From positions 1-39,032 of the IMG/VR virus record IMGVR_UViG_3300025010_000138: a stretch of 39,032 bases of DNA, one strand, 5' to 3'. The notes beneath the pieces were generated by a model. That model searched no databases. It was not told the DNA's origin and saw nothing but the letters and a program-made list of their open reading frames with translations. A program made the translations under genes and the position numbers. This document shows, one piece after another, positions 1-39,032 of the stretch. Within the stretch, counting starts at the first letter, position 1. Each line of letters begins with the position of its first letter. The DNA comes from a virus.

Positions 1-182
1 CTCTCCCGCATGTGTAATTACAACAAAATGCCAAAAGCGGATATATGACAACTGCCAACAGTACAGATATATAAATAATAATTAGTATATACATTCAATA
101 GCATGAATAAGGGGAAGGATTTTCAAAAATCCAACCAGCGTGGGTATGTATTGACATTTTTGACTGTGTAAATTGTCAATGC
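1..182. other. Non-coding left edge downstream of terL
   Basis: No convincing reading frame lies between the terL stop and the window edge. A short hairpin (GGATTTT/AAAATCC, 117-132) sits about 50 nt past the terL stop and could act as a weak terminator on the minus strand. An inverted repeat ATTGACA/TGTCAAT spans 150-180. A minus-strand ATG at 9-11 could begin a gene that continues beyond the window; the portal gene would be expected there in this type of phage, but nothing shows it. Confidence 0.4.
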
Positions 183-1883
183 CTATCTTCCTCTGATCTT
201 TGCAGTGTAAGAGTGCGATGCATTTTTGTTCTTGACAATAGCCAGGTACTTAGGCTTACATATGTAATACTTGAAAGCATCTGAAGGGTTCGTGCTTTCC
301 ATGGGTAATTTTTTAAGAGGCAAGGTCTTCTCGCTGCTCTTATCCTTCTCAATCATTCCTTTGCTATTTCTTTTAAGCGGTGCTTTTTCCAGGCTACTCT
401 TAACCTCTCTGCAGTTATGCTTATCAATCAATAGCTTTGGTAGGTTCCTGTTAGTTTCTCCCATCATCTCAACACACAAATCAAACTCTTCCTGGTGTGT
501 TACGTTACGTTGGTTGCGTGATTCCAGGATAACATGCCAACCGGTTGGTTTACCATACTCATCTGTTTGAATAGCATTCTTAAGCTTGGATGCCAGGTCT
601 TCATTAGCTTCGTTGTAGTTGTTACCTGCCCGGTCATAGCGCATCTTAAGTATTTTTGCCTGGTGTGGCGCAAAGAAGGCAATGAACTTATCAGCAAGGT
701 GACGGATCCACTCAGGCGATAAGGTATAAAAAAACTTAAGGCCACGGTCAACATGTTCCTGTTCCTGCCCAATGTACATGCTCATCATGTTACCAAAATC
801 AACGCCTGCTTCCAGTGGTTGATCGTGCTGAACATAACGAAGGCCGGAAGATATTTCCTTAATGGTTTCGGTAAGGCTGAATTTGTCGTAATAATCATAA
901 TTATATCCATCATCAAAAAAGTGATGTTTGTCCAGGTTACCATAGAACATTGCACCGGGTTCCAGTTTTGATCGTATTGAAAGTACAGATATCTTGTATT
1001 CTTCAATCTCCAGGTCTTTATATAAATCGTCAAAGAACTCTTCTGTAAGGATATCGGCATTTACATAACTGCTAACTACATAGAAAAAGGTTGAATTTTT
1101 GCGAATTTTACGGAAACGCTCTTCCCATCGTTCAAGTTTTTTATTGACTTTTTCAAGTTCAACGGAATTTTGCTCATTAAAAGCAATATAATGTTCTTTC
1201 CGGATATCGTTAAGTATAAAAGCACAATCCAATATCTGAAGGATTTGCTTTTTATTCATTGCCTTTTCCATATCATACATCCAATCGTCTTCATTGTGCA
1301 TTGGGTTAGCTGAGTCGGAAGTAAATGTCTGGCCACGGTAATAAGGAGAATGCCCAAAACGGATGTAATCTCCACGTATGGCAGGGGTTAATTTATTCAG
1401 TTTTTCTTTTTTAAGGTATTTCGATTCGTCACCGAACAGGTGTACATAAGAGTTACCTGCTCCTGTACTAGGCCTGTCCATACTAACCAGGTTAAAAGTG
1501 CAGCCATTAAAAACTGAAATAGTGTGTTTATAGGATATCAACCGGTTGTAGGGTTTTTTAAAGTGTGTTGGCGGGGCTTTGTCAACCACATAATGAATGT
1601 CTTCTATCCATTGCTTACGTTGCCAACCTTCGAATAATGCTTTGCAAACATTGGTAACCAGGTTCATATAAGTATCGCCAACCAAAGCAAAAGGAGCACG
1701 TGGCATATCGAAAACAATATCCTGGCTTCTTTCGGCCATTATATCTGATGTTTTTCCGGTTGCACGTCCGGCAAACAAATACAGATTTTTTGGAGCAATC
1801 AGGTCAATCACCATTTTCAGCCAATTGGCATACCGGAGCTCGGTGTTTGAATTATTCAGTTTCAGTGTCTTCCTGGTCGCCAT
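183..1883 (-). CDS. terL: Terminase large subunit (packaging ATPase/nuclease)
   Basis: This is the motor that translocates phage DNA into proheads and cuts it. From the ATG at 1883 the protein has 566 residues, a normal length for the family. Walker A is GRATGKT (about 39-45) and Walker B is VHLFGDES (about 147-154). The C-terminal RNase H-like nuclease half starts with VDFG (D362), followed by a DRAG motif and a late SDAFKYY acidic motif. The frame stays open to a TTG at 1898, but the ATG five codons in is the likelier start. It overlaps the upstream gene by 32 nt, so the two are probably translationally coupled. It is the last visible gene of the head/packaging operon. Confidence 0.93.
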   Translation of the reverse strand: MATRKTLKLNNSNTELRYANWLKMVIDLIAPKNLYLFAGRATGKTSDIMAERSQDIVFDMPRAPFALVGDTYMNLVTNVCKALFEGWQRKQWIEDIHYVVDKAPPTHFKKPYNRLISYKHTISVFNGCTFNLVSMDRPSTGAGNSYVHLFGDESKYLKKEKLNKLTPAIRGDYIRFGHSPYYRGQTFTSDSANPMHNEDDWMYDMEKAMNKKQILQILDCAFILNDIRKEHYIAFNEQNSVELEKVNKKLERWEERFRKIRKNSTFFYVVSSYVNADILTEEFFDDLYKDLEIEEYKISVLSIRSKLEPGAMFYGNLDKHHFFDDGYNYDYYDKFSLTETIKEISSGLRYVQHDQPLEAGVDFGNMMSMYIGQEQEHVDRGLKFFYTLSPEWIRHLADKFIAFFAPHQAKILKMRYDRAGNNYNEANEDLASKLKNAIQTDEYGKPTGWHVILESRNQRNVTHQEEFDLCVEMMGETNRNLPKLLIDKHNCREVKSSLEKAPLKRNSKGMIEKDKSSEKTLPLKKLPMESTNPSDAFKYYICKPKYLAIVKNKNASHSYTAKIRGR

Positions 1884-2475
1884 CGGCAAATAATTCAATA
1901 TCGGTTATCATAGCATCTGATCTGGCTTTGTCTTTTTCCTTTTCAGGGATAGCCAGGCTGTCAATTTGTTGAGCAAGTAAATTGCGGTCTGCCCGCTTAC
2001 GTCCAATCTTCTCCGGATCGAGCGTATATATTTTGAAAGGCCGTTGGAATAATTCTGGTGGCAGCTCTCTATCGTCTTGTAGATCGAGCTGACGCATTCG
2101 CGCTGCAGCATCAACTATTTTTTTGTAAACTTCAAGGTCGGCTACACTGGTAGATGCCAATAAAGCAAGGTCGGCAGCCCTATCAAGACGTGCGGCATAT
2201 ACGTTTCGCCAGGTTTGTTTTTTTATTTCGTTATCGGCATAAAATAGGTTGATTGCTTCATTAAATCGCTTTTTTGCAACATATTCTGAAAGTCCAAAAG
2301 GTGGTTTTTGCAAGAAATTTACAATAGAAGGGATGCTTTGATAACGGTCGTACATGGAGCGGATTATCTCTAACAGGCGTACATATTCAATCAGTTCGTC
2401 CGGAAGATCTCCCTGAGCTCCAGTCTCTATAAAATGGAGAATTTTTTCATAATTGAAATCATCAAGATATCCCAT
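1852..2475 (-). CDS. Packaging-operon protein of unknown function
   Basis: A 207-residue, mostly helical acidic protein between the HTH protein and TerL, overlapping both neighbours (14 nt upstream, 32 nt downstream). The middle is rich in Arg and Ala with a predicted long helix, and the C-terminus is strongly acidic (ADGDQEDTETE). I recognise no catalytic motif. Its position would suit a terminase partner or a second small-terminase component, but this is inferred from gene order only. Confidence 0.75.
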   Translation of the reverse strand: MGYLDDFNYEKILHFIETGAQGDLPDELIEYVRLLEIIRSMYDRYQSIPSIVNFLQKPPFGLSEYVAKKRFNEAINLFYADNEIKKQTWRNVYAARLDRAADLALLASTSVADLEVYKKIVDAAARMRQLDLQDDRELPPELFQRPFKIYTLDPEKIGRKRADRNLLAQQIDSLAIPEKEKDKARSDAMITDIELFADGDQEDTETE

Positions 2476-2782
2476 CGATCATTTGCTTTTTAAGAAGTTC
2501 GAATTGTTTGCGCTGCTGAACTTTATCAAGGCGCTGCGATGCTGTAATATTTCCTGATTTTGCAGATTCAAGGGTTTGCATGTCCACTTCTGCCCTGGCA
2601 ATTAAGATACCTCTTTCGTAATGATAGCGAACATAGCTTCCTTTGTCGTTATATAGACCAACGAATTCTTTTTCCGGTATATCCAGGTACATAGCAATTT
2701 CTTCAGGTGTATAATTAAGTCCTGCCAATTCCTCAATAATTTGGGACTGATCTTTTTTAGCCGGTAAAATTTCGTCCTGCAT
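2462..2782 (-). CDS. HTH protein, probable terminase small subunit
   Basis: A 106-residue protein. The segment at about 20-45 (LNYTPEEIAMYLDIPEKEF) reads as a helix-turn-helix, followed by long helices ending in a basic segment (RLDKVQQRKQFELLKK). A DNA-binding N-terminus with a helical oligomerisation region is typical of small terminases, and terL lies one gene downstream. It overlaps the PLD-like gene by 26 nt upstream and the next gene by 14 nt. A general phage HTH protein is the alternative. Confidence 0.62.
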   Translation of the reverse strand: MQDEILPAKKDQSQIIEELAGLNYTPEEIAMYLDIPEKEFVGLYNDKGSYVRYHYERGILIARAEVDMQTLESAKSGNITASQRLDKVQQRKQFELLKKQMIDGIS

Positions 2783-3359
2783 TTTTTATAGAATTAAGCC
2801 TAAAATTGTACACTTCATTATTATTTAGAAAAATATACTGTTCATGTTGCGCATTTTCAGAAAAGTTGCCACTGCCCTCAATAACAAAATGTTGTTTATT
2901 TGCATTTATCAAGGTTACTTTTGAATGATTCCAAACATAATCAACTTTAATATTATTGCCTGCAGTAACAAGGCTATTGAGTAAATCAACAACTTTTGGC
3001 ATCCTAAACTTCATGCTGTCTGAAATAAATATATGAACGTGTTCTATTTTTCCGCGTTGCATCCAGCGGATGATTGAATTGACTATTCTTGTGTTGATGC
3101 TGTAAGTTGAAAACACAAGGTTATCAATTCGCCCTGTTTCATTAATAACAAAAGGGATGAAAGTAAATGCATTGAAGCTGTTGAGTGTCCACAAAAAAAG
3201 AATTTCATCATGTGCCGGGAGTTTGCCAATAAGCTGTTTAAGGGTATTGATTTTAACCATGTGCATTTTAGCAAACTTGTAACTGGCAACATCATCGGTA
3301 TTTTTAGTAATTGGTGTGCTGTTCTTTTTTATCGCTTCAAGCGAAAAATATTTATTCAT
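2757..3359 (-). CDS. Phospholipase D-like domain protein (HKD nuclease fold)
   Basis: A 200-residue protein with one HKD-like signature near the C-terminus. The order is strand, HSK (the H-x-K pair), a strand, then GSGNFSEN, as in PLD-superfamily phosphodiesterases and nucleases. One HKD half-site would require dimerisation. The family is known to include nucleases, and single-HKD proteins occur next to terminases in some phages. DNA processing during packaging is therefore plausible but inferred. It overlaps the gene before it by 4 nt (start/stop overlap) and the gene after it by 26 nt, so it belongs to the packaging operon. Confidence 0.68.
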   Translation of the reverse strand: MNKYFSLEAIKKNSTPITKNTDDVASYKFAKMHMVKINTLKQLIGKLPAHDEILFLWTLNSFNAFTFIPFVINETGRIDNLVFSTYSINTRIVNSIIRWMQRGKIEHVHIFISDSMKFRMPKVVDLLNSLVTAGNNIKVDYVWNHSKVTLINANKQHFVIEGSGNFSENAQHEQYIFLNNNEVYNFRLNSIKNAGRNFTG

Positions 3360-4153
3360 TTCCTGGTTTCGATAATCTTTTCTACCTCAGTTAATTCCCA
3401 GTTGTATTGATCTATGGCATCCAATTTCTTTTTATTTAAATGTGGTTTATCTTTCTTTTCAATCTCATGTTTTTTGCGAAGAATATATTTTTTAAGATTA
3501 TCCTTACGAATTACCAGGTCTTCGGTTTTCATTTTTTGTAAATCATTAATCATCTTCATTTTTTCAAAAACAGGATGTTCGCCAAGTACTTTATGATGTT
3601 GTTTAAAATACTCAAGTTCCTTATAAATTTCACGGTTAAGCATAAAGTTCTCAACCGTATCGCGAACAGCATTAAACTGTTGCTCAGGGGTTACAACTTC
3701 AAATAAGGCTTTGTGTGATTCCCTGTAAGCCCTGAATGCTGTAATTTTATCGGCTACCAGTATTTTCAATTCATCGGGGCATGCCGAATCGCTTAAAAAT
3801 GGAAATTCGTCGCGAAGCTTTTGTTCTGATTTAATATTAAGTATTGTTTTACGGGATTCAATATCATCCTGGCTACCAACAATAACTACCTTAAGCTTTG
3901 CTTCTTGCTTTTCTGGTTTTTTGGCTTCGATTTTTTTTTTAACAGGGTTTTTTAACAGTTTGTTATACTCAACAATATTAATGGCTAACAATAGCCTGAA
4001 TTCTTCGAGCAATGCCTCGTAATTGTTTTTAGTAAAACCCTGGGTATTAAAAATATTAATATTGGCCCTGTTTTTTCCATAGCGGAAATAAAGCAAAACA
4101 CCGGTTTTAAACTGCCGGTCGTAAGTAAGCCAATCAAGAAGTTCCTTTTTCAT
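3356..4153 (-). CDS. Late-operon protein of unknown function
   Basis: A 265-residue, lysine-rich, mainly helical protein. It has a low-complexity linker (about residues 70-90, PVKKKIEAKKPEKQEAK) and a C-terminal stretch of charged helices likely to form a coiled coil. It is the first gene behind the late promoter at 4164-4198 and couples to the PLD-like gene by a 4-nt overlap. I recognise no domain. A role in packaging or head assembly is possible from position only. Confidence 0.72.
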   Translation of the reverse strand: MKKELLDWLTYDRQFKTGVLLYFRYGKNRANINIFNTQGFTKNNYEALLEEFRLLLAINIVEYNKLLKNPVKKKIEAKKPEKQEAKLKVVIVGSQDDIESRKTILNIKSEQKLRDEFPFLSDSACPDELKILVADKITAFRAYRESHKALFEVVTPEQQFNAVRDTVENFMLNREIYKELEYFKQHHKVLGEHPVFEKMKMINDLQKMKTEDLVIRKDNLKKYILRKKHEIEKKDKPHLNKKKLDAIDQYNWELTEVEKIIETRK

Positions 4154-4163
4154 TTTTTTATTA

Positions 4164-4198
4164 CAAAGTTGTAATTACAATTTTAAGCTGAAAAGGAC
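4164..4198 (-). promoter_or_regulatory. Late promoter (GTCCTTT-N20-CAACTTTG)
   Basis: On the minus strand GTCCTTT (4192-4198) is followed after exactly 20 nt by CAACTTTG (4164-4171), one base off the Bacteroidetes -7 consensus TAnnTTTG. It lies directly behind the terminator of the capsid operon and 11 nt before the start at 4153. It shares its architecture with four other sites at 8626, 34565, 38381 and 38973. Confidence 0.7.
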
Positions 4199-4201
4199 GA
4201 A

Positions 4202-4230
4202 AAAAGCCCCGGTGAAACACCGGGGCTTTT
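4202..4230 (-). terminator. Intrinsic terminator of the capsid operon
   Basis: A perfect 13-bp stem (AAAAGCCCCGGTG / CACCGGGGCTTTT) with an AAA loop. The A/T-flanked GC stem can terminate on both strands. It lies 34 nt after the stop of the decoration-like protein and just before the next late promoter, so it separates two transcription units. Confidence 0.9.
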
Positions 4231-4263
4231 CCCTATTATTAACCAAACTAACTATGAAGAAAA

Positions 4264-5217
4264 TTACGTTCTACTTCTTTCAATAAATACGTCGGCTGCA
4301 AATACTTCGAAGGTAATGGTTGCCCCTGCAGTTGAGCTCCATGATACATCGCCTTCAAGAATGAATTCTCCGGCTGCATTAATGGTTGAAACTTCACCTC
4401 CTGAACCTATCAGGGTAATGATCATTCCTGCAGTAGCATCATCTAGGCTGGTTATTTCAACAGCTGCTGCGTTAGTAGCCGGAATTACATACCTGCCTGT
4501 TCCTGCAGCTACTGATGGAGTTGTATCGTCGGCAGCTATGGCGTTATCGGTGGCATAAGTCATGGTGCCATAGTAATGTCCAATAACAGGCCCTTTTTGG
4601 GTGCTTTCGAGCGAAATCATAGATGATATTTTATCCTTGTTTCCCTTAATGGTTGGCGTTAACTGAAGCGGGGCTGCTTCGTCACCAAAATACAAGGGTG
4701 TGGATCCGTCGGCAAACTCAAGAATAGCTCCTAAATTTTCATTGAGGTTATTTTGGATGAATTCAGCAAGTTCAAGCTCATATCCCGGGGCGTCGCCAAC
4801 TAATTTCTGAACAACTGCCCTGGCATCGGCATCACCTTCGGCGGCTCCTTCAAAATCAACAGTTCCCGGAGTTACTTCCAGTTTTATCATGTTTTTATTT
4901 GAAGACATTACAATATTGTCGGTAATTTTTACGCCTTTGGTATCACGTGCAGGAAAGGTTGAAACATCCCTATGCTGAAAAATGGTTAAAATGTGTTTAA
5001 TTGGTTTATAAGCCGGTGTAGGTACATCCTTTTTTAATACATCAATTGGCACATATGACATGATAAATGCACCCAACGCCGAAAAAGGAATGAACGTAAC
5101 GGCAAATAAAACGGGGGTTATTATTAAGGCAGCCATGGGCATGCCAATGCTAAATGAAAAAAGATTCCCGATAAACACGGAAAACAACAGTGCTGTTAAT
5201 ATTCTGATTATTTTCAT
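4264..5217 (-). CDS. Probable virion protein with N-terminal membrane segments and C-terminal decoration-type domain
   Basis: A 317-residue protein. Residues 1-55 are strongly hydrophobic (two or three membrane-type segments, or a signal peptide plus one). The middle part is of unknown fold. The last 90 residues form a beta-rich domain starting ADDTTPSV and ending with FIERSRT. The same domain occurs twice at the end of the capsid protein encoded at 5617-7725, so the genes are related by domain duplication. The start overlaps the upstream stop by 4 nt. A structural or decoration role is inferred from this homology and position. The hydrophobic N-terminus is unusual for a soluble head protein. 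Confidence 0.72.
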   Translation of the reverse strand: MKIIRILTALLFSVFIGNLFSFSIGMPMAALIITPVLFAVTFIPFSALGAFIMSYVPIDVLKKDVPTPAYKPIKHILTIFQHRDVSTFPARDTKGVKITDNIVMSSNKNMIKLEVTPGTVDFEGAAEGDADARAVVQKLVGDAPGYELELAEFIQNNLNENLGAILEFADGSTPLYFGDEAAPLQLTPTIKGNKDKISSMISLESTQKGPVIGHYYGTMTYATDNAIAADDTTPSVAAGTGRYVIPATNAAAVEITSLDDATAGMIITLIGSGGEVSTINAAGEFILEGDVSWSSTAGATITFEVFAADVFIERSRT

Positions 5218-5564
5218 GATTTTTTGTTTTTATTGTTTTCTAACTGTTTTTTTGGTTCCGCATCTACGGTACCGGTATCCTGGGTTTCGCCAGTTTTTGT
5301 CTTTTCTGCTTGTTTTTGCTTTTCCAATAATTCTGCAGCTATTTTTTCTCTTTCTTTCATAACTATTGAAGGGTCAACACTAACAAGCCTTGCAAGTTCA
5401 GCCTCAAGTACCTTTTTATTATTAGGTGTTTCGCCACCAATAATAAATTTGCTCTTTAATTTTGCTTCAAGGTCAAATTCCAGATAAAGGGCAAGCCCTT
5501 GTCTGTAATTTTTGCTTTTGCCGGCAAACCACGCCTGTATTTTTTCGTTATTAACTTTAGCCAT
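5214..5564 (-). CDS. Small head-operon protein, unknown function
   Basis: A 116-residue protein lying 52 nt after the capsid gene, separated from it by a GC-rich hairpin. The N-terminal half is compact (AWFAGKSKNYRQGLALYLEF); the rest is a charged helix and a disordered Lys/Glu/Gln-rich tail. The N-terminal pattern resembles the start of the 265-residue protein at 3356-4153 (YDRQFKTGVLLYFRYG), so the two may share a small domain. Function unknown. Confidence 0.72.
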   Translation of the reverse strand: MAKVNNEKIQAWFAGKSKNYRQGLALYLEFDLEAKLKSKFIIGGETPNNKKVLEAELARLVSVDPSIVMKEREKIAAELLEKQKQAEKTKTGETQDTGTVDAEPKKQLENNKNKKS

Positions 5565-5580
5565 TTTATAAAGGATTTAT

Positions 5581-5606
5581 CCCCCCGGATTACTATGGCC
5601 GGGGGG
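5581..5606 (-). terminator. GC hairpin after the capsid gene
   Basis: A perfect 8-bp stem CCCCCCGG / CCGGGGGG around a 10-nt loop, 11 nt after the stop of the capsid gene. The minus-strand transcript has no long U-run after it. It may be an attenuator or an mRNA-stabilising 3' structure that raises capsid output relative to downstream genes, and not a full terminator. Confidence 0.6.
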
Positions 5607-5616
5607 AATATTTAAA

Positions 5617-7725
5617 TTAAGCGTTTCGCTCTATTTCAACATAATCATTATCTGCACGGCAGTATAACTTAATCCAATCACCCAAGCCAAGTGTCATTGC
5701 TGCTGTAAGATCAAAGTTACCTGCATCGGCAATGGTGGATGAATTTGTGTCAGATCCTCCATAAATGGTGTAGGTTACGCCTACGGTTGGATTTACCAGA
5801 TCAGTAATGGCAGTTGCAACGGTATTGGCAGAAGTAATGAATTTTGTTCCGCCTGATACATCCGGAGTTACATCGTCGGCTGCAATTACAAGAGCATCTG
5901 TTGAAGCTGTAGTACGGGCAAGGTCAATGATGTCGTTGGCTGCCCTTTTGTACAGGGTTATGGTATCATCAATATCCGGAGACCAGGCTTCAGACATAGC
6001 AGCAAAATTACCGGCTTTGGCTATGGTTGAATTATAGGCATTGTCGCTTCCGCATTTTAGTATACAAGTTTCCCCAATGGCCAGGTCGTCAATATCGGTT
6101 ATGGCAGTTGCCGCAGTATTTACTCCGGTTTTAAGCGAAGTATGAACACTTACTGTAGGAGTGGTATCGTCGGCATCAACAGAAATGAAATAAGTTGATG
6201 GTTCATCAACATCATTACACCAGATCATTTGATGTTCGTAATCCTGTTCTGAAGCAGAATCAAACTTCTTACCAACCAATATTGCTGCTGTACCTTCTCT
6301 CCAGTCTGCCCATACCTTTAAGCTACGGTCTTCCTGTTCAAAGTTAAATTTGTACATTTCACCTGGCTTATCTTCAAAGAAGCGGATATTTCCATCAATA
6401 GTCCAAACTACACGTTTTGAAACTCCCATAAAAGGCAAACCAACTGTTTTAATTGATTTGATAAATTTTACCTTTTCCTCAGGGCCTGTGTAATTCGAAT
6501 TAGATCCGTAATTGCTTTCAAAATTCTTATCGTAATAGATTTTTGCATCAGCGCTCATGTAACAGATCAATTCACCCGTGTCGCGAATATCCTGAGGGAT
6601 AAGCATTGAGCCTTCAAAAATATACTCAACAATATTGGAAGTGGTCCATTCACCCAGTTCAAACGCTTTAATTTGGAAAGCAGCAATTTTCTCTTTAATG
6701 AATTTCCTTAATCCGGTGGCAGCGTTAATAGCAGCTCCGGCAACACCAGTGGTTGGAGCTTTATAAACGCCGTTCATTCTTCGGTTTTCGCGTTCGTTAT
6801 GCAGTTTTTTAGCAGTTTCGCCAAGTATGTACTCAATAAAACTCCACTTCATAGCGTCAGCACCTTCTCGGTTCAAATAACCTATCCATTGTTTTTCAAG
6901 CGCTTTTAACTCAGTAAACTTATGATCAAGTTTTACATTGTACATTTTCAAAATCTCAGGCTCCATTTCATATCCACCTTTTGCGGTGTATGTATCCTGA
7001 AATCCTTGTGAAAATTCGCTAAGGAAAAGATTAACCAATACCGTTTGATCCTGGTAACCGCTTTCAAGTGGGAAGTATGCTTCTAAAGAAGGAAGTTTGC
7101 GTACAAATGATTTTATTGAATCATCTTTCCTGGTACGGTAATATGCGCCAAGATCAGCAGCAAGGCTTGAATAATCAATTGAGCTTGAAGCAACAATTTC
7201 GGCACCCAGGGCAGCAGCTGCCCGTTGGTTCCATGGACGGCCTTCTAATTTCATCCAATCTTTTTTGGTTTCGCCAAAAAGAGCAATTGAATGATCAACA
7301 GATCCGTCGGTACCTGATCCTGGTTTTTTTGGAGTTGGTTCCGGTTCGGGATCCTGGCTTAAGGTTACAATGGTGGATTGCAGGGTTGTAATTTGCCCTT
7401 GAAGTTTTGCTTTATCCGCTTTTTCAGCGGCAGTAAGCGCATGAAGGGCATCAAATTTAGTCTGCAAAGCAGCTAAATCGGTCTGTGCTTGTGCAAGAGC
7501 CTGGGCAGTTGCATCATCACCAGTACTGGATGCACCACCGGTACCGCCATTACCTGATTCATGCTTAGCCAGGTCTTCAATAAATTTACTTGTGAAGGCT
7601 TCACCAAAATAATTGGTTAGATTGGCCTTTTGTTCGTCGGTAACGATGCTCTTGCCATCTTCACCTTTGGCAAGGGCAGTTATACCCAAAAAAGCCAATA
7701 CACTTGCGAGAACTTTTTTAAACAT
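5617..7725 (-). CDS. Major capsid protein with N-terminal scaffold-like region and two C-terminal decoration-type repeats
   Basis: A 702-residue protein. It opens with a hydrophobic segment (residues 1-20) and then an Ala/Gln/Leu coiled-coil stretch (about 65-125) resembling a scaffold or delta domain. A Pro/Gly-rich linker (PEPEPTPKKPGSG) leads to a central HK97-type capsid candidate (about 145-510). The end holds two tandem beta domains of about 90 residues, each opening ADDxTPxV and containing STIxxAGNF. It lies 11 nt after an S49-type protease gene, the usual protease-scaffold-capsid arrangement. The capsid assignment rests on position, size and layout; I did not identify a diagnostic fold motif. 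It is much longer than typical capsid proteins because of the end domains. Confidence 0.75.
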   Translation of the reverse strand: MFKKVLASVLAFLGITALAKGEDGKSIVTDEQKANLTNYFGEAFTSKFIEDLAKHESGNGGTGGASSTGDDATAQALAQAQTDLAALQTKFDALHALTAAEKADKAKLQGQITTLQSTIVTLSQDPEPEPTPKKPGSGTDGSVDHSIALFGETKKDWMKLEGRPWNQRAAAALGAEIVASSSIDYSSLAADLGAYYRTRKDDSIKSFVRKLPSLEAYFPLESGYQDQTVLVNLFLSEFSQGFQDTYTAKGGYEMEPEILKMYNVKLDHKFTELKALEKQWIGYLNREGADAMKWSFIEYILGETAKKLHNERENRRMNGVYKAPTTGVAGAAINAATGLRKFIKEKIAAFQIKAFELGEWTTSNIVEYIFEGSMLIPQDIRDTGELICYMSADAKIYYDKNFESNYGSNSNYTGPEEKVKFIKSIKTVGLPFMGVSKRVVWTIDGNIRFFEDKPGEMYKFNFEQEDRSLKVWADWREGTAAILVGKKFDSASEQDYEHQMIWCNDVDEPSTYFISVDADDTTPTVSVHTSLKTGVNTAATAITDIDDLAIGETCILKCGSDNAYNSTIAKAGNFAAMSEAWSPDIDDTITLYKRAANDIIDLARTTASTDALVIAADDVTPDVSGGTKFITSANTVATAITDLVNPTVGVTYTIYGGSDTNSSTIADAGNFDLTAAMTLGLGDWIKLYCRADNDYVEIERNA

Positions 7726-7736
7726 TGTATTAGAAT

Positions 7737-8609
7737 TTAAGATTTAACATAATTATAAGCTAAGCCCAAATCGTGGGCGGTTTTAAGTGCGTATTGAAGG
7801 GTTCCTATTTCGTGGCATAAGCCAACTCTAATGGCATCTTCAGCATAATAAACATCTGCGCTAAATACTTCTGATCCGGCAGCAATGCCCATATTTTTAC
7901 TAATTGATGCATGAAAAATATTGTTGATATAATCAAGCCTGGCTTTAATTGGCTCTTCGTTGTTTTCGTCTACCAACTGGCGATATTCATAATCCTTTTT
8001 TACAGATAAAGTGGCATATACATCCTTTATAAAAATTCCGAGCTTATCGCGCAAAAATGAATTGATATCCATAATGTTGGTTTTTACTCCTATGCTTCCA
8101 ATCATATCAAGTTTGCTTGATGCAATAATTTTGTTGCAGCCTGAAATAAGCCACATGCCGGCACTGGCACACATTGAAGAAACAAAACCAACGGTTGGCT
8201 TTTCGCATTGAGCAATAGCTTCTGCAGCCAGATCGGTATTATTTACCATTCCGCCCGGAGTTTCGAACCAGAAAAAAAGTGATCCTATTTTAGGATTGTT
8301 TTCAGCTTCGCGGATACGATTCATTAACGACATGGTACCTGAATAGCCATATTTCATAATAACACCCATAATCGGTATTACAGCAATTGAGTTTTCAGGA
8401 ATGTTTGTATCGGTAAGTTCAAATCGGTCAACCGTATTTATTGATGAAGCAATAACATAAGGTTTATGTTTAGCCTGGTCAGTAATAAAAATATTGGAAG
8501 AAAGCTCTCCGCGCTGGAGAAACGACAGGATATAAGGAATGAATTTAAGGGCTGTATCCTGGTGGATCAGCCATTGGGCAGATAAAACTTCTTCAACCTT
8601 GTCGAACAT
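7737..8609 (-). CDS. S49 (SppA/protease IV-like) prohead protease
   Basis: A 290-residue protein with the ClpP/crotonase-fold pattern of S49 peptidases: FFWFETPGGMV (about 112-122) forms the oxyanion-hole region, and SSMCASAGMWLIS (about 144-156) carries the nucleophile Ser149. SKLDMIGSIGV follows. Phage members of this family cleave the scaffold and capsid N-termini during head maturation, and the capsid gene begins 11 nt downstream. The promoter at 8626-8660 leaves a 5' leader of about 10 nt. No signal peptide is present, as expected for a phage rather than a membrane SppA protein. Confidence 0.88.
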   Translation of the reverse strand: MFDKVEEVLSAQWLIHQDTALKFIPYILSFLQRGELSSNIFITDQAKHKPYVIASSINTVDRFELTDTNIPENSIAVIPIMGVIMKYGYSGTMSLMNRIREAENNPKIGSLFFWFETPGGMVNNTDLAAEAIAQCEKPTVGFVSSMCASAGMWLISGCNKIIASSKLDMIGSIGVKTNIMDINSFLRDKLGIFIKDVYATLSVKKDYEYRQLVDENNEEPIKARLDYINNIFHASISKNMGIAAGSEVFSADVYYAEDAIRVGLCHEIGTLQYALKTAHDLGLAYNYVKS

Positions 8610-8625
8610 ATTGCACTTTTGACTG

Positions 8626-8660
8626 CAATATTATAGGCATTAAGAAGCTTTGAAAAGGAC
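8626..8660 (-). promoter_or_regulatory. Late promoter (GTCCTTT-N20-TAATATTG)
   Basis: GTCCTTT (minus strand, 8654-8660), exactly 20 nt, then TAATATTG (8626-8633), one mismatch from TAnnTTTG. It lies 16 nt before the protease start and should drive the protease-capsid-decoration unit down to the terminator at 4202-4230. Confidence 0.72.
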
Positions 8661-8695
8661 GTAAATACTAATATTAAGCTATAAATTAATTAAGA

Positions 8696-9004
8696 TCAAT
8701 ACTTTATTATTGTGGTTATATCATTAAAAAAAGTAGCAACTAATTCATGTGAATCAATGTCAATAAATTTTACCGGCTTCTTTTTATTAAAATCTTTTTT
8801 CCCAACTAATCCACAATAGATATATAGATTTTTGCACCAATTCTTTTTGAATTCTTCATCCTTGCCACTCCATAATGCTTCATGATAAAAATGTAATTCG
8901 TTAAACTGAAATACTGGTTTTATCAAATTCATTTTAATAAGATTTTCAACGCCTGCAATTTTTTCAAGCATTTTTGAATAATCCGGATTATTATTTTTTT
9001 TCAT
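8696..9004 (-). CDS. Hypothetical phage protein
   Basis: A 102-residue protein, aromatic-rich in the middle (FQFNELHFYHEALW), with no motif I recognise. It follows the gene at 9022 with a 17-nt gap and precedes the late promoter of the protease gene, so it belongs to the first unit of the head region. Its codon use and AT content match its neighbours. Confidence 0.6.
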   Translation of the reverse strand: MKKNNNPDYSKMLEKIAGVENLIKMNLIKPVFQFNELHFYHEALWSGKDEEFKKNWCKNLYIYCGLVGKKDFNKKKPVKFIDIDSHELVATFFNDITTIIKY

Positions 9005-9021
9005 AATATTTAATTAATAGG

Positions 9022-9477
9022 TTAACTTTCTTCCAACCAAAATGCTTTGTCAAAATCGGTGCGTGTAATTATTATTGAATGACCTGTTTTTTGGTTAATA
9101 TTTAAATTATCGCTCAGCTCGGCATAGTTTGTTTTGTTACCCATTATTTTAACTTGCCCCGATGAATAAACAATTTTTACAACAATAGGCCTGTTTTCGA
9201 GTATAGTAAAGTTAAAAACATTGCCTTCATCTTCGCCAGGATAAAATGCACTTAATTTTTGTTCATATATTTTTCCGGCATTGGTGTCCTTACCCGGTTC
9301 AGAATAATTAGCTGATCCGGGAGAAAAATATAAACTACGCCAGGCAGCACCAGAAACAAATGTAACTGTTTTGTGTTTTTTTGTAGTACCCTGGTTTATA
9401 CTATCAATTTCTGATACAAACGCATAGTAAATTTTTGCGATGGTTTGCGCTAAATTTGTGTTTTTTACCTGTGACAT
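9022..9477 (-). CDS. Hypothetical phage protein, first gene of the head region
   Basis: A 151-residue protein with a short N-terminal helix, then a beta-rich body (TVTFVSGAAWRSLYF, FNFTILENRPIVVKIVY, HSIIITRTDF). The composition resembles a small virion protein such as a connector or decoration protein, but there is no diagnostic motif. It sits immediately downstream of the 11-bp periodic TTGACA array, so it is likely under dedicated control. Confidence 0.65.
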   Translation of the reverse strand: MSQVKNTNLAQTIAKIYYAFVSEIDSINQGTTKKHKTVTFVSGAAWRSLYFSPGSANYSEPGKDTNAGKIYEQKLSAFYPGEDEGNVFNFTILENRPIVVKIVYSSGQVKIMGNKTNYAELSDNLNINQKTGHSIIITRTDFDKAFWLEES

Positions 9478-9502
9478 GGCTAAGTTGTTTAATATTAATT
9501 GA

Positions 9503-9541
9503 TTGACACATTATTGACAAATGTTTGACACTTTTTGGACA
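9503..9541 (-). promoter_or_regulatory. 11-bp periodic TTGACA array (TGTCAA on minus strand)
   Basis: TTGACA occurs at 9503, 9514 and 9525 with exact 11-bp spacing, and a variant TGGACA follows at 9536. One helical turn per repeat places the motifs on one face of the DNA, as expected of an operator bound by a multimeric regulator. On the minus strand the segment also holds GTCC-AAA, 20 nt, then TAATGTGT, a degenerate version of the late promoter. The array lies 26-64 nt before the start at 9477. Confidence 0.55.
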
Positions 9542-9575
9542 AATAAGCCGAAATAGTGGCAAAAAAAATATTTAT

Positions 9576-10085
9576 TTAGACAGTATTTAAATAATGTTTT
9601 TTCTTACTGAAATTCAAGAAGTTATCGTTATTCTCCTTTTTTCTGAATCTGTAAAAATCTTTTATTAATGCATTCCTGGTAATATTTTCGGGATTAATGC
9701 TTTTTATTTCCATAAAACGGTCAACGGCATCAATAAAATCTATTCCGCTGCGCATGGCATCCTGAATATATTCAACTAAGCGTGCAGTAAAATGCGCTCT
9801 TATTTTTTTACAGAAAATTCGCTGAGAATTAATACTTAGGTAGTTCCTCGATCTTACGTTTAAGTCATTATAATAGGGCAAAATAATTTCCATGCCTTCC
9901 GTATTTTTATTAGCCACTTCATAATTCTGTGGCTGTGGTGCAAGAAGTTCATGTATTAATTTACCAGGATAAATGTTTAGTGAGGCAGTTAATTTTCCAA
10001 ATTCAACATAATCGGGATATTGGCCAAGAAGGAAATCTACCAGATAAGGTTTAATGTTGGTTACGGTAACCGTGAATTCGCTCAT
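9576..10085 (-). CDS. Hypothetical protein, possible late-gene regulator
   Basis: A 169-residue protein from the ATG at 10085. The frame is open to a TTG at 10118, but a good promoter (-7 box at 10099-10106) lies inside that extension, so the shorter start is correct. The C-terminal part is basic and helical (RIFCKKIRAHFTARLVEYIQ, FYRFRKK), and no domain is recognisable. It stands alone between the AT-rich gap and the array upstream of the head genes. Its own promoter and position fit a regulator of late transcription, but that is inference. Confidence 0.68.
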   Translation of the reverse strand: MSEFTVTVTNIKPYLVDFLLGQYPDYVEFGKLTASLNIYPGKLIHELLAPQPQNYEVANKNTEGMEIILPYYNDLNVRSRNYLSINSQRIFCKKIRAHFTARLVEYIQDAMRSGIDFIDAVDRFMEIKSINPENITRNALIKDFYRFRKKENNDNFLNFSKKKHYLNTV

Positions 10086-10098
10086 AGATAGTTTCTTA

Positions 10099-10131
10099 CA
10101 AAGATAAAGCTCCACCAAGACATATACAACA
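10099..10131 (-). promoter_or_regulatory. Bacteroidetes-type promoter
   Basis: On the minus strand TGTTG (10127-10131) precedes TATCTTTG (10099-10106, a perfect TAnnTTTG) with 20 nt between. The predicted start of transcription lies only about 7 nt before the ATG at 10085, so the mRNA would be nearly leaderless. Confidence 0.7.
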
Positions 10132-10542
10132 GTTTTTTAACATATTGTTAAATTCTTAACACATTTTTTAGCTTTAGAAATTTTGAAGAAAAAAAGCATA
10201 CCCCCCCTAAAGGTGCCAAAAAGTGGCAAAATTCTGTAAGATTTAAAAAAAAGCTTCTGTAATGCCCGGTAATTCTACCTTACAAAATTACACAACTGTT
10301 TTTAGCGATTTGTAAGATACTTGATAATGAGATAGTTAAAAACCGTACAACTTTGTAATTTTTTGTAATTATAAAGTTATTAAGACTAAATTAAAATAAT
10401 AATTTTAAAAAATTACAAAATAAAAATCAAGTTGTAAGAAAAATGTAAGACTATAACTAATTGATTTTCTTTAATTTATATTATAAAAATTACATATTAC
10501 AGTTTTTTTTAATATTTGGGGTTAAAGGGGGAAAGGGCAAAA

Positions 10543-10623
10543 ATGAGCCGCAAAAACTTTTTGTTTGAAGAGCGGTTTAATACGGTATCGCTTCGCGATG
10601 ATTTAATTAAAAAAGCCCTGTAA
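10543..10623 (+). CDS. Possible 26-residue peptide on the opposite strand
   Basis: A plus-strand ORF with a purine-rich, RBS-like leader (AAAGGGGGAAAGGGC) just before its ATG. It encodes a charged peptide (starting MSRKNFLFEERFNT) and its stop lies inside the terminator stem at 10611-10639. This is how a real short transcript would end, but the length gives little statistical support. Confidence 0.25.
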   Translation: MSRKNFLFEERFNTVSLRDDLIKKAL

Positions 10624-10639
10624 AAATTACAGGGCTTTT
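10611..10639. terminator. Bidirectional intrinsic terminator
   Basis: A perfect 13-bp stem AAAAGCCCTGTAA / TTACAGGGCTTTT with an AAA loop. On the minus strand it ends the early operon after the stop at 10671. On the plus strand it would end any transcript of the small ORF at 10543. Confidence 0.9.
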
Positions 10640-10670
10640 GGTGCTCTTACATTGATTTGTTTGTTAATAA

Positions 10671-10940
10671 TTACGTATGGTGTTTACGAACGGGTTTATT
10701 GTCGCTTAAATTATAAAACGCTTCGTGCTCTTCGAGCTTGGCGAGTTCTGTTTTAAGGTACTTCTTTATCCTGGCGCGTTGATTGTCTGTTAGCTCGCTT
10801 ATTCTAATATTGTCAAGTATCTTTTCAACTACCGGCCACCTGAAGGGCATGGCTGTATCGTTTATGTTTTTAATTATCTCGTCGATATCAATTATTGCTT
10901 CCACTTCCTGATCTACCAGGCCTTTTACTTTAATTTCCAT
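10671..10940 (-). CDS. Hypothetical phage protein
   Basis: An 89-residue acidic-then-basic protein. A beta-type start (MEIKVKGLVDQEVEAIIDID) is followed by helices and a basic tail (KPVRKHHT). It is the last gene of the early operon, 31 nt before the strong terminator, and follows the next gene upstream by 11 nt. No function is recognised. Confidence 0.65.
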   Translation of the reverse strand: MEIKVKGLVDQEVEAIIDIDEIIKNINDTAMPFRWPVVEKILDNIRISELTDNQRARIKKYLKTELAKLEEHEAFYNLSDNKPVRKHHT

Positions 10941-10951
10941 GTTATATAGTG

Positions 10952-11194
10952 TTAATAGTTATCGTATGCAAATTTTACATTAAACAGGGTTTTTATATTT
11001 CCGTGGTTTTTCACTCCATTATAGCTCTTGCCTCTTTCGTTGGCAAAATCAGGTATGGTGGCCATATTTAAATACCTGCCATTTAGTTCAATATTTTGCA
11101 GTAAAAATTCGTTTGAAAGCTCCCCATTATATATGAGCTCTTCAATTCTGTTAAGTATTTTTTGCTCTTTTTCAGACAGTTGCATGTGGTTCAT
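10952..11194 (-). CDS. Small HTH-like phage protein
   Basis: An 80-residue protein. The N-terminal part (LSEKEQKILNRIEELIYNG) is helical, and the second half (IPDFANERGKSYNGVKNHGN) resembles a short winged or helix-turn-helix segment. Another ATG lies three codons in. It is the first phage gene on the far side of the attC-like cassettes, 25 nt from the cassette edge at 11220. Function unknown. Confidence 0.6.
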   Translation of the reverse strand: MNHMQLSEKEQKILNRIEELIYNGELSNEFLLQNIELNGRYLNMATIPDFANERGKSYNGVKNHGNIKTLFNVKFAYDNY

Positions 11195-11219
11195 TATATT
11201 GAATTGGTGTTAGTAGGTA

Positions 11220-11228
11220 GTTAGCGTT
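11220..11228. repeat. Cassette end GTTAGCGTT (edge of attC-like array)
   Basis: These nine bases are the exact reverse complement of AACGCTAAC at 11454-11462 on the other side of the zinc-ribbon gene. Integron cassettes show this relation between their two ends. No hairpin lies to its left, so the array either starts here or lost the rest of an attC site. Confidence 0.5.
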
Positions 11229-11416
11229 CATTTGCCAACGCTCGGATAATCCTGTCTTAATAATAATCCAGTTTCATCATTAAAATATTCCTTACAAGCG
11301 GTGCATTTGAATTTTTGCAACGACCATATATATAATGCTCTTTTTTTACCGCAGATTGGGCATTTTTGCCAAAGCATTGCACCGCTTCCCCATCCACTAC
11401 CTTTAGTTCTTGCCAT
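11228..11416 (-). CDS. Zinc-ribbon protein in a cassette-like unit
   Basis: A 62-residue protein with a four-cysteine zinc ribbon, CPICGKK (about 19-25) and CTACKEYF (about 38-45), 15 residues apart. The N-terminus is Gly/Ser-rich (KGSGWGSGAM). Such small ribbons bind nucleic acid or act as adaptor proteins; its target is unknown. The stop codon overlaps the cassette end GTTAGCGTT, and the opposite attC-like site starts 38 nt before the ATG. The gene is therefore enclosed tightly by the repeats. Confidence 0.68.
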   Translation of the reverse strand: MARTKGSGWGSGAMLWQKCPICGKKRALYIWSLQKFKCTACKEYFNDETGLLLRQDYPSVGK

Positions 11417-11453
11417 TTTATTTGCTGTTTCAACCGCCCACGCTCAAAAACGA

Positions 11454-11554
11454 AACGCTAACAAGCGGTATAGTTAATGTGCCTTTGAAAGCTTTTAGTA
11501 AATTGACAGGCAGGAGGTAGGCACACATAACCATACCGCCAGCCGTTGTGGTGC
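11454..11554. repeat. attC-like imperfect inverted repeat A
   Basis: The outer ends are AACGCTAAC (11454-11462) and GTTGTGGTGC (11545-11554), giving the AAC...GTT frame of attC sites. The inner arms GCGGTATAGTTAATGTGCC (11465-11483) and its near complement (11520-11539) pair over 19-20 nt with two mismatches and one extra base. Short unpaired spacers lie between outer and inner boxes, and the terminal loop is 36 nt. Extra-helical bases, spacers and a variable loop are the hallmarks of attC. Confidence 0.55.
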
Positions 11555-11556
11555 AT

Positions 11557-11838
11557 TTAGAATTGACGTACCAAAATAACATCAGGCATTTTTAAATCTA
11601 ATGGTTCTTTACACTGTCTATTAATTCTCAAAAATTCAGACCTAAATAACCCGTAAGTATATTCGTAATTAACAACTTCTTCAACTACTATTATTTCAGT
11701 ATCATCATCCATTTGGTTTGCCCAAAATGGAGATTTTAAAGAATGCTCCTCTATAAATGAAGCTTTTTTGCCCTTGCATATTTTTTTTGCTAAAGTTGTT
11801 TTACCCTCACCAGGTTTTCCTTGAATTGTAATTATCAT
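11557..11838 (-). CDS. Small P-loop NTPase in a cassette-like unit
   Basis: A 93-residue protein from the ATG at 11838; the longer frame starts at a GTG inside the attC-like site. MIITIQGKPGEGKTTLAKK is a classic first strand plus Walker A. TEIIVVEEV is a Walker B-like strand. It is too short for a complete ATPase core, so it may work as an oligomer or as a small regulator. The larger P-loop protein at 22140-22562 has the same layout (Walker A, short insert, late Walker B). The stop lies 2 nt from the cassette end at 11545-11554 and the start 9 nt from the one at 11848-11857. Confidence 0.68.
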   Translation of the reverse strand: MIITIQGKPGEGKTTLAKKICKGKKASFIEEHSLKSPFWANQMDDDTEIIVVEEVVNYEYTYGLFRSEFLRINRQCKEPLDLKMPDVILVRQF

Positions 11839-11847
11839 AATAAAAAC

Positions 11848-11985
11848 GCACCACAACACAGTATAAAATCAAGCGGGGCTGTAGTGTCTTTTTGACCGCT
11901 TCGGCTGTTTAAGTTAGTTTTAGCTATCGGGAAGGTGTTTGCCGTTCATTCCCCGCCAGCTTTTATACTCGTCACGTTATAAAAC
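11848..11985. repeat. attC-like imperfect inverted repeat B
   Basis: The outer ends are GCACCACAAC (11848-11857), the exact reverse complement of GTTGTGGTGC across the P-loop gene, and GTTATAAAAC (11976-11985). The inner arms AGTATAAAA-CGGGG (11860-11878) and CCCCG-TTTTATACT (11951-11969) pair around a 5-nt internal mismatch. The central loop is about 70 nt. This makes the P-loop gene a complete cassette-like unit bounded by two sites. Confidence 0.55.
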
Positions 11986-12048
11986 ATTAAAACGATTTTA
12001 CAACACGTGCTATAATTAATGGCGGGTACAGTGCAATTAATCAACATC
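11986..12048. repeat. Truncated attC-like site C and empty cassette remnant
   Basis: ATTTTACAAC (11995-12004) is the complement of GTTATAAAAC (11976-11985) at 8 of 10 positions, the two differences being transitions, with only 9 nt between them. It is followed by a single arm (ACGTGC...GGCGGG, 12005-12026) whose partner arm is absent. This reads as a cassette that lost its gene and a broken attC-like site where the array meets ordinary phage sequence. Confidence 0.35.
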
Positions 12049-12255
12049 CTACAAGTTGTTTTTATTTTTTTGCCCGCCCGCTTCGTCTGCTAAGGCAGTC
12101 GTTTGGATTTCAGTCTGCCAGGTTTCGATGTGCTTAACAAGGCTTGTAATTTCTGCCTTGTATTTTTCAGGTATTCGATTTTTCCTAATATTCATCCGAG
12201 AACCGGAAAGGAGCCTTGAAAGCTCCCCCCAGTTGATTAAATCTTTTGCGCTCAT
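12049..12255 (-). CDS. Small conserved-type phage protein
   Basis: A 68-residue protein from the ATG at 12255, which overlaps the stop of the preceding gene (ATGA), so this start is preferred over the TTG at 12267. The N-terminus (MSAKDLINWGELSRLLSGSR) looks like a helix-turn-helix, with a basic segment RMNIRKNRIPEKYK and a charged tail. It is probably DNA-binding. Function unknown. Confidence 0.65.
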   Translation of the reverse strand: MSAKDLINWGELSRLLSGSRMNIRKNRIPEKYKAEITSLVKHIETWQTEIQTTALADEAGGQKNKNNL

Positions 12256-12425
12256 TCCATTTTCCAATTTACTGATTCTGAAATTGCTTCGTCTAACGTA
12301 AATTGGTTTTTAGGGTAAATTGATTCTCCTAATCCTAATTTTAAATCAATGTAAAAGTTTTCTTCATCTTGCATTATTTCAGCATTTTCAAAACCCTTGA
12401 TTGTTTTTTCGATTTTAGTTTTCAT
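12252..12425 (-). CDS. Small acidic hypothetical protein
   Basis: A 57-residue ORF (start MKTKIEKTIKGFENAEIM, end SVNWKME) that ends in an ATGA overlap with the next gene. Translational coupling on both sides of the cluster supports it as a real gene. It is acidic and shows no recognised motif. Confidence 0.55.
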   Translation of the reverse strand: MKTKIEKTIKGFENAEIMQDEENFYIDLKLGLGESIYPKNQFTLDEAISESVNWKME

Positions 12426-12444
12426 TTGTTTTGATTTTTTAATA

Positions 12445-12630
12445 TTACCATTTATACATAAAGTCGTATTGTTTTTTTGCTTCTTCCAAGGCTACTTCAC
12501 CAAATTCAACAACAATTTTTTCAGAAATAAAAGAGAAAGAAACTTCTCCGTTTTCATCCATATTGTCCATTACTAATTTTTCAACTCTTCCTTGAATTTT
12601 TGTTCTTGTGATAATGTCTATAGTTGTCAT
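12445..12630 (-). CDS. Small hypothetical protein, first gene of a regulated unit
   Basis: A 61-residue acidic protein (ISEKIVVEFGEVALEEAKKQ in its second half). It is the first gene after a well-formed promoter whose spacer contains a palindromic operator, so it heads the operon that runs to 10671. No function is recognised. Confidence 0.6.
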   Translation of the reverse strand: MTTIDIITRTKIQGRVEKLVMDNMDENGEVSFSFISEKIVVEFGEVALEEAKKQYDFMYKW

Positions 12631-12663
12631 TGTCGTATGTTTTAATTGTTATTAATTATGAAG

Positions 12664-12725
12664 TAAAGATAACCACGTTTGTGGCAATCACCAAATATTT
12701 ATGTAATTATTTTCCACATTTGTGG
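12664..12725 (-). promoter_or_regulatory. Promoter with two CCACRTTTGTGG operators
   Basis: On the minus strand TTTG (12692-12695) is followed after 20 nt by TATCTTTA (12664-12671), close to the Bacteroidetes consensus. The 12-bp palindromic motif CCACGTTTGTGG (12673-12684) occupies the spacer, and CCACATTTGTGG (12714-12725) lies upstream, 41 bp away. A repressor bound at the first would block RNA polymerase, and looping or cooperative binding with the second is possible. Confidence 0.65.
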
Positions 12726-12740
12726 TTATTTATTTTAATT

Positions 12741-12860
12741 CTAAATAAGAACAAAGAAAAAGCCCGCCCTAAAAAAAATAAAAACAGGGAACGGTAGTAT
12801 TTCAATCAAGGTTTCCGGGTTCAGTCCGCCACTAATCATAGCACCACCGTTATCGGTCAT
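12741..12860 (-). CDS. Possible 39-residue hydrophobic peptide
   Basis: The ATG overlaps the stop of the gene at 12857 (ATGA), suggesting coupling. The C-terminal half (FPVFIFFRAGFFFVLI) is strongly hydrophobic, as in a membrane peptide. It has no other support and could be chance. Confidence 0.35.
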   Translation of the reverse strand: MTDNGGAMISGGLNPETLIEILPFPVFIFFRAGFFFVLI

Positions 12861-13189
12861 AGGCTGCTAAGCCATTCTGCCACCTTTAAACTTTTTTCTG
12901 TTTCAGAATCTACCAATTCATTTAACTTGTCATTCCTTTCCATGTATGGATCTACTTCACGGTTTTTAAGCATTGCACATAAGTTTTTTACAGGAGAGAG
13001 TTTATTCCTTATATCCGCAGCCAACGAAACGTCAACATTCAATAAAGCACATTGGTCGTGCGCTTTACAAAGCAATGCGTCTATTTTACTGGCTTCTTCT
13101 TCAAGCCAATCTTTGTCAATTTTCATTAACTCAACCCTTAATGATGTCAGCTTTTCAATAGCCTCATCTAATGTTTTTTGTATTTCCAT
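12857..13189 (-). CDS. Hypothetical helical protein
   Basis: A 110-residue protein from the ATG at 13189 (the frame extends to a TTG two codons earlier). It is almost entirely helical and acidic. The middle segment (LAADIRNKLSPVKNLCAML) faintly resembles a histidine-kinase dimerisation helix, but there is no phospho-acceptor histidine and no ATPase domain, so I do not use that as a function. It sits in a tight run of small early genes. Confidence 0.62.
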   Translation of the reverse strand: MEIQKTLDEAIEKLTSLRVELMKIDKDWLEEEASKIDALLCKAHDQCALLNVDVSLAADIRNKLSPVKNLCAMLKNREVDPYMERNDKLNELVDSETEKSLKVAEWLSSL

Positions 13190-13213
13190 AATCAACGTGC
13201 TTTATTTTTTACG

Positions 13214-13597
13214 TTATATCGCAATCGCTCCGGGCATTGGAGTAACTGAAATATCCAAATAATACTGGCTATCTTCGAACCTTACCCATTCGCCATGCCT
13301 GTCTCCTCTATTAAGGCTAATAACATACGCATGTCTTCCTCCTGGTAAGGTTGTAAATGTAACTTCTTTGTTTTGGCTGGTTAATTCAACACCTGTTAAG
13401 TATTGTTGAAATTCCTTGATCATAAGTTGTTCTTTAGTAAAACAACATTCATTTGTCCAGGGAATTGCAATTAAATCTAAGTCGCGATTCATTGATCCGT
13501 GAACAACTAAGTTATATCCATATTCCATTGCAATGTTTTTCATTTGTTCGTAAAACATGGCGTATAATCCGGGTTTGAAATGTTTTGGCTTTTGCAT
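13214..13597 (-). CDS. Phage protein with nucleotidyltransferase-like motif
   Basis: A 127-residue protein. The segment GYNLVVHGSMNRDLDLIAIPW (from about residue 27) matches the GS...D-x-D pattern at the start of nucleotidyltransferase folds (HGS, then DLDL). The remainder is beta-rich and short for a full transferase. Proteins with this segment are frequent among phage small genes; their activity is not established. It lies 18 nt after the next gene upstream, in the cluster behind the primase-helicase. Confidence 0.6.
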   Translation of the reverse strand: MQKPKHFKPGLYAMFYEQMKNIAMEYGYNLVVHGSMNRDLDLIAIPWTNECCFTKEQLMIKEFQQYLTGVELTSQNKEVTFTTLPGGRHAYVISLNRGDRHGEWVRFEDSQYYLDISVTPMPGAIAI

Positions 13598-13615
13598 TGT
13601 ATAATTATTTAAGGT

Positions 13616-13798
13616 TTATTCAGAATATTGATATCCGCATATGCCACACTTGAAGTAAGTATGATTGTGATCGCTGCCTTTGTATATAGGAACATGCTGG
13701 CAAATGTCCTGCAAAGCTTTTATTGCGGTATTAATTTTAATGAGCCTTTCGGTAAGAGCCTGCTCTTCGTTTTTTAGCATTTCAATTTGATGTTTCAT
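13616..13798 (-). CDS. Small coiled-coil zinc-binding protein
   Basis: A 60-residue protein with an N-terminal coiled coil (residues 1-32), then CQHVPIYKGSDHNHTYFKCGICGY. The Cys/His cluster with a terminal CGICGY suggests a small zinc-binding knuckle. The start is 2 nt before the stop of the upstream ORF at 13800, so the genes are coupled. Function unknown. Confidence 0.6.
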   Translation of the reverse strand: MKHQIEMLKNEEQALTERLIKINTAIKALQDICQHVPIYKGSDHNHTYFKCGICGYQYSE

Positions 13799-13799
13799 A

Positions 13800-13946
13800 T
13801 TAAACTATTAGTTGGGTGAAGTAGTAGTTTTTTATATCCAATAACCGGCATTGTTTTTTAAGTGCTTTTTCATTCAATGATTTTAGCACTATGGTTTTTT
13901 GCTTTCTCTTTTTATCCAGATAAAACACAATGAACTTTCTTTTCAT
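13800..13946 (-). CDS. Small basic hypothetical protein
   Basis: A 48-residue lysine-rich ORF (MKRKFIVFYLDKKRKQKTIV...). The first half alternates like two beta strands and the second half is a basic helix. It fills the gap between coupled genes with short spacings (6 nt upstream, 2 nt downstream), which supports it. It may bind nucleic acid. Confidence 0.5.
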   Translation of the reverse strand: MKRKFIVFYLDKKRKQKTIVLKSLNEKALKKQCRLLDIKNYYFTQLIV

Positions 13947-13952
13947 AATATT

Positions 13953-14126
13953 CTACTTTTTAATTGTTGTTTCATTTTTAACCGCGAATGATTGCTTGCT
14001 GTTGTGTAATTTAATGTCGATGGCCAGGATTATTATAAAAATGATAAGCAGCACGGCATTAAAATACAGTATTTCAATTATTAGCTTGCGCTGTTGCCGG
14101 TCGTGAAGCTTTTCAATATCGTGCAT
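13953..14126 (-). CDS. Small single-span membrane protein
   Basis: A 57-residue ORF: a charged N-terminus (MHDIEKLHDRQQRK), one membrane segment (about 15-37, IIEILYFNAVLLIIFIIILA), then a basic tail. It lies in the same tight run of small genes. Function unknown. Confidence 0.5.
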   Translation of the reverse strand: MHDIEKLHDRQQRKLIIEILYFNAVLLIIFIIILAIDIKLHNSKQSFAVKNETTIKK

Positions 14127-14130
14127 GTTT

Positions 14131-14217
14131 TTATATGTTGTTTAGGTTTAAAATTTCATCCAGATGTAAGGGTTCATCCTGAATATTTGATTCTCGTAAG
14201 GTTATTTTTAGTTTCAT
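14131..14217 (-). CDS. Possible 28-residue peptide
   Basis: A short ORF (MKLKITLRESNIQDEPLHLD...) 17 nt after the primase-helicase stop and 4 nt before the next ORF. Spacing is the only support. Confidence 0.3.
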   Translation of the reverse strand: MKLKITLRESNIQDEPLHLDEILNLNNI

Positions 14218-14234
14218 TACTTAATTTTGAAAAA

Positions 14235-17222
14235 TTAAAACGGCATCGCATCTTCTTCTTCAGTACTAAGTAAAGCTTGCCCCGGTTTTGATGCTATATA
14301 AAAACATTCTTCGGTTTGTCCGGTTGAGTTTAGATGTTTTGTTATGCGCCTTAACTCCCGGTTTGCATCGCCATTGCAAAAACTTAGCGGATTAAACTCG
14401 TATCCATAATATTCGCAATACGCCTGTACTGATGTTTTAAATTGCGTTGACTTGTATTTTGATGCCTGGGCACTGGTTAATAATTTTTTAAATTCATTCA
14501 TTGCCTGGCTTTTTATAATGAAGGTATCGAGGTAGCCTGATTCGGGTGGCGAAACGAGTTCCTTATAATCGTCAGGTCGTTTAACAAAATAGGTGTTTGC
14601 CCAAATCCAGAATTCTTCACCTTTGCCAACTCCGTGTGTCATTTGTCGGCGCAATTGTCGTTTTTCAAGATTTTCCATGGGTGGCATAATCTTAAAAAAG
14701 CGCATGTTTAGTTGAATGCAATAGGCTGCCAGGTTAAAAAATTTGTTCCATTCTTCGTCGGTGAAATCGTCGTATAAACGGCGGCCAAATTTCATTAATG
14801 GCGTGCGGGTTTCAATATAATCGTTGTATTTTGTGCGCTCGTGGTAATAATCGGAAATACCGCAATTAAGCACACGTGCTATGGTTGAGCTGTCGGTATT
14901 GTGCAATTCAAAATTTGTTGATATGAGCATTTTTCCACTATCGGGATATTCCAATATTTCACTTGATATGTGTTTTGCATTTACTTCGCGTTTACCGGTA
15001 ATTTGTGTATAAAAGAAATTGAAGTTTACGTATTCGTCCATGTCGTCGACTTCAATGATGTTGTGAAATTTGGTAAAGCCATCGTATATAAACTGGTTTT
15101 CGGTAAGGTTTGGCCTTCGTCCACCAATATAAAACGACGGGCGTATAAACCCAAAACCTTGCGTAAGTACGCTTTTGCCACTTCGCCCGGATGATTTGCC
15201 AACCTGGCTAATAAGCATATCCTGTAAAAGGGCTAACCATGGTTTTCCGGGATCCTTATATTGGGTTATCATGTAACCAAAAACATACATGAGGTTTGCC
15301 AATAGCAATTTTTCTTCCTGTTTTTCGGTAAGGGTAAGCGTTTGCTTTTTCTCCAGTTCTTTACGCCAATGTATGCGGGCCAGATCGAGAAGGAAACGAA
15401 CAAAAATAAATTCTTCGTCGTTTATGGTTATCTCGAATTTATCGATATCAGGAAGCTGGCCAATTTTAATATTGATGGCTTCGCGCTCGTCTGATTTTTT
15501 TGCTTGTGCCAGTTGATCAAGAAGATCTTGGTAATGTGCGGAAGCATTTACTTCAATTAACGGTTTTTCGATAAGCGATGCATTATGACTTATGAAGTGC
15601 GATATGCGTTTGTTGTTTATTTCAAGATTACCGAGAATATGATTTTCGAGCTCTTCATGCTTAATGCGTTCAATTTTTTCGTTGGTAATTTTTAAGGCTA
15701 CGTTTTTAAACACCAGAGTTTCGTATTTACTGTTGTAGTTTTTAAAGCCTGGTTCAATACGTTCAAGATTATCGGCTAAATCGCTTTCGGTAATTTGATT
15801 ACTACCGTTTAGTTTATTAAGGATGCTTATTTCATCCATAAGATTTTTGCTTTTTATCCAATCTTTAGTGAAGCGTTTTACAATTTTCTTCATGTCGTCG
15901 GGATGGATAAGATCAATAAGCTTGCCTTCAACACGGGCGTAACAGTACCCGGCGCGTTTATGGTATTTGCTGTCCATGGTAAAAAACCCGTTGAGCCGTA
16001 GAAAATAATAGAAAAACTCCATGTTTATGGTATAGTTTATTTTGGTTTTTCCGTTACGTTCGTCAAGTGATTTTGACCAGAATTTAGCGGGTTTGGCACG
16101 GCGTTTAAGCACTAAGAATTTACGCAGCGTGCTGTCCCAATTGTTGCCGTAAACATTTATGAAGTCTTTTACATCTTTACAGCGATTGCCCCGCCAGTCT
16201 TTTTTATAGCCCATATAATCGGGCAGTTCAATGGTAAAAAGATTGATGTGCTGCAAGGCAAGTTTTTGCGATGCCTGGCGACCGGTTTCGTCCATGTCCA
16301 TAACCTGGTAATGATTTTCGCAAAGGGCATCAACCTGTTTATACTGCTCGTAATCGTAACCGGCTGTTTCGCTGTTTAGCCAATAAACATGAAAATTGAG
16401 GCTGGCCACGTTTAGTGCATCGCTTTCGCCTGAGCAACGGATCATGTCCTTAATTTTTGGCTGTTTGTAATCTTTATCTTCGCCATTGTAATTGTAATTT
16501 CCGTCTTCGTCGTAATATTCGTTATCGGCATTTTCGAGCTGTTCAAGTCCATATATATAGTTTTTAGGCTTTTCGCCAATATATACAAAGCGGTTTTTCT
16601 TCTCCGGATCTAGCGGGCGGTATAGTTTTTTGAACTTGCCATAATCGAATACAAAAATAGGGTAATGCTCGTTAGCTTCGAATATATGAACTACATCGCG
16701 ATTAAGTTTTTTTGAATTTCCGCAATATTCATATTTTTCAACTGTACGGCAATGAAACCTATCGAGTATTTCTTTTGTAATGTAACGCCCTATTGAATGA
16801 AGATCGGTTTCTGAAGGAGTGGTTTTGTAAGTAAAATTGTATTCTCCTTTTTTGTCGGTTTTATCCATTTCGCGAAAAGCATACCCGGGCTTGTAAGATG
16901 GTTTTACAAACTGTCCGGCTTCAATGGTACGGCCAACAATAACATCCTGAATAAACTTAAGGGCATCGATATAAACAAGGTTTTCGTTCCATTTTACAAA
17001 GTCGACACAATCGAGCCCGTTCACCTGATCCTGGTTGCCAAAATCGGTAATTCGGTACAAGCCTTTATACCAACTTACCCTGGCTGACGCGGTTTTTTCG
17101 TTTTTCCGGATTTTAAACGCATGTTTTGAGTTTCCGAAATCAACTTCAGGGAAATAATACTTAAATACATCAAGCCCATTATTGGTGGCTTTGTAAACTT
17201 CGTTCTGATCGATATATGTCAT
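14235..17222 (-). CDS. Primase-helicase (Toprim plus SF3-type helicase)
   Basis: A 995-residue replication protein expected to prime and unwind phage DNA. The N-terminus (FKIRKNEKTASARVSW...) resembles the zinc-less front part of phage primases. Toprim motifs follow: SGESDALN (about 261-268), MDMDETG (about 307) and KDVKDFI. The helicase has Walker A GRSGKS (about 678-683), Walker B EVDDMDEY (about 720) and a motif-C-like MLISTNFEL. The combination resembles D5-like phage primase-helicases. It overlaps the upstream gene by 4 nt. It is the only clear replication enzyme in the window; no polymerase is present, so the phage relies on host replication. Confidence 0.88.
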   Translation of the reverse strand: MTYIDQNEVYKATNNGLDVFKYYFPEVDFGNSKHAFKIRKNEKTASARVSWYKGLYRITDFGNQDQVNGLDCVDFVKWNENLVYIDALKFIQDVIVGRTIEAGQFVKPSYKPGYAFREMDKTDKKGEYNFTYKTTPSETDLHSIGRYITKEILDRFHCRTVEKYEYCGNSKKLNRDVVHIFEANEHYPIFVFDYGKFKKLYRPLDPEKKNRFVYIGEKPKNYIYGLEQLENADNEYYDEDGNYNYNGEDKDYKQPKIKDMIRCSGESDALNVASLNFHVYWLNSETAGYDYEQYKQVDALCENHYQVMDMDETGRQASQKLALQHINLFTIELPDYMGYKKDWRGNRCKDVKDFINVYGNNWDSTLRKFLVLKRRAKPAKFWSKSLDERNGKTKINYTINMEFFYYFLRLNGFFTMDSKYHKRAGYCYARVEGKLIDLIHPDDMKKIVKRFTKDWIKSKNLMDEISILNKLNGSNQITESDLADNLERIEPGFKNYNSKYETLVFKNVALKITNEKIERIKHEELENHILGNLEINNKRISHFISHNASLIEKPLIEVNASAHYQDLLDQLAQAKKSDEREAINIKIGQLPDIDKFEITINDEEFIFVRFLLDLARIHWRKELEKKQTLTLTEKQEEKLLLANLMYVFGYMITQYKDPGKPWLALLQDMLISQVGKSSGRSGKSVLTQGFGFIRPSFYIGGRRPNLTENQFIYDGFTKFHNIIEVDDMDEYVNFNFFYTQITGKREVNAKHISSEILEYPDSGKMLISTNFELHNTDSSTIARVLNCGISDYYHERTKYNDYIETRTPLMKFGRRLYDDFTDEEWNKFFNLAAYCIQLNMRFFKIMPPMENLEKRQLRRQMTHGVGKGEEFWIWANTYFVKRPDDYKELVSPPESGYLDTFIIKSQAMNEFKKLLTSAQASKYKSTQFKTSVQAYCEYYGYEFNPLSFCNGDANRELRRITKHLNSTGQTEECFYIASKPGQALLSTEEEDAMPF

Positions 17223-17527
17223 ATTTTCTTTAACAGGATATATTCAACATTCTGGATTTTATTAAACTCTGTGTAACGCTTAAGCATTACGTTTTGCAAT
17301 TGGCTGCCGGTAATTCCATAAGCCAGTTTTGACAACGAATCGGGAAGGAAGTGTATAGGATATGTCCAGATGTCGTGTATTTCTGCCTTTATTATGTCTT
17401 CGGTTTTGGGGTCTTTAAGCTCAATAACCTCATTGTTATTTATGCGTTCAAATTTACTGAGGCTGTTTTCGGGCAGGGCAATACAAAAGAAGTTGCTCTT
17501 TGGGATGCCGTGAGAAATTTGTTTCAT
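17219..17527 (-). CDS. Hypothetical protein coupled to the primase-helicase
   Basis: A 102-residue protein with a 4-nt start/stop overlap with the primase-helicase gene. The first half is beta-rich, and a central segment (DIWTYPIHFLPDSLSKLAYG) precedes a helix. A small beta-barrel of the ASCH or replication-accessory kind is conceivable. I see no diagnostic residue. Confidence 0.65.
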   Translation of the reverse strand: MKQISHGIPKSNFFCIALPENSLSKFERINNNEVIELKDPKTEDIIKAEIHDIWTYPIHFLPDSLSKLAYGITGSQLQNVMLKRYTEFNKIQNVEYILLKKI

Positions 17528-17578
17528 ATCTGGTTAATTTAATTAATGGGTAAATAGCTAATGTTGTATAAGGTTATT

Positions 17579-17875
17579 TCAAGTGAACTCGTAGTATTCG
17601 TTATCACCCTTGATTATTGTTGTGAATGGAAATTTGTTTTCAGGTACTTTTTTTATCATTTGTATTAAAACAATTGATCCTGTAAATACAATTCTCTTTT
17701 CTCCTGATTTCTCAATTTGAAGCGTTAACAATTCAGTTCCAGCTTTTTGTTTTGAGGGTTCTATTTTAAATGCAATAACTGTTATTTGTAAATTAAACAG
17801 TCTTGATATGGATATTTTTTCTCCAACAAAAGAGCTTATATTTGGCTTTATTCCAAAGTCTTTAAATTGATGCAT
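17579..17875 (-). CDS. Small beta-rich protein coupled to the DGR reverse transcriptase (possible OB fold)
   Basis: A 98-residue protein whose start overlaps the last 14 nt of the RT gene, so both are made from one mRNA. The sequence alternates strands (KISISRLFNLQITVIAFKIE, ELLTLQIEK, KRIVFTGSIVLIQMI, FPFTTIIKGDNEYYEF), as expected of a five-strand barrel, possibly a single-strand nucleic-acid binder. It does not resemble Avd, the helical-bundle partner of many DGR reverse transcriptases. It may replace Avd functionally or may simply be a neighbour. The OB-fold and functional ideas are inference. Confidence 0.65.
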   Translation of the reverse strand: MHQFKDFGIKPNISSFVGEKISISRLFNLQITVIAFKIEPSKQKAGTELLTLQIEKSGEKRIVFTGSIVLIQMIKKVPENKFPFTTIIKGDNEYYEFT

Positions 17876-18824
17876 TTGATAATAGTTTTTTAATTAAATG
17901 ATTGGAATTGCAATGTTTCATCCACCCTTTATAAGATGCTATAGAAGCATTATTAGGATTCTTTTTCAACATTCGGGCAAAGTTTTGTTTAATACGTTTT
18001 CTTAGTAAAATGTGTGTATGGTAAATTCTATATCCGACAAAATCTATTCCGCGAGAAACTATAGGAAAAACCTGATAATTTTCTTTTATTATAAGTTTCA
18101 GGTTGCTTTTTAAATAGAATTTAATTTCTGCCAGAAGATTGTGTAAATATGCTTTTGAATGATGAAGTATAACAATATCATCAGCATATCTGAAGTAATA
18201 TTTTACTTGTTTGTTTTCTTTGATCCAGTGATCAAAGTAAGTAAGATAAAAGTTTGCTAAATGCTGACTTAAATAATTGCCTATAGGCAATCCATCTGCA
18301 CTATCTATTATTTCTTCAAGCAACCAAATTAAATCCGCATCTTTAAACTTACGTTTTAAAAGTTGCTTTAAAATATCATGATCTATGCTAGGATAGAACT
18401 TTACTATATCCAACTTTAAACAGTAAGTAGTTCCTTTAATATCTTTTAGCGATTTTTTAACATAATTAAGTGTTGCGTGTATTCCTTTTCCTTTTATACA
18501 ACTGTAAGAATCTGCAGTATAAACTGTAGTAAAAATTGGTTCTAAAATATTCATTATAGCATGATGGGTTATCCTATCAGGAAAATATGGCAACCTATAA
18601 ACTTCGCGTTCCTTAGGTTCATAAACCTTAAATATTTCGTAATCAGAAGTTTTATAAGTTCTATTTTTTAGCATTTTATGAAGTAATATCAAATTAGATT
18701 TTTTGTTTCTGTTGTGTAGTTGCACACCATATTGTTTAGATTTTCCTTTTTGAGCTTTTTTGTCAGCTTCTTTAAGGTTTTCAATGCTTATTATTTTATT
18801 ATATAAATTTCCTATTCGTTTCAT
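17862..18824 (-). CDS. Reverse transcriptase of a diversity-generating retroelement
   Basis: A 320-residue RT that would copy the template RNA into cDNA with errors at adenines. Motifs in order: KGKGIHATL (about 111-119), LKLDIVKFYPSIDH (136-149, catalytic Asp139), GLPIGNYLSQ (178-187) and YADD (213-216). The GxxxSQ form of motif 4, in place of the QGxxxSP of group II intron RTs, marks the DGR clade. There is no maturase, endonuclease or integrase domain. The template repeat lies about 100 nt before the start. The stop overlaps the small beta-rich gene downstream. RT, template and both targets share one strand and order. Confidence 0.95.
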   Translation of the reverse strand: MKRIGNLYNKIISIENLKEADKKAQKGKSKQYGVQLHNRNKKSNLILLHKMLKNRTYKTSDYEIFKVYEPKEREVYRLPYFPDRITHHAIMNILEPIFTTVYTADSYSCIKGKGIHATLNYVKKSLKDIKGTTYCLKLDIVKFYPSIDHDILKQLLKRKFKDADLIWLLEEIIDSADGLPIGNYLSQHLANFYLTYFDHWIKENKQVKYYFRYADDIVILHHSKAYLHNLLAEIKFYLKSNLKLIIKENYQVFPIVSRGIDFVGYRIYHTHILLRKRIKQNFARMLKKNPNNASIASYKGWMKHCNSNHLIKKLLSNASI

Positions 18825-18920
18825 GCCTTTGCTTTATAAAGTCGTTTTCCATTTCTGTACCAACGCCTTTGTTATGTTTGTTGTTTTTTGCCTTGTTGGC
18901 AAGGTCTGCGATGCTATATT

Positions 18921-18998
18921 TTTGCATAGGTGAGAGCTGACATTCGAATTCGTATTCCAATTATCGTAGTCGTTATACCGAAAAGCTGAAGAGCTAGC
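18921..18998 (-). repeat. DGR template repeat (TR)
   Basis: A 78-nt segment between the second target gene and the RT gene, matching both variable repeats without gaps. All mismatches fall at TR adenines (coding sense). The coding-sense sequence is rich in AAC/AAT codons (five Asn in the core), the known design that allows wide amino-acid replacement. It lies in a short open frame (18834-19067) that still reads CVMLWASSSAFR... in phase with the targets. It is therefore probably a decayed copy of a target gene and not itself a gene. A hairpin CCTTG/CAAGG lies just 3' in the sense strand (about 18890-18906). Confidence 0.93.
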
Positions 18999-19023
18999 CC
19001 AAAGCATCACACAACCTGTTTTT

Positions 19024-19413
19024 TTATAATAAATATTCGTTAAATAAGTCAATAAATTGATTGCCAATATATTCTGCTATTTCACTTGAATTAAAGCAAA
19101 GGCGAGAGCCGACAGACGAAACCGTAGCCCAATAAGCGCAGACGAGACACCGAAAAGCCGAAGAGCTAGCATCATAATCAAACCAGATTTCATACTTTCT
19201 TTCATTATAATTGCTAAAGTCAGGTGTCCATTCTTTACCATTATTTGCAAGTTTATTGGCTGCTCTTACTATTATAACAAGCTTTGCATGTGCAATCATA
19301 GAAGCCCTGTCCTTTTCAGGATAACATGAAAAATCAGGAATGACTTGTTTGGGATCTAATTCTAATACTTTACAAGCATCTTCAAACGTTTTTAATTCTT
19401 TGTACTTTTTCAT
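19024..19413 (-). CDS. DGR target (variable) protein 2
   Basis: A 129-residue protein with no signal peptide or membrane segment. The N-terminal part is helical (about 7-60), then EWTPDFSNYNERKYEIWFDYD leads into the variable region SSAFRCLVCAYWATVSSVGS (about 80-100). A conserved tail, RLCFNSSEIAEYIGNQFIDLF, ends it. It is paralogous to target 1 from the EGW/KEWTPDF segment onward. The residues coded by TR adenines have become L, V, C, A, A, V and S. It lies 14 nt after target 1, in one operon with TR and RT. Its role is unknown; a ligand-binding C-type-lectin-like domain is usual for DGR targets but not demonstrable here. Confidence 0.9.
   Translation of the reverse strand: MKKYKELKTFEDACKVLELDPKQVIPDFSCYPEKDRASMIAHAKLVIIVRAANKLANNGKEWTPDFSNYNERKYEIWFDYDASSSAFRCLVCAYWATVSSVGSRLCFNSSEIAEYIGNQFIDLFNEYLL
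19093..19170 (-). repeat. DGR variable repeat 2 (VR2)
   Basis: 78 nt aligned to TR without gaps: 20 mismatches, all at positions where coding-sense TR has A (23 such positions in all). The match begins at GCTAGC on the 5' coding side, longer than in VR1. Its 3' 21 nt are identical to those of VR1 and differ from TR at six positions, as expected of an IMH-type initiation site versus its TR counterpart. Confidence 0.92.
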
Positions 19414-19427
19414 TTTTTATAGATTAA

Positions 19428-19895
19428 TTAATTAATTAACATGAATTTTTTGTATAAATCAGTGAATTGCTCACCTGCAAACCTTGCCAGTTCAGAAGAT
19501 TTAAAGCAAAGGCGAGAGCCGACATCCGAACTCGAATTCCAATAATCGTAGCCGTCACACCGAAAAGCCGAAGAGCCCATTTTAAACCAGGGATAATATT
19601 TGTATTGATTATCATTATTCCAATCGGGTACCCATCCTTCATTGAGTGATTTACATAATAATTCAGCTATATATTGATGCTTTAAATGACCTGGTGCATT
19701 TTCAAACATTTTATCAATTTCTTTATGAGTAATGTTATTATCTTCCAATACATCGTCAATAGTCCTGATCCTATCAGTTACTTTTTTAATAAATACTTTT
19801 TCACCGAAAAGGTTTTCAAGTAGTTTTTTACCATTTGGTTTGGCGTTAAGATGTGCTTTTAAAGCATCTTCTTTTTTAATTTGTAGTGTTTCCAT
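19428..19895 (-). CDS. DGR target (variable) protein 1
   Basis: A 155-residue protein with no export signal. A helical N-terminal region (residues 1-95, with KPNGKKLLENLFG and HKEIDKMFENAPGHLKHQYI) precedes EGWVPDWNNDNQYKYYPWF. The variable region SSAFRCDGYDYWNSSSDVGS follows, and the conserved tail RLCFKSSELARFAGEQFTDLY closes it. The variable stretch is therefore internal, with about 30 fixed residues after it. Target 2 is a paralogue with a different N-terminus. It sits in the early operon behind a 60-residue CxxC protein, far from the tail genes, so an intracellular role is as likely as host-receptor binding. Confidence 0.9.
   Translation of the reverse strand: METLQIKKEDALKAHLNAKPNGKKLLENLFGEKVFIKKVTDRIRTIDDVLEDNNITHKEIDKMFENAPGHLKHQYIAELLCKSLNEGWVPDWNNDNQYKYYPWFKMGSSAFRCDGYDYWNSSSDVGSRLCFKSSELARFAGEQFTDLYKKFMLIN
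19503..19576 (-). repeat. DGR variable repeat 1 (VR1)
   Basis: About 74 nt aligned to TR without gaps: 14 mismatches, all at coding-sense TR adenines. Homology stops at GAGC (plus strand, 19573-19576), 4 nt earlier than in VR2. Nine of the substituted positions carry the same base in VR1 and VR2; four others differ between the two. Confidence 0.92.
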
Positions 19896-19916
19896 CTTTG
19901 TGTTTATTAATGTTAA

Positions 19917-20099
19917 TTATTTTAAATGTTCAATAAGGTTATTAGATTTTGTATTTACTTTTTCCTGAATTGCACCTAGTATTGGCATGGCTCCTGTTGG
20001 CCTTATTCCCTTATCATAGTTTTTACAATTGACACATTTAACCGGGTTTGTCATGGTTAAAGAGTTTATATGTATGCAGCCTGTTGTTTGATATGGCAT
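19917..20099 (-). CDS. Small CxxC protein upstream of the DGR
   Basis: A 60-residue protein with CVNCKNYDKGIRPTGAMP in the middle, a knuckle-like CxxC pair. The ATG at 20099 is 7 nt after the preceding stop. An internal ATG at 20054 (MTNPVKCVNC) would give a shorter form and is also plausible. It lies 21 nt before target 1, so it belongs to the same transcript. Function unknown. Confidence 0.5.
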   Translation of the reverse strand: MPYQTTGCIHINSLTMTNPVKCVNCKNYDKGIRPTGAMPILGAIQEKVNTKSNNLIEHLK

Positions 20100-20106
20100 T
20101 TCATAA

Positions 20107-20415
20107 TTATTGGTTTTTAATCAAATAATTATTTTTGTTTTTGTCAATTTCAGTAAGAGTTTGGTCAAGTTCTGCATCACGATCGCGCAGGGTTCCTTCC
20201 ATGGCTTTAATGGTTTCTTCATTCATTTTTTCTTTAATTGAATTTGGTATGGCCTTTAAAAACTCAACCTTGGTTTTGCCTGTATCAATTACCACATTTA
20301 AAAGATTGCGTATTTCAATTGCTGTTTTCACATCAATTTGTTTTTCTTTTAGCTTATGTATTATGTCCATAGCCTCTTGTCTTACATCGGTAAGCGTTAT
20401 TCCTGTATTATTCAT
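20107..20415 (-). CDS. Hypothetical helical protein
   Basis: A 102-residue, almost fully helical and charged protein (DVRQEAMDIIHKLKEKQIDVKTAIEIRNLL...). The start overlaps the stop of the HNH-like gene by 8 nt. It is of the size and type of small phage adaptor proteins. It is not obviously an Avd homologue, though it is a small helical protein in a DGR operon. No function is recognised. Confidence 0.62.
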   Translation of the reverse strand: MNNTGITLTDVRQEAMDIIHKLKEKQIDVKTAIEIRNLLNVVIDTGKTKVEFLKAIPNSIKEKMNEETIKAMEGTLRDRDAELDQTLTEIDKNKNNYLIKNQ

Positions 20416-21190
20416 GGTTGTTTTTATTTATTTGTCGGCTTAATACGCCTTTTATTTGAATTAATTTACGTAATGGCTCAGGGTAGTTCTGGCATGTGTT
20501 GCGCTGCATTAATTCAGCGTTGCTAATCATTTCAAGATTATCGATAGTACAGTTCATTGTATCGCCGTTTTTAAATACTATATTATAACCACGAGGAATT
20601 TTGCCATTTTCTTGCTTCCAAACTACACGGCTTAACGTATCCCATTTTGCTTTTGAAATACGAATGTATTTTTGCATGGTACCTTTCTTGTCTTTTCTTA
20701 TTGTTATAGCTCCATCATAAAGAGTGTTTGCCGGAAGGTGACCTTTTGTAAAAAATGTGAGTTCAACTTTTTTACGTATTTCGGCAGGCATTTTTTTGCC
20801 TTTATTTTCAGGGGTATGCCCTTTTATAAACTGGGTTTGTTTGCCCCGGATATGGCCTTTGGTTAAAATTCCGCTTTGGGGACTTGCTAAAAATTCGGCT
20901 GATTTTTTTAAGCCAACAGTAGAAGCATAATTGTAAATAGTGTACATACTGAAACAAATAACTCTTGAAATATCAATTGTGCGGGTGTTGGCGTAATGCT
21001 TTTTAATGTACTTTTTTGCTTCCTCGCTCAATCTTCGTCGGTTTAAGTATTTAATGCCCATTGCCCGAGCTTTACTTTTAACCGAAGGATAACTTTTGCA
21101 TAAATACTGAGCTACGTATTTGGGACCCTTCCCGGGATAATAATTCCTTAAGAATTCAATGTCGTTTGTTGTCCAGTTATTTCTTGCCAT
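20408..21190 (-). CDS. HNH-family protein with degenerate active site
   Basis: A 260-residue protein. Residues 1-95 contain two helix-turn-helix-like units (WTTNDIEFLRNYYPGKGPKY and LSEEAKKYIKKHYANTRTID). A linker with two KGH motifs follows. The C-terminal HNH_3-like region reads WDTLSRVVWKQENGKIPRGY, then NIVFKNGDTMNCTIDNLEMI. Family members usually have HRxVW and a DH or HH pair where this protein has SRVVW and VF, so the catalytic histidines appear lost. It probably binds DNA without cutting it, perhaps a domesticated homing-type endonuclease. It overlaps the next gene by 8 nt. Confidence 0.75.
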   Translation of the reverse strand: MARNNWTTNDIEFLRNYYPGKGPKYVAQYLCKSYPSVKSKARAMGIKYLNRRRLSEEAKKYIKKHYANTRTIDISRVICFSMYTIYNYASTVGLKKSAEFLASPQSGILTKGHIRGKQTQFIKGHTPENKGKKMPAEIRKKVELTFFTKGHLPANTLYDGAITIRKDKKGTMQKYIRISKAKWDTLSRVVWKQENGKIPRGYNIVFKNGDTMNCTIDNLEMISNAELMQRNTCQNYPEPLRKLIQIKGVLSRQINKNNHE

Positions 21191-21195
21191 AATAA

Positions 21196-21468
21196 TTACC
21201 TCACCAATTTTTCAACATACTCACAAAATTCTTTTTGCTCGGCGTCGAAGTTTACAGAAAACAGGTCAAACTCTTGTTCTACGCTTGTAGTGCCTATACA
21301 TACAACGACATAAAGGTTTTGACGCCCGCAGGCAACGGTAATTCCTGAATGATATTTAATTCCCGGATGTTCTTTGTGCAATTGATTTAAAAAGGCATTA
21401 ATGGTGGTTACTCTGCTTAGGGTGTCGATGGCAATTAATTGCTCATTGAAAGTTTCTGTTGTGTCCAT
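21196..21468 (-). CDS. Hypothetical phage protein
   Basis: A 90-residue protein with a helical N-terminus and a beta-rich middle (HSGITVACGRQNLYVVVCIG). It overlaps the end of the preceding gene by 34 nt and ends 5 nt before the HNH-like gene. No motif is recognised. Confidence 0.6.
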   Translation of the reverse strand: MDTTETFNEQLIAIDTLSRVTTINAFLNQLHKEHPGIKYHSGITVACGRQNLYVVVCIGTTSVEQEFDLFSVNFDAEQKEFCEYVEKLVR

Positions 21469-21773
21469 GCTACTTGCGGATTAATAATTTGATTGCTTAA
21501 TTGCCTAGCTTGGTTAAATTGCTGTTGCCTGGCGTTGTAATCCCGGCTCTTTATGCCGGGTAAAAGGCTTTGTATTTTTTCTTCGTTACGAAGGAAATAC
21601 TTTGCCATTTGTACATTATTGGTATATGGGTACACTTCCATATATCGCTCAAGGTGCTCAATGTTTTTCAGCATCAGGAGCCGGTTCTTTCGGCTCTTGC
21701 CCTGCTTCATTAGCTTGCGCCGTTGGCGGATGGCTGACAGGATGAATGCTTTTATTTGCTGTGCGTGTTCCAT
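21435..21773 (-). CDS. Hypothetical basic helical protein
   Basis: A 112-residue protein, very basic at its N-terminus (RQRRKLMKQGKSRKNRLLML) and Gln-rich near the end. The ATG at 21773 lies 116 nt inside the zinc-finger-like ORF at 21658-21861. An internal ATG at 21710 or 21674 would shorten that overlap and may be the true start. It may bind nucleic acid. Confidence 0.5.
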   Translation of the reverse strand: MEHAQQIKAFILSAIRQRRKLMKQGKSRKNRLLMLKNIEHLERYMEVYPYTNNVQMAKYFLRNEEKIQSLLPGIKSRDYNARQQQFNQARQLSNQIINPQVAWTQQKLSMSN

Positions 21774-21861
21774 GGCTATAATCGGCTTGAATTAAGTGGT
21801 CGCAACATGTGGCCCCACATTTGGGGCATATGGCACTATTCTTTAGCGTGTATGTTCTCAT
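21658..21861 (-). CDS. Small zinc-knuckle protein
   Basis: A 67-residue ORF starting MRTYTLKNSAICPKCGATCCDH. The CPKCG...CCDH cluster is a plausible zinc site; the rest is Pro/Ala/Glu-rich and disordered. It overlaps the stop of the upstream gene by 26 nt and the following gene in another frame, so one of the two overlapping reading frames must be partly wrong or the genes overlap heavily. Confidence 0.45.
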   Translation of the reverse strand: MRTYTLKNSAICPKCGATCCDHLIQADYSHGTRTANKSIHPVSHPPTAQANEAGQEPKEPAPDAEKH

Positions 21862-22024
21862 CCTCGCGAATAATCATTAAGTCAAGGTTATCGATATGGG
21901 TTTTTACTTCGTCCTGCTCTTGCTGGATGGTGTGCCCGTTGACGTTGGTTGCTCCGTTTTTTTCTTGTTCGAGCAGATAGTTGAAGTAGGCTACGTATGC
22001 CCGTTTGTCGCGTTTGTAATTCAT
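21836..22024 (-). CDS. Hypothetical small helical protein
   Basis: A 62-residue protein (MNYKRDKRAYVAYFNYLLEQ...), helical and acidic at the C-terminus. It is the first gene after the hairpin at 22069-22138 and overlaps the next ORF by 26 nt. Function unknown. Confidence 0.55.
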   Translation of the reverse strand: MNYKRDKRAYVAYFNYLLEQEKNGATNVNGHTIQQEQDEVKTHIDNLDLMIIREDENIHAKE

Positions 22025-22068
22025 AATTAATTGGTTTTTATAGTGATGGGGAATAATTCATGAATAGG

Positions 22069-22138
22069 AAAAAGAGGGCCGTTGCCGACCAAGTTTCCAA
22101 TTGTCCGGGTGAATAATATGCTAAAGAGCCCTCTTTTT
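22069..22138. terminator. Long-loop hairpin, terminator or structured RNA
   Basis: The 11-bp arms AAAAAGAGGGC (22069-22079) and GCCCTCTTTTT (22128-22138) flank a 48-nt loop. Inside, on the minus strand, a smaller pairing CCG..CAA / TTG..CGG is possible. Both strands end in a T-run, so it could terminate in both directions, but such a long loop is unusual for a simple terminator and suggests a small structured RNA or attenuator. Confidence 0.5.
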
Positions 22139-22139
22139 T

Positions 22140-22562
22140 TCATTGTTTAAGTTTAAGTTCAACTTTAATCATTTGTTCTTTATTGGTGTTATATATGCTA
22201 TCTATTCGGTAAAGAATTGAATTACCCAGGCGCAAAATAGTTTCATCATCAATTTTCTCATCACAAGTAATTATAACTGAAGGGATTTTTACAAAAACCG
22301 GATCGTCTAATTTTCTAATCTCAAACCAAACTGGGTAAACTACAATGCATGTCATTAAATCCTTATATGTAATTACATCGTCAATAATAATAAGTTTGGT
22401 TTCATGATTTAAAACGCGAAAAGGGCTTTTCTTAAATATTTTTTGTATTTCTCTACCCTGAATAAATGCCACACTTTCCGGACTATAATTCTTTGCCATT
22501 TCAAGCGCCATTTTTGATTTGCCTGACTTATTTTTACCTGTAATAATTACTGCTTTTTCCAT
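22140..22562 (-). CDS. Single-domain P-loop NTPase
   Basis: A 140-residue protein: MEKAVIITGKNKSGKSKMAL is strand 1 plus Walker A (GKNKSGKS), and HETKLIIIDDVITY is Walker B. Two more hydrophobic strands follow (CIVVYPVWFEIR, PSVIITCDE). The layout matches the smaller cassette-borne protein at 11557-11838. The fold is close to small phage or plasmid ATPases of unknown client. It ends 1 nt from the hairpin, which probably terminates or attenuates this message. Confidence 0.75.
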   Translation of the reverse strand: MEKAVIITGKNKSGKSKMALEMAKNYSPESVAFIQGREIQKIFKKSPFRVLNHETKLIIIDDVITYKDLMTCIVVYPVWFEIRKLDDPVFVKIPSVIITCDEKIDDETILRLGNSILYRIDSIYNTNKEQMIKVELKLKQ

Positions 22563-22567
22563 ACTGT

Positions 22568-22765
22568 TTAATTTAAGTTTACACGTTTTACAAATCGGCC
22601 ATTAATGCCGTACCATATAATGCCGCATTTTAGCACCACAAATCCTTCGGTGGTGTTTATGCCGGCAACTACCTCGGGCTCGCTTGAAATCATGCTGCAT
22701 TTAATTGTATCGCCTTCCTGTAGTTCGGCAATACTGCATTCTTTATAGTTGGTTTTTTCTTTCAT
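22568..22765 (-). CDS. Small hypothetical beta-rich protein
   Basis: A 65-residue protein from the ATG at 22765 (MKEKTNYKECSIAELQEGDT...); the frame continues to a TTG at 22777. IAELQEGDTIKC, then VVLKCGIIWYGING, resembles a small SH3-like barrel. It overlaps the membrane peptide ORF upstream by 23 nt. Function unknown. Confidence 0.55.
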   Translation of the reverse strand: MKEKTNYKECSIAELQEGDTIKCSMISSEPEVVAGINTTEGFVVLKCGIIWYGINGRFVKRVNLN

Positions 22766-22847
22766 TTCGCTCTTCAATTTTTATGTATATAATGCCGGCA
22801 GCAATTACCAGCAGAACAATTAAAACGCTTATGAGTTTTGCTTCCAC
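22743..22847 (-). CDS. Possible 34-residue membrane peptide (GTG start)
   Basis: The ORF starts with GTG and reads VEAKLISVLIVLLVIAAGII then a charged tail (KIEERNERKNQL), a textbook single-span peptide. It fills the gap before the next gene. Support is limited to this composition. Confidence 0.35.
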   Translation of the reverse strand: MEAKLISVLIVLLVIAAGIIYIKIEERNERKNQL

Positions 22848-22860
22848 GGTTAATTAGTTT

Positions 22861-23082
22861 TTAAATTAAAAGTCGTATTGGATATACTGCTATTTCAGCA
22901 GAAGGTGCGGCACACTCCTGAAGGTCTTTTTCAAAATCATTAAGGTTTTGATTTTTCTTAACGCCTAACCTGATGATGAATGCATGCACTGTAATTCCTT
23001 TGTCGGTTGTGCCTTCCCATATTCTTGCCGGGATGCCGTTTAGCTCAACTATTGTTGATGTTGATTCGATGGTGATTTTCAT
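22861..23082 (-). CDS. Small hypothetical protein
   Basis: A 73-residue protein, beta-rich in the first half (KITIESTSTIVELNGIPARIWEG). It starts 2 nt after the LuxR-type gene stop and is surely co-transcribed with it. No motif is recognised. Confidence 0.58.
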   Translation of the reverse strand: MKITIESTSTIVELNGIPARIWEGTTDKGITVHAFIIRLGVKKNQNLNDFEKDLQECAAPSAEIAVYPIRLLI

Positions 23083-23084
23083 AG

Positions 23085-23630
23085 TTATTTATTTATTAGT
23101 GCATTTTTATATGCGTAGTTAATTAAGCTTGCCAGGTTGTGGATGTTAAGTTTTTTGAATATTCTTTTCTTATGATTTTCAACCGTAAATGGAGATATAT
23201 AGAGCCTGTCACCTATTTCAGCAAAGTTGAATTCCTGTACCAATAATTTTGTAATTTCAATTTCGCGCTTTGTTAATTCAAGATTTAATTTAGGGTGGCA
23301 AATCACATTTTCGTCGTTACAGAACCCCCCGCGTAAAGGGCAACGAACATGTTCCAGGTTAAAATTCCAATCGTCGTCAATGTCAATAACATTGTCGTGA
23401 AGGCTACCATTGCATTTCCAGTGGCGAAGCACTTTACGGAAGTTTTTATCTGCACATTTTTCGTATAACTCGTTTAGCCTGGCAACTTCTTCAGGAAAAT
23501 CACGTTCAATAATTTCAAGGGTTTTTTCAATAAATTCAATTTCTACAGGCGAGAAATTAACATAAGTATCTTCTTTCAGATTATGAATTACGATGCTGGT
23601 TTGCGCTTCGTTAGCAAATAATTCAATCAT
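23085..23630 (-). CDS. LuxR-type HTH regulator with cysteine-rich linker
   Basis: A 181-residue protein. The C-terminal LuxR/GerE helix-turn-helix covers about 118-175 (LTKREIEITKLLVQEFNFAE, then ISPFTVENHKKRIFKKLNIH). The N-terminal part is not a receiver domain. A cysteine-rich segment RCPLRGGFCNDENVICHP just before the HTH could bind a metal. It shares a TAATG stop/start with the gene before it. As the second gene of the early operon it may activate later phage genes, including those with palindromic or periodic operators in this window (inference). Confidence 0.82.
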   Translation of the reverse strand: MIELFANEAQTSIVIHNLKEDTYVNFSPVEIEFIEKTLEIIERDFPEEVARLNELYEKCADKNFRKVLRHWKCNGSLHDNVIDIDDDWNFNLEHVRCPLRGGFCNDENVICHPKLNLELTKREIEITKLLVQEFNFAEIGDRLYISPFTVENHKKRIFKKLNIHNLASLINYAYKNALINK

Positions 23631-23869
23631 TATGCAGTCGTTTTTTCAGGTTCAGGAAAAAGTGTTTCAATCGGCTCATTTCTGTAGTTGGCAATGATCT
23701 GCTTTTCAAGCGCATTAAAAGAATTGTTTGCCAATTTGTAGTAGAAAGTTGAAACCGGCATATTATCCAATAAGGTGCAATACTCTTTAATAAAATTTGC
23801 AACCTCCTTTTTCTTTTTTTCGTGTAGACTTTTAAAAGTCATTTTTTCCATTTGATTCGTTTTTTCCAT
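23630..23869 (-). CDS. Small early protein, possible Cro-like regulator
   Basis: A 79-residue protein, helical (TFKSLHEKKKKEVANFIKEY, NMPVSTFYYKLANNSFNALE). The second segment can be read as a helix-turn-helix. It is divergent from the XRE repressor and is the first gene of the leftward early operon, the classic position of Cro. The other possibility is a small unrelated early protein. Confidence 0.55.
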   Translation of the reverse strand: MEKTNQMEKMTFKSLHEKKKKEVANFIKEYCTLLDNMPVSTFYYKLANNSFNALEKQIIANYRNEPIETLFPEPEKTTA

Positions 23870-23895
23870 TGATTATTTAGAATTTTATTCTTAAT

Positions 23896-23973
23896 ATTAG
23901 AATACGAATCTAATGGAAGTATTCCGTAAAAACAAATTTTTTCCGTATTTATTATGGAATATTTCTGTAAATA
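23896..23973. promoter_or_regulatory. Divergent operator region between repressor and early operon
   Basis: It contains ATTAGA-N7-TCTAAT (23896-23914) and two direct 22-bp repeats with palindromic centre TGGAA-n-TTCC/TTTC (23911-23932 and 23952-23973; 16 of 22 identical). Repeated dyads between a repressor gene and an oppositely directed first gene are the expected lysogeny switch, with repressor and Cro-like protein competing for them. Confidence 0.6.
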
Positions 23974-23981
23974 TATTGCAA

Positions 23982-24362
23982 ATGACAGTAAATGAGAGAT
24001 TTAAATTAATCAGAAATGAAACTGGATTTACTCAAGAAGTTTTTGGAGAAAGCATAGGTCTAAAGCAATCAAATATTACAGACATAGAGAGAGGGAAAGC
24101 ATTTCCTAACTTCAATATTATGGAAATAGTCCATAAAAAATTTAATGTAAATCTCAATTGGTTAATATGTGGAACAGGAAAAATGAAGATTGAAAATTCA
24201 AGTTTAGATGTTTTGGATGAATCGGGGAGTCAATATGGTAACCAGAATGATTTAATTGAATGTTTACAGGAAAACAGGCAGTTACAAAAAGAAATACGAA
24301 GTTTTATTGAAAACTGTACTTGTGATGCCGTAAAAATGGCTAAAAGCAAACAGGTTTCTTAA
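23982..24362 (+). CDS. XRE-family phage repressor (CI-like)
   Basis: A 126-residue protein from the ATG at 23982. Upstream in-frame ATGs exist (23913) but they would place operator repeats inside the gene. The HTH covers about 5-60: RFKLIRNETGFTQEVFGESI, then GLKQSNITDIERGKAFPNFN, followed by NLNWLICGTGKM, a typical ending for this subfamily (as in phage repressors without a peptidase domain). There is no LexA-type autocleavage domain, so induction must occur by another route, such as an antirepressor. It is probably the maintenance repressor of lysogeny. Confidence 0.87.
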   Translation: MTVNERFKLIRNETGFTQEVFGESIGLKQSNITDIERGKAFPNFNIMEIVHKKFNVNLNWLICGTGKMKIENSSLDVLDESGSQYGNQNDLIECLQENRQLQKEIRSFIENCTCDAVKMAKSKQVS

Positions 24363-24496
24363 AAATTAAGTATATACGGCCTGGCCTGTTAAGTGAAAAA
24401 CAGGTACAGCAATAAATTAGAAGAGATAATGAACAATGCTGTTGGTATAAAACGCATAAAACAGGAAATTATTTAACAACCTAATAATCGAATAAA

Positions 24497-24865
24497 ATGG
24501 AATATATATTAAATGAATTTGCCGCTATAATAAATTTTGTAATTGCATTAATAATTATTATCACATTTTTTGTTTTAGCCTACCGTATTAATGGCATTAA
24601 AAAAATATTAGAAACGTCGTTTTCAGATAGCACTCCTGAGGGATTGAAAAAATTGTCTGTAAAAGAAGAGTTTAAAGGCAATATTGATAAAGCAAGAGAT
24701 TATTTAATGGAAGCCTTATATTATGAGATTAAAAAATACATGATTGAATTTGAAAATGTAAAAGATTATCAAAAGTATAAAGACATTGAAAATATAATGA
24801 AAAAATATACCTTAAAAATGGATAAATACAAGGCACCGGTTCCTGAAATAAAGGATTTTTTTTAA
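24497..24865 (+). CDS. Lysogeny-module membrane protein
   Basis: A 122-residue protein with one long N-terminal membrane segment (about 8-30, FAAIINFVIALIIIITFFVL) and a charged helical C-terminal domain. It is oriented with the repressor and integrase and so is likely to be expressed in the lysogen. Such genes often give superinfection exclusion or lysogenic conversion, but that is inferred from position. Confidence 0.68.
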   Translation: MEYILNEFAAIINFVIALIIIITFFVLAYRINGIKKILETSFSDSTPEGLKKLSVKEEFKGNIDKARDYLMEALYYEIKKYMIEFENVKDYQKYKDIENIMKKYTLKMDKYKAPVPEIKDFF

Positions 24866-24874
24866 GAACAGCAA

Positions 24875-25048
24875 CAGACACAAATAACCATAAAAACATT
24901 AACAGACAATTCAGACAAAATGTAAGTAATTGATAATTAATTGATAAAGATAAAATGTTGCGTCCCCTAATCTCCACAACTTCACGCAACTTAAACAAAT
25001 ACAGGTGGTTGCGAGTGTCTGAAAAAAATCAGACACGCTTTTCAGACA
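24875..25048. promoter_or_regulatory. Repeat-rich region before the integrase, candidate attP
   Basis: Five copies of CAGACA (24875, 24903, 24912, 25030, 25043) and an inverted copy TGTCTG (25016) surround an alternating series GTTGCG (24957), CGCAAC (24985), GTTGCG (25008). A perfect 8-bp hairpin GTGTCTGA/TCAGACAC lies at 25015-25036. Between the first two GTTGCG-type sites is TCCCCTAATCTCCAC, which resembles the 3' end of a tRNA or tmRNA gene, a common phage attachment core. The repeats may be integrase arm sites. Confidence 0.35.
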
Positions 25049-25097
25049 AATTAGCGGTTTTTATAGTGTTGGGGAATGCTTCTAAAAATCGCGAATT

Positions 25098-26297
25098 ATG
25101 AGAAAAGTTATTTATGTTAAGCCTGAACTAAAAGATTGCTCCGGCGATCTTTCAAAAGCTTGGTATGTGGAATATTCATATCGAAATCCAAAAAATGACA
25201 GGCTGGGGCGTTTCCGTATATATAAAGGATTAAGTGATGTGGATGCTTCCTTAAGAAGGAAAAATGCAACCAAAATAATTAAGCTGTATAATGAAAAGCT
25301 TATAAACGGATGGTCGCCTTACGAGCCCGAAAACAAGGTTTTTGAAGATCAGTTAGAGTACCACAATATTGCCAGGATATACACCCGGAAGCGCATGAGC
25401 AACCAGTCGGTTAAAATTCATTTTTCAGCTTTCCTTGAAGAATGTAAATTGAAGATATCGCCAAAATCATACGAGAGCTATCAGAGTAAAATAAGGCTGT
25501 TTGCACAATATATTGAATTGCGCAAAAAAAACATGAACGACATTAGCGATTTGACAAACGATTTTGTAAAGTCTTTTTTTGCCTGGATAATTAAAGAGCG
25601 CAACCTTGATAAAATTACGGTGTTGAAGTACAAACAAAACCTGAATGCCCTGTTTAAATATTTGCTCTCGAAAAAGCTAATATTCGAAAATCCGGTTTAC
25701 AACATACCTATTCCGATAAAAAAAGTTGACAATAAAGCACAGGAATTCTTAATAGAGGACAGGCAGCAACTTCTTCAATTAATTAAAGCGGGAGATCCGC
25801 AGCTTTATCTTGCTTGTTTGTTTCAGTATTATTGTGCAACAAGGCCCGGAAGCGAGTTGCGATTGCTTAAAATTAAGCAGATAAACTTTAACGCCGGTGT
25901 GGTTTACATCCGGTCAACGGAAGCAAAAAACAACAATTCAAGAGTAATACAGTTGCCCGATAGCTTTAGTAACATCCTGAAAAAATACGGTATACACAAT
26001 TATAATAAGGAGTTTTATGTTTTTTCGAAGCTTGGTATTCCGGGACCAGAAGCACTGGGAAAAAATACATTGCGCAACCGGTTTAACCATTTTAGGGATT
26101 ACCTTGGATTAAGTAAGGATTATAAGTTTTATAGCTGGAAACATTCCGGAGCCGGGGCATTAGATGACATTAATATTCCGTTACGTGATATTCAAAAACA
26201 TCTTGGGCACTCAAGCCCTGGTTATACGGCTATATACCTCAATAGAAGAAGGGGGTTTAAGAATGAAAAGATAAGATATAATTTTCCGGATCCTTAG
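25098..26297 (+). CDS. int: Tyrosine recombinase (phage integrase), Bacteroidetes type
   Basis: A 399-residue integrase. The N-terminal arm-binding part (1-100) is followed by a core-binding SAM-like domain (about 105-195) and the catalytic domain. Catalytic residues: R249 in ATRPGSELR, a Lys in the beta hairpin (about 277), H349 in SWKHSGAG, H371 in LGHSS and the nucleophile Y380 in TAIYLN. The usual HxxR box is HSGA here, lacking the second arginine, as is common in integrases of Bacteroidetes phages and conjugative elements. It ends with a 4-nt overlap of the convergent tail gene. Confidence 0.93.
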   Translation: MRKVIYVKPELKDCSGDLSKAWYVEYSYRNPKNDRLGRFRIYKGLSDVDASLRRKNATKIIKLYNEKLINGWSPYEPENKVFEDQLEYHNIARIYTRKRMSNQSVKIHFSAFLEECKLKISPKSYESYQSKIRLFAQYIELRKKNMNDISDLTNDFVKSFFAWIIKERNLDKITVLKYKQNLNALFKYLLSKKLIFENPVYNIPIPIKKVDNKAQEFLIEDRQQLLQLIKAGDPQLYLACLFQYYCATRPGSELRLLKIKQINFNAGVVYIRSTEAKNNNSRVIQLPDSFSNILKKYGIHNYNKEFYVFSKLGIPGPEALGKNTLRNRFNHFRDYLGLSKDYKFYSWKHSGAGALDDINIPLRDIQKHLGHSSPGYTAIYLNRRRGFKNEKIRYNFPDP

Positions 26298-28015
26298 CAC
26301 TTAACAATTTCGCACTTTTTTACAACCGGTGCTTTATAGCGAAGATCTACCTCAATTTTCTTCACTAAATAATTGGTATTGCGGATCCTGAATTTCTTTT
26401 CCCAGGGAAAGTTAAACAACAAATACGATGGAAAATTAATCCATGTTTCGAAAGTCTGTGCCCGGTTGAGTTTCCAATCAACAAAATTTTTCCAGAGCTG
26501 CTCATAAATACCGTATGTGCCGTTAAATGAAAGCTGTAAATCGCCTACTTTATTATTGCCAAAATCAAAATTATTCCATGAACCAAACGGATAATCATCA
26601 TCGTTGCTGTCTTTTTTTAGTCCATGATACAGCAAATGTCGGTGCGCCATGCCAACTTTATCAATTCGGTATGGCAGGTTTCCTTTTTGACCTACCTGGG
26701 GAACCAGCCAGCTTCTTGCGCCATCCCGCACATCTAATCCAAGTGCTTCCCAGTTAACCGATGAATTGCCGGTTTCGAAAATAAGCATTGGTTGTGTGTG
26801 GCTGCTGTAATAGTCCTGGTGACGATTATATGCAAGTAAAACAAAATTCCAATCCGGCAGCCCTGATACTCCATCATAAGTTAATTGCATTTCGTAAAAT
26901 GCATTATTAAGCGTAAGAAGATAAACATCGTTAGGAGAAAAAGAGGTGGGGGTTAATAAAGAGTCAATTTCTCCTATAATTTTGTCTTTAAATTCGGTGA
27001 TATCCTTAAAATATGTTTCAATATAATAATCAAGGGTTTCCTGTTCTGATTTAATGGCCAGGCTTTCGTATTTTGTTTCGATAAGCTTTGTCATGCTTTT
27101 GCCGGCAATATTGTCTATCTCAATGTAATCGGGGTCGTTTAGAATTTCGTCGCCTAATAGAATTTTTACTTTGCCCGAAAATTCATTAACAAAAAAATGA
27201 ATATTATAGCGGTTGCGTATATTATTAATATAATTAATAATTGACAGTTCTGGAAGGTGTTTAGTGAGATAGGTTTTTCCGGTAACATACCCGGTTATAA
27301 TACTGGTATAATTACCTGAAGCATATACGGTTAAAATTGCAGTGGTGTTAAATTCGCATATTTTCTTTAAGTCTGCATGCGTTTTAAACCTGTTTTTTTC
27401 AACGGTATATCCGTTTTCCTTAAATATTTGTTCTAAAACATAGCCAACGTAAGGGAAGGGCGTTAATATTTCGAAAAATGCAGGGCTAATGTTCTGATAA
27501 ATGCCTGAAGGATAGTTTTGAAAGATAACGTTGTCCTTATAATCTATTTCGTAGCCGGTATCATCTGCAAAATTTTCGTTATGCACCGGAAACATAGCAT
27601 ATGCGCTGTCGGGATATTGCAAATCGAGGGTTGGAATAACGGCAGGAATATTTTGTTCACCGCCCAACGATAAATCCTGCAGCATCATGTTTTTTGTGCG
27701 CTCGTTAAAAGAACCAAGGCCCATACGGAAATACAGGTTAGCGGTTTTGTTGTCTGTTTTTTTTGCATAACAATATACCGGCCACATGTTGCCGCCCTGG
27801 TAACCAAGCGTGCCCTGAACGGTTACTGATGGAAGCCCTTTTTTGTCGGGGTAATTAATAAAGCCCAGGGCTTTGTCTAATTCTTTGGTTAATGGCAAAT
27901 TTAAGGTATATGAAAAAGAACCGTTTGTTTCGAAAAGCGGGTTGTTTAAAACAAACGGAATGGAAATGTCCGGCGGCAACGGTATGTTTTGGTTGTTTAT
28001 TTCGAGGATAAGCAT
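26294..28015 (-). CDS. Tail/baseplate protein
   Basis: A 573-residue protein beginning MLILEINNQNIPLPPDISIP, with many aromatic beta strands. The organisation suggests a distal tail or baseplate hub-type protein: an N-terminal beta domain, a middle section with FKENGYTVEKNRF, and a C-terminal domain with GIYEQLWKNFVDWKLNRAQT. It is the last gene of the tail operon, after the fibre gene and a small protein. The family assignment is from position and composition. Confidence 0.68.
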   Translation of the reverse strand: MLILEINNQNIPLPPDISIPFVLNNPLFETNGSFSYTLNLPLTKELDKALGFINYPDKKGLPSVTVQGTLGYQGGNMWPVYCYAKKTDNKTANLYFRMGLGSFNERTKNMMLQDLSLGGEQNIPAVIPTLDLQYPDSAYAMFPVHNENFADDTGYEIDYKDNVIFQNYPSGIYQNISPAFFEILTPFPYVGYVLEQIFKENGYTVEKNRFKTHADLKKICEFNTTAILTVYASGNYTSIITGYVTGKTYLTKHLPELSIINYINNIRNRYNIHFFVNEFSGKVKILLGDEILNDPDYIEIDNIAGKSMTKLIETKYESLAIKSEQETLDYYIETYFKDITEFKDKIIGEIDSLLTPTSFSPNDVYLLTLNNAFYEMQLTYDGVSGLPDWNFVLLAYNRHQDYYSSHTQPMLIFETGNSSVNWEALGLDVRDGARSWLVPQVGQKGNLPYRIDKVGMAHRHLLYHGLKKDSNDDDYPFGSWNNFDFGNNKVGDLQLSFNGTYGIYEQLWKNFVDWKLNRAQTFETWINFPSYLLFNFPWEKKFRIRNTNYLVKKIEVDLRYKAPVVKKCEIVKC

Positions 28016-28018
28016 TGG

Positions 28019-28369
28019 TTAAATAAATGAGATTGCTAAATTCTTACACTCGGTATAGACTAACATTTCCTGTTCTGTCAATTCATCTATGTTTATTATT
28101 GTAGAAAATGGTTGTGTGTCGTCAATAATCACTAATCTTTCTTGCGACCCATGCTGACTGTAATCAGTTTGCGCAACGCAATACTGTAATTCTTCACCTT
28201 GTGGTATTTTGCTAATTACTAAACTTCTAAAGCCTTCTACTACGTTTTGTTGTGCCTCGTTTAATTCACTAATCAGGTATTCAATACCTTCATGATTTTC
28301 TACGTCATCACCAACGGAATGGACTACGTCAAAATGATCTTTTCTTAATATAAAATTTAATAATTTCAT
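28019..28369 (-). CDS. Small protein between tail fibre and baseplate genes
   Basis: A 116-residue acidic protein with no motif I recognise. It sits 16 nt after the tail fibre gene and 3 nt before the baseplate gene. A fibre-assembly or accessory structural role is possible by position. Confidence 0.62.
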   Translation of the reverse strand: MKLLNFILRKDHFDVVHSVGDDVENHEGIEYLISELNEAQQNVVEGFRSLVISKIPQGEELQYCVAQTDYSQHGSQERLVIIDDTQPFSTIINIDELTEQEMLVYTECKNLAISFI

Positions 28370-28385
28370 GCTTTTTATTTTTTAA

Positions 28386-31271
28386 TTATTCAACGTCAAC
28401 GTCTGCTATAATTGTACCGCCCGTAAGGTTTGTAAACGGTTTACATCCGGTTTTCCGCAACTCAACAGTAGCAACCACAGGTGTATCTATTGTTATATAG
28501 CAACCTGCGTTGTCTTCCTCAACTTCAAATGTGCCGTCTAAGTTATCTGTAACCGTAACATAGTATGCCCCTATTGCTACAATTGCAGCCACCATTTCGG
28601 CGGCAATATCTATTGCAGTCATAACACCACCACCAGAGTTTCCTGTAATTGTATTGGTAGTCGTACCGCCATAATAGTCAATCAGACGGAATGAATTCAA
28701 TAAATCCGCAGTACATGATATTAGATATTTTCTTTTTGTTCCTGTTGTAATGTTTTCATCCGCAACGTTTAAGGATAAACCTGCTGATAATACCTTAACC
28801 GCTTCTGTAGTAGAACTGTACGGTATTTGAATTGCGTTACAGTAGTTTGCGTTTATTTCATTCTGTGCAAAAACAGCTCCATTTATCACTATTTTAGAAT
28901 CTTTTAAATACAAAACTGGCAAGCCTGCCGCTGTAGCCATTAAGGCAATTCTACTATTATTTATAAAAATTAAGCTCGACGTAACTGCTTTAATTGCATA
29001 CGGTATAGCTAAAGATGACCCGTACACTTGTAAATTACAATTATTTATCTGTAATTCTGCATTAGAAATATTCATATACCCAAATACCCCTGAAATACCC
29101 GAAAGTATGACCTTGCCTCCGGTTGCCGTTACAAAATCCACGTAGCCAGTTTGCCCGTTATAGTTTCCGAATAAAAAAACCGTCCCCCCTGTAATATTTA
29201 CCCCTCTACCATACGAGGGGGAATTATACAATTTATTAACAACCGAAACACCCGCATCTCCTGAAATCAGATTGCATTGGTCAATAAACATCGTACTGCC
29301 GTTATTTACTGCGGTAAGGAATAGCCCTTTTATTGATATAATTGAACCCGCTGCCTGACCGATAATTGTACCAGTTAAACTAACCATGTAGTAATCACCA
29401 TTTTTAACAGACATTCCATAACTTACGGAAACCGGTACAAGTCTATAAATAGAAGCAAGACCAATCCCTTGTCCATAGATACAGTGACTTGTTGTACTAA
29501 TCACTTCAACAGCAGTTAATTTTGAAATCGTTCCGTCGTCAACGTGTACTGCATAGTTCGCCGTTGACTTAATTGTTAGAATATTAACGATTAAATACCC
29601 TCTTAGTCTCATCGCATAAGACCCCTGAGATAATACGTAATTACCTTTTATTACTAAACTAATTCCTGACGTCGCTTGAGAAGCGTAAATGGCAACTGTA
29701 TTGATACTTATCGCCTGATCGAATTCAAAGATTGCATTTACGAAATTCGTATAAAAATAGTAGAAAATATAATAGCTACCCGTACCCTTATGGTAAAACG
29801 TTCCATAACCAGTGCATTTAAAATCAAATTTATTAGTGGTAACGGTAAAAATATGAATGCTTGACGCAGTTGTTACAACAGCACCAGCTTCAAAGTGAAA
29901 ATTGACGCCAGGTTTATTCAGCGTTGCCGTAATAGCATATACACCTGTTCTTACAATTATTGTGTGCGGGTAACAAATATCTATTGTAATTGCGTTTGCA
30001 CGAGCCACTTCGCTCATTGTAAATGAATCCGCTGCAATTGCCGTTATAAATACAGACTTAGTGGATGAAGTTGACGTTGAACTAAACACTTGTTGTCCTA
30101 TATATAACTTAGCAATATCTTCCGGCGCTACGCCAGTAACTTCTGCGCTTGCATTTGTAATAGTACAGTCGATAGTTTCTTCGGACGTAATTTGCGTTAA
30201 AGCATATGCTACGGTAGCGTATGGCGCAATAATAGAACCATAACCAACTGCATCCGTACCACCGTTTGCAACGTAAACTGTTTTTTGGTTTAAAAGGCTA
30301 ACTATATCTACGTCAATCCTGCTTTCTGCCTCGTTTCGGGTTGCACGAAGCGGCCTGACAAAATTAAGGGTTGTTTCGTCAGTTATAGGTGTACCTTCGT
30401 CGGCAATGGTGTGGCCGCCACCCTCTTCATCCGTATTATCAATCTTCTCCCATACCGTTCCATTAAAAACAATATTATCCTTAGCCTGCCAGTCGGCCTC
30501 ACCATCAATCTCGGTGGTTCCGGCAACGTTTACTGTATAATAATGCCCTGTAGTGCCTGTGCTGCTGACTAATTCGGGTGTGTTGGTTGTGGCGTTCCAT
30601 ACTCCCTGGTATTGCATTGCGCCTACAACGGCTGCCGGTAGTTGGGCAATGGGTATTTTTGTACCGGCATCAAGTGTGGCTACTCCGTTGGCGGCTGCTT
30701 TTTCGGTTGCGTCAATCTTGGCTTCCCAGGCTTTTGCCTGTGCATTGCTAACGGTTTTGTCTTTTACCGTATCGGTGTCGGTTTCATCAACCTGGTTTTG
30801 GTAACGGTAGGGCAATACATATCCGGTGCTTGCTGTTAATGCCAACAATACCGGGTTTACTATACCGGTGGTTGGGCGTGTGAGGGTTAATGCCCCGGCG
30901 GTTGCCTGCGAAACAAAATATAGCGAGCCTGGTGTTAAGCTGCTCAAGCCTTCAGCTAAGCCTACCTGTACTATCCTGAAAAATTCAGCTTCAACCAGCA
31001 CTACTATAAAAATGCCCACGGTAGCCGTACTATTTGCACGTGCTTTCTTGTAAATTGTGCCATCGTGGTAAACGGCATTGCCAACCGAAAAGCCATGCCC
31101 CGCCTGCTCAACGGTAAAGGCTATTTGCGTGGTAAGCCCGCGGCTGTCCTGTATGGCGGTTAATAGTTGCGTAAATGAACTATTGCCAATAGGCCCGCTA
31201 ATTGCCTGGGCATGATTGCTTGTATAATTAGCATCTATATAGTCTTTTATTGCTTGCAGATCGGCGTCCAT
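28386..31271 (-). CDS. Tail fibre/spike with beta-helix domain
   Basis: A 961-residue protein. N-terminal region 1-160 resembles tail-attachment domains of phage fibres (NAVYHDGTIYKKARANS, ALTLTRPTTGIVNPVLLALT). About 215-290 is a carbohydrate-binding-like module (YQGVWNATTNTPELVSSTGT ... DNIVFNGTVWEKI). From about 330 (TVYVANGGTDAVGYGSIIAP) a long right-handed parallel beta-helix of the pectin-lyase type follows. A C-terminal domain of Ala/Thr-rich strands ends it. It should recognise or degrade a surface polysaccharide. There is no match to the DGR template in it. Confidence 0.82.
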   Translation of the reverse strand: MDADLQAIKDYIDANYTSNHAQAISGPIGNSSFTQLLTAIQDSRGLTTQIAFTVEQAGHGFSVGNAVYHDGTIYKKARANSTATVGIFIVVLVEAEFFRIVQVGLAEGLSSLTPGSLYFVSQATAGALTLTRPTTGIVNPVLLALTASTGYVLPYRYQNQVDETDTDTVKDKTVSNAQAKAWEAKIDATEKAAANGVATLDAGTKIPIAQLPAAVVGAMQYQGVWNATTNTPELVSSTGTTGHYYTVNVAGTTEIDGEADWQAKDNIVFNGTVWEKIDNTDEEGGGHTIADEGTPITDETTLNFVRPLRATRNEAESRIDVDIVSLLNQKTVYVANGGTDAVGYGSIIAPYATVAYALTQITSEETIDCTITNASAEVTGVAPEDIAKLYIGQQVFSSTSTSSTKSVFITAIAADSFTMSEVARANAITIDICYPHTIIVRTGVYAITATLNKPGVNFHFEAGAVVTTASSIHIFTVTTNKFDFKCTGYGTFYHKGTGSYYIFYYFYTNFVNAIFEFDQAISINTVAIYASQATSGISLVIKGNYVLSQGSYAMRLRGYLIVNILTIKSTANYAVHVDDGTISKLTAVEVISTTSHCIYGQGIGLASIYRLVPVSVSYGMSVKNGDYYMVSLTGTIIGQAAGSIISIKGLFLTAVNNGSTMFIDQCNLISGDAGVSVVNKLYNSPSYGRGVNITGGTVFLFGNYNGQTGYVDFVTATGGKVILSGISGVFGYMNISNAELQINNCNLQVYGSSLAIPYAIKAVTSSLIFINNSRIALMATAAGLPVLYLKDSKIVINGAVFAQNEINANYCNAIQIPYSSTTEAVKVLSAGLSLNVADENITTGTKRKYLISCTADLLNSFRLIDYYGGTTTNTITGNSGGGVMTAIDIAAEMVAAIVAIGAYYVTVTDNLDGTFEVEEDNAGCYITIDTPVVATVELRKTGCKPFTNLTGGTIIADVDVE

Positions 31272-31283
31272 GGTGTATATTTT

Positions 31284-32933
31284 TTATTCAAAATCGGGTT
31301 CGGCTTCTTCAAAACCGGTGAAATAATCATAATAATAATCGTCGTTGTAATCTCCTTTAATTGGTATTTCATCATCAGAGTATGCGTTATCGATAAATGC
31401 ACGTTCGTAAGTAAGTACCAGGTCGTATATGCGCGAATTATCGCTGTGCAATTCCACTTCGTCGGTGTTGAACAGAACAGGAACCGTGCGCCCGTTAATT
31501 ACTTCGTAGGCTTTTTCGCTAAGTTCAATTTGGCGGGCATAGTTTTTCCAATCCTGGGCGTACAAATCGCCACTTATGTTATTCATTATCCCAAAATTGA
31601 CGGTAAACTTCCGGCTTTCTTCCTGGTTAACCTGCATTACTTCCCTGTCTTTTGATGTATAATCAACCGGCAGCAACATGCTAACCTGGGTGCGCGTGTA
31701 ATTAGCTTTTGCCGTAGCTATTCCGGTCGCCCGCATGGTATCGAAACCACCAAGAGAATTTTCGAATATAAAAAAGCGGGTTTGCTTATAGAAGGTTGAA
31801 TCGAGGTAATATATCCGCTTTTCGGTTAATGCACTGGCGGCATTGTCTGTGAGCCACACTTCGTAATAATCGACAATTTTTAACGGATCTACATCGCCCA
31901 GCTCCATTATCTGGAAACCAACATTACACTCAATTACATCGTATTTTGCCACATCGGCAAGCGTTTCTTTCAGTACCGTATCGGTAGTTGCATCGGTGTA
32001 ATAGAGTTTTACGTATAGTTTTACGGTACTTACAAAATTCCAGTGATGGATGTAAAAAAGTTTTTCAATTTGCGTAAGGCCTACTTTTTTGTTGTTTGGC
32101 TGTAGCGTTAAGAATTTGTGCGAGGTGAGTAAACGGCTCCACCAATTGTCGCCCTGCTCATGGTAATAGGCCATTTGCATGAAACTAGATTTCCCTTTTA
32201 AGGTGTAATACGTGCTACTTGTATATACTTTTTTGTTTACAGCCGGAAAACCGTAACTCTCCCAATAGCGGAAGTAATAAGAATGTACTGGTTCGGTGCG
32301 CTGAATTAATAGCGTATCGGTAGCCTCGGGATAAGTAAAATCAGTTGAAACAAGGCTGGTAAGTACTTTCTTAATATCAAAAAGGGCGTGTAAATCTTCA
32401 TCCGGATCCGCTTCCATTTCGCTTCCTTCTACCAGGCCGTCGGCGGTGTAAATTGCCAGGTTAATTTTAAAGTTTTCGCGGTATGTAGGTGCAACACCTG
32501 CCACAACACCGCTAACTGTAAATGTTAATGTTCCGGTATAAGTTGCTAGAAAGTTGTCTTCAGCTGCTTCCCATGCTTCAATAGTAATAGTTAATGAATC
32601 TTCTGAAATTGTAATTTCATACAATTGATCAAAACTGTAATTTGAGCGAATGGCATTATATAAATTATCAACAAAATCTTCAAGAGTACCAGCACCTTTT
32701 GACGGAAATTGTAACCCTGAATCATCCGGATTGTCTTTACATGTAAAAGTAAAAATACTATCGGTGCGGGTAATTGTTATGGTATCATCTTCCACGGCTC
32801 CAACAGTAACGGTTAAAGCTACTTTGCGCTTTGTTCCGGCAGATATTTGAAAATTGTCGGTGAGCAAATCAATAAAGGTTGAGTCGTCAGACAAAACCAC
32901 AATGGGCGGAGCAGATGAAAGGGTTAAGGCCAT
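31284..32933 (-). CDS. Tail structural protein
   Basis: A 549-residue beta-rich protein between the spanin-like gene and the fibre gene. N-terminal repeats of short strands (TVTVGAVEDDTITITRTDSI ... SLTITIEAWE) suggest Ig-like or baseplate domains. The later part (WWSRLLTSHKFLTLQPNNKK ... YYLDSTFYKQTRFFIFENSL) resembles a distal tail/baseplate protein. The C-terminus is very acidic (NDDYYYDYFTGFEEAEPDFE). Confidence 0.68.
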   Translation of the reverse strand: MALTLSSAPPIVVLSDDSTFIDLLTDNFQISAGTKRKVALTVTVGAVEDDTITITRTDSIFTFTCKDNPDDSGLQFPSKGAGTLEDFVDNLYNAIRSNYSFDQLYEITISEDSLTITIEAWEAAEDNFLATYTGTLTFTVSGVVAGVAPTYRENFKINLAIYTADGLVEGSEMEADPDEDLHALFDIKKVLTSLVSTDFTYPEATDTLLIQRTEPVHSYYFRYWESYGFPAVNKKVYTSSTYYTLKGKSSFMQMAYYHEQGDNWWSRLLTSHKFLTLQPNNKKVGLTQIEKLFYIHHWNFVSTVKLYVKLYYTDATTDTVLKETLADVAKYDVIECNVGFQIMELGDVDPLKIVDYYEVWLTDNAASALTEKRIYYLDSTFYKQTRFFIFENSLGGFDTMRATGIATAKANYTRTQVSMLLPVDYTSKDREVMQVNQEESRKFTVNFGIMNNISGDLYAQDWKNYARQIELSEKAYEVINGRTVPVLFNTDEVELHSDNSRIYDLVLTYERAFIDNAYSDDEIPIKGDYNDDYYYDYFTGFEEAEPDFE

Positions 32934-32946
32934 TTAATCTTTCTTT

Positions 32947-33606
32947 TTATTTAATTAATAGTCCGGTTGCTATTCCGGTAATAGACCAAAACCACCATTT
33001 TTGATAAAATTTTCGTGGTTCGGGTTTAATAACTATATTTTGTGCTGATATTAATTTAGCATTGGGATCGGGGAAGGATATATCCAGAACAAGTTCTTTT
33101 TGCTTTAGAAATCCTGTTCTTTTCCAGTACGATACATTTGTAAAATCGATTAAATAGGTGTAATTAAAATCCATGTACGAAGGATAAATAATTCCGTTAA
33201 AATCAAGATAAGTTGTGTTGTAGTTAAATTTCTTCACAAAACTTGAATCGATACCATTAATTAGCAAGGTGTCGTAAATAGTAATTGTATCATGATAGGT
33301 TACCAGTAATTTGGCCTCTAAATACGATACAAGATTGTTCAGGTTTTTCACCTGCTTTTTAAGACCAAAATTGTTGGTTATTAATTCATCGGCAATAGCT
33401 TTTAGCTCTTTATTGGTAATATTAATAGCCTTAATTTCAGCAATTATTGCATTGTTTTGCCCCTGGTAATAAGTAATTGTATCGTTTTTTGATTTAATTA
33501 CCTGCTTGTAATCGGCTATTTTGCTGTTTATATTAAAATAAACAGTAATAGCTGATAGCAGAAAGCCTATAAGTGCAGCTAATATTAATGTGGTTTTTAT
33601 TTTCAT
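32947..33606 (-). CDS. Spanin-like membrane protein
   Basis: A 219-residue protein with an N-terminal membrane anchor (about 5-25), a coiled coil (about 30-95), a beta-rich domain and a C-terminal hydrophobic segment (KWWFWSITGIATGLLIK). Two membrane ends joined by a periplasm-spanning body suit a unimolecular spanin, which disrupts the outer membrane at lysis. It starts 4 nt into the end of the endolysin gene. The spanin assignment is inferred from topology and neighbours. Confidence 0.62.
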   Translation of the reverse strand: MKIKTTLILAALIGFLLSAITVYFNINSKIADYKQVIKSKNDTITYYQGQNNAIIAEIKAINITNKELKAIADELITNNFGLKKQVKNLNNLVSYLEAKLLVTYHDTITIYDTLLINGIDSSFVKKFNYNTTYLDFNGIIYPSYMDFNYTYLIDFTNVSYWKRTGFLKQKELVLDISFPDPNAKLISAQNIVIKPEPRKFYQKWWFWSITGIATGLLIK

Positions 33607-34082
33607 GATTTTATTGAAAATTTTTGTGGATAATTCCTTATTTCCTGGTGTGGACGGTCCCAGCCCATTTCGTCTTTTTTATTTGTCCATAACATACCCG
33701 AATGCAAGTAAAGTTTTTTAGGTATTTTTCCTTCTCTCTTGAGCCTGTCCCATACGCTTCTGTATAAGGTTGATATATATACAAGCCTTTCGGTATTCCA
33801 GTTAATTTCACCATTTACAAAAGCACAAAGATCAAGGGCAAGTGATTTGCCTTCAGTATCTTTTAACTGGTGATAGCTTTTATTTATGTAGCCATCTTTG
33901 GTTGACCATTCGTCATTGTATAATTCATTTTGATAAGAATCGCTTCGTAAACCACCCCAGTCGGGAATTGAAATATCAATTGCACTTTCTTTAATTGTTT
34001 CTTCGGCGCAAAGCTGAAGATAGCGGTTAACTGTGCTTAATATGTTGTTTGAGCGATTACTGAATTTGAACATCCTGACCAT
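33603..34082 (-). CDS. M15-type peptidase endolysin
   Basis: A 159-residue protein with the metal-binding pattern of VanY/M15 peptidases: SYHQ (H71), then ALDL (D84), and DRPHQEI (H145, E147). This family cleaves peptide cross-links in peptidoglycan and serves as a lysis endolysin in many phages. It is cytoplasmic (no signal peptide), so it needs a holin, which the two membrane proteins just upstream can provide. An ATG three codons in is also possible. Confidence 0.86.
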   Translation of the reverse strand: MVRMFKFSNRSNNILSTVNRYLQLCAEETIKESAIDISIPDWGGLRSDSYQNELYNDEWSTKDGYINKSYHQLKDTEGKSLALDLCAFVNGEINWNTERLVYISTLYRSVWDRLKREGKIPKKLYLHSGMLWTNKKDEMGWDRPHQEIRNYPQKFSIKS

Positions 34083-34323
34083 CCTTTTTTTCGCCTAATG
34101 AAATAGTTGCCAATAGTGTAATTAATCCTGAAAGCAATCCGCAAATTGCCACAATACCTGCTACATTATACTCTTTATCAAGAAATACAACCCCATATAT
34201 ATAAGCCAATCCCATTAACAATGAAAGGATAATAATTACTGTAGCTGATGATAATACTACTACCCTTTTAGAGGAAGTGTTTCCGTTTCTATCCTTAAGT
34301 AAGGTGTTTTCATTATTTTTCAT
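34057..34323 (-). CDS. Holin-like membrane protein
   Basis: An 88-residue protein from the ATG at 34323 (the frame is open to an ATG at 34353). It has two membrane segments (about 22-46, then 55-75: VVVLSSATVIIILSLLMGLA and VAGIVAICGLLSGLITLLAT) and a short charged tail. The size and topology suit a class II holin, directly before the endolysin gene and overlapping it by 26 nt. Confidence 0.72.
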   Translation of the reverse strand: MKNNENTLLKDRNGNTSSKRVVVLSSATVIIILSLLMGLAYIYGVVFLDKEYNVAGIVAICGLLSGLITLLATISLGEKKDGQDVQIQ

Positions 34324-34546
34324 TGGTGCGATTTTTATTGGTTTTAAACTCATCCAGCATTTTATCGTCTTTACGGCGTCGGCGGGTAATAAGAAACTGA
34401 TCGTAAATTTTCATCATGTAATATGAGATCATAAATGTTGTAAGTATAATTCCGAGTAGTATACTTATTGCAGGCCAGTGTGGGTAGTTTATAATATTAA
34501 CTAACATAGTTAATGCGTAACCACTGGCAGGGATAGCTTCTTTCAT
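34313..34546 (-). CDS. Small membrane protein of the lysis cassette
   Basis: A 77-residue protein from the ATG at 34546. The frame extends to a TTG at 34567, but that extension contains the -7 box of the promoter at 34565-34599, so it is not translated from that message. It has one or two membrane segments (SGYALTMLVNIINYPHWPAI, then SILLGIILTTFMISYYMM) and a very basic tail (RRRRKDDK). It may be a holin partner or antiholin. Confidence 0.68.
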   Translation of the reverse strand: MKEAIPASGYALTMLVNIINYPHWPAISILLGIILTTFMISYYMMKIYDQFLITRRRRKDDKMLDEFKTNKNRTNEK

Positions 34547-34564
34547 ATCTATTCTTTTTGCTTC

Positions 34565-34599
34565 CAAAGATTGACTTTTTAGTATCGTTTATAAAGGAC
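34565..34599 (-). promoter_or_regulatory. Late promoter (GTCCTTT-N20-AATCTTTG)
   Basis: GTCCTTT (minus strand, 34593-34599), exactly 20 nt, then AATCTTTG (34565-34572), one mismatch from TAnnTTTG. It lies between the tape measure stop and the lysis cassette, giving lysis and distal tail genes their own late transcript. Confidence 0.7.
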
Positions 34600-34612
34600 A
34601 CGCTTATGTGTA

Positions 34613-37600
34613 TTATTCAAAGTTTTCAATTGCATTTGCTTCGTTTATATGTTGGCGCCCTTCGCGCCATGTGCTTGGTGGCACTATGGCAACAGGCGGT
34701 GTTTTTAGGTACTGTACCATTAAGCTCATCACTTGACGGCTTGCAGCCAGCTCAGCTTTTAAATCAGAATTATCTACATTAATATTATTGGTTACCGGCT
34801 GGCTGTAGCCAACACCACCCCCGGTGGTATACCCGCGGGTATAGTTTATTGCTTCGTTAAGCCCTGAATAATTTAGTGAACGCAAGCGTTTTGGCTCAAC
34901 GTAACTCGAAATAAAATTTGATATTACCGGATCCTGCATACCTTCCTGGTTAACTACATACTCGTTGGCATGCACGGTTCCTTTAGGTTCGTATTTTCTT
35001 CCGGGGCCGGTATGGCCACCTGACCAAAAATTGGAAGCTGCTGCATAATTAGACCATATAGCGGCTTCGTTAGCAATGGTGCGGATAATTGCCGCAGTAG
35101 TAAGCGCCACCCTTAACGATTGAGTTAAATCGGCGGTAACTACAGGATTTGAGTTTATACGGGCAAGTTCAACACCACCTTCCATTAATACCATGCCCGA
35201 TGATAAAATAGCCTGCCTGAGTGCCCACTTTTTTTCCAACTTACGTTTTTCTTCATCAAGCTCTTTTTGTAGTTGTTTTTGCTTTTCAGCGTTTCCTTCA
35301 GCTGCTTCAATTCTGTAATTATAAGCCTGTTCAATAGATTGTATCTCGTTGCTTGATGCCATCTGGAACATTGAACTTATGGCATCTGTGGCATAATGCA
35401 TGGAGTTTATCCATTCATCTGTTGTACGCCTTTTGCTGTCGAGTATTTCCTGGTCAATTAAGGCAACCCTGTCTTTATACTCGGCTAAGCTTATTATTTC
35501 AGCTTCGAGCATTGCATCCAGCATCACCTTTCTGCCTTCAAGCGTTTCCTGGTATTTCTGAATTAAATAGGTTGATTCATCCTGAATGGTTTCTTCATCG
35601 GGGAATGGATCCATTTTATTTTTTTCACCCTCAGGGAAGTATTTATCATAAATAGCCTTGCTTGCTTTATAATATTCTTCTTCGCTTAACAGGCGGGCTG
35701 CTTTATTTTCGTCAAGGGCTTGCATTTCTATAACAAAAAGTTCCTTTTGTTTTATTAGCCCATATTGCTTGCGTAGCTCAAGCAAGGCTTTTTGCAGGTC
35801 TTCTTCTGATTCAATAATATTTTCGGCGAAAGGCCTAATTTTTGACGCCTTTTCTAATTCCTTATTAATAAGAAACAATGAATTTTCAAGAGTATAAAGT
35901 TCTCCTGCTTTTTTTGCCATATCGCCAACTAAAATGTCTGCTAAATCAGAATCTCCCAACTCCCTTTTTATTTCAACAACTTCGTCGCTAAGAACATTGA
36001 ACAATTCTTTAAGTTCTGAAACTGATAATTTAGAAATAGCCGCGTTTAGTTTATTTATTTGCGCTTCAGTTGTGTCCAGAACCTCTTTTTCTATAAATAT
36101 TCCCGGACTTATTTCTTTCAATTCTTTTTTCAGCAATCCAACTTCACGCAAAAATTTTAATATTTTTTCTTTATTAATAATTCGCTCAGTGTTTTCAAGT
36201 TCCTTATTAAAATTGCTTTGTTGTTTTGTTGCATCTTTTGCCTTCGTTCGAAATAAAAAAAACGCACTTGCCGCTGAAGTTAAAACGCTTACCAATAACC
36301 CAACTGGGTTTGATTTAACTACAGTATTGAATACCCTGGTTGCTGCTGCTGCTAAATTTGTATATACTGTATATTGTTTTGTGAGATGCCCCGCCAATAA
36401 AATTGCCAATCGATAGCTAACGAGCGCAGTAGTACCAACCGCAATGATTTTTAAAAATAAACCTATGCCTTTTACCAGCCTGTCAAAATTTATATATAGA
36501 GATATAACTACCCTTTCAAGAAACTCCATAACGCTTGTTTTCATAAATAGCGCAGCAAAATCTTTAGTTAGTTTTTCTAATGTTGCACCAAGCGTTGCAT
36601 TTTTAATATTAAATTCTTCCTGTAACGACGTTCCTTTTTCAAATTCTTCGTTGGCTGTTCTCTGTGCTTCTCTTATTGTATCAGTATTTTCGATAAGGGC
36701 ACCTAAAACGGCAGCAGACCTTTGCCCTTCAACTCCCAGCATTTCTAAAGACTTAACCATTCCCGTAACGCCTCCTTCTGTAGATTTTGCACTATCGAGC
36801 ACAGTTAACAACGCTTCATTAGTGTCGCTGGCAAGCAGGTCGCTTAATTGCTGTGTTGACATACCCGCCATTTTTGCGTATCTAGGAATGTCTTTACCAA
36901 TAGCTATTATTAATTTTGAAAATACAGTTGACGACACTTCGGCAGTTTGCCCAAGCTGATCCAGGGCAGCAGCAAGTCCTAATGTATCTGCCGCCGATAT
37001 ATTTGCATTTGGGGCAATACCTGCTACCCGCTTGGTGAATTCAACCAAATAACCTTCACTGGCGGTTGATGCCGCACCAAGTGCGTTAATGGCTGAGCCT
37101 ATTTTCATCATACCTTCTTCAAGTCCATATTCTTCTTTTATTTTAAAAATGGCAACTAATTTTCCGATGTGGTTTATAGCTTCTTCAGTATTTCCTCCTA
37201 GATCTTCGCTAAGGGCAACATTTATTTTATCAGCCGCCCGTACAAACCCTTCCACGTCTTTTATTCCAGAAATTCCCAATTTCCCGGCTATGCGCGCAAG
37301 GCCTAATAATTCTTTATTCGCGGTGCGGGTATCAAATGTTTTAAGTGTTTTATAAAGTTCTTTTACTTCCTTATCAGTAAGTCCTGTTGTTTTTCTTACA
37401 TCGGCAAATGAATCGGAAAGCTCTGCATTGCCTTTTATAATACTGCTAAATTTAAACGCTATGCCGGTTAATGTGGCAATAACCGAAGCGCCCAAAAGGG
37501 CAAAGCGGTTAAAGCCATCGGCAATTTTACCCATTGATTGGCGCATGCCATTGCCTCCGGATTTAACCTTATGCATTTGTGCTTCTACCTTTTTAAGTTC

Positions 37601-37972
37601 AATATCGAGGCGTTTCCATTGTGCGGTGCCGTAGGTGGCATTATCCATTTGAGCTTTAAAAAGTTTTTGCTCCTGGCGAAGTTGTTTCATGGTAAGCCCG
37701 GTAAGTCCTATCTCGCTACGAAGCTCTTTCATCCGGGCATCGTTTGCATCAATTGCAATACTATTTTCTTTAATTGCTTTTGTAACTGCCTTATATTCTT
37801 CGGTTTCTTTTTTGCCGGCAGCTTCTAATTTCTTTTTTTCAAGTCTGAGTTCTTTAGTTTGCTGTACCAATTCGCGGGTTGATTGTTCCAGATCGCCAAG
37901 CTCTTTTTTGCTTTTATCGCCGTTAACTATAATGTTAAGTTTAAGATCTTCGTCGCGTAATGTTTTTCCCAT
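34613..37972 (-). CDS. Tail tape measure protein (TP901 type)
   Basis: A 1119-residue protein that sets tail length, implying a tail of roughly 150 nm or more. It has an N-terminal coiled coil (about 20-140), then the conserved TP901 core (about 180-420: VRKTTGLTDKEVKELYKTLK ... GVTGMVKSLEMLGVEGQRSA). Hydrophobic segments follow at about 490-580 (FLKIIAVGTTALVSYRLAIL) and more coiled coil, with a Gly-rich C-terminus (SGGHTGPGRKYE). The long coiled coils and membrane-like stretches are typical of siphovirus tape measures. It follows the tail completion-like gene by 2 nt. Confidence 0.9.
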   Translation of the reverse strand: MGKTLRDEDLKLNIIVNGDKSKKELGDLEQSTRELVQQTKELRLEKKKLEAAGKKETEEYKAVTKAIKENSIAIDANDARMKELRSEIGLTGLTMKQLRQEQKLFKAQMDNATYGTAQWKRLDIELKKVEAQMHKVKSGGNGMRQSMGKIADGFNRFALLGASVIATLTGIAFKFSSIIKGNAELSDSFADVRKTTGLTDKEVKELYKTLKTFDTRTANKELLGLARIAGKLGISGIKDVEGFVRAADKINVALSEDLGGNTEEAINHIGKLVAIFKIKEEYGLEEGMMKIGSAINALGAASTASEGYLVEFTKRVAGIAPNANISAADTLGLAAALDQLGQTAEVSSTVFSKLIIAIGKDIPRYAKMAGMSTQQLSDLLASDTNEALLTVLDSAKSTEGGVTGMVKSLEMLGVEGQRSAAVLGALIENTDTIREAQRTANEEFEKGTSLQEEFNIKNATLGATLEKLTKDFAALFMKTSVMEFLERVVISLYINFDRLVKGIGLFLKIIAVGTTALVSYRLAILLAGHLTKQYTVYTNLAAAATRVFNTVVKSNPVGLLVSVLTSAASAFFLFRTKAKDATKQQSNFNKELENTERIINKEKILKFLREVGLLKKELKEISPGIFIEKEVLDTTEAQINKLNAAISKLSVSELKELFNVLSDEVVEIKRELGDSDLADILVGDMAKKAGELYTLENSLFLINKELEKASKIRPFAENIIESEEDLQKALLELRKQYGLIKQKELFVIEMQALDENKAARLLSEEEYYKASKAIYDKYFPEGEKNKMDPFPDEETIQDESTYLIQKYQETLEGRKVMLDAMLEAEIISLAEYKDRVALIDQEILDSKRRTTDEWINSMHYATDAISSMFQMASSNEIQSIEQAYNYRIEAAEGNAEKQKQLQKELDEEKRKLEKKWALRQAILSSGMVLMEGGVELARINSNPVVTADLTQSLRVALTTAAIIRTIANEAAIWSNYAAASNFWSGGHTGPGRKYEPKGTVHANEYVVNQEGMQDPVISNFISSYVEPKRLRSLNYSGLNEAINYTRGYTTGGGVGYSQPVTNNINVDNSDLKAELAASRQVMSLMVQYLKTPPVAIVPPSTWREGRQHINEANAIENFE

Positions 37973-37974
37973 GG

Positions 37975-38376
37975 TTAATTAAATTGAGAAAATTCTTTTT
38001 TTAAATTGTTAGCCACTTCATCCGTAAGTCCGTACATTAATTTATAGGCAATGGCATTGTAATGGCCGAACGTGTACTTGTTATATATGGGGTATGCTTT
38101 TCGCCTTGTTTTTCGCTTTTGTAATCGGTCAATATTGCTTGATTGCTTTCGGTTTTTTGGTTTAATATCCAGCACACGGCCATAACCGGGTATGGTTAGG
38201 GTTAGTTCACCATCAAGATCATTGCCGCCTGAAACATGCTGTTCGCGTGAAGTATCGAGCCGGTTTGAATGAAATGTAAGCAACCTGCGTATTGCTGCCG
38301 TTTGGTTTTTATTGAAGCGTTTGGCTTCTTCCTGCAGTACTTGTTTTACAAAGGCTTTTTTTACAAGTGTTTCCAT
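37975..38376 (-). CDS. Tail completion-like protein
   Basis: A 133-residue protein from the ATG at 38376; the open frame continues to 38442 but would run through the promoter and terminator. It is basic (KNRKQSSNIDRLQKRKTRRKA), with HYNAIAYKLMYGLTDEVANN near the end. The size, charge and position just before the tape measure suit a small tail or head-tail joining protein of the HK97 gp10 type, but this is a weak assignment. Confidence 0.6.
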   Translation of the reverse strand: METLVKKAFVKQVLQEEAKRFNKNQTAAIRRLLTFHSNRLDTSREQHVSGGNDLDGELTLTIPGYGRVLDIKPKNRKQSSNIDRLQKRKTRRKAYPIYNKYTFGHYNAIAYKLMYGLTDEVANNLKKEFSQFN

Positions 38377-38380
38377 GCTT

Positions 38381-38415
38381 CGAAAGTAGCATTCAGGCAA
38401 TGCGGTGTAAAGGAC
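38381..38415 (-). promoter_or_regulatory. Late promoter (GTCCTTT-N20-TACTTTCG)
   Basis: GTCCTTT (minus strand, 38409-38415), exactly 20 nt, then TACTTTCG (38381-38388), one mismatch from TAnnTTTG. It lies between the terminator at 38433-38466 and the start at 38376, with only 4 nt between the -7 box and the ATG, so the transcript is nearly leaderless. Confidence 0.72.
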
Positions 38416-38432
38416 AAAACGGGGGAATAAAA

Positions 38433-38466
38433 AAACCTTCAAAGGTTTTAAAACCTTTGAAGGTTT
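38433..38466. terminator. Perfect 34-nt palindromic terminator
   Basis: A perfect palindrome of two 17-nt arms (each AAACCTTCAAAGGTTTT or its complement) flanked by A/T runs. It is bidirectional. The first bases of an identical element appear at the right edge (39021-39032), so the secreted-protein gene between them is insulated on both sides. Confidence 0.85.
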
Positions 38467-38496
38467 GAGTATTTCAGAAAATAAAAAAAACTATGG

Positions 38497-38940
38497 CTAT
38501 TTAACGGTATTAAGTATTGCCCAGGCTCTAATGCGTATGGTAGGGCTACCCAGGTAATTGACTGACATTACACGAAAACGGCCACCCTGAAGGGTTCCTT
38601 CCCAAACTACGGATGCTTGTGTTCCGGTAATTGAAAGCGTTTTGCCGGTTAGCGCAATCCATTCGGCGGTTGATATGGGCTGCCATTGCAAAATAGCTGC
38701 AGCGTTAATGGTGGTGTCTGAGTCAACGCTGTCGGCAATAAACGATAGCTGGTAATTAACCGCTTCTAACATCATTCCGGCATCGTAGGTGAAATACACG
38801 ATACTGTCGGCGCCGGTGGCAACGGTATCGGGTGTAAAGGTTACAATTTTATGATCGGGCATTACTGCCTGTGCCTTTGTTTGGTTTTGTATAAAACAAA
38901 CGGATAAGGCTAAAAACAAAAACATTAAAAATTTTCTCAT
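38497..38940 (-). CDS. Secreted or envelope beta-sandwich protein, possible moron
   Basis: A 147-residue protein from the ATG at 38940 (a longer frame to a TTG at 39009 would cover the promoter). The N-terminus is a clear signal peptide (MRKFLMFLFLALSVCFIQNQ, then TKAQA). The mature part is a single beta-sandwich (ATGADSIVYFTYDAGMMLEA ... SVVWEGTLQGGRFRVMSVNY). It has its own late promoter and is bounded by two copies of one terminator. It may be a virion decoration protein exported for assembly or a moron-type addition; neither is proven. Confidence 0.7.
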   Translation of the reverse strand: MRKFLMFLFLALSVCFIQNQTKAQAVMPDHKIVTFTPDTVATGADSIVYFTYDAGMMLEAVNYQLSFIADSVDSDTTINAAAILQWQPISTAEWIALTGKTLSITGTQASVVWEGTLQGGRFRVMSVNYLGSPTIRIRAWAILNTVK

Positions 38941-38972
38941 TGGTATACTATTTAAATTATTAATAATTAGGC

Positions 38973-39007
38973 TAAAAGTATAGATGGCGACAATTGGTAG
39001 AAAGGAC
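38973..39007 (-). promoter_or_regulatory. Late promoter (GTCCTTT-N20-TACTTTTA)
   Basis: GTCCTTT (minus strand, 39001-39007), exactly 20 nt, then TACTTTTA (38973-38980), one mismatch from TAnnTTTG. It lies 33 nt before the start of the secreted-protein gene. Confidence 0.72.
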
Positions 39008-39020
39008 AAAAAAGTATATA

Positions 39021-39032
39021 AAAAAACCTTCA
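39021..39032. terminator. Partial copy of the palindromic terminator at the window edge
   Basis: The last 12 bases (AAAAAACCTTCA) are identical to 38430-38441, the left arm of the perfect palindrome. It is cut off by the edge, so the hairpin itself cannot be confirmed. Confidence 0.5.

Follow-up and report, generated by a model that had tools for sequence, protein, structure and literature searches.

The window analysed here, the whole stretch of 39,032 nucleotides from a virus of bacteria, contains what is almost certainly a diversity-generating retroelement (DGR), and this DGR is a phage element of a large branch that lacks Avd. The explanation that best fits the whole of the evidence, and that we consider probable, is an Avd-less phage DGR equipped with an OB-fold partner protein, an RNA handle and an element that pairs with the variable repeats (VRs).

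Organization of the cassette

The DGR cassette occupies positions 17579 to 19895 on the minus strand and is transcribed in the order target A, target B, template repeat (TR), reverse transcriptase (RT) and a 98-aa ORF. Its features are as follows.

19428-19895, minus strand: target gene A, an ORF of 155 aa with VR2 in frame; phrog_11581; first gene of the cassette, in an order kept in relatives
19024-19413, minus strand: target gene B, an ORF of 129 aa with VR1; phrog_11581; paralogue of target A
19501-19576, minus strand: VR2, 76 nt, 14 differences from TR, all at TR adenines
19090-19170, minus strand: VR1, 81 nt, 20 differences from TR, all at TR adenines
19092-19103, minus strand: 3' end of VR1, GCCTTTGCTTTA, IMH-like, complementary to the spacer element
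19502-19513, minus strand: 3' end of VR2, GCCTTTGCTTTA, IMH-like, complementary to the spacer element
18918-18998, minus strand: TR, in ungapped alignment with both VRs
18822-18923, minus strand: structured spacer RNA of the TR-RT interval, with two conserved stems and covariation in relatives; 106.4 bits with covariance model R1, the window sequence itself being among the training rows of R1
18825-18836, minus strand: proposed VR-matching (guide) element UAAAGCAAAGGC, directly 5' of the RT start codon; 12 of 12 nt complementary to both VR ends, at most 4 nt to TR
17862-18824, minus strand: DGR reverse transcriptase, 320 aa, with GNYLSQ (GxxxSQ) and YADD
17579-17875, minus strand: predicted OB-fold protein of 98 aa, whose gene overlaps the RT gene at its end; proposed to act as the DGR accessory in place of Avd

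An earlier note on this DNA had described a DGR with two targets and an RT with the motifs GxxxSQ and YADD. Both motifs are present in the 320-aa ORF, and the pattern of TR and VRs as well as the affinities of the RT given below support a two-target DGR. The span given in that note covers the cassette, although the last-transcribed gene at 17579-17875 had been left undescribed. Within a 71-nt core, the TR has 52 non-adenine positions, none of which is altered in either VR (52/52), and 17 of the 19 TR adenines are changed in VR1 and 11 of 19 in VR2. Every mismatch falls at an adenine, the probability of such a distribution by chance being 1.7e-14 for VR1 and 3e-8 for VR2. The differences over the full repeats sum to 34, as had been counted, but the two counts had been swapped: 20 differences lie at 19090-19170 and 14 at 19501-19576. 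A search of the window with the adenine-masked TR recovered no third VR (the two VRs matched at 52/52 positions, the next best place at 28/52), and no tRNA was found in the window.

Reverse transcriptase family

The RT was assigned to the phrog_1423 RT family. In a comparison with solved structures, its best relative was the BPP-1 DGR RT (8ub7, E 3e-44; the next at 2e-14). The scan retrieved 311 relatives in viral contigs, and a strict search located TR and VR in 85 of 91 examined loci, 66 of the 91 having two or more VRs, with the order mostly kept. Matches in genomes came mainly from Bacteroidota (Flavobacterium, Chryseobacterium, Elizabethkingia, Pedobacter and gut Bacteroidales) and further from Ignavibacteria and some Firmicutes.

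An RT tree had been suggested as a check, and in a quick tree the RT was separate from group II introns. In this tree, which has long branches, the loci with Avd fell outside the group holding nearly all loci with the OB gene (SH-aLRT 94). The exception, ANMV-1, was placed beside an Avd phage, and we count this against our overall explanation. The cassette shows the Target-TR-RT order without avd by which Wu et al. define lineage 3 (from PMC7290462); crAssphage LMMB, a lineage 3 element according to the same source, was placed inside the part of our own quick tree that holds loci with OB or with neither protein. Roughly one DGR in four lacks a known accessory gene (PMC7290462).

Fixed differences at the 3' end of the repeats

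The 34 differences had been read as the work of adenine-specific mutagenesis. Their location at TR adenines is correct, but mutagenesis is not their sole source. Across 126 related TR-VR pairs, the 3' TR adenines in CAGC, CACC and CTATG correspond in the VR to G (124/126), G (126/126) and T (125/126), whereas the remaining TR adenines are read as A, G, T and C in 637, 487, 332 and 218 instances. The behaviour of these three sites is that of the IMH/IMH* boundary in BPP-1 and differs from that of mutagenised positions. Since their bases are nearly fixed in the 126 pairs, not all of the 34 differences were made by the machinery; judged from the alignments, at least three differences in each VR appear to be fixed TR/VR differences rather than products of mutagenesis, and the AAA/TTT tail is probably another. 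The fixed T is the synonymous third position of a leucine codon and lies opposite the spacer element, at the site where IMH/IMH* differences are expected.

Target proteins and their genomic surroundings

Targets A and B are small paralogues of one family, with phrog_11581 assigned in 72 of 76 homologues. None of the 76 homologues matched Pfam, and a sequence search found no solved relatives. In the target model, confident helices flank the VR, and the VR stretch itself has a pLDDT of about 42-66. The model had no convincing PDB match, missing PDB rows proving nothing about the fold, and its matches among viral structures were uncharacterised phage proteins. The small size of the targets, and the fact that they do not adjoin tail genes, had both gone unremarked in the earlier note. 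In the window, the cassette lies below an HNH endonuclease and the repressor/integrase region, with the tail genes away at 28-38 kb. Its neighbours in relatives are a primase, a MuB-like transposition protein, a helicase loader, a Sak4-like ATPase, a nuclease and a methyltransferase; there the targets are surrounded by early genes.

Most targets of phage DGRs are tail proteins (PMC8144416), unlike what the surroundings of this cassette suggest, and for this reason the targets may be something other than tail proteins, perhaps not receptor binders. A reading that we find doubtful, though it keeps real weight, is that they are small receptor-binding virion proteins of the C-type-lectin (CLec) kind, unusual only in gene position. 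It would agree with the prevalence of tail proteins among viral DGR targets and with the CLec fold of the solved ones (PMC6328139), and a CLec core could be hidden in the VR region, which was modelled at low confidence. Confident helices on either side of the VR speak against such a protein, as do the missing Pfam match in all 76 homologues and the want of a convincing PDB match, and the named neighbours in relatives (primase, methyltransferase, MuB-like protein, ATPase and nuclease) include no tail genes.

Structured spacer RNA and the VR-matching element

The spacer between TR and RT is a structured RNA, as seen from its covariation. It measures about 95-125 nt and could be aligned across 65 relatives; in the predicted stems 98.4% of the cells were paired and 139 cells carried changes in both partners. 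No value near this one was reached in 500 shuffles, and slides of 1-3 columns reached at most 44%. A covariance model from 44 of the 65 relatives gave matches directly before the RT in gut Bacteroidales, in crAss-like phages and, weakly, in Firmicutes-type loci. It matched none of the Avd loci searched, and the window had no Rfam match.

The last 12 nucleotides of the spacer, UAAAGCAAAGGC (18836-18825), are the exact complement of both VR 3' ends (19092-19103 and 19502-19513), and the match to TR is 4 nt. This complementarity extends to the relatives (156 loci in all): in loci with the OB gene the longest exact VR-spacer duplex had a mean of 9.1 nt, against 5.1 nt for TR and spacer and 5.5 nt for shuffled spacers, and in five Avd loci the VR-spacer duplex was 4.8 nt. 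Of the 134 OB loci, 103 have a duplex of at least 8 nt between spacer and VR, and none has one between spacer and TR (0/134).

Across lineages, this complement of the VR end, 8-12 nt long, varies in step with the VR. Pairs of a VR with its own spacer exceeded cross-locus pairs both for all loci (permutation p 1e-4) and for the 57 non-standard cases (p 1e-4), some of which are related to each other, a point that we count against our explanation. Scored with a fixed 10-nt VR core, the covariation was weaker than with the longest duplex (p 0.003). Non-standard spacer elements that match their own VR are TAAAACAAAGGC (locus L118), AAAAACAAGGC (L124), AAACACAAGGC (L025), AAAACAGAG (L063) and, from the Firmicutes-type loci, AAACATCAGG (L162); the RTs of these loci share 42-83% mutual identity. 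The VR-spacer match is absent in L014, L030, L047, L062, L076 and L151, and these loci also count against the explanation given at the outset.

We consider it quite probable that the pairing between spacer and VR is functional; whether it acts in target recognition is an even call. The main rival, which is unlikely but has to be taken seriously, is that base pairing between the element and the VR ends inside the polycistronic RNA masks the RT start codon, so that the element would control RT translation and not the choice of target. The position of the element suits such a role, as only 0-3 nt separate its end from the RT ATG in most loci whose duplex is at least 8 nt long, and the targets, TR and RT share one orientation and probably one transcript. 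Translation control, however, needs neither a match to both VRs nor the exclusion of the TR, which formed no duplex of at least 8 nt in the 134 loci. The fixed synonymous T of the leucine codon, which stands opposite the element just where IMH/IMH* differences are expected, also speaks against it.

Predicted OB-fold partner protein and the missing Avd

The 98-aa protein belongs to phrog_19665, a family whose function is unannotated. Its 60 homologues had no Pfam match beyond two stray weak ones, and no solved relatives were found by sequence search. An AlphaFold2 model built with 60 sequences (mean pLDDT 90.5) is beta-rich and not a four-helix bundle; its elements follow the order strand-strand-strand-helix-strand-strand, as expected of an OB fold, a barrel of five strands whose helix sits between strands 3 and 4. 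The VIA rows for this model were OB folds, including SSB (3pgz, Z 6.0), PriB (5wqv, Z 5.4), RPA and HIN, with Z values of 4-7 that are all under 8 and hence below the level proving kinship. Foldseek alone was weak (best E 0.013, with a poor alignment). On this model, the 98-aa protein is predicted to have an OB fold; the low scores of both comparisons count against our overall explanation.

Of the 80 top-ranking viral loci, 79 carry the gene for this protein, and in the remaining one the contig stops 63 nt past the RT. Among 80 genome loci it was found in 60, and those lacking it were contig ends, Firmicutes-type loci, distant loci or Avd loci. Its usual start point is 13 nt upstream of the RT gene's end. 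When 789 Bacteroidota genomes (396 from the Flavobacterium order, 393 from that of Alistipes) were searched with the OB family, each of the 18 matches either adjoined a DGR RT or lay within one. The homologue in gut Bacteroidales is found a few hundred bases after the RT or before the TR, the latter being the position of avd in BPP-1. Fusions with OB at the RT C-terminus occur in hankyphage p00 (RT residues 327-434, E 5.7e-14), L123 and L220-L222, and in LoVEphage the OB domain is on the same ORF as the last part of an interrupted RT. The archaeal viruses ANMV-1 and vir525 have an OB homologue after the RT. The C-terminal extension of the crAssphage LMMB RT looked like an OB domain by eye and was discarded, as neither hmmsearch nor hhalign supported it.

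No ORF of the window cassette matched an iterated Avd profile seeded with four phage Avds, which a very divergent Avd could escape. OB and Avd were never found in one locus among 185 RT loci, again with an Avd profile built here that divergent Avds may escape. The first description of the locus had not mentioned that Avd is absent, nor the OB-fold partner gene, the structured RNA of the spacer or the VR-matching element. Two further points count against our overall explanation. No OB protein was detected in the crAss-like and Firmicutes-type DGRs that share the spacer RNA, and the legend of a hankyphage figure labels an 'Avd' (PMC12135933). The hankyphage 'Avd' was proposed from size and isoelectric point (PMC6199706), and the ANMV-1 paper likewise labels or proposes an Avd (PMC4372165).

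We are highly confident that the OB protein is a true component of the DGR. From its association and fusion with the RT it is most likely a dedicated RT partner, and the balance tilts towards an Avd-like role. OB-fold single-strand-binding proteins are common in phages. This fact, together with the essential role of Avd in BPP-1 (PMC12875486), would favour an ordinary Avd-type DGR that is supplied with Avd by the host or by another region of the phage and has the OB gene as a passenger neighbour; but such an arrangement is very unlikely, given that 18 of 18 independent OB matches sit with a DGR RT, that several ORFs are RT-OB fusions and that OB is found in viruses of both bacteria and archaea.

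Activity in sister elements

The claim that the system is recently or still active finds support for the DGR family, with evidence that comes from relatives: sister elements identical over 2-11 kb outside the VRs differ within them. Activity was judged from differences over whole loci because the detected TR/VR stretches exclude non-adenine mismatches by construction of the search, so that non-adenine counts within them are zero. The pair L010/L102 shows 21 differences over 10,945 aligned nt, all within the two VRs (11 and 10). L083/L084 and L141/L142 differ in the VR only, at 6 positions over 2,257 nt and at 15 over 10,707 nt, and L018/L020 have 11 differences in one VR and none in the other. 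These sister sequences show the DGR family to be active on both targets. A contig of 48,337 bp (L002, IMG/VR UViG 3300025154_000149) was rejected as population evidence, since it is the same contig, with a 100% match, and the window is its first 39,032 nt. That this is a decayed DGR which has lost its activity is hardly credible: the window phage is known from a single contig, but its RT is intact with YADD and GxxxSQ, the 52 non-adenine positions are kept in both VRs and the sister elements are active.

Proposed mechanism

In the Avd-less DGR that we propose, the RT would copy the TR part of the structured RNA with errors at adenines, a chemistry carried over from BPP-1, and the mutated cDNA would replace VR1 and VR2 in the two small paralogous targets. 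The spacer RNA would serve as a folded handle for the RT and the OB protein, by analogy with BPP-1, and the OB protein would most likely bind the template RNA or the single-stranded cDNA, doing the job that Avd does in BPP-1. The antisense cDNA would match the VR coding strand and the spacer element would pair with the same strand at the VR end. Given the observed complementarity and co-variation, RNA and cDNA could then dock side by side on the VR. The TR would be spared because it has no match to the spacer element. Somewhat more tentatively, DGRs of the Avd-less branch could use RNA-guided retrohoming, by means of a short guide at the 3' end of the template RNA, pairing with the VR end but not with the TR, and an OB protein in place of Avd, either separate or fused to the RT, which would keep hold of RNA or cDNA in both copying and docking, with two small early-region targets in the present case and not a tail fibre.

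Comparison with known systems

DGRs, two-target DGRs and Avd-less DGRs are already known (PMC10743442, PMC7290462), and Avd, HRDC and MSL are the accessories that the literature consulted describes (PMC10053308). We found neither an OB-fold partner nor a VR-matching spacer element for DGRs in this literature, an earlier mention in Wu et al. 2018 or in preprints being possible.

With the bRT-Avd-TR-VR system of BPP-1 the window DGR shares an error-prone RT, adenine-specific transfer from TR to VR, a structured RNA between TR and RT and a 3' difference of the IMH/IMH* type (PMC12875486, PMC3240598). It differs in lacking Avd, in having an OB-fold partner downstream of the RT and in its two small targets. 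Moreover, VR-spacer complementarity in BPP-1 is at chance level (5-6 nt) and the spacer RNA model has no match there. CrAssphage LMMB ('Lineage 3', Wu et al. 2018 per PMC7290462) has the same Target-TR-RT order without avd, lies in the same part of the tree and is matched by the spacer RNA model; yet its single target is a tail fibre, and neither an OB partner nor a VR-spacer match was detected in it.

Bacteroides hankyphage p00 also has the OB domain (PMC6199706, PMC12135933), and the activity of its DGR has been demonstrated by culture sequencing (PMC12135933). However, its OB is fused to the C-terminus of the RT instead of being separate, it has a single large tail-fibre target, its RT is distant (about 34% identity) and the spacer RNA model does not match p00. 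In the archaeal virus ANMV-1 (PMC4372165) the OB homologue is the gene right after the RT, as in the window, whereas the target is a single CLec protein, the host is an archaeon and no VR-spacer match was found. The DGRs of the tentaclin phages nd4 and nd12 (PMC10743442) likewise combine one TR with two target genes, but one of the VRs is near the 5' end of its gene, CLec proteins serve as targets and the drawing of the cassette includes an AVD gene.

What leads the mutated cDNA to the VR, and keeps the TR unchanged, is an open question (PMC12875486). The OB partner, the covarying spacer RNA and the element that changes together with the VR make the questions of the accessory and of target finding directly testable, in the hankyphage among others. 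If our explanation is true, it would also yield a second platform for diversifying chosen proteins, one that works without Avd, and an example of phage DGRs whose small target proteins may not be receptor binders.

Genomic context of the retroelement

The window (1-39032) is a temperate siphovirus-like genome, in which the diversity-generating retroelement (DGR) is accompanied by the following genes.

Genes around the DGR in the window
7737-8609, head protease
14235-17222, 995-aa protein, immediately downstream of the DGR
20408-21190, HNH endonuclease
23085-23630, regulator
23913-24362, + strand, cI-like repressor
25098-26297, + strand, integrase
28386-31271, minor tail protein
33603-34082, endolysin
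34613-37972, tape measure protein

The sole match of the functionally uncharacterised 995-aa protein was phrog_28855; its gene is preceded by a 102-aa ORF.

Spacer RNA, Avd and OB genes in related loci

The structured spacer RNA between the template repeat (TR) and the reverse transcriptase (RT) gene is common to the crAss-like and Firmicutes-type DGRs L097, L182, L192-L194 and L157-L168, in some of them weakly, and neither the BPP-1 accessory protein Avd nor the predicted OB-fold (OB) protein was detectable in these loci. The arrangement of the RT and OB genes varied among the relatives. In L188 (LoVEphage OY725593) the RT reading frame is interrupted, and a second ORF comprises the final part of the RT and continues into the OB domain. 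In L083 and L084, an extra 85-aa cysteine-rich ORF is inserted between both genes, occupying the position of their usual overlap.

Number and rewriting of the target genes

A single TR serves three target genes with three variable repeats (VRs) in the relatives L046, L085 and L086. Between the sister elements L018 and L020, 11 sites were changed in one VR whereas the other VR was identical; the two targets can therefore be rewritten one at a time.
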